A stretch of DNA of 64,000 nt. It comes from Artocarpus heterophyllus. Lineage: Eukaryota; Streptophyta; Magnoliopsida; Rosales; Moraceae. The notes under the pieces were generated by a model. The model was given only the letters and a program-made list of their open reading frames with translations, searched no databases and was not told the origin of the DNA. The stretch covers positions 16,827,770 through 16,891,769 of the forward strand of contig CM046333.1 of the NCBI GenBank assembly GCA_025403435.1. The letters run 5' to 3'. Below are positions 1 to 64,000 of this stretch, piece after piece. The position numbers and the translations under genes were made by a program. The first letter of the stretch is position 1, and each line of letters begins with the position of its first letter.

Positions 1-1725
1 ATGTCAAATGGGAGTACTGGTACTACTGAAAATAAGAACTTTTTTTGTTGAAATTAGTACGAAAAGAATGTATGCTGGAGGAGATGAGAGGAGGCTAGCG
101 ACAGGTGCATTAGTTGGGTAAGCAATGACGAAAGGAATCTGAAACAGACACGTACAAAAATATAATTCTTTTATAATTGCTGGAAAGACAAAGAACACAC
201 TGTGATCATATGGCACGTAGAAAAGTTTGATACATGCTTACATCAACACCGGGGCTTGAATTTTAAACATGGTGCTTCTGATACGAGGATATATAACGTT
301 AGAGTATAATGACGTAAATTTAGTTTAGTTTGACTTAAAAAGTTTATAGTGTAATAAATTATGGTAAAAAATAAAAGTTGGATTTTTTATGAGATCGGTG
401 ATGAGCTACGGGATCGGAACCGTTGTTGTTTGGCCGTTTAATTTATGTTTTTGGACTCATAAGGTTTTGTCTATACCTATATATATGATGTATTGAGTTA
501 GAGCTTAATTATTAACGAATTTTGAGCCTCCCTAATGCCTCCATTGTAATCTTTACGAGTTTAGTGATTTTCTTATTCTCTGCCTATGGTTTTTCTCCTT
601 TTGAGTTTCTACGTAAATTCTCTGTGTGTTTTTGTTCTTTGTTTCTATCGCATTAATTTCGTAACATATAAGATACTTAATTTTCTTCTTTTTTGATCAT
701 TTGGTTCTTTTGGCTCTTTATTCATATAAATTCCACGTGATGACTAACTATTTCAGGCCATCGCCTCTTCATATGAACCTCTTTGGACAACGACAATTAC
801 AATACCCTTTTAAGCTACGTCCAACTACATACCGAAAATTAGTACGATCTTGATATAAATTTGATCTCTATATATATGTATATAATATATGTTTGTGTAA
901 AAGAACTTGTTCAAGATAAATTATTAAGCTAACATAGCATCTTACTTTGTTGAATTAATTGAATAATTTCTGAGCGATTCACATCCAATTTGTGTAAGTG
1001 GCTCGGGAATGTATTTTACACTAGAAAGTTTTGGTTCAAACTAACTATGTTACAATATTTTTCTCATAAAATTTAATTTACAAACTGATTTTGATTTATA
1101 TGCCAGTATGAAGACAAATGATATAAATTCCTCTACACCATTCACATATTCTCTAGTCAATCAAAAATCCCACATTTGTTTCCTATCTATTTCACAAGTC
1201 CTAAACCACACCATTAATCGAAATATGCAATTCAATTACAAACAATTTCACAAATTAATCATACCCAACCATTTCAATATAGTTGGTCATACTCAAATAT
1301 CCACAAATTACACATACCCATCATATTCAAAAACTGAATAATATCTATAAATATACGATTTTCACAAATTAATTATCATACTCATAAATCAACAAACTAA
1401 TCATACCCATCATATAACTAATCATATCCATAAATCCATAAATTTTATATGCCTATCAATCATATTAATTTTCCACAAATTTGTCATACTCAACATATCT
1501 AAATAACTAATCATAATCATATATTCACAAACTAAAAAGCTAATCAACAATATCAAAAACTATTAATGTCTAATTAAACACTTGCAAGGAAGGAGGCTAA
1601 GAAGGATGGAGATAGAGAGGGATAGTGGTTGTAGTTTCAGGATGTTCTGCTTGTGTTTTGGAGAGTTGGGTTCACGATTTTGTGTCTGATTGTTTAGCTA
1701 TAAAAGGGTATTTTAACAAACTTTT
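1..1725. other. AT-rich intergenic DNA
   Basis: No coding region is supported. Short frames are broken by stops and show no known motifs. About 1230-1550 holds a loose, degenerate repetition of short A/T/C-rich units of the type ACTAATCATACCCATCATA, like a decayed minisatellite. Nothing else is recognised. Confidence 0.6.
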
Positions 1726-1965
1726 CACGACAGTTTTTGAGAAAAATCTGTCATGAAAGAAAAGGCTTACAAGAATGGTTTTCTCTAAAAACTCTCGTGA
1801 AACATTAGGCCTACCACGACGGTTTTTCTTGAAAGCCATCGTGAAATGTTCCAAACCTCACATGATAGGTTTTGTATTTTTAGGCATTCTCCTTGCGTTT
1901 GTCTCCAACATACCACGACAATTTTTAACAATATATGGTTAAATAAGGGTCGTGTAATCTCAAGT
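1726..1965. repeat. Tandem array of diverged palindromic ~45-bp units (CACTA-like subterminal repeats)
   Basis: Units that begin near CACGAC(A/G)GTTTTT and end near (A/G)TCGTGAAA recur at about 1726, 1770, 1815, 1857 and 1910. Each unit is itself an imperfect palindrome with an A/T-rich middle. Arrays like this are typical of the subterminal regions of CACTA (En/Spm) DNA transposons. Neither a CACTA terminus nor a 3-bp target duplication is visible, so this is read as a remnant. Confidence 0.45.
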
Positions 1966-4158
1966 TTCTAGTAGCATGCTTAGTTTGAACTATGTTCTCA
2001 AATGGCCCATAAGATTAAGATTGTTCAAAGTTAAAAAATACCTATTTAAATAAATTAAGCCAATTCCAAGCCAATCCACAAAGTGTAGATAACTAATTTA
2101 CTACGGATTGGATTGGTTGTCATTTTCTCAAGTCCACACATGAGCGAATTGGTTGTGGATTGAGAAAAAAAAAAATGTAACCCATGTGCATTTTATATTA
2201 TATGTATACTGAAATTTTTTTTGAAAAAAACACATATTATTTATATTTTATATTTTTAAATGGTATGAGATTTTACTTCTTAATTTATGTGAAATGACTA
2301 CAATGATTAGGAGACTAGTTTATGACTTTTAATGAGTTTAAGTTTCGTTGTCTGGCTCTAGATGTTTAAAAAAAGAAAAAAATCATTAGCAAAACCAATC
2401 CATAAACTTAAATTTGGAAGCCTAAGGAACCGATTAAAATAACCGATATGATTTGCTTATGTGATTGGATCGGATAGGCATGTGATAAATGTGGAGTGGA
2501 TTAGCTGTAAATTTATCAATCTACATAGATACGAATTAGATTAGTTTAAGCTAAAAAGTGCTAATTAGATTGGATGAATACCCGTAATTAAGATAATGCA
2601 AAATTAACCTACTTTAATGTGGCTGCAAAATTGAGTACGTACATACGTACGTCTAATTTTTTAAGATTCTACTTTTTCATTCTCATTGTTTTCATTATGC
2701 AATTATTAGAAGAGGATGACGCATGATAGTACAATGCAAGGACACAAACGTATAATGATGGTGTGTTTGATTTAGTACTGTCATCGACATGGCTTAGCTG
2801 TGTTTATACGTCACACCAAGAAATTATCAACTGACGTTACACAAATTACAAGCATATAATATAGAACACGCAAACGAACCCTACATGCATGCAGGGATTC
2901 CGCAATCACGCATTTGGATATATCTTTTCCTTGAATATATATCTATATTTATAATATATGATTGAGATCATACATATGTGGTTACTCTTATAAAGCCGTA
3001 CGGTACGTGCGTACGACAGCAAAACGTGTGCAAGTGATTTCCAAAAGTGAATGTCATAATATGATCTCCAGCATTGAGCCTTTTGGCTATAACTGTGTAC
3101 GAAGGATTAAATTTACTTGGGTGATATTCAGCTACATTTTTTTCAAAGAGCAGAAGTAAGAAAGACACGCATAAAATTAAAAACATATATTATGAGAATT
3201 TTGATACGCATGATCGAGGGTATAATTACTGAACTCGAAGTTCCTTGTCCCACGTGTGATTGAACAGTTGAAATAGTGAATATATACGTGTGAGATAAAA
3301 AATACATATAATATTTGGACATTTGGTTCTAAAAAATGCTTAAAAATATTATCAGTGTTAAGCACAATGACTAATAAAAGGTAGCTTTTACTTGTGCGTC
3401 CCATACTATGGGTCTCACTTTCTATCAATCGATAATACTTAACACCCCCGGTGCCTTATTGAAATGATCTTTAGTTCTTGACATTTAAAATGTCTCAAAA
3501 CTGATCCCGCTCTATCTAAGTTGTGATCATTGTCATTCCATTTTATCCGTCTAAACAAAGTAGATCACGTGCCACGCATGTGCTATTAAAGTGAGGGCAA
3601 AATAGACATTTCTATGGCTTTTAAAGGTGATTACATATTGCCAATGTGTTTGATTTGGTGTTCATATCCCAATATTAGTATAGCCGTTTGGTGTGAATTT
3701 TAAGGTTTTCCCTCTAAATATATCCTATTACGTCTACAGGGCTTGAGCTAATTTCGAACTTCTCACGACGTCTATTATCCAACTGTTCATCAGACACGTC
3801 TAAGCTGTTGTTTTATGTCAAGTTCCAAACAAAGTTTATAGTGCCAGTTTTATGTCAATTTTAGGACATTTTAAACGTTATGGCATGTTTGGGTATATTT
3901 TTTGGGATTAACCACACATATAATTCTTACACAATACTGTTGTTTCTCTTAGCAAAAATATTGTCGAAGAGTTGGGTTGTTATAATAATGAATAAAATAG
4001 TGAGTTTGTATTTTTAATCTTTGGTAGATATTCCTTGATTTCCATTTGTTGATATACACATTTCATATAATTAATTGTTATATTTCTCTTTCTATTAGTA
4101 CATCAGCCAATTATTATTTTTTTTCAACATTTAATAGGTTGGGATTCTGTCTTGTTCA
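1966..4158. other. Intergenic DNA, no gene seen
   Basis: The sequence is AT-rich with no supported ORF. About 2060-2600 contains several copies of ATTGGATTGGTT-like strings in both orientations. Similar strings flank E3 near 50.6 kb and 59.3 kb, which suggests decayed copies of one low-complexity transposon family. Nothing further is recognised. Confidence 0.5.
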
Positions 4159-4166
4159 CTTCAAAC
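4159..4166. repeat. 8-bp target-site duplication, left copy (CTTCAAAC)
   Basis: CTTCAAAC sits directly before the element at 4167 and is repeated exactly at 4882-4889 directly after its end. Eight-base duplications are the hallmark of hAT transposition. Confidence 0.85.
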
Positions 4167-4881
4167 TAGGGGTGCACAAAAACCGCCCCGCAACCGCCGC
4201 CCGCCCACAACCGCCGCCCGCCCGCCCAAAAAAAAGACTATGCGGGTTCAACCCGCCCATTCGCGGGTTCAACCCGTCCGCCTACATATGTTGGCGGGCG
4301 GGTACGGTTTTAAATTTTAGGGGGCGGGTTCAACCCGAACCCGCCCGCCTAATTCTTAAAAAAAAAAAAAAAATCTTAATCTAAACCTCTCCCACTCCTC
4401 ATTCTTTAAAAAGAAAAATAACATTTGACTTTGTTCATTATTTCATCTGTAGTATCCTGTTATTTTCGAACCCAATGAACAGGTTTTATGGAAGAACAAG
4501 AATTCTTGACTTTGTTCATCACTTCATATATAGTTGATGTTTCTTGTTGCAATGAATGATTATGTTTCTTAATTTGTTGTGAATATGGTTATTGTCTTTA
4601 GGCGTCAAACTTGGTTGTTGTTGAGAATGCTTCATACATTATCGTCTTATATTTTCTACAAATTTTCTTCACTTTTTTTTAATAAAAAAGAGCTCAAAAA
4701 ATTATATTGTACATTAGTGTAGACCCAACCCGCCCAACCCGCCCGCACCTGCGCGCCCCCAAACCGAAACCGCCCGCCACTCCATGGGCGGTTTGTGGGT
4801 TGGTTAATCGCCAACCCGCCACTTAAAAAAACCTCCCCGCACCCTCCCAAAAACCGCCTACCCGCCCGTTGTTCACCCCTA
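4167..4881. mobile_element. Non-autonomous hAT transposon (715 bp)
   Basis: The ends are inverted repeats: TAGGGGTGCACAA at the left, and at the right, read on the minus strand, TAGGGGTGAACAA (one mismatch in 13). An exact 8-bp duplication flanks the element, as expected for hAT. The subterminal parts are strikingly GC-rich, with repeated GCGGGTT/AACCCGCC strings in both orientations able to fold back on each other. The middle is AT-rich. There is no transposase ORF, so movement would need an enzyme supplied elsewhere. A proline- and arginine-rich open frame across the left GC-rich end is a composition artefact. Confidence 0.85.
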
Positions 4882-4889
4882 CTTCAAAC
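4882..4889. repeat. 8-bp target-site duplication, right copy (CTTCAAAC)
   Basis: Exact copy of 4159-4166, directly after the right terminal inverted repeat. Confidence 0.85.
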
Positions 4890-4947
4890 TGAGGCTCTCC
4901 ATCCCAAAAAACGACAGCCTTGATCAGATGACGGGGCTTCTATATTA

Positions 4948-7046
4948 TGTCACGCCCCGGAGTACGGGAGGTGACGTGGCAGAATATTTAGATTAATTAA
5001 AAGAGAATTTAATTAAAAATTGAGAGTTTGAGAATCAAATTAAATAAAACTTAAGAAGATTTTCCACCACATTTTATAAAAGAATTTATAAATATTAAGC
5101 AGGTAATAAAAATCGCGAATATGGGTTCCACAACCCACAACTTGTGCATACACATGGAGCTGACAATATCATAAATACAATTACAGTCCAGGTACAAATC
5201 AAGTTAAAGTCTTACATGCCTTGATTAATAACACAGAATATAAATAAATTCTCCTATTGCTCCTGAGTTCGGTCCGAAGAATCTTCTCCAAACCTAAAGG
5301 GGAAACCACCTAGGGGAAATTTAAAACAGATAAAACATGAGCGAAAGGCTCAGTAGGACTAAGTTTTATAAAATAGTTTAATGCAAAGAAATATAGCATC
5401 ATTAGAAGTTATACAAAGGAAACTTAAATAAATAAATAAATAATTTGAGTAGAACCGTTCTGTCACAGAACAGTCCACTCATCAAATCAAAACACCAATT
5501 TACTTTTACCTAGGCATACCATGATATCACCACCGTAGTGGCCCAGCTGGGTTTCGGGACCTGCCCCCAAGGTCGATCGCTACACGACCCGATCTCTGAT
5601 ATGGCATCATGCCCATGTGTTTATTATCATTATCATTCAAAACCCAATTACCGAGTGTTGTCAATTACATTTATTATGAAATTCATTTCAGATCACGGTA
5701 TAATAAAATATAACCGATAAAACCATTTTCAAACAACCGTTGAAAATATTTTGATAGAAATCATTTTCAAAGGCAAAACATTTCAAAACTAGGCTACCAA
5801 AGAAATATGATAGAAGTCCTACCTCAATACTCGTGCCGGTGCCCCACACCGTAATCCCGATCCGCTATACGTTAGCTCCACGGAACCACGAACAATCCTA
5901 GATACAAACTAAGTCGATCAATATCTAGTTCGAAACATTCTATGTTACTAAATCATTTCATGATGTCCTAGTGTGCCATTTGTACCTTTAAAATCATCCT
6001 ATAAGGTTGGGATTTAAATCAGGGTTCAAAACAGTAAAAACGGGTAAAAATCACAAAATTTTTCATGCCTCGATCGGCCTGTCGGACGCCCTGCTTCGGC
6101 CTGTCGAACTGCACAGTTCGGCCTGCCGGAAGCAAAGTTCGGTCGGCCGAACATTTCCTAGATTCGGCCTGCCGGTCGGAAGAACACCGGCCTGCCGAAC
6201 TGGGAAAATCCAGAAATCCCAGCCACGGGTTTCTCGATCCCCAAAATTTAAATCTTGATTCTAACCTGTTTTTCTCAAATCCCAGGCATGAAAAACAATC
6301 ATAGTTGATAGAAAAACATACTAGAACATGTTTGAACTCATTTAAACAAGATTTAAACTCAAAATCCTCAAAAATTCAAAAATGAGAAAATGAGAGGAAA
6401 AATGAAAAATCTTGAATTCAATCCGTTTTTCTTCAATCTAAGCTTAGATTCTAGTTGTTCTAAGTTCATTTAACACAAATCCACGGTTTTCTAAGCTTAA
6501 ACAAACTTAGATTTCAAAAACACACAAAATTGGAAATTTTGTAAAAAGTTTAGAAATTCGAATCTAACCTCGAATCGAAGCTTCAATCCGCGTTCTCGGT
6601 TGCCGAATCACGTCCCTGAGCTTCCTCCTTGCTGTTCCGAAGCTTGGATTCGAATGTGGTTTCAAAAATTTGAGAGAGATAAAGAGAGAGAGGCTGCTGA
6701 GGGAGAGTCAAGAAGAAGAGAGAGGGAGATGCGTGAGAGTGAGGAGAGAGAGAGAGGAAGGAAATAAATAGAGAAAATCGGTGGGCGGTTTTACTATGCG
6801 AAAACCATGTGCCGCTCACGGTTTTGTAAAAAGGAGTATTTTTAACATTTTACAAATTGTTGTGTTTTAAAACTCAAAACATCATTTTAAAACAATAAGA
6901 AATCCTTCGAATTCATTAATTTAACAAAACAACCAAAAATTCAAAAATCCAACCAAATAGTCTAATAAATGTTAAAACGTTAATTATGACACACTAATTC
7001 ATCATTTACATTACACTTAACATTAAATAAATTTCGGGACGTTACA
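4948..7046 (-). repeat. E1 LTR, left copy (3' LTR of the minus-strand element)
   Basis: 2099 bp, pairing with 11793-13943. It contains a short array of CGGCCTGCCG-type GC-rich palindromes at about 6070-6200, a GA-rich tract near 6670-6770, and A/T-rich DNA elsewhere. It lacks a ~45-bp unit of the GC-rich array that the right LTR has. ORFs read through it have no known domains. Confidence 0.93.
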
Positions 7047-7084
7047 GCTCTCCACCCCTAAAAGAAATTTCGTCCTCGAAATTT
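7047..7084 (-). promoter_or_regulatory. E1 polypurine tract and conserved upstream palindrome
   Basis: On the minus strand a purine run (AGGGGTGGAGAG) lies directly before the LTR and would prime plus-strand DNA synthesis. Just upstream, 7064-7084 is a near-perfect palindrome (AAATTTCG AGGA CGAAATTT). The same palindrome in the same place occurs in E2 (21154-21174) and E3 (53080-53101). Confidence 0.75.
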
Positions 7085-7094
7085 ACAACTCGTC

Positions 7095-10000
7095 TCAAAA
7101 ACAAAACAAATGCGGATACAGCTCCCGCATACTCGACTCTAATTCCCAAGTGGCTTCATCAACCCCGTGATGCTGCCACACGACCTTTACCAACGGTATC
7201 TCACGACGACGCAAGCTAATCACCTTTCGGTCGATAATCTGAATTGACACTTCTTTGTATGTCGTATCTTCCTGAACCTGCACATCGCGGAACGAAACTA
7301 TCTTGCCCTGCTCAGGTGGACACTTCCTAAGCATCGACACATGAAACACATCATGCACATGAGAAAGTTCGGGCGGAAGATCAAGCCGATAAGCGACCAC
7401 ACCAACACGCTGAGTGATCTCGAACGGCCCGATATACCTCGGCGCGAGCTTCCCACTCACTCCGAACCGCATAGTTCCCTTACGAGGTAATACCCTTAAG
7501 AGAACGAAATCTCCAACCGCGAACTCTAAAGGTCTACGTCTCCTATCCGCGTAGCTCTTCTGTCGACTCTGGGCTGCCCTCAACCGATCTCGAATCACCG
7601 TGACTTTCTCGTTGCCATCACGAATCTCATCTGGCCCAAGAATAACTCTATCTTCCGACTCGGTCCAACACACAGGTGACCGACACGGTCGCCCATACAA
7701 CGCCTCAAATGGTGCCATGCCGATACTCGCCTGATAACTGTTGTTGTACGCGAACTCCGCCAAATGCAAACATTGCTTCCAATTTCCACCGAAGTCTAAC
7801 GTACAAGCACGTAACATATCCTCAAGAATCTGAATAACCCGCTCAGACTGCCCATCAGTCTGAGGATGAAACGCCGTACTGAAGTTCAAATCCGTACCCA
7901 AAGTCTCCTGAAAACTCTTCCAGTACTTAGCATTAAACCTGGTGTCTCAATCAGAGGTGATGGACAAAGGAACTCCATGCAACCTCACAATGTTCTGCAT
8001 ATACAACTCCCCAAGAATCTTCCTCGAACACGTCGACCTAAACGGAATGAAATGCGCCAATTTCGTCAACCTGTCGACCACAACCCAAACTGCATCGTGC
8101 CGCTGCTCCGTTCTCGGCAAACCTGTGAGGAAATCCATCGTCACATGTTCCCATTTCCATCCTGGAATAGGAAGCGGCTGAAGCTGACCTGCAGGCTTCT
8201 GATGCTCAGCTTTCACCTGGAGACACGTCAAACACTTGGCCACGTACTCGCGAACATCTTTCTTCATGCCTCTCCACCAATATTGCCTCTTCAAATCACG
8301 ATACATCTTGGTGCTTCCCGGATGAATAGCGAACTGAGACCTATGAGCTTCGTCTAGAACGGCTTTCGTCACCTCAGCGATAACTGGAACTGCAAGACGC
8401 TCCCGAAAGTACAACGATCCATCTGCATGCACGCTCCATTCCTCGAACTGCTCCCCATTCTGAATTCGCGACCAAATCCCCTGCAAATGTCGATCCTGCC
8501 ACTGGCTTTGCTTCACTGTCCGAACAAGAGCTGGAGTCGCTTCCACATGATATAACGAAACTCGATCACCATCTTCATGATACAGTAGCCGATACTCACT
8601 CACTGTCGCATCCCTGCTCCAGTCCTCAAAAATCAAACAAGCGAGAATCCCTAAAGACTTCCTGCTAAGCGCGTCTGCGACCACATTAGCTTTCCCGGGA
8701 TGATACTGCAACGCGAAATCATAATCCTCCATGTACTCCACCCATCTGCGCTGCCTCAGATTAAGATCCCTCTGAGTGAACAAATATCTCAAACTCTTGT
8801 GATCGGAGAAGACCTGAAACGATGCTCCATATAAATAACACCTCCAAATCTTCAGCGCGTAGATCACCGCTGCAAGCTCTAAATCGTGAGTAGGATAATT
8901 CTGCTCGTGAGGTCGTAGCTGTCTCGATCCGTACGCAACCACACGTCCATGCTGCATCAACACGCATCCAAGTCCGCGCCCTGAAGCATCAGCATAAACC
9001 TCATACGGCTCATCACTGCTAGGAATAATCAACACTGGAGCTGAAGTCAACCGGTTCTTCAATTCCTGAAAAGCAAGCTCACAATCTTCATCCCACTCAA
9101 ACCTGACATTTTTCTTGATCAATCTTGTCAACGGAGCTGCAATCTTCGAAAAATCCTTTACAAATTTCCTGTAATATCCAGCAAGACCTAAGAAGCTGCG
9201 AATCTCCGCTACATTCCTTGGTTGTTCCCACTCCAATATAGCTTCAATCTTGGACGGATCCACTGAAATACCATGCTCCGAGATGATATGACCCAGAAAC
9301 TTGACCTCAGTCAACCAGAACTCACATTTTTCCCTCTTAGCATACAACTGGTGCTCCCGCAGAGTCTGAAGCACGATCCGAAGATGCTGTTCATGCTCCT
9401 CCCAAGTCTTAGAATACACAAGAATGTCATCGATGAACACGATCACAAACTGATCCAGATACGACCTAAATATCCTGTTCATCAGATCCATAAAAGCTGC
9501 CGGAGCATTCATCAACCCGAAAGACATAACCAGAAACTCGAAATGCCCATACCGAGTCCTAAAAGCTGTCTTGGGAATATCCTCTTCCTTGATCCTGAGC
9601 TGATGATAACCTGAACGCAAATCAATCTTCGAGAAGTATCGCGAACCTCCCAACTGATCAAACAACTCATCAATCCTAGGCAAGGGATACTTGTTCTTCA
9701 CCGTAACACGATTTAGCTGCCGATAATCCACACATAACCTGAGAGTCCCATCGTGCTTCTTAGCAAACAAAACAGGTGCTCCCCACGGAGATGTGCTATT
9801 CCGAATATATCCTTTATCAGCAAGCTCCTGAAGTTGCTTCCTCAATTCCTTCATTTCTGCTGGCGCCATCCGATAAGGTGCCATAGAAATCGGTGATGTC
9901 CCTGGAAACAACTTGATACCAAACTCAATCTCCCGATACGGTGGTAACCCTGATAACTCGTCGGGGAAGACATCCTCGAACTCATCAACCACCGAAATCA

Positions 10001-10499
10001 CTGCACTACCTTTCGAAACATAGGGCTCGCAATCTAGATTGGCAAGAAAAGCAAAACAATCTAGATTCCTTCGCCCTCCTAGACACGACTTTATAAGGCG
10101 CTCCCTCATTAACCAATCACCACCACCTTGGTAAGTGATTACCGTCCCCCTATCAGACACTAGGGTTACTTTTCTAAGTTGGCAGTCCACGACTGCACTA
10201 TACCTGGACAACCAGTCCATCCCTAAGATTACATCATAGGAACTCATGGGGAGTACAATCAAATCACTTTTCAAAATCTCATCCCCAATCTTTATTTTAC
10301 AAGATTTACACATACAATTTACACACACCCGCCCCAAGGGAGAAGTTATGACTAGGGGTTCATTAAACTCTTCTACTTTTAATCCCAAGGCATGTACAAA
10401 AGAACTCGAAATGAGAGAATGAGAGGCACCGGTATCAAATAAAACGCGAGCTAAAGATCTGGAAACCAAAATCATACCATCGACAACCGCGTTACCAGT
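7095..10499 (-). pseudogene. E1 pol: protease-RT-RNase H-integrase-chromodomain, broken by one TGA
   Basis: The frame continues from gag after the TAG at 10500-10502. An ATG lies at 10475. In order: aspartic protease with DTGASHS near residue 15 of the 10475 frame; reverse transcriptase with VDYRQLN and FIDD near residue 346; RNase H with YADASG near residue 494; the integrase HHCC region (HPG...CLTC) and catalytic core. A TGA at 7947-7949 falls immediately after the Asp of ITSD, where E2 has Arg (DRDTRF). The same frame resumes for about 284 more codons (HPQTDGQSERV with the last catalytic Glu, then a C-terminal VVWQHH...ATWE stretch that resembles a Tekay chromodomain). The integrase would lose its third acidic residue, so this copy should not integrate by itself. 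Confidence 0.93.
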
Positions 10500-11687
10500 C
10501 TAAAAATCTGACCGTCCACATGCCATTGCATGAACCTGCACTGGCGCCTTCCCTTTTCCTCTACCGACATTACTGGGTCCTGGATTACTCGGCCGATGCT
10601 GCTGAGATGGAGACGACTGCACACTACCTGTACTCGGCGCTCTATATTGAGGAACACTGCGCTGAAAATACTGCGGCTGCTGCCCTCGCGCCGGATGTGA
10701 GAATTGCTGAGGAGAAAACTGCGGATACTGCAACTGCGGGTACTGCGGAGGCGGAGGTAGGGTCTGAGGCTGAGGCTGAGATGAACGACTGGCATCCTCC
10801 CCGGTCTGAGATCCAAGACGAGCACTCCTGATCGGGCAATTCCTCTTGATGTGTCCGGGCTGCTGACAGAAATGACAATGAAAGCTGTAGGGGTTGCTGC
10901 GCCCGCTGCAAGACGAACTGCTGCTACCACTGGTCGCACCGCCTTGCTTGCCTTTCCCCGGAGCTGGACGACTACTAATGCTCTTCCTGCCACTCCTCTG
11001 CGGTCCTCCTGAAGCCTTGGCTCGGTCCTCACAATACTGCACGTAATCATTCTCCACGGAGATCACCGACGACACAAGCTCTCCGAAACTCCTAAGTCGT
11101 AGAGCAACCACCTGCCGCCGAATAGGAGCCTTGAGCCCTTCCTGGAACTTGATACACTTTTCACGCTCCGATGCCACAGCTGATAGAGCAAACCTAGCCA
11201 ACTCATTAAACTTTGCCTCATACTCCCGAACTGATAGATCACCCTGTTGCAATCTATAAAACTCAGCTGCCTTCTGGTCTCTATATCCCTGTGGAAAATA
11301 CCGATCATAGAACAACTCCTCGAACTTGTCCCAACTGATATCGCCACCGCGCTCCAGACGCTTAGTTTGTTTCCACCAGGTGTTGGCGCCACCCTCGAGC
11401 TTGTACGCCACGAATTCCACTCGATACTCCTCAGGCACACCAAGAGTATCTAGATGCTTCAAGATCGAATCCAACCAATATTCTGCTAACTGCGGATCCC
11501 CATTGCCATCAAAAGTTGGAATAGACGCCCGTCGAAATTCCTTAAAGAAAGCATGCCGACTACCAACACTGGAGTCTTCCGGTCTAGCCCTAGCTGTCAT
11601 CTACCGGAAAGCCGCAAACATAGACCTCATCATGCTCTCATCATTTCCGAACTCGGCGTCAGCAGTCGAACGACGTCTAGGTGCCAT
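10500..11687 (-). pseudogene. E1 gag (capsid-nucleocapsid), broken by one TAG after 28 codons
   Basis: The likely original start is the ATG at 11685-11687 (MAPRRRS...), matching MPPRRQ at the start of E2 gag. An in-frame TAG at 11601-11603 interrupts it, and an ATG directly after the stop (11600) opens 366 further codons. These hold a retrotransposon gag core (PTFDGNGDPQLAEYWLD, then TWWKQTKRL) and one zinc knuckle, CHFCQQPGHIKRNC (CX2CX4HX4C). Downstream comes a Gln/Pro/Ser-rich tail. The frame ends at TAG 10500-10502 but continues in phase into pol, whereas E2 has an unbroken gag-pol frame. The TAG is probably a mutation rather than a programmed stop. Confidence 0.9.
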
Positions 11688-11777
11688 TCTCTCACTTCTG
11701 AAAACAAAATTTGGACTGTCAGAGGTATTTCATTGTCAAACCTATGTGTGCATAATTCCCAAGGTTCATAACCTTGA

Positions 11778-11789
11778 GCTCTGATACCA
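11778..11789 (-). promoter_or_regulatory. E1 primer-binding site for initiator tRNA-Met
   Basis: On the minus strand TGGTATCAGAGC lies 3 bases inside the right LTR. It is complementary to the 3' end of plant initiator tRNA-Met, the usual primer of plant gypsy and copia elements. On the + strand a short inverted repeat (CAAGGTT...AACCTTG) adjoins it at 11760-11776. Confidence 0.88.
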
Positions 11790-11792
11790 TTC

Positions 11793-13943
11793 TGTCACGC
11801 CCCGGAGTACGGGAGGTGACGTGGCGAAATATTTAGATTAATTAAAAGAGAATTTAATTAAAAATTGAGAGTTTGAGAATCAAATTAAATAAAACTTAAG
11901 AAGATTTTCCACCACATTTTATAAAAGAATTTATAAATATTAAGCAGGTAATAAAAATTAAATAAAAATCACGAATATGGGTTCCACAACCTACAACTTG
12001 TGCACACACATGGAGCTGACAATATCATAAATACAATTACAGTCCAGGTACAAATGAAGTTAAAGTCTTACATGCCTTGATTAATAATACAGAATATAAA
12101 TAAATTCTCCTATTGCTCCTGAGTTCGGTCCGAAGAATCTTCTCCAAACCTAAAGGGGAAACCACCTAGGGGAAATTTAAAACAGATAAAACGTGAGCGA
12201 AAGGCTCAGTAGGACTAAGTTTTATAAAATAGTTTAATGCAAAGAAATATAGCATCATTAGAAGTTATACAAAGGAAACTTAAATAAATAAATAAATAAT
12301 TTGAGTAGAACCGTTCTGTCACAGAACAGTCCACTCATCAAATCAAAACACCAATTTACTTTTACCTAGGCATACCATGATATCACCACCGTAGTGGCCC
12401 AGCTGGGTTTCGGGACCTGCCCCCAAGGTCGATCGCTACACGACCCGATCTCTGATATGGCATCATGCCCATGTGTTTATTATCATTATCATTCAAAACC
12501 CAATTACCGAGTGTTGTCAATTACATTTATTATGAAATTCATTTCAGATCACGGTATAATAAAATATAACCGATAAAACCATTTTCAAACAACCGTTGAA
12601 AACATTTTGATAGAAATCATTTTCAAAGGCAAAACATTTCAAAACCAGGCTACCAAAGAAATAGGATAGAAGTCCTACCTCAATACTCGTGCCGGTGCCC
12701 CACACCGTAATCCCGATCCGCTATACGTTAGCTCCACGGAACCACGAACAATCCTAGATACAAACTAAGTCGATCAATATCTAGTTCGAAACATTCTATG
12801 TTACTAAATCATTTCATGATGTCCTAGTGTGCCATTTGTACCTTTAAAATCATCCTATAAGGTTGGGATTTAAATCAGGGTTCAAAACAGTGAAAACGGG
12901 TAAAAATCACAAAATTTTCCATGCCTCGGTCGGCCTGCCGGACGCCCTGCTTCGGCCTGCCGAACTGCACAGTTTGGCCTGCCGGAAGCAAAGTTCGGTC
13001 GGCCGAATATTTCCCAGATTCGGCCTGCCGGTCGGAAGAACACCGGCCTGCCGATCATCACTCCGGCCTGCCGAACATGAACTTCGGCCTGCCGAACTGG
13101 GAAAATCCAGAAATCCCAGCCACGGGTTTCTCGATCCCCAAAATTCAAATCTTGATTCTAACCTGTTTTTCTCAAATCCCAGGCATGAAAAACAATCATA
13201 GTTAATAGAAAAACATACTAGAACATGTTTGAACTCATTTAAAAAAGATTTAAACTCAAAATCCTCAAAAATCCAAAAATGAGAAAATGAGAGGAAAAAT
13301 GAAAAATCTTGAATTCAATCCATTTTTCTTCAATCTAAGCTTAGATTCTAATTGTTCTAAGTTCATTTAACACAAATCCACGGTTTTCTAAGCTTAAACA
13401 AACTTAGATTTCAAAAACACGCAAAATTAGAAATTTTGTAAAAAGTTTAGAAATTCGAATCTAACCTCGAATCGAAGCTTCAATCCGCGTTCTCGGTTGC
13501 CGAATCACGTCCCCGAGCTTCCTCCTTGCTGTTCCGAAGCTTGGATTCGAATGTGGTTTCAAAAATTTGAGAGAGATAAAGAGAGAAAGGCTGCTGAGGG
13601 AGAGTCAAGAAGAAGAGAGAGGGAGATGCGTGAGAGTGAGGAGAGAGAGAGAGGAAGGAAATAAATAGAGAAAATTGGTGGGTGATTTTACTGTGCGAAA
13701 ACCATGTGCCGCCCACGGTTTTGTAAAAAGGAGTATTTTTAACATTTTACAAATTGTTGTGTTTTAAAACTCAAAACATCATTTTAAAACAATAAGAAAT
13801 CCTTCGAATTCATTAATTTAACAAAATAACCAAAAATTCAAAAATCCAACCAAATAGTCTAATAAATGTTAAAACGTTAATTATGGCACACTAATTCATC
13901 ATTTACATTACACTTAACATTAAATAAATTTTGGGACGTTACA
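11793..13943 (-). repeat. E1 LTR, right copy (5' LTR of the minus-strand element)
   Basis: 2151 bp. It matches 4948-7046 except for scattered, mostly transition differences, a ~12-bp insertion near 11953, and an extra ~45 bp of the CGGCCTGCCG array near 13050-13095. It would contain the promoter for the minus-strand transcript. I cannot place a TATA box with confidence. Confidence 0.93.
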
Positions 13944-13948
13944 TATTA

Positions 13949-16900
13949 CCTTTGTGTTGTGGCTTAGATGACCCTCTTCTTTTTCTTCGACCTTTCCAGA
14001 TTTCAAAACACTCTTCTCCTTCTATTTTTCCTCTTCTTCTTCTTCGTCTTCTACTTCTATTACTTTATTGGAATTGGAACCGACTATTTCTTAGTTTTGT
14101 CCCCTATGATTCGTCAAAATTGGCAAAATCAATTTCTTGAAAGAGAAGTACCTAATTAATGTCGTTTATTTACTTACATAGTTTTCTCCAAAGTAGAATG
14201 TTGTTCTGAATCAAGCCAATGGTGCACTTTACCCTTTTTTGTAAACTAAGATAAGACTTCAAGTCTCAAGATCAAGAAGATGTGCCCAAAAATGAAACAT
14301 TTCGGCTGTATTCACTTATATTAATTGGATTAATAAACGACATAATAATAATAATAATAGTAGTAGAAAGCCTTAAGAAAACACCTTCCCATAAAGAGAT
14401 GCAATTCAAATAACGCAAAAACGGACGCTTCCAGATGTCAGAGACGGTCAATATACTTTGCGACATCATCACTTTTTAAAATCAGGAAATCTTGGTACAA
14501 AATCTACATTTTATATTAATTAACAAAAGCCCAAAAAAAAAATAGTGACAACGTAGAGGTGGTCAATTAGTTGAATGCTATCATTGGACCCCAGCTGCAA
14601 GATTCGCAACGTGGCACCTGTATGATACACCTTTTGAGAACAATCGGATGGTCCAGATTTACACTCGTTTCCACAAAGAGATCCAGAGTGAGGCATAAAA
14701 CTGGAGTCAAACAGTTCCGTAGCAGGGGAACCAACGGATTGGATGAGCGACATGTGGCTTTAAACTCAATGACGATTATGCCCTTGGGACCGTCAAATCA
14801 AAGTGCACCAATCTTCATACAAATCTGCGGGTCAGTTCAGTCCTTAGCCTTAAGCCTTATGTCTGGGCCTGCATTGCTTGTGTGGATCAGTTTTTTGATG
14901 TGTTAGGGTTGTTTTGGTCCTTCAATCAGTGGGACCGACGTTGTGCGAAATCTAGGATTTTGATTGGCTGAAGAGGGATCACAGTGGAGAGACAGAGGAT
15001 GACGGTGATCGTGAGTCAAGTGACATCATCAACCTCGTTATTCGGGTCTGGTGATCCACGACGGAAGATTTTGATGAAAGGGCAAAAAAAAAAAAAACCA
15101 AATTGGACAAAAGGCCTCTTTTTTTTTAGAATAAAAAAAACATGCTTTTCTATGCAGGTAAATTGTCTCAATTTTTTTTAACAGAAAAAGAAAAATGACT
15201 GTAACAGAATAAGGAATCTCAACGTGTTGAAAAAAAAAAAAAAACTGAAACCGTTTTGATGTCTAAAAAACCTTTTTTTTATCCCAAAAACCGTAAAAAA
15301 AAAAAACATGTCTATTTCTCAAAAAAAATTTTCCCCGAGACTAGTTATCAAAATGCCCCATCCACGACACATACTTGACTGTGAACCTACACATTGTATG
15401 AAATATTACAAAATTTCCGTTGAAAGAAAAAAATAGGGGGCAACACTTATGGTTGGAACATGATAAAAATATTGGTGCTTTAATTTTATAAAAATGTTGG
15501 AAAAAAAATCAACATTGATGGAATTTAAACAAAAACTAGAGAAATTATGAAAATTTTACATAAAAAGTATCTTAATACCTTAAGATACAATAAATATTAA
15601 AAAGATACATAAATGAACATGATTTACATAATAAACTCCATACATAATAGATTGGGTAATATCAAAAGGAAGTTTTATAAGGCTCAAACATAATCGAGAT
15701 TTTATCTTGATTCAAACAATATTGGAGCCATGACATGTTATCTGAGTAGTGTTGAATATAAATATGAATATGTCATGTATGGGTTTCTTGACTTTTTCTC
15801 ACTATATTTCAATAAATGAAAAACAATGAATTATCCTAATTTTTAGACTAAAATGGAGACGGTATGCTCAGATGAGGATAGTTAAAAATTTCATAACCAT
15901 TACACTTTCCAAAGTTTGATTGTATGCATAATAAGCATGATAAGCTTCATTGAAAGAGCTGCTATAATTGGATCCCAAACTCATTAATTGTAAATTCATA
16001 GAAATATTCATTTATTGAAAATATAAAATATTGATAGATTATTTAAAGGAAAAATCTATTAAATTTTGTAATTTTCGACATTACCAAAATTTGGTCGAAA
16101 TTTTCACGATATATATCTAAATTTTGTACAAAATACACTGCATGTTTTTTGATATCGATATTTTCGCTGTTATTTACCGATAATTTCGATATTTCTTTGA
16201 TATTTTGCCGAAATCAATATAATAGAAAGATATTTTAGTATCTTGAAATTTTTGAAATTTCCATCGAAATTTGCGTCCATGGGTAGGAAAGACATGACCT
16301 TATTATTATTATTTTTTTAAAAAGGTATTTGATCTTATCAATAAGTCATGTTTTAGAGTGTTTTGATAATATAGTTGGAACCAAAATATTGTTGCATGTG
16401 AGAACTTAATATTGTATCAAATTTTTATTTTATACTATAGCATATGTGAGGCTTACATCGTAGCAGTTGAAATTAATAAGTTAGAATTTGTTTTCCAAAA
16501 CATTTAGTTATTTTAACTATTAGATTAATTTTTAAAGGTTTGATATGTAACTGGAAAAAGCTCTATGTCATGTATAGTAAAGTTTTTTTATATGAACTGT
16601 TGCAAATTAAAACATTGAAAAGTTAATCCAACGTTTAAAAAAACAGTACCTTCCAATCAGGTTAAATGTAATGCAATATCATATTGACATGTCAAACCCC
16701 CCAAATTTTAGTATTTAAGTGTAAAAAAAACTCTTAATGTATTGTTATATTTGTGCCAAATTCACTATATTTTAAACTTTGTGACATAAAATTAACACAT
16801 GACAAATTTGACATTAATTATGACAGAAAGTGAATATAACATTTGAAATCTCATTATGTATTAAAGTGTAAAATAGAATAACACATTAAATATGTTATTT

Positions 16901-17344
16901 TTATATTTTTTATAACAGATATATTATTAACATTCACATTCAAAGTGGTCTAAAAGTTTCCAAATTAGTTAAAAAAAACTCATTATTTAAATTTTTGTCC
17001 TTTTTTCACTTAACAAAATGCATGATTAAATTTTCGCCTTCTCAAATTTAAGCCCAACCCACTATTTTAAGTTCTGATTCAGTAATGATTGGCTAAGTCA
17101 AACTTTCATTGGTTAATTATAAGGTTTACTTTATTTTTTAAAGAAATTTGTGTTTATTTCAAAATATAAAAATCACCAATTGTAGATTCATCGCTTTTTT
17201 TTCCTTAAAATATTTTTTGGAAGGAGCATTAATTATTTTAAGCTATTTATTTTTCTGAGCTCACATATCCTTTTTTTAATGTTTCTTTTTTTTTTTCATC
17301 CCAATCATATCACATCAGTAAAATATATTTTAACTATATTTAAC
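13949..17344. other. Intergenic DNA, no gene supported
   Basis: No ORF shows a domain. About 14530-15080 is less AT-rich than its surroundings and reads like an old promoter or first-exon remnant, but no product is recognisable. 15090-15330 has many A and T homopolymers. 16060-16280 is a run of self-similar TTTCGATATTTC-like strings, probably part of a decayed repeat. Confidence 0.5.
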
Positions 17345-17851
17345 TTTGGTTAAATTTTATTTTTGCCTCTCTAACTTTGCTTACTTTATCATTTTACTCT
17401 CTGAACTCAAAACTAACTTGCGCATCCCTTGAACTTTATAAACTAGAAAATATGCCCCTTGAACTTTGAAATGTTAGCAAAAACTCCCCTTTTCGTTACG
17501 TTTAATCTAAAGAGTTTTGTTTTTCTCCCCGAACTTTAGTAACTATATCATCTTACCCTTGAATTGCAAAAACTAATATGTTTACCCCCCAAACTTCTTT
17601 TTTCCAATCTTTTCTAGTCAATTCTTTACACAAGTCAAAACTCAAGTGATCATCTAAGAGTTGTGAACTAAGCCAAGTATATGTGACGACAAATAATACA
17701 TTTAGTATGGAACGGAACAAGATTTGTAGAGTAATCGTAGAAGAAGCCAACAAAGAATGAGGAGGAGGAGGGGACAAGAAGAAGCATGCTCAATGTCAAT
17801 AGAAAGTTTTCACTTTGTTGTCGTTTCATTGCGCCTCTACCTTAGAAATCA

Positions 17852-18043
17852 ATGTTTTCTTTTCTTCAATCCACTCGAAATAAGCGAATCTTGTTCAATA
17901 TTAAGCGCAACGTCCTTAATTGTTGTGGAGCTCAGGCTTTAAGTTTGAGTCCTAGATTGTGTCCTCCTCCTCATTTGTTGCTGTTTTCCTCCTCAACTGC
18001 TCAACAAAACCTATTCAGTCTTGGCTCAGTCTACGACTCTTAG
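17852..18043 (+). other. Possible captured gene fragment inside the inverted-repeat element
   Basis: The spacer between the inverted arms encodes a 63-residue frame rich in Arg, Ser, Leu and Phe, with few acidic residues (MFSFLQSTRNKR..., ...LLLFSSSTAQQN). This resembles a mitochondrial targeting peptide. A consensus-like splice donor (GTAAG) follows its stop at 18044. A DNA transposon carrying a host exon would be a Pack-MULE-type capture. The parent gene is not recognised, the frame closes just before the donor, and chance is a real alternative. Confidence 0.22.
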
Positions 18044-18145
18044 GTAAGAAATTTAAACTTTGACTTGTGTGCAGAATTTTTGACTAAAAAAAAGAAAAAT
18101 GAAGTTTGGGGGGTCGAACATACCGATTTTTGAAGTTCAGGAAGT

Positions 18146-18150
18146 AGGAT
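18146..18150. repeat. Target-site duplication of the solo LTR, left copy (AGGAT)
   Basis: AGGAT precedes TGTCACAACCC at 18151 and recurs at 30231-30235 directly after the terminal TTACA. Confidence 0.8.
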
Positions 18151-18970
18151 TGTCACAACCCGCCTTTTTGGGCTGTGATAAAACTCTTTCTTACTTAATT
18201 TAGGGCAAAAATTTAGGAAATTTTTTTTTTAAAACATAAATAAATAATTTACTTGCATTAACTTGCTAATTCTCAAAATACTTTCACATACTTGTATTTA
18301 CATAATTAATGCTTTTACTTTCATAACATCTTTCTTTTAAATATTTCACATCAAAATAACTTTAAACATACGTAGCGGAAAACATTACAGCAGTGGACTC
18401 CATACCCAATCTGCACATCATCCACCCCTCCGCCAGCTCACCATTTGAACTTATTCTGACTTTTTCGTCGGAATACCTACAGCATGAAATACTTAATGAG
18501 CTAACGCCCGGTAAGTCCCATAAATCCCACATGGATATTCATATGAATGCATGAATCAATTATGCTTTCTTATAAACTTTCTTTATCCTCATCATTTCTT
18601 ATCTTTATTAGGGCCCAAGTGTTCGTACCATTGCGCAATTTCATTTAGGTCTACGTAACACCGTAACCGTAACATATCCTTTAAACTCCCATTGAGTTAG
18701 GAGTCGGTACAACACTTTTCTTAATTTATGGTGATACATTTACCAGTCCCTTTATTATGGTTGACATACCATGCATGAAGTGATAATCACATATTATCCA
18801 TGAAACATAAATTCTCTTGCATAGCATAGTACACACAGGTACTTACTTTTTATACACACTGGTACACATTAATATACGCACAGGTATATAGCATAATGTA
18901 CTCACATGTACTTAACATAAAATGTACACACAGATACCTACTTTATACATACTCAAGTATTTATCATTGT

Positions 18971-19158
18971 ACACACAGGTACGAAATCATGATACACATG
19001 TTCATTTTCATTATTTTACACACAGGTACAAAATCATGATACACATTCTCATTTTCATTATTATACACACAGGTACAAAATCATGGTACACATGCTCATT
19101 TTCATTATTGTACTCACAGGTACATAACATCCTATACACACTGGTACACATTAATATG
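18971..19158. repeat. Four tandem copies of a 47-bp unit in the solo LTR
   Basis: The string AC(A/T)CACAGGTAC recurs at 18971, 19018, 19065 and 19112, exactly 47 bp apart, each followed by similar ATCATG(A/G)TACACAT and CATTTTCATTATT segments. More diverged ACACAGGTA and ACTGGTACACA copies extend the array upstream to about 18830. Confidence 0.85.
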
Positions 19159-19164
19159 TTCACA

Positions 19165-19169
19165 ATTAT
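19165..19169. repeat. Target-site duplication of E2, left copy (ATTAT)
   Basis: ATTAT directly precedes the E2 LTR and recurs at 28008-28012 directly after it. Confidence 0.88.
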
Positions 19170-21136
19170 TGTAACACCCCTATGTGGGGGGTTAACAGTT
19201 TTAAATAAATAAAAATAATTTTAAATTTTATATTATTTAAATCAATTAAACAATGCCCATGGGTCTTTAAACAACAAGAAAAATAAAAATAAACGTTTTA
19301 AATACAAACCACAGTTTTTAGTGTAGCACCAAATATATATAATTACAGTCATCATCACCATAGTACAATTCCCAAATAACTTAACACAGCCATAAAAAAA
19401 AATAATACAACTCTTACATGTTGTAGATAAGTTGTAATTAAACAGGGTCTTCTAACACGAAAACAGCAGGATTGTTTTCGTTTATTCCTCTTCAAATATG
19501 TTGCACTGAGTTCCACCTGAGATATGAAGATATGATAGGGATGAGCATCGACATGCCCAGTAGGGAAATCATGACTCACCTTATGGTTTATCCATTACCA
19601 CATTAAAAACTGCATGGTTAGTAGGTTACATCATATTCCAGATTATGAGGTTTATTATGATCACATCTTATGGATACCGTAGTTAATCATTACCAAGTGT
19701 CATAATTACACATTTATACAAATATTACCAATCATCATTGTTCCTAGGTATCCATGTTAAATTGAGTATCACTCAACTCATCGAAACCCAAATGGGCGCA
19801 CTTGATCACCCCATAAACATTCCAAGGGTGTTCCGGTGAGGGGACATCAAGCCCCGAGTCCTCACCAAATCAATTCCTGTACAGTGTGTTTTGGGACTTT
19901 CAACCCAAGGAAGCGTCATCACCTTCCCCCTATTTTACCTTTTTGGGTATTCATGCCCAAGGACGTAACCGCCGCCCTCTTCATGTCTCACCATTTCTCT
20001 ATATTAAATCATTATTAATAGAGTCAGTTTTCCTAACCATGCTTCTCAATTTATAACATGTGTCAATTCATTATGTTCCTCGCCGTACAATACAAGACGA
20101 GTCCATGTCATAGTTTCATATGTGATACTCATATAATATCAGTTCAACATAGATATATATATATTGCGGCAAAACAATCAATTTTAATTCTATAAAAACC
20201 TCACAAAAATGAGTAATAGAATCCCTACCTTTCAAGCTTATCAACAATCTTTTAATCCTGGAATCAATTAACGTTAGCTCCACACATCCTTGACCCTAAG
20301 GCATGCATAAGGACAATTAAAACTAAAGCACAACGTATAATCACATTCATAAGTGAGTTATGTGTAAACCCGTCTACTAGTGCCATTAAAGTATTTTTAT
20401 GCATTAAACATGGAGAAAATGCATACTAAAAACTAAGTTTAGATTAAAGAAAACCTACCTCAAAACTTCTTTGAAAAGCACCAAAGTTTGGGTTATCAAT
20501 CAAGCTTGAATTAACTTTAAAACCGCCTCGATCATCGTTGGGAATTATAATTGTCTTGGCCACAAAGAGAGCTTTGTGCTCTATGTCTTTAGTTAGAAAT
20601 TTGAAGTGAGAAGGGAGAGAATGAGAACTAGAGAAGAAGGTGGTGATAGTTAAATAAAAAGATATCAAAATGCTTAAGAGGAATGAGATGTTTACGGGGA
20701 AAAGTTGTAAGAAGAAACAAAAGAGTCTTAAAGGAAAATATCATCTTGTCTCCCATGAAGACTTTTAGCAAATAATGCCAACATAATTGAGGGGATAATT
20801 GGAGTGAATTATAGAAGAAGATAAGGAAATAATTAATTAGGTGGTTGAGAAATATCTCCATGTCTTCTATGAATTGACGGAAAATAATTCAATGTCCCCT
20901 TCGGATACCTTTAGCAAAATGAGAAGAAGTCTATATAATTGAGCAATAATTTAGGGAGACAAGATTGGTAGAAGTAAGTGTTGGTAAGTTTTGAATGTTT
21001 CTTAGGAAGACTTGGTAAGAAAATACTAAAATGGTATTTTTTTAAAATGATCATAAACAACTTAGTAATTTTAAATAGTCACATTTTATTCATTAAATTT
21101 TACAAAATTATGCCCGTTAAAAATACGGGTGTTACA
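19170..21136 (-). repeat. E2 LTR, left copy (3' LTR)
   Basis: 1967 bp, same length as and apparently identical to 26041-28007. The stretch of about 19598-20355 is nearly identical to the core of the E3 LTRs, while the flanking parts are only loosely similar to E3. Confidence 0.93.
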
Positions 21137-21174
21137 GCTCTCCCCTCCTATAAAAATTTCGTCCTCGAAATTTC
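21137..21174 (-). promoter_or_regulatory. E2 polypurine tract and conserved palindrome
   Basis: The minus-strand purine run AGGAGGGGAGAG abuts the LTR. 21154-21174 is the AAATTTCG...CGAAATTT palindrome also found at this position in E1 and E3. Confidence 0.75.
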
Positions 21175-21191
21175 GTACACTGATTACAATG

Positions 21192-22376
21192 TTAAAACAA
21201 ATGTGGGTACTTTTCTCTCATTTCAGATTCAAGTTCCCATGTGGCTTCCTCCACATCATGGTGTTGCCACATCACTTTCACCAGAGGAATTCCACGACGA
21301 CGTAATAATTTTATTTCATGATCCAGTATTTGAACTGGAATTTCTTCATAATTCGTATCTCCTTGAATTGGCACATCTGTCCACATGATCACATGTGAAG
21401 GGTCGGGTTCATACTTTCTCAACATCGATACATGAAACACATTATGTACATGAGACAATTGTGGTGGTAGGTCTAAACGGTATGCCAACGTTCCAATGCG
21501 TTCCACAATCTCAAACGGTCCTGTATACCTTGGTGCTAACTTTCCTTTAACACCAAATCGAGATACACCTCGTTTTGGTTTCACTTTTAAGAACACAAAG
21601 TCTCCGATCATGAACTCTAAAGGTCGTCTCCTCTTATCTGCATAACTCTTTTGTCGACTTTGAGCTGTCTGAAGACGTTCGCGAATAATCTGGATCTTGT
21701 CCGTTGTTTCTCTGATAAACTGAGGCCCAAGTTCAAGACGCTCTTCCTTTTCAGCCCAACACAATGGAGATCTACAAGGTCTACCATATAAGGCCTCATA
21801 TGGAGCCATTCTAATACTTGCTTGGTAACTGTTGTTATATGCGAATTCAACATATGGCAGCTGTGCAGCCCAATTTGTTCCAAAGTCCAGCACACAAGCC
21901 CGAAGCATATCCTCGAGAATCTGAATGACACGTTCAGATTGTCCATCTGTTTGAGGATGAAAAGCTGTACTAAAATTCAATTGAGTTCCCAAGGCCCTCT
22001 GCAATCCTCTCCAAAATTTCGACGTGAAACGTGTATCTCTATCGGAAACTATTGACATTGGCACTCCATGCAACGTCACTACCTTTTCCACGTACAATTG
22101 ACATAATTTTGAGACACTATAATTAGTTCTGATTGGGATGAAGTGGGCTGTCTTAGTTAAACGATCTACAATTACCCAAACGGCGTCATGCCCTATTTGA
22201 GTCTTAGGAAATCCAGTAACAAAGTCCATTGTCACATGATCCCACTTCCATTCTGGAATAGGTAAGCTCCTCAACTCGCCTCCAGGCTTTTGATGTTCCG
22301 CTTTAACCTGTTGGCACGTCATGCACTTAGAGACAAAGGTTGCTACATCTCGTTTCATTCCTCGCCACCAGTATTG
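21192..22376 (-). pseudogene. E2 integrase and chromodomain-like tail, downstream of a premature TGA
   Basis: This is the in-phase continuation of gag-pol after TGA 22377-22379. It starts [10 protein letters not shown] and has an ATG at 22358. It holds the second half of the HHCC zinc finger (CMTCQQVKAEH), the catalytic core with the MDFVTGFP Asp, the VSDRDTRF Asp and the HPQTDGQSERV region with the final Glu. The C-terminus (VMWQHHDVEEATWE...YPHLF) resembles a Tekay chromodomain. No other lesion is visible. The equivalent residue in E1 is Arg (KRQYWW), so AGA or CGA to TGA explains the stop. Unless the stop is read through, integrase is not made from this copy. Confidence 0.9.
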
Positions 22377-25300
22377 TCATTTTAGATCCATATACATTTT
22401 TGTGCTTCCAGGATGAATAGCAAACTTTGAACGGTGAGCCTCATCTAGCACCGCATGCCTGAGATATGGATCCTCTGGAACAACTAATCTTCCTTTGTAA
22501 AGTAAAAATCCTTCTGGCTCAATCTGCCATCCATCCAGTTGTTCTCCATTTTGTATTTGTTTCCAAACCCTACGTAATCCTTCATCGTGCCATTGTCCTT
22601 GTTTTACTTTCTGAATTAACGTAGGAGTTGCTATCACATTGAATAAGAAAGCTCTCTCGTTATCTTCATAATATTGCAAGTTGAAGTCGGCGATAGTGAC
22701 TCGTCTCCAATCTTCCAATGCTAAACTGGCTATACGTCCGTTGTTCTTACGACTTAGAGCATCTGCCACGGCATTTGCTTTTCCAGGATGATATTGGATA
22801 CTAAAGTCATAGTCCACCATGTACTCAGTCCATCTTCGTTGCCTTAGATTGAGATCCTTTTGAGTAAACAAATATTTCAGACTTTGATGATCTGAATATA
22901 GCTCGAACTTTGCGCCATATAGATAACATCTCCAAATTTTGAGTGCGAAAACCACAGCAGCTAACTCAAGATCATGTGTGGGGTAGTTCCTCTCATGGGG
23001 TTTCAACTGGCGTGAGGCGTAGGCAACTACTCGTCCATGCTGCATTAACACACAACCCAAACCGTTTCCTGAGGCATCAGTGTATACTGTGTAAGGCTCC
23101 TCGTTGTTAGGTATGATCAGCACAGGTGCACTAGTGAGTCTTCGTTTCAGTTCCTCAAATGCTTCTTCACATTTATCATCCCACACGAACTTGACATTCT
23201 TCCTTGTGAGTTTTGTTAATGGAGAAGCAATCTTTGAAAAATTCTCTACGAAGCGTCGATAGTATCTAGCTAGTCCGAGGAAACTTCGAATCTCTGACAC
23301 GTTCTTTGGTCGTTCCCAATTTAGCACTGCTTCAATTTTGGAGGGGTCCACTGAGATGCCTTCTTCAGAGACAACGTGTCCAAGGAACTTGACCTTCGTC
23401 ATCCAGAAATCACATTTTTCTCTTTTTGCATAAAGACCATGTTCTCTCAACGTTTGTAGAGCGATCCTCAAATGCTCAGCATGTTCTTCTTCGTTTTTAG
23501 AATAGATCAAGATATCATCTATGAAAACAATGATAAATTGATCTAAGTACGGTCGAAAGACACGGTTCATCAAGTCCATGAAAGCCGCTGGTGCATTAGT
23601 CAACCCGAAAGGCATGACAAGAAACTCAAAATGACCGTAGCGAGTCCGAAAAGCTGTCTTTGGAATGTCCTCTTCTCTTATCTTCAGTTGGTGATATCCG
23701 GATCGTAAGTCAATCTTTGAGAAATAGCAAGATCCTCCTAACTGATCGAACAACTCATCAATTCGGGGTAGAGGGTACTTGTTCTTGATAGTCAATCGAT
23801 TAAGCTGGCGATAATCGACACAGAGCCTCAACGATCCGTCATGTTTCTTCACAAAAAGTACTGGAGCTCCCCAAGGTGATGTACTTGGTCGAATAAATCC
23901 TTTTTCCAGTAATTCGTCCAACTGCTTCCTCAATTCCACTTTCTCAGCAGGTGCCATTCGATACGGGGCAATAGAAACAGGCGCTGCTCCTTGAGTTAAG
24001 TCGATGACAAACTCAATTTCTCTATCAGGCGGAAGTCCGGGCAATTCATCTGGAAAAACATCTGAAAATTCATCCACCACAGGAGTGTGAGAGGATAGGT
24101 CACTCTTCTTTAGTTCTCCATCTGAAGCAAAGATCGTCCCAAGATTGGTGAAATTCCTTCGTCCTCCAATACAAGCCTTTAGCACCGGGGCTGGCGTCAC
24201 TGTTCCTGTTTTTGCCTGAAATTCGATGACTTGTCCATTCTTGGTGAATAAAGAGACACGTTTCCTATGACAATCTACTATTGCCTGGTATTTAGTTAGC
24301 CAATCCATTCCTAAGATTACATCAAACTCTGTCATAGTTATTACATATAGGTCAGCCGATAGTTTATGTTCTCCTATAACAATACACACTGATTTACAAA
24401 TTATGGATACTTCAGCTATCCCGCCCATTGGTGTACTAAGGGTTAATGATGAACTACATGTCTCAGTTTCTAATTGTAGTACGGAAGCAAATAACATAGA
24501 TATAAATGAATGAGTGGCACCAGTGTCAAATAATACATGAGCCCAAGAATGAGACACGTGAATCATACCGTCTACAACTGAGTGATCAGCCTGTTTTCCT
24601 TGTCCAGTTGTAGCCGTAATTGCATAAGCTTGTGCTGGTGCTTTTCCTTTATCACTTTTTCCTCGGTTTCCTTGGCTACTACTAGCCTTATTATTATTTC
24701 TCCCAGAAAAATATGGCCTTTGATTCACTGAGCCTTGTGGAGTCGGTTGGAAGTTCTGATTAGCATAAAAATTGGAACCCTGTGGCCGCTGTTGATAGTT
24801 GTACTGAGGCTGGAACCCTCGAGGTTGAGTTACTGAGACTTGGGAAGCTGGAGTGTTTTGCTGAGGCGCTCCACGATTTTGACTCCCTCCCCAAACAGTG
24901 GAGCCAAAATGACTTCCTTGTGGCCTTGGTGCAAAGGATGATTGTGTAGGGCGGTTAGGGCAATTTCTCCTCAGATGTCCCACTTGTCCACAGTTATGAC
25001 AAGCATACGGTTGGAAACGACCACTGCCAGAAGATCCACCACCAATAGTCACTCCACTATGCTGAATGACTTGCCCTTGTGACTTCTCTTTCTTACTTAT
25101 TTTCCTTTGACGCCCACCAGAACCCTTATACTCTCCATAGGAGTTATTTAGTTCTGTCTTTGCCCGCTGTGCCGCAGCTACAAGATCAAGAAAATCTGTT
25201 GATGGAACAGCAGCTATCATTTGTCTGATTTTCGGCCTCAGGTTATTTCTAAATTTTTCGCATCTCGCCATTGGATCCGATACAGCCCCGGGATTGTAGC

Positions 25301-25889
25301 GAGACAATTCTATAAATCGAGCATGGTATTCAGCAACTGTTGTATCTCCCTGCACCAGGTTTTCAAATTCTCGCATCATTGCTTGCCTATGGCTCTGAGG
25401 AATATAGGTGTTGCGAAAAATGGTTTCGAACTGCTCCCATGTAAGATTCGGCACGTCATAGTCGTCTTTCTGAAGATCCCACCATTCTTCGGCTTTACCC
25501 TCAAATATATATGTTGAAAAGCTAACCCAATACTCCCGTGGAATCCTCAAGGTGTCCAACTTCTTTTTGACTGCCTTTAGCCATTGTTCTGCTATGACCG
25601 GGTTAGGTTCTCCACTAAATGTGGGTGGTTTCTGCTTCATAAACTCCTTCAACAGAGTTAGATGTCGTTGTTCGGGATCACGAACCTCCACAGGTCTTTG
25701 CACATTTTGTAATGCTTGAAGAATTTGTCCTAAATTATTTACTTCTGGTGCAGCTGGCGGGGATTGTGTTGCATGTCGTAGTTGCTCATCTTCTTGAGCT
25801 TGTTCCATCGGTTCCGGTTGCTCAACTTCTTGAGCATGTTCAACCGGTTGTGACAGCTCAGACGATTGCATTTGACGTCTTGGTGGCAT
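22377..25889 (-). CDS. E2 Gag-protease-RT-RNase H polyprotein (ends at premature TGA)
   Basis: The start chosen is the ATG at 25887-25889 ([10 protein letters not shown]), matching E1 MAPRRRS; the open frame itself extends to 25931 without another ATG. Numbered from 25931: gag core ([21 protein letters not shown]), zinc knuckle [14 protein letters not shown] near residue 310, Gln/Asn-rich linker, aspartic protease [12 protein letters not shown] near 465, reverse transcriptase with VDYRQLN and FIDD near 803, RNase H with YTDASG near 951, and the start of the integrase zinc finger ([12 protein letters not shown]). About 1170 codons remain open. This copy could make structural and polymerase proteins that act on other elements, though not a full integrase. 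Confidence 0.93.
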
Positions 25890-26000
25890 AGTTTCTACTG
25901 GCTGTGAAAATTTAACTAGGATCAGTACCAAATGATGATGACATTAACACCTAACTTTAAAACCATTCCCAAAGATTAATTTTTAAGGTGGTGATATACC

Positions 26001-26033
26001 CCCTAGGTTAATCGAACCTAGGCTCTGATACCA
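26001..26033 (-). promoter_or_regulatory. E2 primer-binding site with extended tRNA-like arm
   Basis: On the minus strand TGGTATCAGAGCC (26021-26033) matches the initiator tRNA-Met 3' end, 7 bases inside the right LTR. Next to it 26002-26022 is an inverted repeat (CCTAGGTT...AACCTAGG) with loop bases that resemble the T-arm of the same tRNA. The same arrangement is in E3 at 57262-57293. Confidence 0.8.
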
Positions 26034-26040
26034 AAAATTC

Positions 26041-28007
26041 TGTAACACCCCTATGTGGGGGGTTAACAGTTTTAAATAAATAAAAATAATTTTAAATTTT
26101 ATATTATTTAAATCAATTAAACAATGCCCATGGGTCTTTAAACAACAAGAAAAATAAAAATAAACGTTTTAAATACAAACCACAGTTTTTAGTGTAGCAC
26201 CAAATATATATAATTACAGTCATCATCACCATAGTACAATTCCCAAATAACTTAACACAGCCATAAAAAAAAATAATACAACTCTTACATGTTGTAGATA
26301 AGTTGTAATTAAACAGGGTCTTCTAACACGAAAACAGCAGGATTGTTTTCGTTTATTCCTCTTCAAATATGTTGCACTGAGTTCCACCTGAGATATGAAG
26401 ATATGATAGGGATGAGCATCGACATGCCCAGTAGGGAAATCATGACTCACCTTATGGTTTATCCATTACCACATTAAAAACTGCATGGTTAGTAGGTTAC
26501 ATCATATTCCAGATTATGAGGTTTATTATGATCACATCTTATGGATACCGTAGTTAATCATTACCAAGTGTCATAATTACACATTTATACAAATATTACC
26601 AATCATCATTGTTCCTAGGTATCCATGTTAAATTGAGTATCACTCAACTCATCGAAACCCAAATGGGCGCACTTGATCACCCCATAAACATTCCAAGGGT
26701 GTTCCGGTGAGGGGACATCAAGCCCCGAGTCCTCACCAAATCAATTCCTGTACAGTGTGTTTTGGGACTTTCAACCCAAGGAAGCGTCATCACCTTCCCC
26801 CTATTTTACCTTTTTGGGTATTCATGCCCAAGGACGTAACCGCCGCCCTCTTCATGTCTCACCATTTCTCTATATTAAATCATTATTAATAGAGTCAGTT
26901 TTCCTAACCATGCTTCTCAATTTATAACATGTGTCAATTCATTATGTTCCTCGCCGTACAATACAAGACGAGTCCATGTCATAGTTTCATATGTGATACT
27001 CATATAATATCAGTTCAACATAGATATATATATATTGCGGCAAAACAATCAATTTTAATTCTATAAAAACCTCACAAAAATGAGTAATAGAATCCCTACC
27101 TTTCAAGCTTATCAACAATCTTTTAATCCTGGAATCAATTAACGTTAGCTCCACACATCCTTGACCCTAAGGCATGCATAAGGACAATTAAAACTAAAGC
27201 ACAACGTATAATCACATTCATAAGTGAGTTATGTGTAAACCCGTCTACTAGTGCCATTAAAGTATTTTTATGCATTAAACATGGAGAAAATGCATACTAA
27301 AAACTAAGTTTAGATTAAAGAAAACCTACCTCAAAACTTCTTTGAAAAGCACCAAAGTTTGGGTTATCAATCAAGCTTGAATTAACTTTAAAACCGCCTC
27401 GATCATCGTTGGGAATTATAATTGTCTTGGCCACAAAGAGAGCTTTGTGCTCTATGTCTTTAGTTAGAAATTTGAAGTGAGAAGGGAGAGAATGAGAACT
27501 AGAGAAGAAGGTGGTGATAGTTAAATAAAAAGATATCAAAATGCTTAAGAGGAATGAGATGTTTACGGGGAAAAGTTGTAAGAAGAAACAAAAGAGTCTT
27601 AAAGGAAAATATCATCTTGTCTCCCATGAAGACTTTTAGCAAATAATGCCAACATAATTGAGGGGATAATTGGAGTGAATTATAGAAGAAGATAAGGAAA
27701 TAATTAATTAGGTGGTTGAGAAATATCTCCATGTCTTCTATGAATTGACGGAAAATAATTCAATGTCCCCTTCGGATACCTTTAGCAAAATGAGAAGAAG
27801 TCTATATAATTGAGCAATAATTTAGGGAGACAAGATTGGTAGAAGTAAGTGTTGGTAAGTTTTGAATGTTTCTTAGGAAGACTTGGTAAGAAAATACTAA
27901 AATGGTATTTTTTTAAAATGATCATAAACAACTTAGTAATTTTAAATAGTCACATTTTATTCATTAAATTTTACAAAATTATGCCCGTTAAAAATACGGG
28001 TGTTACA
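26041..28007 (-). repeat. E2 LTR, right copy (5' LTR)
   Basis: 1967 bp, in register with 19170-21136, with no difference found by eye in the stretches checked. It carries the promoter of the minus-strand transcript. Confidence 0.93.
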
Positions 28008-30425
28008 ATTATTCATACATAACTATACCTCTAGGTGTTCATATCATGGCAAACATACAAGTTTACACTTAATTATACGCACAGGTATACATATACATAT
28101 ATTTCTTTATAAACCTACATTTCATACTATAGGTGGGAAGGGTACTTACTTGATGCGAATGTCGGGCAACTTAACCTTGATTTCCCTTCTCCTAGACTCC
28201 TAGGATCTTGTTGGCCAATTACAAAGCCATTAGCCAAATTTCACTATGTTTTGATACGAAACATCCGTGAGTTAATAAATTGAGTTGTATTACTATGTAC
28301 AACCCTAAAAACCACTGGTTTTTTTCTTATTTTTATCTAACTTTACCCTATCGTTTCTAACGAAGGGCGAGAACCCTTTCTAGTCGTTTTCTTATTCCAT
28401 TGGAAACATTTCAAAACGGTTCGGGTTATTTGGACAAAACTGACGATTTTGCCCTTCGTGGGTTTACTAACCTACCCGAGCTCGATTTCGTTATTCTTAC
28501 GAAAATAACCATATACTAATTTCAAAATAACACCCTAGTGGGTCAAATCTCTTTATTTCTCAATTATGCCCAATTTTCATAAAACTTTGCGGTTTAGTCC
28601 CTGAACTGAAAATTTTGACGATTTTACCACCGGAACTAAAATTTACTTCTTTGCATCAAAATTTCCTATTTTTCTCAAGGATCATTTTTACTTAAGGTAC
28701 CATACCTTAAATCATTTTGCAAAAATAACATTTTTACCATTTAACACTTTTTTCACTTTTAACATGTTCTTGAAAAATCAGAAATTCACAAACGATTGAG
28801 TTTTTAGGCAAACCGCCCTTAGGGCCTAACAGTTTCATCGAGATCTACAACTTTTGTGTTTTAACTTTTCCCAAAATTTCACTGTACAGGGGCGTTTTTG
28901 ACTATTTTTTAAATTTGCCGAGAAGGAACTTTTTTTTTCAATTTAGTCCCTATGGAATTTTTACAAAAATCCATTTCAAACTTGCAATTCTACCCCTGCA
29001 GAAACCATTCCATGCCTTAATCAACACATTCTCATGCTCAAACATCACTTTTGCAAAGTCAAACATCAAAATTACAAAAATAACATTTTTTCAAAAATTA
29101 CCGATTTACACTAAAAACCAAAGTTTCACAACTTAAAATTACCATTCATCACATATACATGAAATTTCATCAAATACATGCTCAAAACCCCTCATGGGTT
29201 TGAAAGAATAAAAATCAAAACAAAATTCAAAACTTTAAACTTTAAAACTTACCCAAATAACACTTTTTGGATTTCTAGCCTTCAAAGGCTTATTGAGCTT
29301 CTTCTTGGACTTCCTTTTCATGCAAAAATACCATGGATTAATTTTTTCCCTTTACCCATGAAAAATCCCTTGAAAACTCATTAAAAAGTTTAGGATTTTA
29401 CCTTAAAACTTGTGGGAAATCCTTGTACTTGCTTGTAAAACTTGTTCGGGGGTATTTTTGCAAAGTTTGGGGGCTGAGAAATTTTTTTAGAGCTGTTGGT
29501 TATGGCTGCCTGAGCTTGGACGGAAAGAAAGGAAATGAATTTTTGTGATAACTTTGCCTTAAATGTATCCTTATCACATTTGATGACTCATGGTAACCCA
29601 TGAGTATACCACTAGGTGTCCTCATCTTATTGGGCCACATTGCATGGCTTGTTGGCCCAATAGAATTCAAGCAAATGTCCACTTTGTGGAGTTAAAAATT
29701 TATACTGTGTAATTTTTCACCACACAGTATTTTTCCTATACTGTCGTGGTTAAATCAGTGTACCTTCTATCCTTAGACTGTATAAAAATATTTAACTTAC
29801 TTTTCGTTTACTTTTGGAGGCCAATCATAACATTTTTCGTATCTGCGTTTTCATTTAACAGTATTCTTATACTGCTCTGGCCTCTTTTCTACCCCCGTTT
29901 AGGGTTAGAACAACCTCTATGTCCTATTTATATTCTAATCATTCATTCATTTATATCACAATTTCACAATTAATTGTGACATGAAATTCATTTTATAGAT
30001 ATTATGCACAAATATCTGAGTCATCAAACTCATAAAATTTGTATTTTATAATATCCACAATTGCATTACATATACCATAAAATTTGCAATCAATGCTGCT
30101 CATTCATATTTTATTGTAACTTTCACAAAAATTACTATTTTTACAAAGTTTCATATTTTTAAGAATAATTTTATTAATTAAACATAATTAAATATTATGT
30201 TTTATTAATGACGTTTTCTCGGTCATTACAAGGATGATATTGAATAAAATTTTAAAGACAAAAAGTAACAGAAAAAGGTATTTTTACTAACGTTTTTTAA
30301 ATTTAAGTGGGCATTTTCGTTGGCATTTTAAAGTTTGAAGTATGTGCATACTAGTATTTAAGGTTTAGGGAACAAGATGATATAATTATCAAAGTTTAGG
30401 AGGCAAAAATAAAACTTATCCTATA

Positions 30426-33400
30426 ATTTCTGCCATATTTTAATTGCTTGTTTTTATTGATTTAATTATCGACGAATATATGTACTATTCAAATCAAGTA
30501 TTTCTGGAGATGCTATTATTAGAAGTTGAGATTTATACGTGAGACTGATAAAGATACGTACGTAGAATGGAGTGATGAATAATTAACATGACATGACGGG
30601 TGTATATTTGTAATTGGAGTAACGATGAAGATAACGTCATGGTCTCCTCACAAAAAGGAACTGTAACCAAGTATTATATGATGTACAGCAGAACTTTGCC
30701 CAAAATATACATGTATATATCTACAACAGATTTTGCAAACGTATTAATTATTTAATTTGCATTAGAACATGCATTATAAAAGTACTCTTTTTTTTAATGG
30801 ATATTATACAACTCGTTTCCATCACATAATTAAGATGGAAAAGAATGGCTAATAAAGAAACTAATTGGATACAACATTTTTCTCATGATTATACCATACG
30901 TTCTAAGCTTTAGTATGAAGCTTTGTTTGGCAGCTTATTCAGAACTAAAAAATTTTAATTGTTACAGTGTAAAGCTCTCATATGCTACAGTAAAAAGCAA
31001 AAGCTTGTTACAATGTAAAGCTATATTACAATGTTTAAGTTTTAACTTCAAGTACCAACTTGGTTTCCAAACTTTCTTAATGTGTTTGATTCATACATTT
31101 GGAGTATGAACATAAATTTTTAGTTTCAATTTAAAGTTTTTTTTTTTTAAATACCTTAAAAACATGTAATTTGAATTATAGTTTAGATGCCCATGAGGCA
31201 AATGCATTATGAAACTAGAAATAAGGCATAAGAGATAAAATCTAGAGTTATATTTTTAAAAGATACTTTTCCGTTAAGTTAAAACTTTGATAACAATATA
31301 ATAAGGCTCAATTTAGTATATTATACTTATTAAGCTGACATCTATTGTTTGGTGAGCTTCGGAATTCCAACTATCTATAGAATTGTATAGGAGAGTGTTC
31401 TATATTTTTCACCTTTTCTTGTGGTGATAAATGATCAAGTTGAAATAAATCTCAAGGCGGATATAGAAACAAAATTCGTGAAAAAACGTGCTGCCAGCAG
31501 TTTTTATTGATTCACAAATGTATAATTAGAGACAAGTGTTAATATTAGTCTGGTATGGATAAAATTTCACGAGTGATACATATTTGTCAAACAGGAGATC
31601 AGGGCTGAGACGACGGGCTCTGGCCCCTAAATATACTCTTCAAACATTGAAGTCTCCATGATCTCAATATGGGACATATCGGCATTTCACCTGCCAAACC
31701 CTAGGTAGTTTCTCTGCGTTGTGAGAGAGAAAGGTGGAGAGAGAGAGAGAGAGAGAGAGAGGTGCTCATTTGTGGGGACCCTATAATTGGTGTGTTTAGG
31801 ATTTGTTTGCGTCAATGACAGAGTCTCTACTGTGCTCATATGGGGCTTAAAAACAAACTCTCTAGTCTCTATGCATGACTTATGATCCTTGAAATATTGG
31901 GACCTCTACATTCGTATCATTTCAGCAGCTAGCTATAGACCTTTTAGCTTATAGGCGTCTGTTTGCAATTGCTATCACGAGTCAATATTTAATGCAAGCA
32001 CCTATGACGTCGTAGCTAGCTAATAGGATATTTAAAAAATATGATTACACCTAAAACTTTTAAACTAAAAATCATAACACATAAAATTTTACACTATAAT
32101 TTAATTTTTTAATTATTATAATATATAAGAATTTTTTGTTGCAACAACCAAAAATTTTAATTAGAACTAATTTTGTTATATCTTTTAAATTTATAATTTA
32201 TTTTCTATAAATTAAAACAACACTACTTACAAAATTACGAGCCCCAATATCCAATTATATATACAAGAGTCCTCACTCCAAAAATGTTATATTATTCCAT
32301 ATTTATACATTATTATGTGTAATTAATTATTTAAACATGAATACCATTGAAGAATAAATGCATTTCAAGCTTCTTATTTAGTAGAATTATCATGTGTTAG
32401 TATATTAGAATTTTGAGTCAAAAAATGATCTAACAATAAACAACAAGATTAGTCATTTGATTGGACTCAAGAATTTTTAAAGAGAAAATTATCATTAATA
32501 GGCTGTTTAGAGCCACCATTCAAACCGTAGTTTGCGATACCAGTTAAGTTTTCAAAAGTGTTTTCTTTTACATATTATAATATTTTTAGTTTAAACTTTT
32601 AACTCCAACTCATTTACTAGACGGTCTATAATTTTCAAATTAGCAAAAGTGTGTAAATAGTTGCGTCCCCCCTATTTACGGGTGTTGGTTGTGTATATGG
32701 ATTACAAATGATTTAATCTACATCGTTCTTTCTTAACTGCCTAATCTTATCTTCTCATTTATTTTACACACGTGCCTCGATCTTCGATTGTCCATGCACG
32801 CTGAACATCTTTCAACGTTTTTCTCGTCCAGTCTCGACCTTTGGTTTGTGGAAGTGTTTTGCTTTAGTTCCCTGACGTTATTTTGGACTTATTCTGGCCT
32901 TTCATAGTACGCTTAATGCTTTATGCGTCGTTTCGATTTGTTCCTTGTTTTTAGTCCAGTAGTCATGCCCACATGTAGGTTGCTAATATAGTTTAAGTTT
33001 AATGTTCAAGAAAATTGTTTAAATTTTAAATATTGCCGCTGTGCATGCATTTTTAAACTATCATTTTCATATGTGCATTGTGTACATTGACATGCATGAT
33101 AAATTCTAACATAATCGCACGTTGACAAATCAACAATGTCTCAATCTGCTATTTTGTTGAAAAAAAGGAAGCTTGATTTTTCTTGTAAAAATTACACAAG
33201 ATGACATGTTTGTAAAGTGAAATTGAGATACTACATTTTTTTTAATTTTTTCATGAAGAGAGTAATTTCATAATACAACTTTTATAATAATTTTAACGTT
33301 TCATACCACAAAATTACATAGTAGTTATTCCTCCAAAACAAGTGCATGGTAGTTATTGTAACCCCAAACCACCATACAAGCTTCAAACTACATAAGCTTC

Positions 33401-34872
33401 TAATAGCGTCTAAAATAACCCTACAAATTGTTAATCCATCTCAGTTGTACAAGTCTCGTATTATAAAATCACAAATTCGGTTGAGTTTATTGTATATTTA
33501 CAACTTGTATATGTTCCCATTATGCTGTTATTTCTAGTTCGAATCAAGTGCATGTATATATACATATGTATATATAGACATATCAACAGGGGCAACAAAA
33601 AAGAAAAAAAAAACTAGTAGTTAAACTAACTAGTGATCTTAAAATATCACAAGATGTCACGGACAGAAACATAAACAATATGATAATTAATTATTGTATA
33701 CAACAACTGATATATCGATCTAGCTAAATATATATTCCATCAAGATTATGGCCCTAGATTTTCTCTGATCTCTCTATAACTTAGATTTTTCGCTCTGGTT
33801 TTAGCTTTAAAATATACAATTAAACATGATCACCTTCCAATTAGATTGTTTGGGATCATATCTTTTAACTCCTTTTTCTACAAAGAAAAATAATAAAAAT
33901 AATCTTATCGTCTCTTCGGTGTCTCCTATGACTTGAAGAATCCCAAACAACGCGGGGAATTGTAGGTGTCGACGGGCGTCAAATTAATACACCTTTTTGT
34001 TTATTTTTGCAATCTATACATATAATTTATAAAACTAACAAAGAGTACAAGATGCAAAAATAAATGCATATGAAACGTTTGTTTTCTAAGAGAAAAATCT
34101 TTTTCATTCTTACAAGATTAAAACATCTCTATTTATAAAACCGTAGGTCCTAGTCTAATATATAATGTATTTTTAGATTGAGTATCACTGTATAATTTAT
34201 AACAAGATTATAACCTTATAAGGTTAAATAAGATTGTTTTTTCCTATAACAAAAGAAAAATATTGTATTATAATCCCAATGGATTATTATAGCCTCACCT
34301 ATGAGTCCTACACGTGGAGCCTACCTCTTAAGATAGGATGAGGTTGTAGGGACAAAGAGTATTGCTCACAACAAAATCCAACATTTTTCTCTCTCTCTTA
34401 TTACCCTATTTTTATATTACAAGGTTTTTAAAATTAAAATAAATAGAGCACTGATGAAACTCAGTTCAGGATGAAACACATCATACATAAACTTTTTTCC
34501 CACGATCATTGGATAACTCTTTTTTTTTTTTTTTTGCCTATTTCTTTTGGCAAATTCGGCCAGCTATATATATATATTGTAGATTATCCTTTATATCATG
34601 ATAACAGCAACGTGCCAATATCTGCTATTTGAAGATCATATATATGACCAGGACTTTTGAACAGAAACAATAATGCTTAACCAATACGTGTGTGGTATTA
34701 TCGTGTCAATTTAAAACTTCAATTTTGCGCCCACTCTTATCTGTTAGAGAATATTAAGCCATCGATCTCCAAGTTTAGAATTCGACACTCATTACTGAGA
34801 CCATAATTTAAATGTTGATGTCAAATATTATATTTGCTATCAAACAATGTGAAAAAAGTGATATATGTTATT
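30426..34872. other. Intergenic DNA, no gene supported
   Basis: AT-rich, with no convincing ORF. 30920-31040 contains TGTTACAGTGTAAAGCTCTCATATG-type strings that recur near YUCCA (39.9, 44.6, 47.3, 49.7 kb) and probably mark small MITEs. A (GA)n microsatellite lies at 31736-31761. 33960-34390 has a somewhat LTR-like composition, but no paired end was found. Confidence 0.5.
31736..31761. repeat. (GA)n microsatellite
   Basis: About 13 uninterrupted GA dinucleotides within intergenic DNA. Confidence 0.9.
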
Positions 34873-34877
34873 CTATT

Positions 34878-35513
34878 TGTTGGGGAATTAGGCGACTCCT
34901 AATTCCAAGGATCGCAAGAACGAACAATTGCAGAAAATAAATAGGAGAAAAGAAGAAAAAGAGACACGAAATTTTTATACAGGTTCGTCCAAAATTGAGA
35001 CTACGACCTGTTTCTGCCGCTTGCAGATTCCACTATGATGAAGGAGATTACAGATTACAAGAGCAGTTTCTCACACACTCACAAATTGTGCTTACCAAAA
35101 CTTTCTTCTATCTAACACCCAATGGGAATTTTTTCTCTCTCAAGGATGGAGCTCTCAAGAATTTTGCCTCTCACAAAATTATGCCACTCACAATTTTCAC
35201 ACACTCAACCCTAGCCACCTTATGTCTATTTATAACCAAAGGAGGAGAAAAATAGCAACTAATAGGAAACCCTAGTAGTTTCCCCTTTTTGGGGCGTTTG
35301 AGTTCGACTCTAACTCAAAGTTTTGCAACAAACCAGACTTCGGGCGCCGCGGAGCTGGTTTGTTCTCGGACGAGCGCCGCGGCGCTGGTTCGGGCGCCGC
35401 GGTGCTCGTTTTTGGGCACCGCGGCGCTGTGTCTCTGACCCCCCAAGCAGCGCCTTTTTTTTTTCTTTCTTTCTTTCTCCTTTGCTAGGTTGATTTGGCT
35501 CCATATTTCAACA
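34878..35513 (-). repeat. Copia LTR, left copy (3' LTR)
   Basis: 636 bp, paired with 38237-38888. About 35340-35430 is a GC-rich array of GCGCCGCGG(C/T/A)GCTGG-type palindromic units, followed by a T/C-rich run. Confidence 0.9.
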
Positions 35514-35525
35514 ATCTCCCACTTG
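35514..35525 (-). promoter_or_regulatory. Copia polypurine tract
   Basis: On the minus strand AAGTGGGAGAT directly precedes the LTR, in the place where plus-strand priming occurs. Confidence 0.6.
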
Positions 35526-35571
35526 GAGACTAATCAATCACCATGTCTCCCACTGCAGCGGCAACGACTTT

Positions 35572-36954
35572 TCACGCCTCATAGAGAAGTCCAACTGAAG
35601 TTGCGCACAACTTCAGTTTCTCGATCGGATCCATCTTAGTGAGCATATCTCTGGATCCTTTTACCACCCACCTTGCCTTATACCGTTTGCTGCCAGCACT
35701 TTTATTTTTTACCCGGTATACCCTCTTGTTGTGCAAGGACTTTTTACCCTGTGGTAACTTTGCCAGTTGCCATGTCCGATCCAACTCGTCCCTCATAGCT
35801 AACTCCCACTTGACCGAATCTCTAGCCTCCACGGCTTCATCAAAGCTCTCTGACTTACCTCTGTCGGTCAATAAGATGTAATGCAGAGTAGGGGAGTATC
35901 TCTGCGGTGGTCTGATTGTCCTGCTAGACCTCCTGACTGGTGTGGCAGGAGTCCTCTGGTTTCCTTCTGGAGCTATGTTTTCCTGGTCTTCAACCTCTGG
36001 ATTTTGCACCTCCACTTTAGGTAGATCCTTCAATGGAATCACCTCAGGCTTCTTATCTTCAGAACCTGAACCCCTAGAGTCCGTGCTGTCTCTGTCCTTG
36101 TACAGAACACCTTCGTTGAAGATCACATCCTTGCTCCTGATAATCTTCCGACTTTGGTCATCCCAGAGACGATAACCAAACTCAAGTCCGCCATAGCCAA
36201 CCAGAAAACACTTCTTTGACTTGCCATCCAGTTTACTTCTAGCAGCGGAATCAATGTGTGCATAGGAAACACAACCAAACACTTTTAAGTAAGAGAGATC
36301 AACCTTTTTGTGGCTCCAAACTTCTTCCGGTAGCTTGAACTTCAGCGGTGTGGATGGACTTCTGTTGATCAGATGAGCGGCTGTGTTAATTGCCTCAGCC
36401 CAAAACATCTTTGGCAGCCCTGCATGCAACCTCATGCTTCTAGCACGCTCGTTTAAAGTCCTGTTCATCCTCTCAGCTACCCCATTCTGTTGTGGTTTCC
36501 CTGGAATGGTCTTCCTCATCTTTATCCCATTCTCAGCACAGTACCGCCTGAAATCTTCACCTAAATACTCTCCCCCATTGTCAGACTGCAAGCGCTTCAC
36601 CTTCAAATCTGTCTCGTTCTCCACCATGGTTTTCCATCTCTTGAAAGCAACGAACACATCAGATTTGTTTTTCAGAAAGTAAACCCATACCTTCCTGCTT
36701 GAGTCATCTATGAACGTCACATAGTAGTTTACGCCACCAAGGGAAGTCACCGACGCAGGCCCCCTCACATCAGTGTGAACAAGCTCCAATTTCCTGGACT
36801 TAGGCTCTCTACCCATCTTTGTGAAACTCACTCTCTTCTGTTTACCAAAGATGCAGGCTTCACACAAACTGTGATCAACAGTTTTCAAACCCGGCAGTTT
36901 TCCTTTGCAGTGAACCTTCATACCCTTCTCACTCATGTGACCAAGCCTATAATG
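35572..36954 (-). pseudogene. Copia integrase with RT/RNase H deleted in frame
   Basis: It is in phase with gag-protease after TGA 36955-36957 (E2-independent lesion: HYRLGH follows the stop, where copia proteins usually have Trp). It contains the integrase zinc finger (GH...CEACIFGKQ), core with the HTDVRGP Asp, FIDDSSRKVW, QSDNGGEY Asp and the PQQNGVAERMNRT region with Glu, then a variable linker and the first RT residues (WVVKG). Around 35652-35659 it switches to the RNase H terminus (MLTKMDPIEKLKLC) and stops at 35572. Several hundred codons are missing relative to a usual copia pol of about 1300 residues, yet the frame is kept across the junction. Confidence 0.9.
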
Positions 36955-38184
36955 TCATAGCTCGGTATTGGCAGCAGAATCAGCAACTGTTAGGGTATCT
37001 CTGCAACTTGAGTTCATGTAGAGAGTTCCAGCCTTGCGTTCCCGAGCAATAACCATCGCTCCTTTTGTGACTTTCCAACCTCCACAATTGAAGGTCACTT
37101 TATGTCCATCATCATCCAGTTGCCCCACCGAAATCAAATTGCGCATTAGTTTAGGAACATGTCTCACCTTATGAATCTTCCACACCGACCCATTAGGCAT
37201 TTTTAAACTGACATCTCCAATGCCAACAATATCTAAAGGTTCTCCATCAGCAAGATAAACCTTACCATGATTTTCAGCAACGTAATTCTCCAGGACATGA
37301 CGGTGTGCAGTGGTGTGGAATGATGCTCCTGAATCCATCACCCACGAATCAAAAGAACCGTCGACAGACAAGATTAAGGCATCCTGTTGCTCTTCAGTGG
37401 CGGCGTTAGCTGCGTCATTGGTCTTGTCTTTGTACTTCCTTGGAGCCCTGCAGTTCTTTTTCAAGTGGCCCGTCTTCCTACAGTTCCAGCACTCCATACT
37501 CCTACTGTTCCTTGACTTGCTTCTCCCATTCCTCGACTTGCCTCTCCTGCCATTATCCTTGTTGGATTGCCTATCAAGTTTCTTGCCCCTATTATCAACA
37601 TTAAGGGCCGAGTTCGACGTTGAGGCTTCACCTGAGTCCTTCCTGCAAACTTCTTCCGCTAGAATAGAATTTCTGACATCAACAAACTTTAGTTTGGCAT
37701 TCCCAAGCGAATTTGTAATGGCCACCCTCATGGGTTCCCAGCTATTCGGTAACGAGGCCAAAAGGATTAGAGCATTGATCTCATCATCGAATTTAATCTC
37801 TACCGAGACCAATTGGTTCAGAACGGTGTTGAAATTGTTCAGGTGCTCTACCACCGAGGCACCTTCAGACATCTTTAAATTGAAAAGCTTCTTCATGAGA
37901 TGTACCTTGTTGTTGGCTGAAGGCTTCTCATACATCTCTGACAGAGCCTTCATCATCCCTGCTGTAGTAGTCTCCTTCGCAATGTTGTGAGCAACGTTCT
38001 TTGACAAGGTCAAACGGATCACACCGAGCACCTGTCTATCAAGGAGATTCCACTCCTCATCCTTCATGCCTTCGGGCTTACTACCCAAGGGCAAGTGCAG
38101 TTTCTTGCTGTAGAGATATTCTTCAACTTGCATCCTCCAATAGGAAAAATTTGAACCATCAAATTTGGTGACGCTGGCTGCCAT
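36955..38184 (-). CDS. Copia Gag-protease, ends at TGA in the integrase zinc finger
   Basis: ATG at 38182-38184 (MAASVTKFDGSNF), 409 codons. Gag UBN2/retrotrans-gag-type N-terminus (KFDGSNFSYWRMQVEEYL), then a basic Arg/Lys/Ser region and a zinc knuckle CWNCRKTGHLKKNC (CX2CX4HX4C) at about residues 230-245. The aspartic protease DSGASFH follows at about residue 285, then the pre-integrase part. The frame closes at TGA 36955-36957. It could still give capsid and protease. Confidence 0.9.
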   Translation of the reverse strand: MAASVTKFDGSNFSYWRMQVEEYLYSKKLHLPLGSKPEGMKDEEWNLLDRQVLGVIRLTLSKNVAHNIAKETTTAGMMKALSEMYEKPSANNKVHLMKKLFNLKMSEGASVVEHLNNFNTVLNQLVSVEIKFDDEINALILLASLPNSWEPMRVAITNSLGNAKLKFVDVRNSILAEEVCRKDSGEASTSNSALNVDNRGKKLDRQSNKDNGRRGKSRNGRSKSRNSRSMECWNCRKTGHLKKNCRAPRKYKDKTNDAANAATEEQQDALILSVDGSFDSWVMDSGASFHTTAHRHVLENYVAENHGKVYLADGEPLDIVGIGDVSLKMPNGSVWKIHKVRHVPKLMRNLISVGQLDDDGHKVTFNCGGWKVTKGAMVIARERKAGTLYMNSSCRDTLTVADSAANTEL

Positions 38185-38220
38185 ACCTTATTCTCCAGTC
38201 ATCGTTCTTGATCAAAACCT

Positions 38221-38234
38221 CCTCTCTGATACCA
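38221..38234 (-). promoter_or_regulatory. Copia primer-binding site for initiator tRNA-Met
   Basis: On the minus strand TGGTATCAGAGAGG begins 2 bases inside the right LTR. The first 11 bases match the initiator tRNA-Met 3' end. Confidence 0.85.
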
Positions 38235-38236
38235 GT

Positions 38237-38888
38237 TGTTGGGGAATTAGGCGACTCCTAATTCCAAGGATCGCAAGAACGAACAATTGCAGAAAATAAA
38301 TAGGAGAAAAGAAGAAAAAGAGATACCAAATTTTTATACAGGTTCGTCCAAAATTGAGACTACGTCCTGTTTCTGCCACTTGCAGATTCCACTATGATGA
38401 AGGAGATTACAGATTACAAGAGCAGTTTCTCACACACTCACAAATTGTGCTTACCAAAACTCTCTTCTATCTAACACCCAATGGGAATTTTTTCTCTCTC
38501 AAGGATGGAGCTCTCAAGAATTTTGCCTCTCACAAAATTATGCCACTCACAATTTTCACACACTCAACCCTAGCCACCTTATGTCTATTTATAACCAAAG
38601 GAGGAGAAAAATAGCAACTAATAGGAAACCCTAGTAGTTTCCCCTTTTTGGGGCGTTTGAGTTCGACTCTAACTCAAAGTTTCGCAACAAACCAGACTTC
38701 GGGCGCCGCGGCGCTGGTTTGTTCTCGGACGAGCGCCGCGGCCCTTGTTTTGGTCGCCGCGGCGCTGGTTCGGGCGCAACGGTGCTCGTTTTTGGGCGCC
38801 GCGGCACTGTGTCTCTGCCCCCCCAAGCAGCGCCTTTTTTTTTTTTCTTTTCTCCTTTGTTAGGTTGATTTGGCTCCATATTTCAACA
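38237..38888 (-). repeat. Copia LTR, right copy (5' LTR)
   Basis: 652 bp. It differs from the left copy by about a dozen substitutions and by an extra ~20-bp unit in the GCGCCGCGG array (about 38700-38810). Confidence 0.9.
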
Positions 38889-38893
38889 CTATT

Positions 38894-40340
38894 ATATGCT
38901 TTTTAATACACTATTATATTTCAAATGTTAAATATATATCTTTTATCATAACTATTTAGATTTTAAATTTATAAAAATAAACTTTTATTATTAAAATAAT
39001 TTTAAAATAATAATATTGTAATGATTACAAGAAAAAAGAAAAACTAATGTTGTACATACGAGTCAACTGTCAAATTTGTTATTATCTATAGCTTGATGCA
39101 TGGCAAATTTGAATTTAGCATAAAGAATATCGTTGCAATAGAGAATGTTTTTATGCTCAAATGATAAGATTTAATATTAATACATTAATTTTAAGATTGC
39201 ATTAAAGATGTTGTATTTAGAGTAATTCTATTTATTCTCATGAGGTTATAACCTCACCATTAATAAAACAGTAAAACTCAATCTAAAAAATACACGATAT
39301 ATTAGACTGAAGTTTATAGTTTTGTGAGTAGTGACGCTATAAGTCTATAAATATAAAAAGGATTTTTTCTCTAATTATCAGCCTTCATTACTTACCTATT
39401 AAAAAAAAGGACGAGAAAAGGTCATAAAAAGAAAAAGAAAAAAAAAACATACACACACCACGTAAGCAAATAATGTTATAGGCTAATTAACACTTTGGCT
39501 TGTTTATTATAACCATGCATGTCGGGGGTCATGAGTTGGGAGAGTATGAAGGGAGATTTTCTTTATAAAGCTTTTTAATATATGCTGGGATTATAACAAA
39601 CAGACCAAACTTGAGATACGGAGTGTGTTCGTTGAAAGCTACAAAATTAGAAGACGGAATAAAAGATAGTTCATATCCGAACAGATTATGTTAGCCCCCC
39701 CATGTATTTAATTAGTGTTGTATTTATTTATTTATTTATTTTCGTCTTTCCGCAAGGCGAAAGGGTGTTTAGCAATAAGTTTAAACTAACAACATTGTAA
39801 AATTCTTAAAGTGATTAAAACAAAAGTGTTAATTCAAACTAATACGCCAAACACCTTATGTAGTGTTTGGCAATATGAGCTATAAATAAAACTTTTAAAT
39901 ATTATAATATTAAAAAAATATATGTTACAGTATAAAGCTCTCATATGTTACAATATTTTCAATTAAAATTAATTTAAACCATTCATTTTAAGCATTATTC
40001 TCAAACATCCTACTAGAATCCCAACAGCAAAAATTGCTATTAGAAAGTGAATAGATCAATACATCTAAAATCAAAATTAGTTTTTCTTTAAAGAAAACAT
40101 TGTTCATTTCGGAAAAATCTTTGAATAGTCTGTTTACTTGGTGAGTGTCGTTATTGTTTCTTTGATATGATTTAAGTATATCATATTAAGAAGCCAAGGA
40201 CAAAGACATCTGATTTAAGATTATGTCACTTAACATAATTGACCTTTGACTATATTCACTCAAGAGTCAAAGCTCTTTCACAAAGAGGCTGTTTTTCAAC
40301 GGTCATCTCATACGCCGGCCTCCTAATGGCAAGAGTTATA
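38894..40340. other. Intergenic DNA upstream of YUCCA with MITE-like fragments
   Basis: No gene. 39764-39858 is bounded by AGGGTGTTTAGCAAT and, inverted, AGGTGTTTGGCGTATT. 39861-40015 has similar GTGTTTGGCAAT and inverted ATGTTTGAGAAT ends. Both look like small Tourist-type elements, with no certain TSD. A TTTA tetranucleotide repeat lies at about 39721-39740. Confidence 0.4.
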
Positions 40341-40411
40341 GCCACGTGGCGAGTTTGTACATGATCGGACGGCCATTGACAAACAACAGTTTCTCACTGG
40401 CATCCACGTGG
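40341..40411. promoter_or_regulatory. Pair of perfect G-boxes about 1.5 kb upstream of YUCCA
   Basis: GCCACGTGGC at 40341-40350 is a perfect 10-bp palindrome. TCCACGTGGC lies at 40402-40411. Both carry the CACGTG core bound by bHLH (including PIF) and bZIP factors. They sit in a less AT-rich island (about 40290-40550) and are 1.46-1.53 kb upstream of the YUCCA start codon. Function is inferred only. Confidence 0.45.
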
Positions 40412-40553
40412 CAAAAAAGTACCACGCCCCCTCCGGCCAACCATCTTTGTCCCCTAAAAATGACACCACGCTCCTCAATGTATCTACCATACATCAACAC
40501 ACCATTGTTCTTCTTGAACCTTTTATTTAATCTTGTTACCATCTTAGAGCGTG

Positions 40554-40556
<3 letters not shown>

Positions 40557-40609
<53 letters not shown>

Positions 40610-40610
40610 A
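40557..40610. repeat. (TA)n(TG)n microsatellite
   Basis: About 21 TA dinucleotides run directly into five TG units. An open frame of alternating Tyr-Ile across it is an artefact. Confidence 0.92.
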
Positions 40611-40619
40611 CACACAGAG

Positions 40620-41871
40620 GGTAATATACACATTAAGCATATGTTTAAGGAGTCAATTCTAACTGTTTTTTAGTTTAAATTAAAATTATTGTTTGACCTA
40701 TAACGATTTAAACTATAGATTATGTTTAAACTTATTTTTTGGTTCAAATTAATAAAAACTTACACTTTGATGAACTTAAAATTATAAATTTAAACTATAA
40801 ACTATGATTCGAATTTATTTTTAATAGTAGATAATTTACAAGTCTATGGTCATTGGATAAGATGTTTAGAGATTTTGTGACTAAATTAATTAACAAAATT
40901 GGGAATGGAAAGTCTCTCTCAGTCTCAACCTCATAAATATGCATTATTCAAATATATATAAAAATGATGATATGTGCCGTTGTTCTCGCGGAAAGATTTT
41001 TTCTGTTCTTCTCTCTGTAGTTTTCCTTCAAAGTTTTGCAGCGCAGACAGGTGAATGAATTGGTCTTTTCGTTCCACGGTCCAATGGCTGGCTGTTTTGC
41101 AAGTAATAGAGAGACTAGAGAGGGACAGAGAAAGAGAACAGAGAGAATATTTGTATTATTATATTATATTTAAAATAATATATATGGCCTTGGAGGCTGG
41201 TGGGGCAGGTGACACGTCATGATTCAGTCCTTTAAAACATAAATATATTTATATCCTTAGCCTTCTGCCCATTTGCCTACTTCTTCTACTAAAACTTAGA
41301 TACTAAACTCCCTTCCCCGCGTAAAGCCCCGTGCCCTTCAGAGAAGAGCCTAGTGGAGAAAAGGGCCTTGAGAAAGAGATACCAAATCCTTTCCTTAACC
41401 TTCACGCCTCCATTTAAATCTCTCGAGATCTTTTTGATCCTTCTCTTTCTCTTTCCGTCGTAAGTTCACTCACTCAATTCTTCTCTGATGTTGTGAAATC
41501 ATTTCTGTCAAAATTTCTTTTTCCTTTTTGCTCAAATTTCTCTCTCCACCTCTCACTTCTCGCAATAAAAACATCACTGTTTTTCTATTTCCCCCCTCTC
41601 CCCCTGCCCTGCTCCAAGCATTAAAAACAACCCCCTCATTCACTCACACTCTTTGTCTCTCTCTATATTCCATTGAGTGTTGACTCTTTTTTTCTTCATC
41701 ATCTTGAAAATCACTTCTCTTTAAATTCTCAAAAAAGCAGAGGAAACTTTTACAGAGCTTTTTCAGAAACAGAGTGGTAAACCAAGAAAAAACAAGTTGT
41801 ATTATTTTGTTCTTGATCATCTTTGGCATTTCTTTCTCACTTTTCTTGATATCATATCTTTATTTCCCAAC
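40620..41871 (+). promoter_or_regulatory. YUCCA promoter and 5' untranslated region (approximate)
   Basis: An AT-rich stretch with TATA-like strings (about 41160-41185 and 41240-41255) is followed by pyrimidine-rich DNA up to the ATG, as is usual for plant leaders. TGACACGTCATG at about 41213 is a possible bZIP site. I cannot fix the transcription start. The GTAAGT near 41460 and the AG near 41766 would allow a leader intron, which is unproven. Confidence 0.4.
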
Positions 41872-43820
41872 ATGGGTTCTTGTAAAAACGTAGATCAACA
41901 ACCAAAACCATGCAGTACTACTACTGCTACAGTTTGGGTCCAAGGGCCGATCCTAGTAGGCGCTGGCCCATCAGGCTTAGCCGTCTCCGCTTGCCTCTCC
42001 AAACACAGTATCCCTTCTCTTATCCTCGAGAAAAGCGACTGCATAGCCTCTCTTTGGCAACACCGAACCTACGACCGCCTCAAACTCCACCTCCCCAAGC
42101 ACTTCTGCGAGCTCCCTTTCCTCGGTTTCCCCGAAGACTTCCCCAAATACCCCACCAAACACCAGTTCATCTCCTACATGGAATCCTACGCCTCCCACTT
42201 CAACATCAAGCCCCGCTTCAACCAGAATGTCCGCACGGCTGAGTACGATTCCGTTTCCGGGTTTTGGACAGTTCGGACCGACGAATTCGAGTACATTTCG
42301 CGGTGGCTCATTGTCGCCACGGGCGAGAATGCGGAGCCGGTCGTGCCAGAGATTCTCGGGATTGAGAGGTTTCAGGGGAGGGTTGTCCACACCAGTGGGT
42401 ATAAGTCCGGTTGTGAGTTCAGAAACCAGAGGGTTCTGGTCGTTGGGTGTGGGAATTCCGGCATGGAAGTTAGCTTGGACCTTTGTAGACACAATGCCAT
42501 TCCTCACATGGTCGTTAGAAATACGGTACGATATTTTCTCTCATAAAATGTTAAATTTTTATTTTTTAGACACTTATTATTACTATTATTATCATTATTA
42601 TTTTGATTAACGTTTGATTGTTTGATGATTAGGTCCATGTTCTGCCTAGAGAGATACTAGGATTCTCAACGTTTGGAATTGCAATGGCACTTGGCAAGTG
42701 GATACCATTAAAGCTAGTTGACAAGATCCTTCTACTTGCAGCCAGCTTCATGTTGGGTAATACTGACAAATTAGGCCTTAAGCGACCGAAAACCGGTCCG
42801 ATTGAGCTCAAAAAGGCCACCGGGAAGACTCCGGTTCTTGACGTCGGAGCCTTGTCCCAAATAAGGTCCGGAAAAATTAAGGTAATATAAACTGATCAAT
42901 TTTTCTTGTGTACTGCAATATTTTTATTTTTTGTATTATTTTTAAGCGGCAATGTTGTTTTTCAGGTGATGGAAGGTGTGAAAGAGATAACGAGGAATGG
43001 AGCGAGGTTCATGGATGGACAAGAAAAGGAGTTTGATTCTATAGTTTTAGCAACAGGGTACAAAAGCAACGTTCCTACCTGGCTCAAGGTAAATAACATT
43101 GATATTATTAAATTTAATAAATAAATAAATAATAGAAAGTATAATTTATACTCAGCTGCCATTCTTTTAGTTTTTAGTTCTATCTTATTATGAATCACCT
43201 ATCGCTTTCTCTGTCTTGGAAGCATGCACAGACAGGCCACAAAGCTACAAATCCATTCTTTTGTTCTCCATGCTAAAAAGAATAAAATCACTTGGGATTG
43301 GTTTGAGCTGTTATACCTTTGATGCTATTGTTTTTTAATTTAAGAAAAAAAAAGTATTGTATTCCTAGAAAGTGTCTTCTTTCGCTTCTTTCTTATTTTT
43401 TGCCCTTTTTTAAAGAACAATGCTTAGAAACACGCACCTCATGCAAATAATAAGTGGATTAGGATTCCGTAATGTAAGATTTACAAACGAGACCCACTTT
43501 CTATAATTTTCTCGAGCATTTTATTTCTTAAAACCAAAAAAATAAAAAGGCAAAAATTATATCTATTCTGATTTTGATTACATATATGCCCTCAGAGTTG
43601 TGACTTTTTCACCAAAGACGGAATGCCGAGAACGCCGTTTCCTAACGGTTGGAAGGGAGAGAATGGACTTTATACGGTCGGCTTCACGAGAAGAGGCCTC
43701 CTTGGAACGGCCTCTGACGCCGTTAAAATTGCCAAAGACATTGGTGATCAGTGGAGGGCAAACAAGGAATTATGCAAGAGCTCTTGTAATTCGCATCTTA
43801 TCCTAGTCAAAAAATCATAA
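41872..43820 (+). CDS. YUC4: YUCCA flavin monooxygenase (indole-3-pyruvate monooxygenase), YUC4-like, four exons
   Basis: It converts indole-3-pyruvate to indole-3-acetic acid with NADPH and O2, the last step of the main auxin pathway. Exons: 41872-42525, 42633-42881, 42966-43088, 43596-43820. All introns are phase 0 with GT-AG ends, giving 416 residues, normal for the family. The ATG is the one before GSCKN; the frame upstream has no nearer Met. Motifs: FAD-binding GAGPSG (30-35), ATGENAEP (149-156), FMO-identifying FxGxxxHxxxY (167-177), NADPH-binding GCGNSG (192-197), ATGYKSNVP (from 330). The short MG-C N-terminus, four-exon layout and C-terminal [20 protein letters not shown] region fit the YUC1/YUC4 clade. 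The exact ortholog is inferred. No defect is seen. Confidence 0.95.
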
Positions 43821-44090
43821 CCAGCTGATTTCAAGTGTAGAAGAAGAAAAAGAAAAACACCCCAAAACAACAAGAGAGAGAAGAACATTGTCGTGTTTAA
43901 GCAAGAATTGTACTTCAATTTTTCACTTTTTTCCCCTTTCTAAAGTGAAATTTCTGTAAATATTATGTACAACAATTTTGCATGTCGTTTTTCTCCTCAA
44001 TATGGTGGAGCTTGTTGTAATGTTTCCTAGCTAGCTTTGTATAAAGAGAATTTCGGAAATAGAAATAACTTCAGGTCTTAATTCTTTTTA
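43821..44090 (+). other. Probable YUCCA 3' untranslated region
   Basis: It follows the TAA at 43818-43820. It is T-rich with ATAAAGAGAA and AATAGAAATAA strings near 44040-44070 that could serve as poly(A) signals. The end is approximate. Confidence 0.4.
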
Positions 44091-44533
44091 ACATTGATCC
44101 ACAATAACACATGTTATAAATTTATATAATAATTGAATCCTTATATATTGGTATTTTTTAACTTTTTTTATTCCTTTTTTTTTTTGGGTTTTTCTCCACA
44201 TGACTTTAAAAGAACAGGGCAGTCATTTATAGACACAATAATTGCCTCTGTTTTTTTTTCTTTTTTCTTTTTTATATTTCATGATAATTTTGATGTTCTA
44301 CTCGTTATGAAATGTTCATACTTAAGAAAAGTGTTCCACGTGCGTGCCTTTACTGTTTGATCATTTAAAAAAGGTTTAAAACACAAGACTTTTTACTTTC
44401 TTGCCAACTGTGCTGGCAGCTGCTATCAAAACATCAACGTGAAATGACGTCAAATGAGAATTACACAATTATGGCCAAATTTTAATGTTACATATATATA
44501 AATATATATTGTGAATCAAATTTAACAAATTAA

Positions 44534-44711
44534 CAAGGTGTTTGAAAATATGGTGAGAGTTAATAGTAAGAATTATTTTTGTTGTAGTACGTGAGAGTTT
44601 TAAATTAAAGTATTTTTTTTTTATCGTTACTATAACATGTGAAAGCTTTACATTGTTTATAACTAAGATTGTGGTGAGAATTAAGTGGTTTCTACCACTG
44701 CCAAACACCCT
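44534..44711. mobile_element. Small Tourist-like MITE (178 bp)
   Basis: Left end CAAGGTGTTTG and inverted right end AGGGTGTTTGGC, flanked by TAA on both sides (44531-44533, 44712-44714), as for PIF/Harbinger elements. Internal TGAGAGTTTTA and inverted AACATGTGAAAGCTTTA strings match the dispersed family seen at 30.9, 39.9, 47.3 and 49.7 kb. Confidence 0.5.
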
Positions 44712-45375
44712 TAAATGGTTTATATCGGGCATTTTGTTTCCTTCCCGACGGCATGCAATATTTTTATACGCCTGGCTCAAACGTGTTGTATTTGGCTTGA
44801 TAATGAAAAAGGAACCCAAAAGACAACGTATGAGAAATAAAACATGTACACATGCTAAATTAAAGCTGATAAAGATCTGTACTTTGCCCTTTTCAATTTC
44901 TTGGAAGGTTTCTTCCCCAACTAGTTTTTCACATGTGATATACAATCTTTGATATTGGAGGAAACGGTAAAAGTCGCAATTTTAAACAAAAATAAAAAGA
45001 AAGAAACTTTTGACTTTTACAAAATAACTATAGAGTCTAGTTTTCTAATTCGACAATAACTATTTTATTTTAACTTGAGGGTGAGAAAATTTGCACATTT
45101 TATTTAAGTGGAGTCACACATAGTTTTATCGTTTGATGATAACTGCAAGTAGAATGAGGTATTTTTTTCCTCAATTATATAATATATTAGGCTTCCTATG
45201 GTTTTATCAATCAACTTAAAAATATGAGCATATTGATGTATTAACAAGATAGATATGTTAAATTTGTCTTGTTTACGGAAAGTGACTAAATATTAAACGT
45301 AGCCAGATTGTATGATGAGAGCTGCCTGTTACTAGTTTCACAAGATGAACACTCCAAATATGTTATATATCTGGC

Positions 45376-45497
45376 AATAAATGACCGGTCGCCTATTTGT
45401 AACACTGTTTTTTTGCTAGAGCTATTATAAAAAATCAATAAATGACCAGTCGCCAATTTGTAACACTGTTTTTTGCTATAGCTATTAAAAAAAAAAC
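45376..45497. repeat. Direct tandem duplication, 61-bp period
   Basis: The segment starting AATAAATGACC(G/A)GTCGCC occurs at 45376 and again at 45437 with only a few differences. The two copies adjoin. Confidence 0.85.
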
Positions 45498-46640
45498 TTA
45501 TAAATGATGACGACAACTACGGGTAAGACATATTATTTATTCATCATAGTCGAAATAATTGTACATTAATGTTATAGCAACATAGACTTATCTAATAGTA
45601 ACATACAAATACGTTTGGTGCTGCATAAAAGCGTTTTTTTTGACCGAATTTAATAGTTTAAAAATGTATACTATTGGTAAACGAAAAATGACCTCAAAAA
45701 TACTGTAATCAATCTTATCAATTTTTACACATATAATAGGATGTCTTATAGTAGGAAAAATAATTTTGTTTTATTAATAAAAAAAATGAAGTTTTAGCTG
45801 TCAAATTATAATATTAATAGTTTGATATAAGACTTTTTACGTTAAAAATTTACAACACATAATATGTAATTTTTTTCGATCATGATAAAATCGTTAAAAA
45901 GTTAATCTAATAGTTAAAACAACGATACTTTACCTATAAAGTCATTCTTCATTGTAAAAATTGCCACATACAACTAATAAAAGTGCAAAAAACTTCTTCT
46001 AAACGGAGGATCCAAAGCATTTTTGGAAGCAAAAACTTAATAAGCTAAAATGTCCGGCCTTGAATATATGCACACTGAAAGAGAAGTTTAGGGGATACAG
46101 CGTACGTAGAAATCAAACTCAAAGAGTACTTTCTATCTCTCTATCTCTCATAGTGACGATGACGAGGACAGTGATAATTGAGAAAATGATGGGGCTCTGA
46201 CCACTCTCTTCCATTTAGACGATTGTACGAAGCTCTCAGAAACCGATTGACATCTCTGCTTCGATCTCTCTCTCTTTCTCATACACGCACATATTACTTC
46301 TCTCTCTAACTCTGCGCTTCTGTTGATGCTGATGCAAGCTTGTATGTACATGCCCATTCATGTTTCATGTAATACGCCATTCTCTCTCTCTTTCTCTCTT
46401 CTCTCTCTATATATCTCTCTCTGCCGCCATATATAAAGACAATATGGTGTGATAAGTGGGAAGCAGGGGAAAAAAATGAAAAGGTCCAAGTGGGGTTTGC
46501 GGGGCAGACTTAAAAAATGGTTTTTTTATCTTGGCATTGAATTTGAAATCCTCTTCACACGCTTCCGAGCACGCCTTATGGTGCATGCCCACTTACGTCA
46601 CTCTTCTGACTCCCCTGCTGCACCATTTTTCAGACACAGC

Positions 46641-46685
46641 GAGAGAGAAAGAGAAAGACAGAGATAGAGAGAGAGAGAGAGACTG
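46641..46685. repeat. (GA)-rich microsatellite
   Basis: Imperfect GA/GAAA run within AT-rich intergenic DNA. Confidence 0.8.
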
Positions 46686-46831
46686 AGAGGCCCGATTTGC
46701 ATGGTAATTCATTGAAGAGCCTCTCTCTCTTACATATTTATTAATGTATTTCTCTCTGTCTTGGCTTTGAATGTTGATTTGATTCATTTGGCTTCTATCT
46801 TTGCATGATGTCATCCTAGCTATTCTTCCTA

Positions 46832-46852
46832 CTCTCTCTCTCTCTCTCTCTC
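46832..46852. repeat. (CT)n microsatellite
   Basis: Ten uninterrupted CT units. Confidence 0.88.
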
Positions 46853-48103
46853 AACCGTAAACCGTGTGTGGCTACACGTTTTACCATTTATTACTCGTTT
46901 TTCTTCTTTTTTTTCCTCTGAATTTATTACACTCGTTTAAATATGTATCTTATCAATATTAACGTAGTTCTACCCAAAAAAAAAAACAAAAAAAAAGAGA
47001 AAGATATTGTATGTATAGCCATATTACACTCGTTTGGGGAATATCTGAATTTTCTACGTATAGTATGCAATATAATACAAGATTCATATAGATATGTTTG
47101 TTTTTTTTAGTTTATTTGATTATATATATATATATATCTCAACTTTTCTAGTATCACATACGGTAAGACATGTTTATAGAATTGTTTCCTATTAATTCAT
47201 GTGTTCGCAAAGTTTCTAATCAAACTTTTTATTCAAATTATTTATGAAAAAAAGTACTGCAACAAAAGTTAATTAGGAATTTTAGTTTTAACTAAAATTT
47301 TTAATTATTATAAAATAAAAACTCTCACATATCATAATATTTTAAACTAAAATTAGTTTAAATCATACTTGTTAAACACTCTACATATTTTATAGTTCTA
47401 ATTATGTTATTTTTAACGCTCTATAAGTAACTTAATTGTCGAAGGCCGAATAAACTCTAGTAGCTAAATATATGCATGCTAACCAATCAATATCCATATT
47501 TATGTAAAAACATATTTCCAAATCGGTTGAATACCAAGAAGGTTCTTGAACAAGAACAGTGAAAGAGAGCTTATCCGCAGGAACATACATTAATTTACGA
47601 ATTATTTGGCTCTCGTACTCAAAGCCTTTCCACGTTTGGCCCACTGCAGAAGAGCCACAGTACTCACGACACAATCATAAACTGGGTATCGTCACACAAT
47701 TCTCACAGCCAAGAGAAAGAACAATTTAAATTAACCCAAAAAAAAAAACTGAAAAGAGAAATCAATAATAGTAACAATCAGAAGGAAAGAAAGAATCTCG
47801 CTTACAATGGGCCCAGTTGGCGCGTACAGATCACCCGCGGGGTAAAGGGAATATAATCTAAACGTATGCATATATATTTGTGAACATGATTGTGTGTGTG
47901 TACGTGTAGTCCTGATGGATGATCAGATGATGAATCAGTTTGGATGGCAGAAGAGAAGGCGTATCTATGAAAGTATCGGTTGGCATGACATGGCATGCAA
48001 TTGTACTGATCAAGCACTGAGTCTGCATGCATGCCAATATATATGCCATCGCTATTGCCTGGCTTTTTCTTATTTGCACCTCGTGTCCCCATCTAATGCA
48101 TGC

Positions 48104-48122
48104 AACACACACACACACACAC
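48104..48122. repeat. (AC)n microsatellite
   Basis: About nine AC units followed by a short AT run. Confidence 0.88.
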
Positions 48123-51083
48123 ATATATATTTAAAAAAAAAAGAGTTATAACTTACACTGATACCACGACAAGCCATTCGATGGATCGTCTCTAACTGTC
48201 ACAACTCTTCCATCTTAATTTGTTTCTGTTCTTGGTTTTTGGTAGTGATAAAACGACAACGATGACGATAAAGTCGAATATGATGATGATATATATTACA
48301 TATATACTTATATATGTAAAGAGGAAATTGAGAATCAATGAAGAAAAGGGAATTTATAATATATATAATATAATAGGGGAATTAAAAGAAGGGGTCCCTA
48401 GGAGAGGAATTGTCTTGATTAATTAATTTGGGCCCACTCTATCTCAGTGTAGGTATGTTGGGTTGCTTTTGCAGCAGCTATTCCTTGCTTAACCTGACAA
48501 TGTATATGCATGCAGGGTGGGGGGATAGAGAGAAACGACGACGTTGTTGCCTTGTAGGAAGAGAATATTAATAGGGACCTCTCGAATCAATGGCCCCTGC
48601 AATCCCTTTTTTTTTTATTTTTTATTTGTCTTGACTTCTTCCTCGTTACAACTACTATTCAGATCCCAATATCCTCACCCTTTTTCTATGGACTATACTC
48701 AGTTCCAATATCGTTTTTGTTTTTTACTTCCATTTCTTCAACGTTTTTGTCTTATCTGTTAATTTTCTTTTTGTAATTAAACGGTAATTAACAGCTAACG
48801 AGCATGGACTGCTCCATATCCAACTTACCAATCAAACGCATTCGAGAAAAATATGTTACATGTGTCTGACGGTACGACCGTCGGACTGAAGTCGTTGTCT
48901 CTATATGTATATGCGGAGCTAAAAAAAAAAATTAGTGGGGGCTATAAAAATATGATTAAACTAATAAGATGAATGATGAAATTGATTTTAAAGAGACAAA
49001 TACAATTTCAAACGAGGGGAAGATAATTTTAAATAATTTTATTTGTAAAATTATAAAAAAATAAGTTTAAGAGGGTGGCTGCTCACCTTCTTTCTCATAC
49101 GGCTTTATCTATGTATATAGGTTTTTTTTTATTTTTTATTTTAATAAAAAGGGGTTTCTGTTAACAATATTAGCAAGCATGAATCATCTAGGCGCTTATT
49201 CTGGTAGTGTGTTTTGTTGTGTCGATATGCCCAAATTGGAACCAAACAACAATGTTTTTCTTGTAAGTGCAAAAAAAAAAAGAAAAAAAGAAAATCATAT
49301 AGACATATGTATATGTGACTACGTGTTATATTGGACCCATATGTCAGAGCCGTGAGGATGTATGTATGCATATAAATGTAGCCTAAGCTCGACATGTTAT
49401 ATGATGACCGCATTTATATCTCAACGTCATTTTTATTCTGCCAAAAAAAAGTTATATTTTGTAAAAACCAGATAAGATTTTTCAATTTCACAGTCCTAAT
49501 TGTTTTAAGATTATGACGACTCGCTTATTGTTATGTTGTGCCCATGCAACTAAAAGAAGTTCACAGCTAAAAGGTAATTAACTTCTTTTGCTCAAATAAG
49601 AATACTAGACAGAGACAGCCATTCTTAGCAAAAGAATATAGTTACTTCTTTCATCCGTTCACTTATAGCTACCAAAAGGCATATTGCGTTTAACAAAAAG
49701 CTATTATGAGTGCATTATTTGACAACTCAATTATAATCAAAAGTTAGAACCAATTTACTGTAACATGTGAGAGTTATAAACTGTAGTTTATTTTTACTTC
49801 ACCCTATAACAGTTGAAACTATATACTTAAAATGACATTGTCAAGGCATTAGTGCTCCTTAAAAAAATAGATTATAAATGGAGATAACAAATACTACTTG
49901 ATCAATTTTATGTAGTAATTTTTAAACAGTTGAAAAATCATTGGTGATTAACGATTATGCCCCCGTATTTACCATTCTACGCGAAAGCACTTGCACGAGC
50001 TGTGACCTGGTTATCAACTCCAGTCCAGTTAGTCGACCTGAACTACCATTACCCTGATACACTTATAAAAGACAGGCAAGCCCCAGCCCAAAGCTACATT
50101 TTGGATTCTGACCCAACACAATCCCACCAATCCCCATGGTACAATGGGTCCATTTTAATCACAAATATCTGGTCTTCCATCGTCCTTGTGACCTGTAGTG
50201 GCCCAATCTCTACTGTCAGCCCAATTAAGCAAAACAGAGGGTGTAAATTAGGCTCGCTACCATTAATTAGTATACCACATTTTAATTATCACTGTTGACT
50301 TGTAATACTTTCTTCTTCTTCTTCATTCTTCTTTTTCTTTTGATTCACACCAATTTTTATAGTCAAATACTTTTAAAGAACACATATTTGTCTAACCTTA
50401 ATCCAAAATACTTTGGGTCAAATTTGTATATGTTCTTGAGAAATGGTATTTTTATAACTTTCTCATCTAAGAGATAAAATAAAAAAGAAAAACAAATACT
50501 ATGGAAGTGGTTAAGAGCTAAAGCATAATTATTAACTCGTACCACTTACATATGTAAATCATGAAATTTATCAACGTAGATGAAAATTAGGGTCTTCATA
50601 AAATCCTTCAATTTGATCAACCGTTTATCTAATCCAATCTGGTTATAAAAAATATAGACTGGTTTTTGATTAAGATTTCCCTAATCCGATATAAAAGAAT
50701 TGAATTATAGATTGAATATCTCCCAATTCGTATAATCCACAAATCCAAGCTATATATATAATTATAAAATTATATATACATATATATATATATAATTTAA
50801 TAAATACATAAACCTATATTCTTAAGCACTGTATTTAAATTTATACGCTTAAAAAAAGAAGAAGAAGTTTAGCCCAATTATGAAGACCAACATTCTTTGC
50901 TCGTGTCTAAAGTTTATATAAACTAGTTAGCAGTAATATTTTGTAATACTACAATTTAGTTTATTATCAAATGCTTGCAAGCTATTAGGTTGTAATGTGT
51001 TATATTTTATTATATTAAATTATGTTATACTATGTTAATTTTAAAATAGTTTTTTAATAGATTTAAAAGCTCAAGATGTGAAT

Positions 51084-51088
51084 CTATA
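51084..51088. repeat. Target-site duplication of E3, left copy (CTATA)
   Basis: CTATA directly precedes the E3 LTR and recurs at 59274-59278 after its end. Confidence 0.88.
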
Positions 51089-53063
51089 TGTAACGCCCCT
51101 ATATGGGGGTTAACAGTTTTTAATGAGATAAAATAAAAATAAATAATAAAAGTAAAACCTTAAAGATTAAAATTTGCCCGGGACTTAAATGAAAACTCTC
51201 AACTCAAAAATAAAAATATAAACGACAAATAAACCACAGTTTTAATGTAGCACCTTAAATTTAATAATATAAACTGTTGTCATCATCATTTTATCCCTCA
51301 ACACATTGTAATACAGTCACAGAAAGTAACAATTGATGCTTACATTATCATGAAGAACATTCTCAACAATTGAAGCAGTCCCAATGTAATATAGCTACAT
51401 CACGTCCTCAACTATATTTCTCGTAACCACCTTACACTTAGTGAGTCCTGAAAAGATATAAACATAAGGGTATGAGCAACACTATGCTCAGTAGAGAAAG
51501 CCATTACTCACCTTTAGGTTTTTATCATTACCACATTAAAACCTGCATGGTTAGTAAGTCACATCATATTCCAGATTATGAGGTTTATTATGATCACATC
51601 TTATGGATACCGTAGTTAATCATTACCAAGTGTCATAATTACACATTTATACAAATATTACCAATCATCATTGTTCCTAGGTATCCATGTTAAATTGAGT
51701 ATCACTCAACTCATCGAAACTCAAATGGGCGCACTTGATCACCCTATAAACATTCCAAGGGTGTTCCGGTGAGGGGACATCAAGCCCCGAGTCCTCACCA
51801 AATCAATTCCTGTACAGTGTGTTCTGGGACTTTCAACCCAAGGAAGCGTCATCGCCTTCCCCCTATTTTACCTTTTAGGGTATTCATGCCCAAGGACGTA
51901 ACCGTCGCCCTCTTCATGTCTCACAATTTCTCTATATTGAATCATTATTAATAGAGTTAATTTTCCTAACCATGCTTCTCAATTTATAACATGTGTCAAT
52001 TCATTATGTTCCTCGCCGTACAATACAAGACGAGTCCATGTCATAGTTTCATATGTGATACACATATAATATCAGTTCAACATAGATATATATATATTGC
52101 GGCAAAACAATCAATTTTAATTCTATAAAAACCTCACAAAAGATGAGTAATAGAATCCCTACCTTTCAAGCTTATCAACAATCTTTTAATCCTGGAATCA
52201 GTTAACGTTAGCTCCATACTCCCTTGATCCTAAGGCGTACATAAGGACAATTAAAACTAAAGCACAACATACAACTACATTCATAAAATTTATTTTAATT
52301 TAATCTTAGAATTTCAAGAAATAACCACTGCCCATAGAGGTATTACAAAGTTTAACAATATAAATTTTCTGTCTAGGGCATATACACTTAGACTTCATAC
52401 ATATGCTCCAAAATAGCAACAAACATATACTTAGGTTTAAGAACGCAAATTTGAATAATCCTTTAGTATAAAAGAAAATTTATAAATGAAAGACTAAATT
52501 TGTTCATAAGATTCTAACCTCGGATTATGGTTAGTTGGAAGCTTGAAATGGTTTCAAAACAGGTTCCTTTACTTCGGTATGACTGAAATTCTTGCTCAAA
52601 TGGAGGTGATGGTGGCTGATTTTTATGGCTGCCTTGAAGAAGTTCTCTAAGTATTTTGCTTCAGCAAAGAAATGAGAAGAAGAGTGTGGGAACCGTGGAA
52701 GAAAAAGGAAGAAAAGATGAAGTCTTTGAAAAGAAGTGATAGAAACAATTATAGAGGAGACATGTTGAAGCATGTCACGGAGGAAATAAAGAAAATGAGT
52801 GTCAAGAGTAGTTGGAAAAGATATTCTTATGTCTCATCTAAAGACTTTAACACACATAATGCCAATATGACATTTTTGAGATTTATTAGAAGTTCTAAGG
52901 CTTTTTAGTAATCATACTAAATAAATATAGGAGAATTTTAGAAAATTTAAAAATAGATAAAAATAAATATTATAAAATAAATTTAAATGAAGCAATTTTT
53001 TTTTATACATTAAAAATTAATTTAATTACCTCAATACCCGTTAGGAGAATAACGGGTGTCACA
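51089..53063 (-). repeat. E3 LTR, left copy (3' LTR)
   Basis: 1975 bp. The core of about 51530-52287 is nearly identical to 19598-20355 of E2. The outer parts share only the ends and scattered blocks with E2. Short frames of 60-80 residues that recur in both LTRs have no known domain. Confidence 0.93.
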
Positions 53064-53101
53064 ACTCTACCCCCTAAAAGAAATTTCGTCCTCGAAATTT
53101 C
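53064..53101 (-). promoter_or_regulatory. E3 polypurine tract and conserved palindrome
   Basis: The minus-strand purine run AGGGGGTAGAG abuts the LTR. 53080-53101 is the same AAATTTCG...CGAAATTT palindrome as in E1 and E2, kept although E3 has lost all pol sequence. Confidence 0.75.
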
Positions 53102-54017
53102 AATTCTAGTAATACTAGTAAAAATTATGATTCCACTATGATTCCAATTCTGAGTCTAAACCGTTAATGTTGTTTGTCCTCCAAATTTAAGTTATCGTAT
53201 CTCCACTTATTTACTTGCATGATAAATCTTACTCCTAAATCCCTCAATGAGAGTATTTCTGACAAGTTTCAACTTATAACACCGTATAATAGTCTAAGAA
53301 TCTGATCAGGCATACATATTGACCATATCATGATTCCAGTCCTTCATTGTCCATGGACCGTGATTTACAATCACATTTAAGGAGATTGCCAGAGAAATTT
53401 TATATACTTCATCTTTAGGTTCCTTTTCCTTTTTGAGTAAGGAAAAGTCAAATATATTTGATTTCATACCTCAACTAATAAACTAAAACATAATCATAAA
53501 ACATATATCACAAACACTTTTATTCAAAACTATACATTAAACTTACTCATAGAGATATTAAACGGAATCTCAGAGTTGCAAACATACCCGACATATTTTT
53601 CATTAAACAGCTATCCTCATGACACAAACATTCAACCCAAATAATATACTCATATTTCATATGGAATATCCCTATAACTGACTCTGGTACTTCCACATAA
53701 TATTAACAGAATATTACACATTACAAACATGATACGGATACGTTTCGAGAGTACAAGGCACTCCGTATACCAGCTATCCATATCATGCATGGTTAGAGGA
53801 TACAAAAACATCGATAAACAAAAGATCGGACCTTAAGAAGGATGCGTTTCGAGAGCATCAAGTACTCCGTATCCAGCCATCCCGGCATTAGGCTCAATGA
53901 ATCTAAAAGATTTAACAACGACGTACCACAAGAAACACAGAATACAAGGCAAACGGTTATTCGTAACACATGAAATACGGACACACATGCCTACATGCCA
54001 AAGATAAAACAAAAAGA
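53102..54017 (-). other. E3 non-coding segment downstream of LOG
   Basis: No ORF with a recognisable product. A ~50-bp unit with TTTCGAGAG...ACTCCGTAT occurs twice (about 53738-53787 and 53846-53890), in the same orientation. It could be the 3' untranslated region of the captured transcript plus element sequence. Confidence 0.5.
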
Positions 54018-54668
54018 TTACAGATGGAGATTCAAATCAATTGGCCGCTCCCGGCTTTCCCTTTCCCATTCAAGCTTGGATGTTGCAGTGTCGGATTCTG
54101 GATGTATGATTTGCATTTTATCTATCAATTCCTCAGCTGTTGAAGCAGTGACAAAGATTTGTCTCTCCGATTCTGTAGTGATGTTTTCTTCCACAGCGTA
54201 ATCTAGAAATTTCAAAAGACCGTCATAAAAACCCTTTACGTTCAGCAGTCCCAAAGGTTTGGAATAAAAGCCCAACAATTGCCCACAAGCAACTATAAAT
54301 ATTTCCTCAAGAGTACCTAGACTACCAGGTAATGCTATAAAAGCATCAGAATTATAGATTATGTCTTTAAAATTTTTAGGGATACTCCTGACTCCTTCTC
54401 CCTTACCTATGGCTTCCTTACAAAGGTTTCCTTCAACTGAAATATGAGGCCAAATTCTTACATCAGTAGCGTCGCTAGACCTAGCTGCTAGTGCCATATT
54501 TACCATCATTTTTATACTACCACCCCCATAGATTATGTTAATCTTCTTGCGTGCTAGGACTTGCCCTAAGTGATTTGCAGCTTCTAAATAAGCTTTATCT
54601 TTTCCAAGGCTGGAACCACAAAAGACACAGACATTCTTTATTTTCTTCGTGGACTGGGAGGTAGACAT
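54018..54668 (-). CDS. LOG: LOG-family cytokinin riboside 5'-monophosphate phosphoribohydrolase-like protein, intronless, inside E3
   Basis: LOG enzymes release free cytokinin base from its riboside monophosphate in the cytosol. ATG at 54666-54668 gives 216 residues, normal for LOG; the open frame extends 13 codons further only with a GTG. Motifs, numbered from the ATG: VCVFCGSSLGK near 13-23, IYGGGSI near 45-52, SDAFIALPGSLGTLEE near 105-120, PLGLLNV, and a C-terminal SKLEWE. Fold-level motifs are kept, but the family signature PGGxGTxxE reads PGSLGTLEE, and the basic segment that usually precedes SDAF is NFKDIIYN. Plant LOG genes normally have several introns. This copy has none, so it probably derives from cDNA. 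It lies in the element's sense direction and could be driven by the LTR. A retained but altered activity or a decaying passenger are both possible. Confidence 0.85.
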   Translation of the reverse strand: MSTSQSTKKIKNVCVFCGSSLGKDKAYLEAANHLGQVLARKKINIIYGGGSIKMMVNMALAARSSDATDVRIWPHISVEGNLCKEAIGKGEGVRSIPKNFKDIIYNSDAFIALPGSLGTLEEIFIVACGQLLGFYSKPLGLLNVKGFYDGLLKFLDYAVEENITTESERQIFVTASTAEELIDKMQIIHPESDTATSKLEWERESRERPIDLNLHL

Positions 54669-54707
54669 ATTTGGTTTATAGAAGTGGTTGCTTAATGTCT
54701 GCTCCAC

Positions 54708-55419
54708 TTAGACTTCGGGTTCTACATGAGTTTTTAAAGATGAGAAATATACAAAAAGGGCTAAAGAGATAGACAAGTAGGTAATGAAAAGGTAATCCAA
54801 AGATTTAAACAAAATCTTGCGCGGATAAGAAAGTAAGATAAGGTGATTGATAGTTTACAGAAAATCTGATTCACTTTTTGAAAAAGATTAGACTCTAATT
54901 GTATAACTTTTGACAATTGAGAACAATTCGACAGAAGACCCTCATGACACAACTGTAGACTTTTTGACAAATATACACCAAGTCTAGAAATTTAATATAA
55001 ACGACAAATACTGTAGAACTTTTGAAATTTGAGACACAAATCTTGAAATATCTGGATAAGCTTTTCAAAATTCAAACATATTACTGTACCGTATGTAACG
55101 TGTCTGATAAGATAATATATTTTATTATATATATATTTAAGAAAATCATAAATTAAATAAGATATTAACACTTACTGTATCAATCTAATAATCACAATTA
55201 TTTCAAACACAAAAGCAAATATTCTGAGTAAAAGAAAAACACAAACTGTTGAACATCAGCTAAAACTGCTTCAAATAAGTAAAGACTAAATAACCTTTAT
55301 AGAGCGATGACTTATTCCCCATCCAGTTTTCTTATGGCTTGACAAACAGGATCTAGAAATACCATATTCCTGAGGCGTTGTCTTTCTGTATAAAATTTAG
55401 GCCAGAGTTTAAAAATAGC
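54708..55419 (-). other. E3 spacer between the two ORFs
   Basis: About 0.7 kb of AT-rich DNA. No frame with a known domain, no promoter I could place. Confidence 0.5.
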
Positions 55420-55833
55420 TCATTGAACATATCCACTAGGGTGACCGTGGAGAGGAGGATGGATGCTATCCAAGTTCTCCTTTGAAAGTCCATCCCTACA
55501 AAACCTTATTTTATCCTCTCTATTCGTAGACATATAACCAGGTGAAGTACATTTACCGTTACAATTTTGTCTTCCACATTTGTTACAAGTGACCACGATG
55601 GCACGAGCTCTTCTTTTCATTGCACTTCGACTGGTACCTGTTCCTGGTAAACCGACATCTTGACTAAAGTCACTCGGACGGATTTTCCCCTCTATCAACA
55701 TTCTCACATCACAAGGGATACCAAAACGCATAAGAATCCACAACCGAGTAATTCTAGCCTTGTATTTCTTTCTGAGAATCTTTTGGGAGAGTGATGGGAA
55801 ATACTTTCTCAGATGTTGGTACTTTGGGTCCAT
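55420..55833 (-). CDS. Unrecognised 137-residue Cys-rich basic protein inside E3
   Basis: ATG at 55831-55833, 137 codons, with codon structure intact. The N-terminal half is very basic (KKYKARITRLW). The middle has RSAMKRRARA followed by a compact cysteine cluster CNKCGRQNCNGKC (CX2CX4CX3C), which may bind zinc. The C-terminus is rich in His, Pro and Gly (IHPPLHGHPSGYVQ). I do not recognise the family. It is not a standard gypsy gag knuckle (CX2CX4HX4C), since the His position is Cys. It lies 5' of LOG on the same strand, so one LTR-driven transcript would carry both. It may be another captured host fragment, a relic of gag, or an element-specific protein. Confidence 0.5.
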   Translation of the reverse strand: MDPKYQHLRKYFPSLSQKILRKKYKARITRLWILMRFGIPCDVRMLIEGKIRPSDFSQDVGLPGTGTSRSAMKRRARAIVVTCNKCGRQNCNGKCTSPGYMSTNREDKIRFCRDGLSKENLDSIHPPLHGHPSGYVQ

Positions 55834-57261
55834 GATGAGATGAAAGAAGAGTAAATAGAAAGGAAAAATTAAGATAGTAAATTGCAGAATCCTAGAATTC
55901 CTTCTTCTTTTGGAGGAAAAGAAGAATTTTTAATGAGAAAGAAGAGGATTTGCGATTTAGAGAGAAAATAACAAATTAAGAGAGAAAAAGTGAACTCGGA
56001 GAAATAAGCTCTTATGCACAGTAAACGTATATGTAAACAATAATTAAACCACTGTATATGACACGTATAGAGACCACGTGGGAGAGACAGTGTGAATCAA
56101 ACTGATTTAGGATTTGAACTAGGCCCAAATGTTCTTAGTTGAAAATGGTCAGGTTGTTTTGGGCCTTAACACATTTAGAACGAGTTAAATAACAAACATA
56201 AAATTGAAAACCAATTCGTATAAATCTTAAACCCAATTCAAAGTCCACTATAGATAAGTTAACTATGAACAACAAATCTAATTTAACGACAACAAGGATC
56301 TTCCTGAATGATATTTAAAATCATTTCATAACAACACAATCTTCCAGCAACTCAAATAATTTTGTTTTAATCAAAACCTTATTGAACAATACATACACCC
56401 ATATGTTATTGATAATACTCAACATCTATCAATGGATTCATCATCATTACTACCAAGGGTTTAGAATGCGACTAACCTTGAAATCAATACGATTTACGTC
56501 TTTCAACGTAGACCATATCAACGAACAAAGACACTAGATGTTACTACTTAGGAACATCTACAATCTCCACAATTCTACTTAACAAAACCTTAGGTAACCA
56601 AAAGATTCACTGATACACTTAAATACAATGTACGTAACAAAATATTCCAATTTTGAGATTCATGCATTCTAGACTTTACACAGTCTCAACAGACCAAAAG
56701 TCTAACATTTATCTCTCTCAAGATTCAATACCATGATTCCCAACTTATATCATATTCCTCAAATATATAGAACTTTTAAGAAAAGACATTGACACTTATG
56801 TGCTCCATCGAATCCACACATAATCATTACTTAGGTTTGAATCAATTACGAAAAATTTGGCATATCTATGCCAAACTTTAAAATCAATAAATCAAGCCTT
56901 ATATTTCTTATTGTTTTTCACGAGACAAAAGGCTTTTAAATTCTCGTATCTACACAAATTTCTCATCGTTTATACGAATTAGATATGCTTATAGATCCAA
57001 ATATTATACGAATCTCTCATAAGCATTCTACTTATAAACTCATTCCATATAATTATCATTCCCTCATAACTATTAATACTTTCCTTCTATATAATTATTG
57101 TACTCATATAACCATTGATATTTTCATTCTATGGCCTTTCCATGTTACATCCTTCTAGACTGTATAAATCAATGTGAATGTTCATTTTGATGATGACAAT
57201 GAAAATTCAGCTTCAAAACCATCTCAAAAATATATATTTTTTTTAAAGTGGTGCTACACTC
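55834..57261 (-). other. E3 5' leader, no ORF recognised
   Basis: About 1.4 kb between the primer site and the 137-codon ORF. AT-rich, stops in all frames. No gag remnant is detectable by eye. The packaging signal should lie here if E3 is mobilised in trans. Confidence 0.5.
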
Positions 57262-57293
57262 CCTAGGTTAACCGAACCTAGGCTCTGATACCA
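57262..57293 (-). promoter_or_regulatory. E3 primer-binding site with extended tRNA-like arm
   Basis: On the minus strand TGGTATCAGAGCC lies 7 bases inside the right LTR. It is flanked by the inverted repeat CCTAGGTT...AACCTAGG, one base different in the loop from E2 (26001-26033). This is the strongest internal similarity to E2. Confidence 0.82.
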
Positions 57294-57300
57294 AAAATTC

Positions 57301-59273
57301 TGTAACGCCCCTATATGGGGGTTAACAGTTTTTAATGAGATAAAATAAAAATAAATAATAAAAGTAAAACCTTAAAGATTAAAATTTGCCCGGGACTTAA
57401 ATGAAAACTCTCAACTCAAAAATAAAAATATAAACGACAAATAAACCACAGTTTTAATGTAGCACCTTAAATTTAATAATATAAACTGTTGTCATCATCA
57501 TTTTATCCCTCAACACATTGTAATACAGTCACAGAAAGTAACAATTGATGCTTACATTATCATGAAGAACATTCTCAACAATTGAAGCAGTCCCAATGTA
57601 ATATAGCTACATCACGTCCTCAACTATATTTCTCGTAACCACCTTACACTTAGTGAGTCCTGAAAAGATATAAACATAAGGGTATGAGCAACACTATGCT
57701 CAGTAGAGAAAGCCATTACTCACCTTTAGGTTTTTATCATTACCACATTAAAACCTGCATGGTTAGTAAGTCACATCATATTCCAGATTATGAGGTTTAT
57801 TATGATCACATCTTATGGATACCGTAGTTAATCATTACCAAGTGTCATAATTACACATTTATACAAATATTACCAATCATCATTGTTCCTAGGTATCCAT
57901 GTTAAATTGAGTATCACTCAACTCATCGAAACTCAAATGGGCGCACTTGATCACCCTATAAACATTCCAAGGGTGTTCCGGTGAGGGGACATCAAGCCCC
58001 GAGTCCTCACCAAATCAATTCCTGTACAGTGTGTTCTGGGACTTTCAACCCAAGGAAGCGTCATCGCCTTCCCCCTATTTTACCTTTTAGGGTATTCATG
58101 CCCAAGGACGTAACCGTCGCCCTCTTCATGTCTCACAATTTCTCTATATTGAATCATTATTAATAGAGTTAATTTTCCTAACCATGCTTCTCAATTTATA
58201 ACATGTGTCAATTCATTATGTTCCTCGCCGTACAATACAAGACGAGTCCATGTCATAGTTTCATATGTGATACACATATAATATCAGTTCAACATAGATA
58301 TATATATTGCAGCAAAACAATCAATTTTAATTCTATAAAAACCTCACAAAAGATGAGTAATAGAATCCCTACCTTTCAAGCTTATCAACAATCTTTTAAT
58401 CTTGGAATCAGTTAACGTTAGCTCCATACTCCCTTGATCCTAAGGCGTACATAAGGACAATTAAAACTAAAGCACAACATACAACTACATTCATAAAATT
58501 TATTTTAATTTAATCTTAGAATTTCAAGAAATAACCACTGCCCATAGAGGTATTACAAAGTTTAACAATATAAATTTTCTGTCTAGGGCATATACACTTA
58601 GACTTCATACATATGCTCCAAAATAGCAACAAACATATACTTAGGTTTAAGAACGCAAATTTGAATAATCCTTTAGTATAAAAGAAAATTTATAAATGAA
58701 AGACTAAATTTGTTCATAAGATTCTAACCTCGGATTATGGTTAGTTGGAAGCTTGAAATGGTTTCAAAACAGGTTCCTTTACTTCGGTATGACTGAAATT
58801 CTTGCTCAAATGGAGGTGATGGTGGCTGATTTTTATGGCTGCCTTGAAGAAGTTCTCTAAGTATTTTGCTTCAGCAAAGAAATGAGAAGAAGAGTGTGGG
58901 AACCGTGGAAGAAAAAGGAAGAAAAGATGAAGTCTTTGAAAAGAAGTGATAGAAACAATTATAGAGGAGACATGTTGAAGCATGTCACGGAGGAAATAAA
59001 GAAAATGAGTGTCAAGAGTAGTTGGAAAAGATATTCTTATGTCTCATCTAAAGACTTTAACACACATAATGCCAATATGACATTTTTGAGATTTATTAGA
59101 AGTTCTAAGGCTTTTTAGTAATCATACTAAATAAATATAGGAGAATTTTAGAAAATTTAAAAATAGATAAAAATAAATATTATAAAATAAATTTAAATGA
59201 AGCAATTTTTTTTTATACATTAAAAATTAATTTAATTACCTCAATACCCGTTAGGAGAATAACGGGTGTCACA
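57301..59273 (-). repeat. E3 LTR, right copy (5' LTR)
   Basis: 1973 bp. It differs from the left copy by a missing TA dinucleotide and a G-to-A change near 58310, and a C-to-T near 58402. It would drive the minus-strand transcript containing both ORFs. Confidence 0.93.
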
Positions 59274-59278
59274 CTATA

Positions 59279-61252
59279 GAATCCAATCCGCAAAATCCAT
59301 GGTTTTTGAATTGGATTGGGGTGTTCATAGATTAATTTCTCCCAATCCAATATGTATGAATTAGATTATGGATCTAGGTGATATATTTCAACACCAATTC
59401 TCTAAAAATGAGTTTTCTAAGGCAATAAAAATAATGACCTTTTTTTTAGGATGAAAAACAAGTACCATTTAAAGATACCTTTTTAGTATGGCATACTTGC
59501 ACCGTATTGTGCTAATTAAAATGATATGGAGCTAGAAAATGTTTAAACATTGTATAATCTAATACTACCTTAAAAATTAATGGAACACATATATATGTAA
59601 TAACCAAAAAAATATATGTATTAGACTGTATTGTGTAATTTAGCTTACGGTACAAGATTAATAGATATAACAAATGTTTTAATTTCATTACATACTGCGA
59701 CATTTACATTAATAAATGTAACAAATGTTTTAATTTCAATATACACATACCATAAATACACATATGCATGCCAATGAGAGATAGGAGTCAGAGTTTAGGG
59801 TGCCCGAGCCATTATTGGAGCTAGGGTGTAGGGTGAGTCTAGTGTCGAGGCTAAGTGTTGGGTTTGAAATGGGGTCATGTGTCGAATAGAGTGTTGGGAT
59901 GAGTCAAGATCCAGTGTTAGGGTGGGAGCCAAGGTCCAAGCTGGGATTAGGGCTAGTGTTGGGGTTCAAGCTACGTCTAGTGTTAGGCTTATGGGCAAGA
60001 CCGAAGGGCTTGAAATAAAATGGCTGTCGAGGTGTTAACCAACAGCAACAATGGGCTCATAAATGGGGCTAAAGTTGGGATTTAACCCAAATGTGGTCAA
60101 GCTTATGTGTTGGGACTATAGTTTGGGTCTAGGTTGAGATTGATGTTGATCTTCAGGTCAAGAATGGATTTATGACCAATGATGGGCGAGATTGAGTTGG
60201 CATTGCTATTGGGTGTGGCTTGACTTTGAGGTTAGGGATCTTATTAGGGTATGGTTCAAACCGTGGTCAGGTCAGGTTCAAACCCGATTCTCATTATGTG
60301 GTAGGTGTTAAGATCCATGATCAATCTGTTTGTAAATTCAATACTTAATACAAGATGAAACGATACAAAACATGCATGGTATTATGCCATATAACTTTTT
60401 AATAAACATCATATTACATAGAATAATAATTATTTTAAAACAATATTATATGACATAATACGGTGCATTAAACTTGTCATTGTCTATCCTTAAATATTTT
60501 GTTCTTTTATTTTCCCCCTCAGATAAGTTGCTCGATTTTGTTCAAATTTTTTTTTTTATAATGAAGGAAGAAAGTGCATAGAAGTGTCCTAACTTGGTGC
60601 AAACGGCCAAAAGCGAATTTCCCAATTACAAAATACGTCCTTGGCTAATGTTCGCAGTAATTTTGAAATTCTCCAAATCACGGAGTGATCTATTTGTTAA
60701 CATCTGAATTTATAAGACTTTATTATTCAACTCTGGCAAAGCTGAAAAAGGAAAACAAAGATTGTTTTTCATCAGTGGTCCTAATTTGTACACCAAGAAG
60801 TTAAACTGTTTTGGTCAAATATATGACACTGACCGCCTCACCAAAGCCAAAAAAAAAAAAAAAAAAAGTAAACAATTTATGAAAATGAGTTGACGCCTTA
60901 TAGTTTGTCCTCCATGATTTTTTTCTTAGAAAATCTACAGTCCCCTTAACTTCTTTGCTTTAAATTCTGAACGAAAACCTGAACTTTATTAACATCTTTT
61001 AAACAAATTAGAAAGGATAACTTATTGATATTGCATGTCACTTTGTAAAATCCAACGTCATTTAAAACAATAAAATGATTAAAAAAGTTGATAGTATTAC
61101 GTGACCTAATTGACTTCAATATTTAAAAAGAAGGATATGCTCATTGTATGGTCAAATTAAATGCTGTATATATATATATATATATATTATATCATATATA
61201 TACGTATTGATAAAATACATAAGCCATGTATTCTCTCATGCATATTGCTAGG
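59279..61252. other. Intergenic DNA with a G-rich degenerate repeat tract
   Basis: 59279-59370 continues the ATTGGATT repeat interrupted by E3. 59661-59745 holds an imperfect direct repeat around ACAAATGTTTTAATTTCA. 59795-60300 is the G-rich tract listed separately. A (TA)n run lies at about 61164-61187. No gene is seen. Confidence 0.5.
59795..60300. repeat. Degenerate G-rich minisatellite-like tract
   Basis: The strings GTGTTGGG, GTGTTAGGG, GGGTTCAAGCT and GTCTAGTGTT recur irregularly over 0.5 kb, with strong G over C bias on the + strand, in otherwise AT-rich DNA. The unit length is not constant. No ORF spans it. Confidence 0.6.
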
Positions 61253-62010
61253 TAGGGCCGGCAATATGGGTTGCGACACCACGATACGACACGACCCTGA
61301 CACGAATTTTTATTGGTTTGTGTCAAAAAAATTAACTTCTGGCCAGTTTAGTGTCAACATGAAATTGACCCGTCCAAAAACAGGTCGGATTCAGGTCACC
61401 TCGCCTAACCCAAAACTGACCGCTTGTATTTATTCAAATATTTTTTTATTTTATTATTATAAATTAGATAAGATATAAACAATAGTATAACTCTAAACAT
61501 CAAAACCCTACCTCTCATTTTGAAAGACAAATCAGTTCTATTATCCTATCCTTGTTATGATAGCTCGTGGCATTTTAAGCATTTCGGTATCAACAGTTGC
61601 ATCAGAATTTGCATTTAGTAACAGTATCAGCAATTGCTATGATGGCTCGTGATATGCTTTGGATTTGTTGGATGTTTTTTAAATTTTAGGATTGTACTTT
61701 CTTGAAACTCATCTAATTTTATGTTTGTTTTGTGTTATATTTATTAGTGTATGAGGGTCATAGACAGGTTACGGGTTACAATCGGATTGTGGGTAAAATA
61801 CGGCCCACGGGTCTTTTTTTTTTTGCATTGTGTATAAGGAAACGGGTTGACATGGGTCGTGTTCGTGTCAACCCGTATCAAAATAGGTCGGGTTAGGGTT
61901 GAAAATTTTTAACTCGTTTATCTCATGAGTCGGGTTAGTGTCAACTTAATTTTTGTAAAAATTGATCCCAACTCACCACTAATCTGACTCGTTGACCCGA
62001 TTTGTCACCT
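61253..62010. mobile_element. Decayed hAT-like non-autonomous element
   Basis: Left part TAGGGCCGGCAATATGGGTT with ACGACACGACCC. The right part has GGTCGGGTTAG, GACCCGATTTGTCACC. Repeated inverted CGGGT/ACCCG motifs around an AT-rich middle resemble the GGGT-rich plant hAT MITE families and the element at 4167. A possible, imperfect 8-bp duplication (CTAGGTAG/GATGGTAG) places the true ends a few bases differently. No ORF. Confidence 0.4.
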
Positions 62011-62511
62011 GATGGTAGGGGAACTTGTTGAGGTTATGTTGCCTTACTTGTAAGCTTGTAAATGTTAAATAGAAGAGAGCTTCATGTTTTTTATATCATA
62101 AGAGGGAAGTGTCCGTCCACGTCAAACAAAACTATGAAAGAATACCACTTTTGGATAACACAAAATGATGTATAAAATACTTCATTTGCTTCGAATAATT
62201 GAAAAGCTAAAATCTAATATTTTGAACATTAAAAGGCAAGGCATATGTTCATTTTTTTTCCTTTATTAAAAACAACAATAGATTCCCCACAAAAAACAAC
62301 AACAAATTGCATATCTACTTCTACATATATTTACAGTTAGAAGTGTGGTTCAAAGATGCAGTCAAAAGGAAAAAAAAAAAAAAAAAACAACAACAAAAAG
62401 AGAAAAAGTGAGAAACCTTTGCATGCACACAAAAAATAAAAAATAAAAAATAAAAAAACACTTTGGATGTAACTAATGTTTCTCAGCCTCATAATCTTCT
62501 TTTTACTTTTA

Positions 62512-62980
62512 TGCCCTGATTGGTATGAATGAAAAGTGGAGGAAAAAAATATTGGAAAGTTTTTTTAATGAAAATTGATATGATGAGGTGTTTGGTAGAA
62601 AAAAAATTATAATAGAAAGAAAAAATAGGTGAAAAAATTAACATGTGGGTCCTATCAAAATTGATCTCTCTAAATATAAATAGATTTGATGAGGAAAAAG
62701 TTTGATAACCGTGTAAAGAAAGTGAAGTTACCAATTTATTTTTCTTTTCTATCAAAATTTCAACAAAAAAAATTAGACACCAAATTAGAGAAACAGCTAA
62801 ATATATTTGAGAAAAATAAAAATTCTATTAATAGCAGTTTTTTTCATTCCTTGAGAAGATAAAATAATTACATACCAAACAAGTAAATAAAAAATCAAAA
62901 TATTTTCTTTTCCTATAGTTTTCTTTATTTCATAATTTTTTCTTTTTTCCTATTTTCTTCCCTCCTTACCAAACAGGACA
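62512..62980. mobile_element. Tourist-like (PIF/Harbinger) MITE (469 bp)
   Basis: Terminal inverted repeats TGCCCTGATTGGTA at the left and, on the minus strand, TGTCCTGTTTGGTA at the right. The target duplication TTA is present at 62509-62511 and 62981-62983. AT-rich interior, no transposase. It lies about 0.9 kb upstream of the LEUNIG start codon. Confidence 0.7.
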
Positions 62981-62983
62981 TTA

Positions 62984-63906
62984 GTGTCAGAAGGGTCATT
63001 TCGCGCGAGTTTAATCAAGGATTGCCCATCAAAGAATGATTAGTGCTCTGAGGCCAAAGGAGGGAAGGGGTTCACGCAAAGAGAATCTGGAATGTAAGAG
63101 AAACATCCAAATAATAAAAAACAGAGAGGTTGATTCATAAATAAAAAGAAAAACAAGTGCTACATTGAAAAGGTGTTGGAAGATAAAGCACATCTATATA
63201 CTGCCAATGGGTCCCTTTTACCACAACAATTACACAAACAATCTGTACATCTGGGTGGTAAATACACCTAAGTTTAAGGGTATTTCAACCAAAAAGCTGC
63301 CCTCAAACTCACTATCTTGAGACTGAAAATTTGATGGGCCTCGAGGGCTGATTAGGTAAATTCACCCATCAAAGCCATTATGATATCTGCAACAGCAACT
63401 CAATCCACCAACACACTATCAGAGAAAGAATTCAGACCAAAAGGAAATTTTTTTCTTTTTATTGCAAAGTACAAAAACAAGAAGTTATTATCAAGCTCAA
63501 AAGGAGAAAAAAATGAAAAAACGTTTTTGAGTTGCAGGTATATCTGTCAATCTCTTCCTTTCTTTATTCATAATAATATTCAATCAACACCCACAAGGAT
63601 ATACATACCTACAAATATATATATATATATATATGTTATATAATATGTTGTTTTTATGTATTTTCATTTCATTTGCCAAAATTAGAGGCTTAGCTTCTGT
63701 TCCTTACAAATAGATTATCTTTTTCTCTCTTTCCCACTGTATCTTCCTTTTGTTTTGTGGATTTATTTGTGTTGTGAACGAAAAGTTTGCAAATTTCCTC
63801 TTATGGGTCTGCTATTTATTCAGAGCTGAACAGAAGCAGAACAAGTTATTGCCCTCAGAAATTCGCATTGCTATTCGCTATTGTGTGAGAACTTATCCTC
63901 AACAAC
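62984..63906 (+). promoter_or_regulatory. LEUNIG promoter and 5' untranslated region (approximate)
   Basis: No ORF of its own. A candidate leader intron could run from a GCAG/GTATAT donor near 63537 to a TTCAG acceptor near 63822, after which the exon would read into the ATG at 63907. An (AT)n run is at about 63618-63634. The start of transcription is not visible. Confidence 0.4.
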
Positions 63907-63938
63907 ATGTCTCAAACAAATTGGGAAGCTGATAAAAT
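63907..63938 (+). CDS. LUG: LEUNIG-type transcriptional corepressor, first coding exon (gene continues beyond the window)
   Basis: The ATG at 63907 opens MSQTNWEADK followed by AT and a GTAAGT splice donor at 63939, so the eleventh codon (ATG) is split by the intron. The decapeptide is the conserved beginning of LEUNIG proteins, Groucho/Tup1-type nuclear corepressors that act with SEUSS-type adaptors in floral and leaf patterning. It is the first strand of the LUFS domain. The paralog LUH is known to differ at the first residues. Only 32 coding bases are in the window, so the assignment rests on this exact N-terminus and the splice site. Confidence 0.72.
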
Positions 63939-64000
63939 GTAAGTTCTTTTCCATATTTTTTTCGTTTGTTCATCTCTATTGAAGAGTTTTCTATGTGGGT

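What the first reader, a model, noticed from the sequence alone, without database searches (positions are those of the whole stretch)
51089..59273. A young LTR retrotransposon whose cargo is an intact, intronless cytokinin-activation (LOG) gene
Seen: perfect element architecture with TSD CTATA, nearly identical LTRs, no retroviral genes, and an open LOG-family frame on the sense strand. Known: LOG enzymes make active cytokinin, and plant LOG genes have introns. Inferred: a LOG mRNA was captured by template switching during reverse transcription, and the cargo has been kept open through at least one recent round of transposition. An LTR element that spreads a hormone-activating gene could alter cytokinin dosage wherever it lands. 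I do not know a described family like this.
Basis: partly seen in the sequence, partly recalled or inferred. Interest (0 to 1): 0.88.

Follow-up and report, generated by a model that had tools for sequence, protein, structure and literature searches.

The report
Jumping element with virus-like regulator genes
A young jumping element in what is very likely a plant genome carries no copying machinery but two genes of its own, a relative of plant-virus proteins that suppress RNA silencing and a relative of a hormone-making enzyme whose key active-site residues are replaced, and the pair likely helps the element to evade or steer its host.

Summary
The element is real: LTRs at 51089-53063 and 57301-59273 (two substitutions and one 2-nt gap apart), TSD CTATA, PBS and PPT on the minus strand, no gag-pol, and an open sense LOG-family frame (54018-54668, 216 aa). 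Two things change the reading. (1) It is probably not a cytokinin-activating gene: catalytic Arg is Asn, and pocket Lys100, Glu125 and Trp129 are Phe, Ile and Gly. Of 106 relatives scored, 99 keep the Arg, but 105 changed Lys100 and all 106 changed Glu125; most end in an LxLxL tail. (2) A second sense gene was missed (55420-55833), related to carlavirus nucleic-acid-binding (silencing-suppressor) proteins. Gene models of Orobanche and Citrus hold both in this order, so the pair is likely an old cassette, not one recent mRNA capture. A gag-pol element 30 kb away (E2) shares PBS, PPT and an LTR block of about 820 nt at 94.6%, and is the likely partner. LOG (YgdH) domains in Citrus and Populus gypsy elements are in print; the companion gene, pocket changes and tail I did not find described. 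Host copy number and dN/dS are untested: the genome search did not complete.

The parts
51084..51088 (.). target-site duplication CTATA, left
51089..53063 (-). 3' LTR (element runs on the minus strand), 1975 nt
   Evidence: two substitutions and one 2-nt gap against the other LTR
53064..53079 (-). purine-rich tract next to the 3' LTR (PPT)
   Evidence: E2 has a similar tract at the same place
54018..54668 (-). LOG-family ORF from its first ATG, 216 aa; catalytic Arg and pocket Lys, Glu and Trp replaced
54021..54035 (-). C-terminal LxLxL (LNLHL) tail of the LOG-like protein; EAR-like (motif name recalled)
   Evidence: 93 of 107 TE-type LOG rows have such an end
55420..55833 (-). carlavirus-type NABP/CRP homologue, 137 aa; stops earlier than its 96%-identical relative P0121 and than the relatives of about 182 aa
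   Evidence: 48 of 120 listed relatives have 175 aa or more
55834..56170 (-). promoter-like stretch before the NABP-like ATG: two site II (TGGGCY) motifs, one G-box, pyrimidine-rich leader
   Evidence: 0 of 1000 shuffles of the 500-nt stretch held as many of both; motifs chosen after seeing the sequence
57282..57293 (-). primer-binding site TGGTATCAGAGC (initiator-Met tRNA type, recalled)
   Evidence: same 12 letters in E2
57301..59273 (-). 5' LTR, 1973 nt
57679..58496 (-). LTR block shared with E2 at 94.6% (other settings: 57666-58496 at 94.2% and 51454-52286 at 94.6% against E2 19520-20352 and 26391-27223)
59274..59278 (.). target-site duplication CTATA, right
19170..28007 (-). E2: gag-pol Ty3/gypsy element, LTRs 100% identical over 1967 nt, TSD ATTAT; likely autonomous partner family (this copy has one in-frame stop between its two long ORFs)

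Best explanation
This is a young LTR retrotransposon that has no gag or pol but carries two sense-strand genes, a homologue of the carlavirus nucleic-acid-binding silencing-suppressor proteins and a LOG-fold protein whose cytokinin-site residues are replaced; it is likely copied in trans by the nearby Ty3/gypsy family E2, and its two proteins likely act as regulators that favour the element rather than as a hormone enzyme. Shown: LTRs, TSD, PBS, PPT, the two open frames, their families, the replaced residues, the LxLxL tail, and the LTR block shared with E2. Inferred: an E2-type gag-pol supplies reverse transcription and integration; the NABP-like protein (basic stretch plus zinc-finger cysteines) binds nucleic acid and dampens silencing or alters transcription as its viral relatives do; the LOG-like protein is a nucleotide-pocket scaffold that no longer makes free cytokinin and whose tail would recruit TOPLESS-type co-repressors. 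The pair is likely inherited as an old cassette with, possibly, a promoter of its own.
For: Anatomy. NABP family: a profile search with the four-row alignment A1 gave 175 proteins at E<=1 (120 listed), named ones from Hibiscus, Orobanche, Xanthoceras, Acer, Citrus, Striga; 34 of 50 members of A4 match Carla_C4 and 32 of 50 Viral_NABP at E<=1e-3, best 1.2e-8; the first 4 of 15 Foldseek rows in BFVD are viral 'RNA silencing suppressor' proteins, none significant. Cassette: Orobanche and Citrus gene models with the NABP part first and a LOG part second. LOG residues: of 106 core relatives R99 is kept in 99, E122 in 106, K100 in 1, E125 in 0 (H 58, Q 44, N 3, G 1), W129 in 102; the window has N, E, F, I, G. 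Tail: LxLxL end in 93 of 107. Partner: PBS, PPT and LTR block shared with E2. Viral CRPs as silencing suppressors and one as transcription factor: PMC12172455, passages. Open frame over a long branch: a neutral simulation to 47% identity left no stop in 1 of 400 runs.
Against: The window's own NABP ORF scores below both Pfam cut-offs (17.0 of 23; 13.8 of 20.9), as do its close relatives P0121 and P0123; membership rests on P0122 and more distant rows. It ends earlier than P0121, so this copy may make a truncated protein. The structure model of the NABP is weak (pTM 0.37). No viral sequence was aligned with it directly, and scans of viral contigs found no relative. No DNA of any second copy was seen, so trans-mobilisation, copy number and selection on codons are untested. 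Nuclear action, TOPLESS binding and silencing suppression have no direct evidence. The long branch (1.21) and the PGS change could also mean relaxed constraint.
Confidence: 0.5

Rival explanations
1. One reading: a recent capture of a host LOG mRNA; the element spreads a working cytokinin-activating gene.
For: LOG-family frame open in sense, no introns, element young; second near-identical protein; five basal relatives (P0044, P0083, P0084, P0100, P0101) keep the catalytic and pocket residues scored.
Against: Catalytic Arg and pocket Lys, Glu, Trp replaced in this lineage; the LOG clade is separate from host LOG3/LOG8; NABP partner in the same order in other plants.
Confidence: 0.07
2. A dead hitch-hiker: an old non-autonomous element moved in trans whose two cargo frames are decaying and do nothing now; only the LTRs, PBS and PPT matter.
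For: NABP frame ends early against P0121; PGS change not in P0001; long branch; loss of catalytic Arg.
Against: 216 codons open on a branch of 1.21 changes per column, where neutral simulations without indels leave no stop in 1 of 400 runs to 47% identity and 9 of 400 to 70%; tail kept; NABP zinc-finger cysteines and NREDKI block kept; a 99%-identical LOG protein from other contigs.
Confidence: 0.25
3. Poison subunit: the LOG-like protein pairs with host LOG (whose active site lies at the dimer interface) and lowers cytokinin activation, while the NABP-like protein dampens silencing.
For: LOG fold kept; LOG works as a dimer with Glu125 and Trp129 supplied by the neighbour (PMC4979012, passages), and both are replaced here.
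Against: Most relatives scored keep catalytic Arg (99 of 106), Glu (106) and Trp129 (102), which a mere poison would not need; no dimer was modelled.
Confidence: 0.15
4. New-substrate nucleotidase: the wider family keeps catalytic Arg and Glu but has a re-shaped base pocket (Lys100 to Met/Leu/Ile, Glu125 to His/Gln), so it cleaves or senses another nucleotide; the window's subfamily is a later pseudo-enzyme.
For: Lys100 replaced in 105 and Glu125 in 106 of 106 core rows, with catalytic Arg and Glu kept in 99 and 106.
Against: No substrate shown; the window copy lacks the Arg.
Confidence: 0.2

Closest known systems
Ty3/gypsy elements of Citrus and Populus with a YgdH (LOG) domain (PMC9289625: abstract start, section 12 and passages seen; it cites Steinbauerova et al. 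2011, which is not held and was not read)
   Same: LOG-family domain inside plant Ty3/gypsy LTR elements
   Different: That screen used the reverse transcriptase domain as its marker; this element has none. No viral-type partner gene, pocket change or tail is mentioned in what I saw.
Carlavirus-type NABP or CRP (Pfam Viral_NABP, Carla_C4)
   Same: basic stretch followed by zinc-finger cysteines; Pfam matches above cut-off in relatives such as P0122, P0138, P0147
   Different: here a DNA-borne gene in an LTR element; longer plant copies have a C-terminal block (KDPVCQFIRKLDGK type) outside the Pfam-matched stretch; the window copy itself is below the Pfam cut-offs
Plant LOG enzymes (LOG3, LOG8)
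   Different: catalytic Arg, pocket Lys, Glu and Trp replaced; an LxLxL tail that the five Solanum LOG3-type rows lack
Orchid Ty3/gypsy elements with an AlkB m6A demethylase domain (PMC9289625)
   Same: a plant LTR element with an extra ORF of a kind that the paper also reports in betaflexiviruses
   Different: those carry the element polyprotein; different protein family
Non-autonomous plant LTR elements mobilised in trans (LARD type, recalled)
   Same: LTRs, PBS and PPT without gag-pol
   Different: carries two non-structural genes with relatives in other plants

Membership tests
LTR retrotransposon | near-identical LTRs with TG..CA, TSD, PBS and PPT | tested here: met
Ty3/gypsy superfamily | pol with RT-RNaseH-integrase order of Ty3/gypsy | tested here: not met
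   no gag-pol in the interior; described only as a non-autonomous element that likely works with one, on shared PBS, PPT and LTR block with E2
Non-autonomous partner of E2 | shared cis sequences with a gag-pol element | tested here: met
   but the first 784 nt of the LTR are not alike (66.2% in global alignment; 20 shuffles, mean 63.7%, up to 68.0%)
Non-autonomous partner of E2 | mobilisation in trans by E2 proteins | not testable with these tools
   needs an experiment
LOG fold family | Pfam Lysine_decarbox above cut-off, LOG fold | tested here: met
Active LOG phosphoribohydrolase | catalytic Arg99 (CgLOG numbering) and Lys100 | tested here: not met
   Asn and Phe in window and P0001
Active LOG phosphoribohydrolase | PGGxGTxxE motif | tested here: not met
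   window PGSLGTLEE; P0001 has PGGLGTLEE
Active LOG phosphoribohydrolase | release of free cytokinin | not testable with these tools
   needs an enzyme assay
Viral_NABP / Carla_C4 | Pfam gathering score | tested here: not met
   window ORF 17.0 of 23 and 13.8 of 20.9; relatives P0122, P0138, P0147 pass
Viral_NABP / Carla_C4 | basic stretch plus zinc-finger cysteines | tested here: met
   KRRAR then CxxCx4CxxxC in the window ORF
Viral_NABP / Carla_C4 | RNA-silencing suppression | not testable with these tools
   reported for viral members (PMC12172455, passages)
YgdH-bearing gypsy elements of Citrus/Populus | same LOG clade within an LTR element | tested here: inconclusive
   named Populus LOG rows and Citrus NABP-LOG models belong to the same protein families, but their LTR context was not seen

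The most novel reading that the evidence does not exclude
A widespread, old two-gene retrotransposon cassette of eudicots: a virus-type silencing suppressor and a repurposed, repressor-tailed LOG protein travel together as a counter-defence kit, first made from or shared with plant RNA viruses; carlavirus-type NABPs may even descend from such plant elements.
Probability: 0.3. Interest if true: 0.88.

Novelty: new variant of a known kind. Interest (0 to 1): 0.72.

Why it matters
A conserved pair of non-structural genes, one of a viral silencing-suppressor family, in an element without gag-pol would make counter-defence by plant retrotransposons directly testable, would link endogenous elements with plant RNA viruses by a shared gene, and would show how a hormone-enzyme fold is re-used. 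Such genes are annotated as LOG or 'hypothetical protein' in public genomes, so LOG gene counts in plants may be inflated by element copies.

Tried and rejected
Rejected: a host LOG locus between two unrelated LTRs (LTRs nearly identical, TSD, PBS and PPT in order). Rejected: chance ORF (family match). Rejected as the main reading: working LOG enzyme.

Led nowhere: viral-contig scans with the LOG alignment gave two distant loci (34% and 31% identity, L001 and L002, not followed), and with the NABP alignments A1 and A4 none. No tRNA gene in the window. The structure of the NABP-like ORF is of low confidence and its Foldseek rows are not significant. The 80-aa ORF inside each LTR (52531-52773, 58741-58983) matches no Pfam family. 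Text look-ups without a LOG, cytokinin or carlavirus hit: PMC7264820 and PMC11963269. PMC3136472 (passages) reports a betaflexivirus replicase-like sequence in cucumber, not an NABP. Paper searches: searches gave no paper; five and four, of which I opened only PMC3136472; two, on glyoxalase genes, not opened. The library holds open-licence PMC papers only.

Not answered: the genome search on the window's own assembly, the same request ten times, 'machine busy'. So no host copy count, no dN/dS, no host LOG phylogeny.
Full report
What is there. The window holds an 8185-nt LTR element at 51089-59273 with 5-nt target duplications CTATA. Its two LTRs (1975 and 1973 nt) differ by two substitutions and one 2-nt gap; at a recalled plant LTR rate of 1.3e-8 per site and year this is some 40,000 years. 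A PBS of the initiator-Met type (name recalled) stands 7 nt from the LTR that begins at 57301, and a purine tract stands against the LTR that ends at 53063, both on the minus strand. The element therefore runs from right to left and both ORFs described below are in sense. The 4237-nt interior has no gag or pol: seven gag, pol and integrase pieces of the window's other elements find nothing there better than E 0.012 (47 aa at 30%, inside the LOG frame), while they find E2's interior at once. Its longest stop-to-stop frame is the LOG frame of 229 codons, against a maximum of 153 in 300 dinucleotide shuffles. That the host is a plant is inferred from the relatives and the element types.

Not a normal cytokinin enzyme. 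In C. glutamicum LOG, Arg99 and Glu122 are the proposed catalytic residues; Met96, Lys100 and Glu121 bind adenine; Met96, His97, Lys100, Glu125 and Trp129 line the proposed prenyl site. Alanine substitution of the AMP-binding and catalytic residues, Ser19 excepted, nearly abolished activity (PMC4979012, passages). Aligned residues in 106 core relatives: Arg99 kept in 99, Glu122 in 106, Trp129 in 102, Met96 in 97, His97 in 44, Lys100 in 1 (Met 46, Leu 39, Ile 19, His 1), Glu125 in 0 (His 58, Gln 44, Asn 3, Gly 1). Five basal rows (P0044, P0083, P0084, P0100, P0101) keep Arg, Lys, Glu125 and Trp. The window and P0001 have Asn at 99, Glu at 122, Gly at 129, Ile at 96, Pro at 97, Phe at 100 and Ile at 125; the window alone has PGS for PGG. 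By eye the Orobanche models P0147 and P0164 also have Asn in place of the Arg. So the wider family keeps a catalytic pair with a changed base pocket, and this lineage has also lost the catalytic Arg. Loss of activity is a prediction.

A tail. 93 of 107 TE-type LOG rows (the 106 core rows and P0001) have an LxLxL end, often after a basic run (for example RKKLRLDLSLRL, KKRKLNLTLSL); the 14 without it are listed. The five Solanum LOG3-type rows and the five basal rows have none; the last residues of AtLOG3 were not seen. LxLxL is the EAR repression motif that binds TOPLESS (recalled); binding is untested.

The gene that was missed. 55420-55833 encodes 137 aa with a basic run and CxxCx4CxxxC. Alone it scores 17.0 bits for Viral_NABP (cut-off 23) and 13.8 for Carla_C4 (cut-off 20.9). 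A first search gave 3 relatives, of which P0122 passes the Carla_C4 cut-off and P0121 and P0123 do not. A search with their alignment gave 175 proteins at E<=1, 120 listed, the named ones from Hibiscus, Orobanche, Xanthoceras, Acer, Citrus and Striga, and one 'Clostridioides difficile' fragment on a 293-nt contig that looks like contamination. Of 50 aligned members 34 match Carla_C4 and 32 Viral_NABP at E<=1e-3; P0147 and P0138 pass both curated cut-offs. In the 120 listed rows NREDKI is kept in 101 and CxxCx4CxxxC in 64 (100 by a looser pattern). A Foldseek search with the weak model put four viral 'RNA silencing suppressor' proteins first (fig latent virus 1, Helleborus mosaic virus, grapevine Kizil Sapak virus, chrysanthemum virus B), at E 0.11 to 1.7, thus not significant. 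The window's ORF ends before its 96%-identical relative P0121 does, and 48 of 120 listed rows have 175 aa or more, so this copy may be truncated; longer relatives exist.

A cassette. Among the 120 listed NABP rows 6 carry a precomputed LOG-family domain besides the NABP one: four from Orobanche, two from Citrus. In a rescan of 10 picked rows P0147, P0164, P0186 and P0216 matched Lysine_decarbox and Viral_NABP above cut-off, LOG part second; P0191 matched LDcluster4 above cut-off but no NABP model at 0.01; P0172 matched Carla_C4 above and LDcluster4 below cut-off; P0166 matched both below cut-off; P0232 matched nothing. Six of these eight end in LxLxL (all but P0147 and P0186). These are automatic gene models that probably join two neighbouring ORFs; the order, NABP then LOG on one strand, is that of the window. 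Upstream of the NABP-like ATG lie two site II motifs (-294, -332), a G-box (-247) and a leader of 75% pyrimidines in the last 60 nt. In 1000 shuffles of the 500 nt, 22 had a G-box, 1 had two site II motifs, and none had both. The motifs were chosen after seeing the sequence, and their names are recalled.

The partner. E2 (19170-28007, minus strand, TSD ATTAT) has LTRs identical over 1967 nt, gag, protease, RT, RNase H and integrase matches and a chromodomain match below cut-off (the integrase core match is below cut-off too), with one in-frame stop between its two long ORFs. E2 and the element share the PBS and its surroundings, the PPT surroundings, and an LTR block of 818 nt at 94.6% (about 833 nt at 94.2-94.6%). 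The 784 nt before that block are no more alike than shuffles (66.2%; 20 shuffles, mean 63.7, max 68.0); the 367 nt behind it are more alike (73.7%; mean 65.4, max 68.7). Such a mosaic is what template switching between co-packaged RNAs would leave. It is the best sign of trans-mobilisation here, but not a proof.

Selection. No DNA of a second copy could be reached, so dN/dS is open. In neutral simulations without indels on random codons of the same base composition, 1 of 400 runs kept 216 codons free of stops to 47% identity, and 9 of 400 to 70%; for 137 codons 20 of 400 to 64% and 51 of 400 to 80%. The LOG frame is thus likely kept; for the NABP the case from this copy is weaker and rests on its relatives.

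How it likely works. Shown: the anatomy, the two protein families, the replaced residues. Inferred: E2-type proteins copy the element; the NABP-like protein acts as viral CRPs do, which are reported as silencing suppressors and, for chrysanthemum virus B, as a transcription factor causing hyperplasia (PMC12172455, passages); the LOG-like protein binds a nucleotide or a LOG partner and recruits co-repressors by its tail. I put about 0.9 on the anatomy, 0.65 on trans-mobilisation by E2-type proteins, and 0.35 on the regulator reading of the pair.

Novelty. LOG domains in gypsy elements are known in print. The viral-type companion gene, the pocket change, the tail and the gag-pol-less two-gene form did not turn up in the paper searches (listings, few papers opened) or in what I saw of PMC9289625 (section 12 and passages), PMC11963269 (abstract, one passage), PMC7264820 (term look-up, no hit) and PMC6317226 (passages). 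Steinbauerova et al. 2011 could not be read and may hold more.

Noticed in passing
19170-28007: E2, a Ty3/gypsy element with 100% identical 1967-nt LTRs and nearly complete gag-pol (one in-frame stop): a very recent insertion.
   Followed up: partly
51454-52286, 57666-58496, 19520-20352, 26391-27223: Sharp LTR mosaic: about 820-830 nt at 94-95% between two elements whose LTRs are unrelated upstream of the block.
   Followed up: partly
7095-11600: A second gag-pol Ty3/gypsy element (E1) on the minus strand, about 73% alike to E2 over 1238 aligned columns of pol.
   Followed up: no
35572-38184: Ty1/copia-type gag and integrase frames.
   Followed up: no
41797-42546: Host-like flavin monooxygenase frame (FMO/Pyr_redox), YUCCA-like by eye.
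   Followed up: no
53736-53779 and 53840-53882: Short imperfect direct repeat (about 84%) just behind the LOG stop inside the element.
   Followed up: no
52531-52773 and 58741-58983: An 80-aa ORF inside each LTR, identical in both, without a Pfam match.
   Followed up: no
P0235: A 'Clostridioides difficile' protein of the NABP family on a 293-nt contig, probably plant contamination.
   Followed up: no
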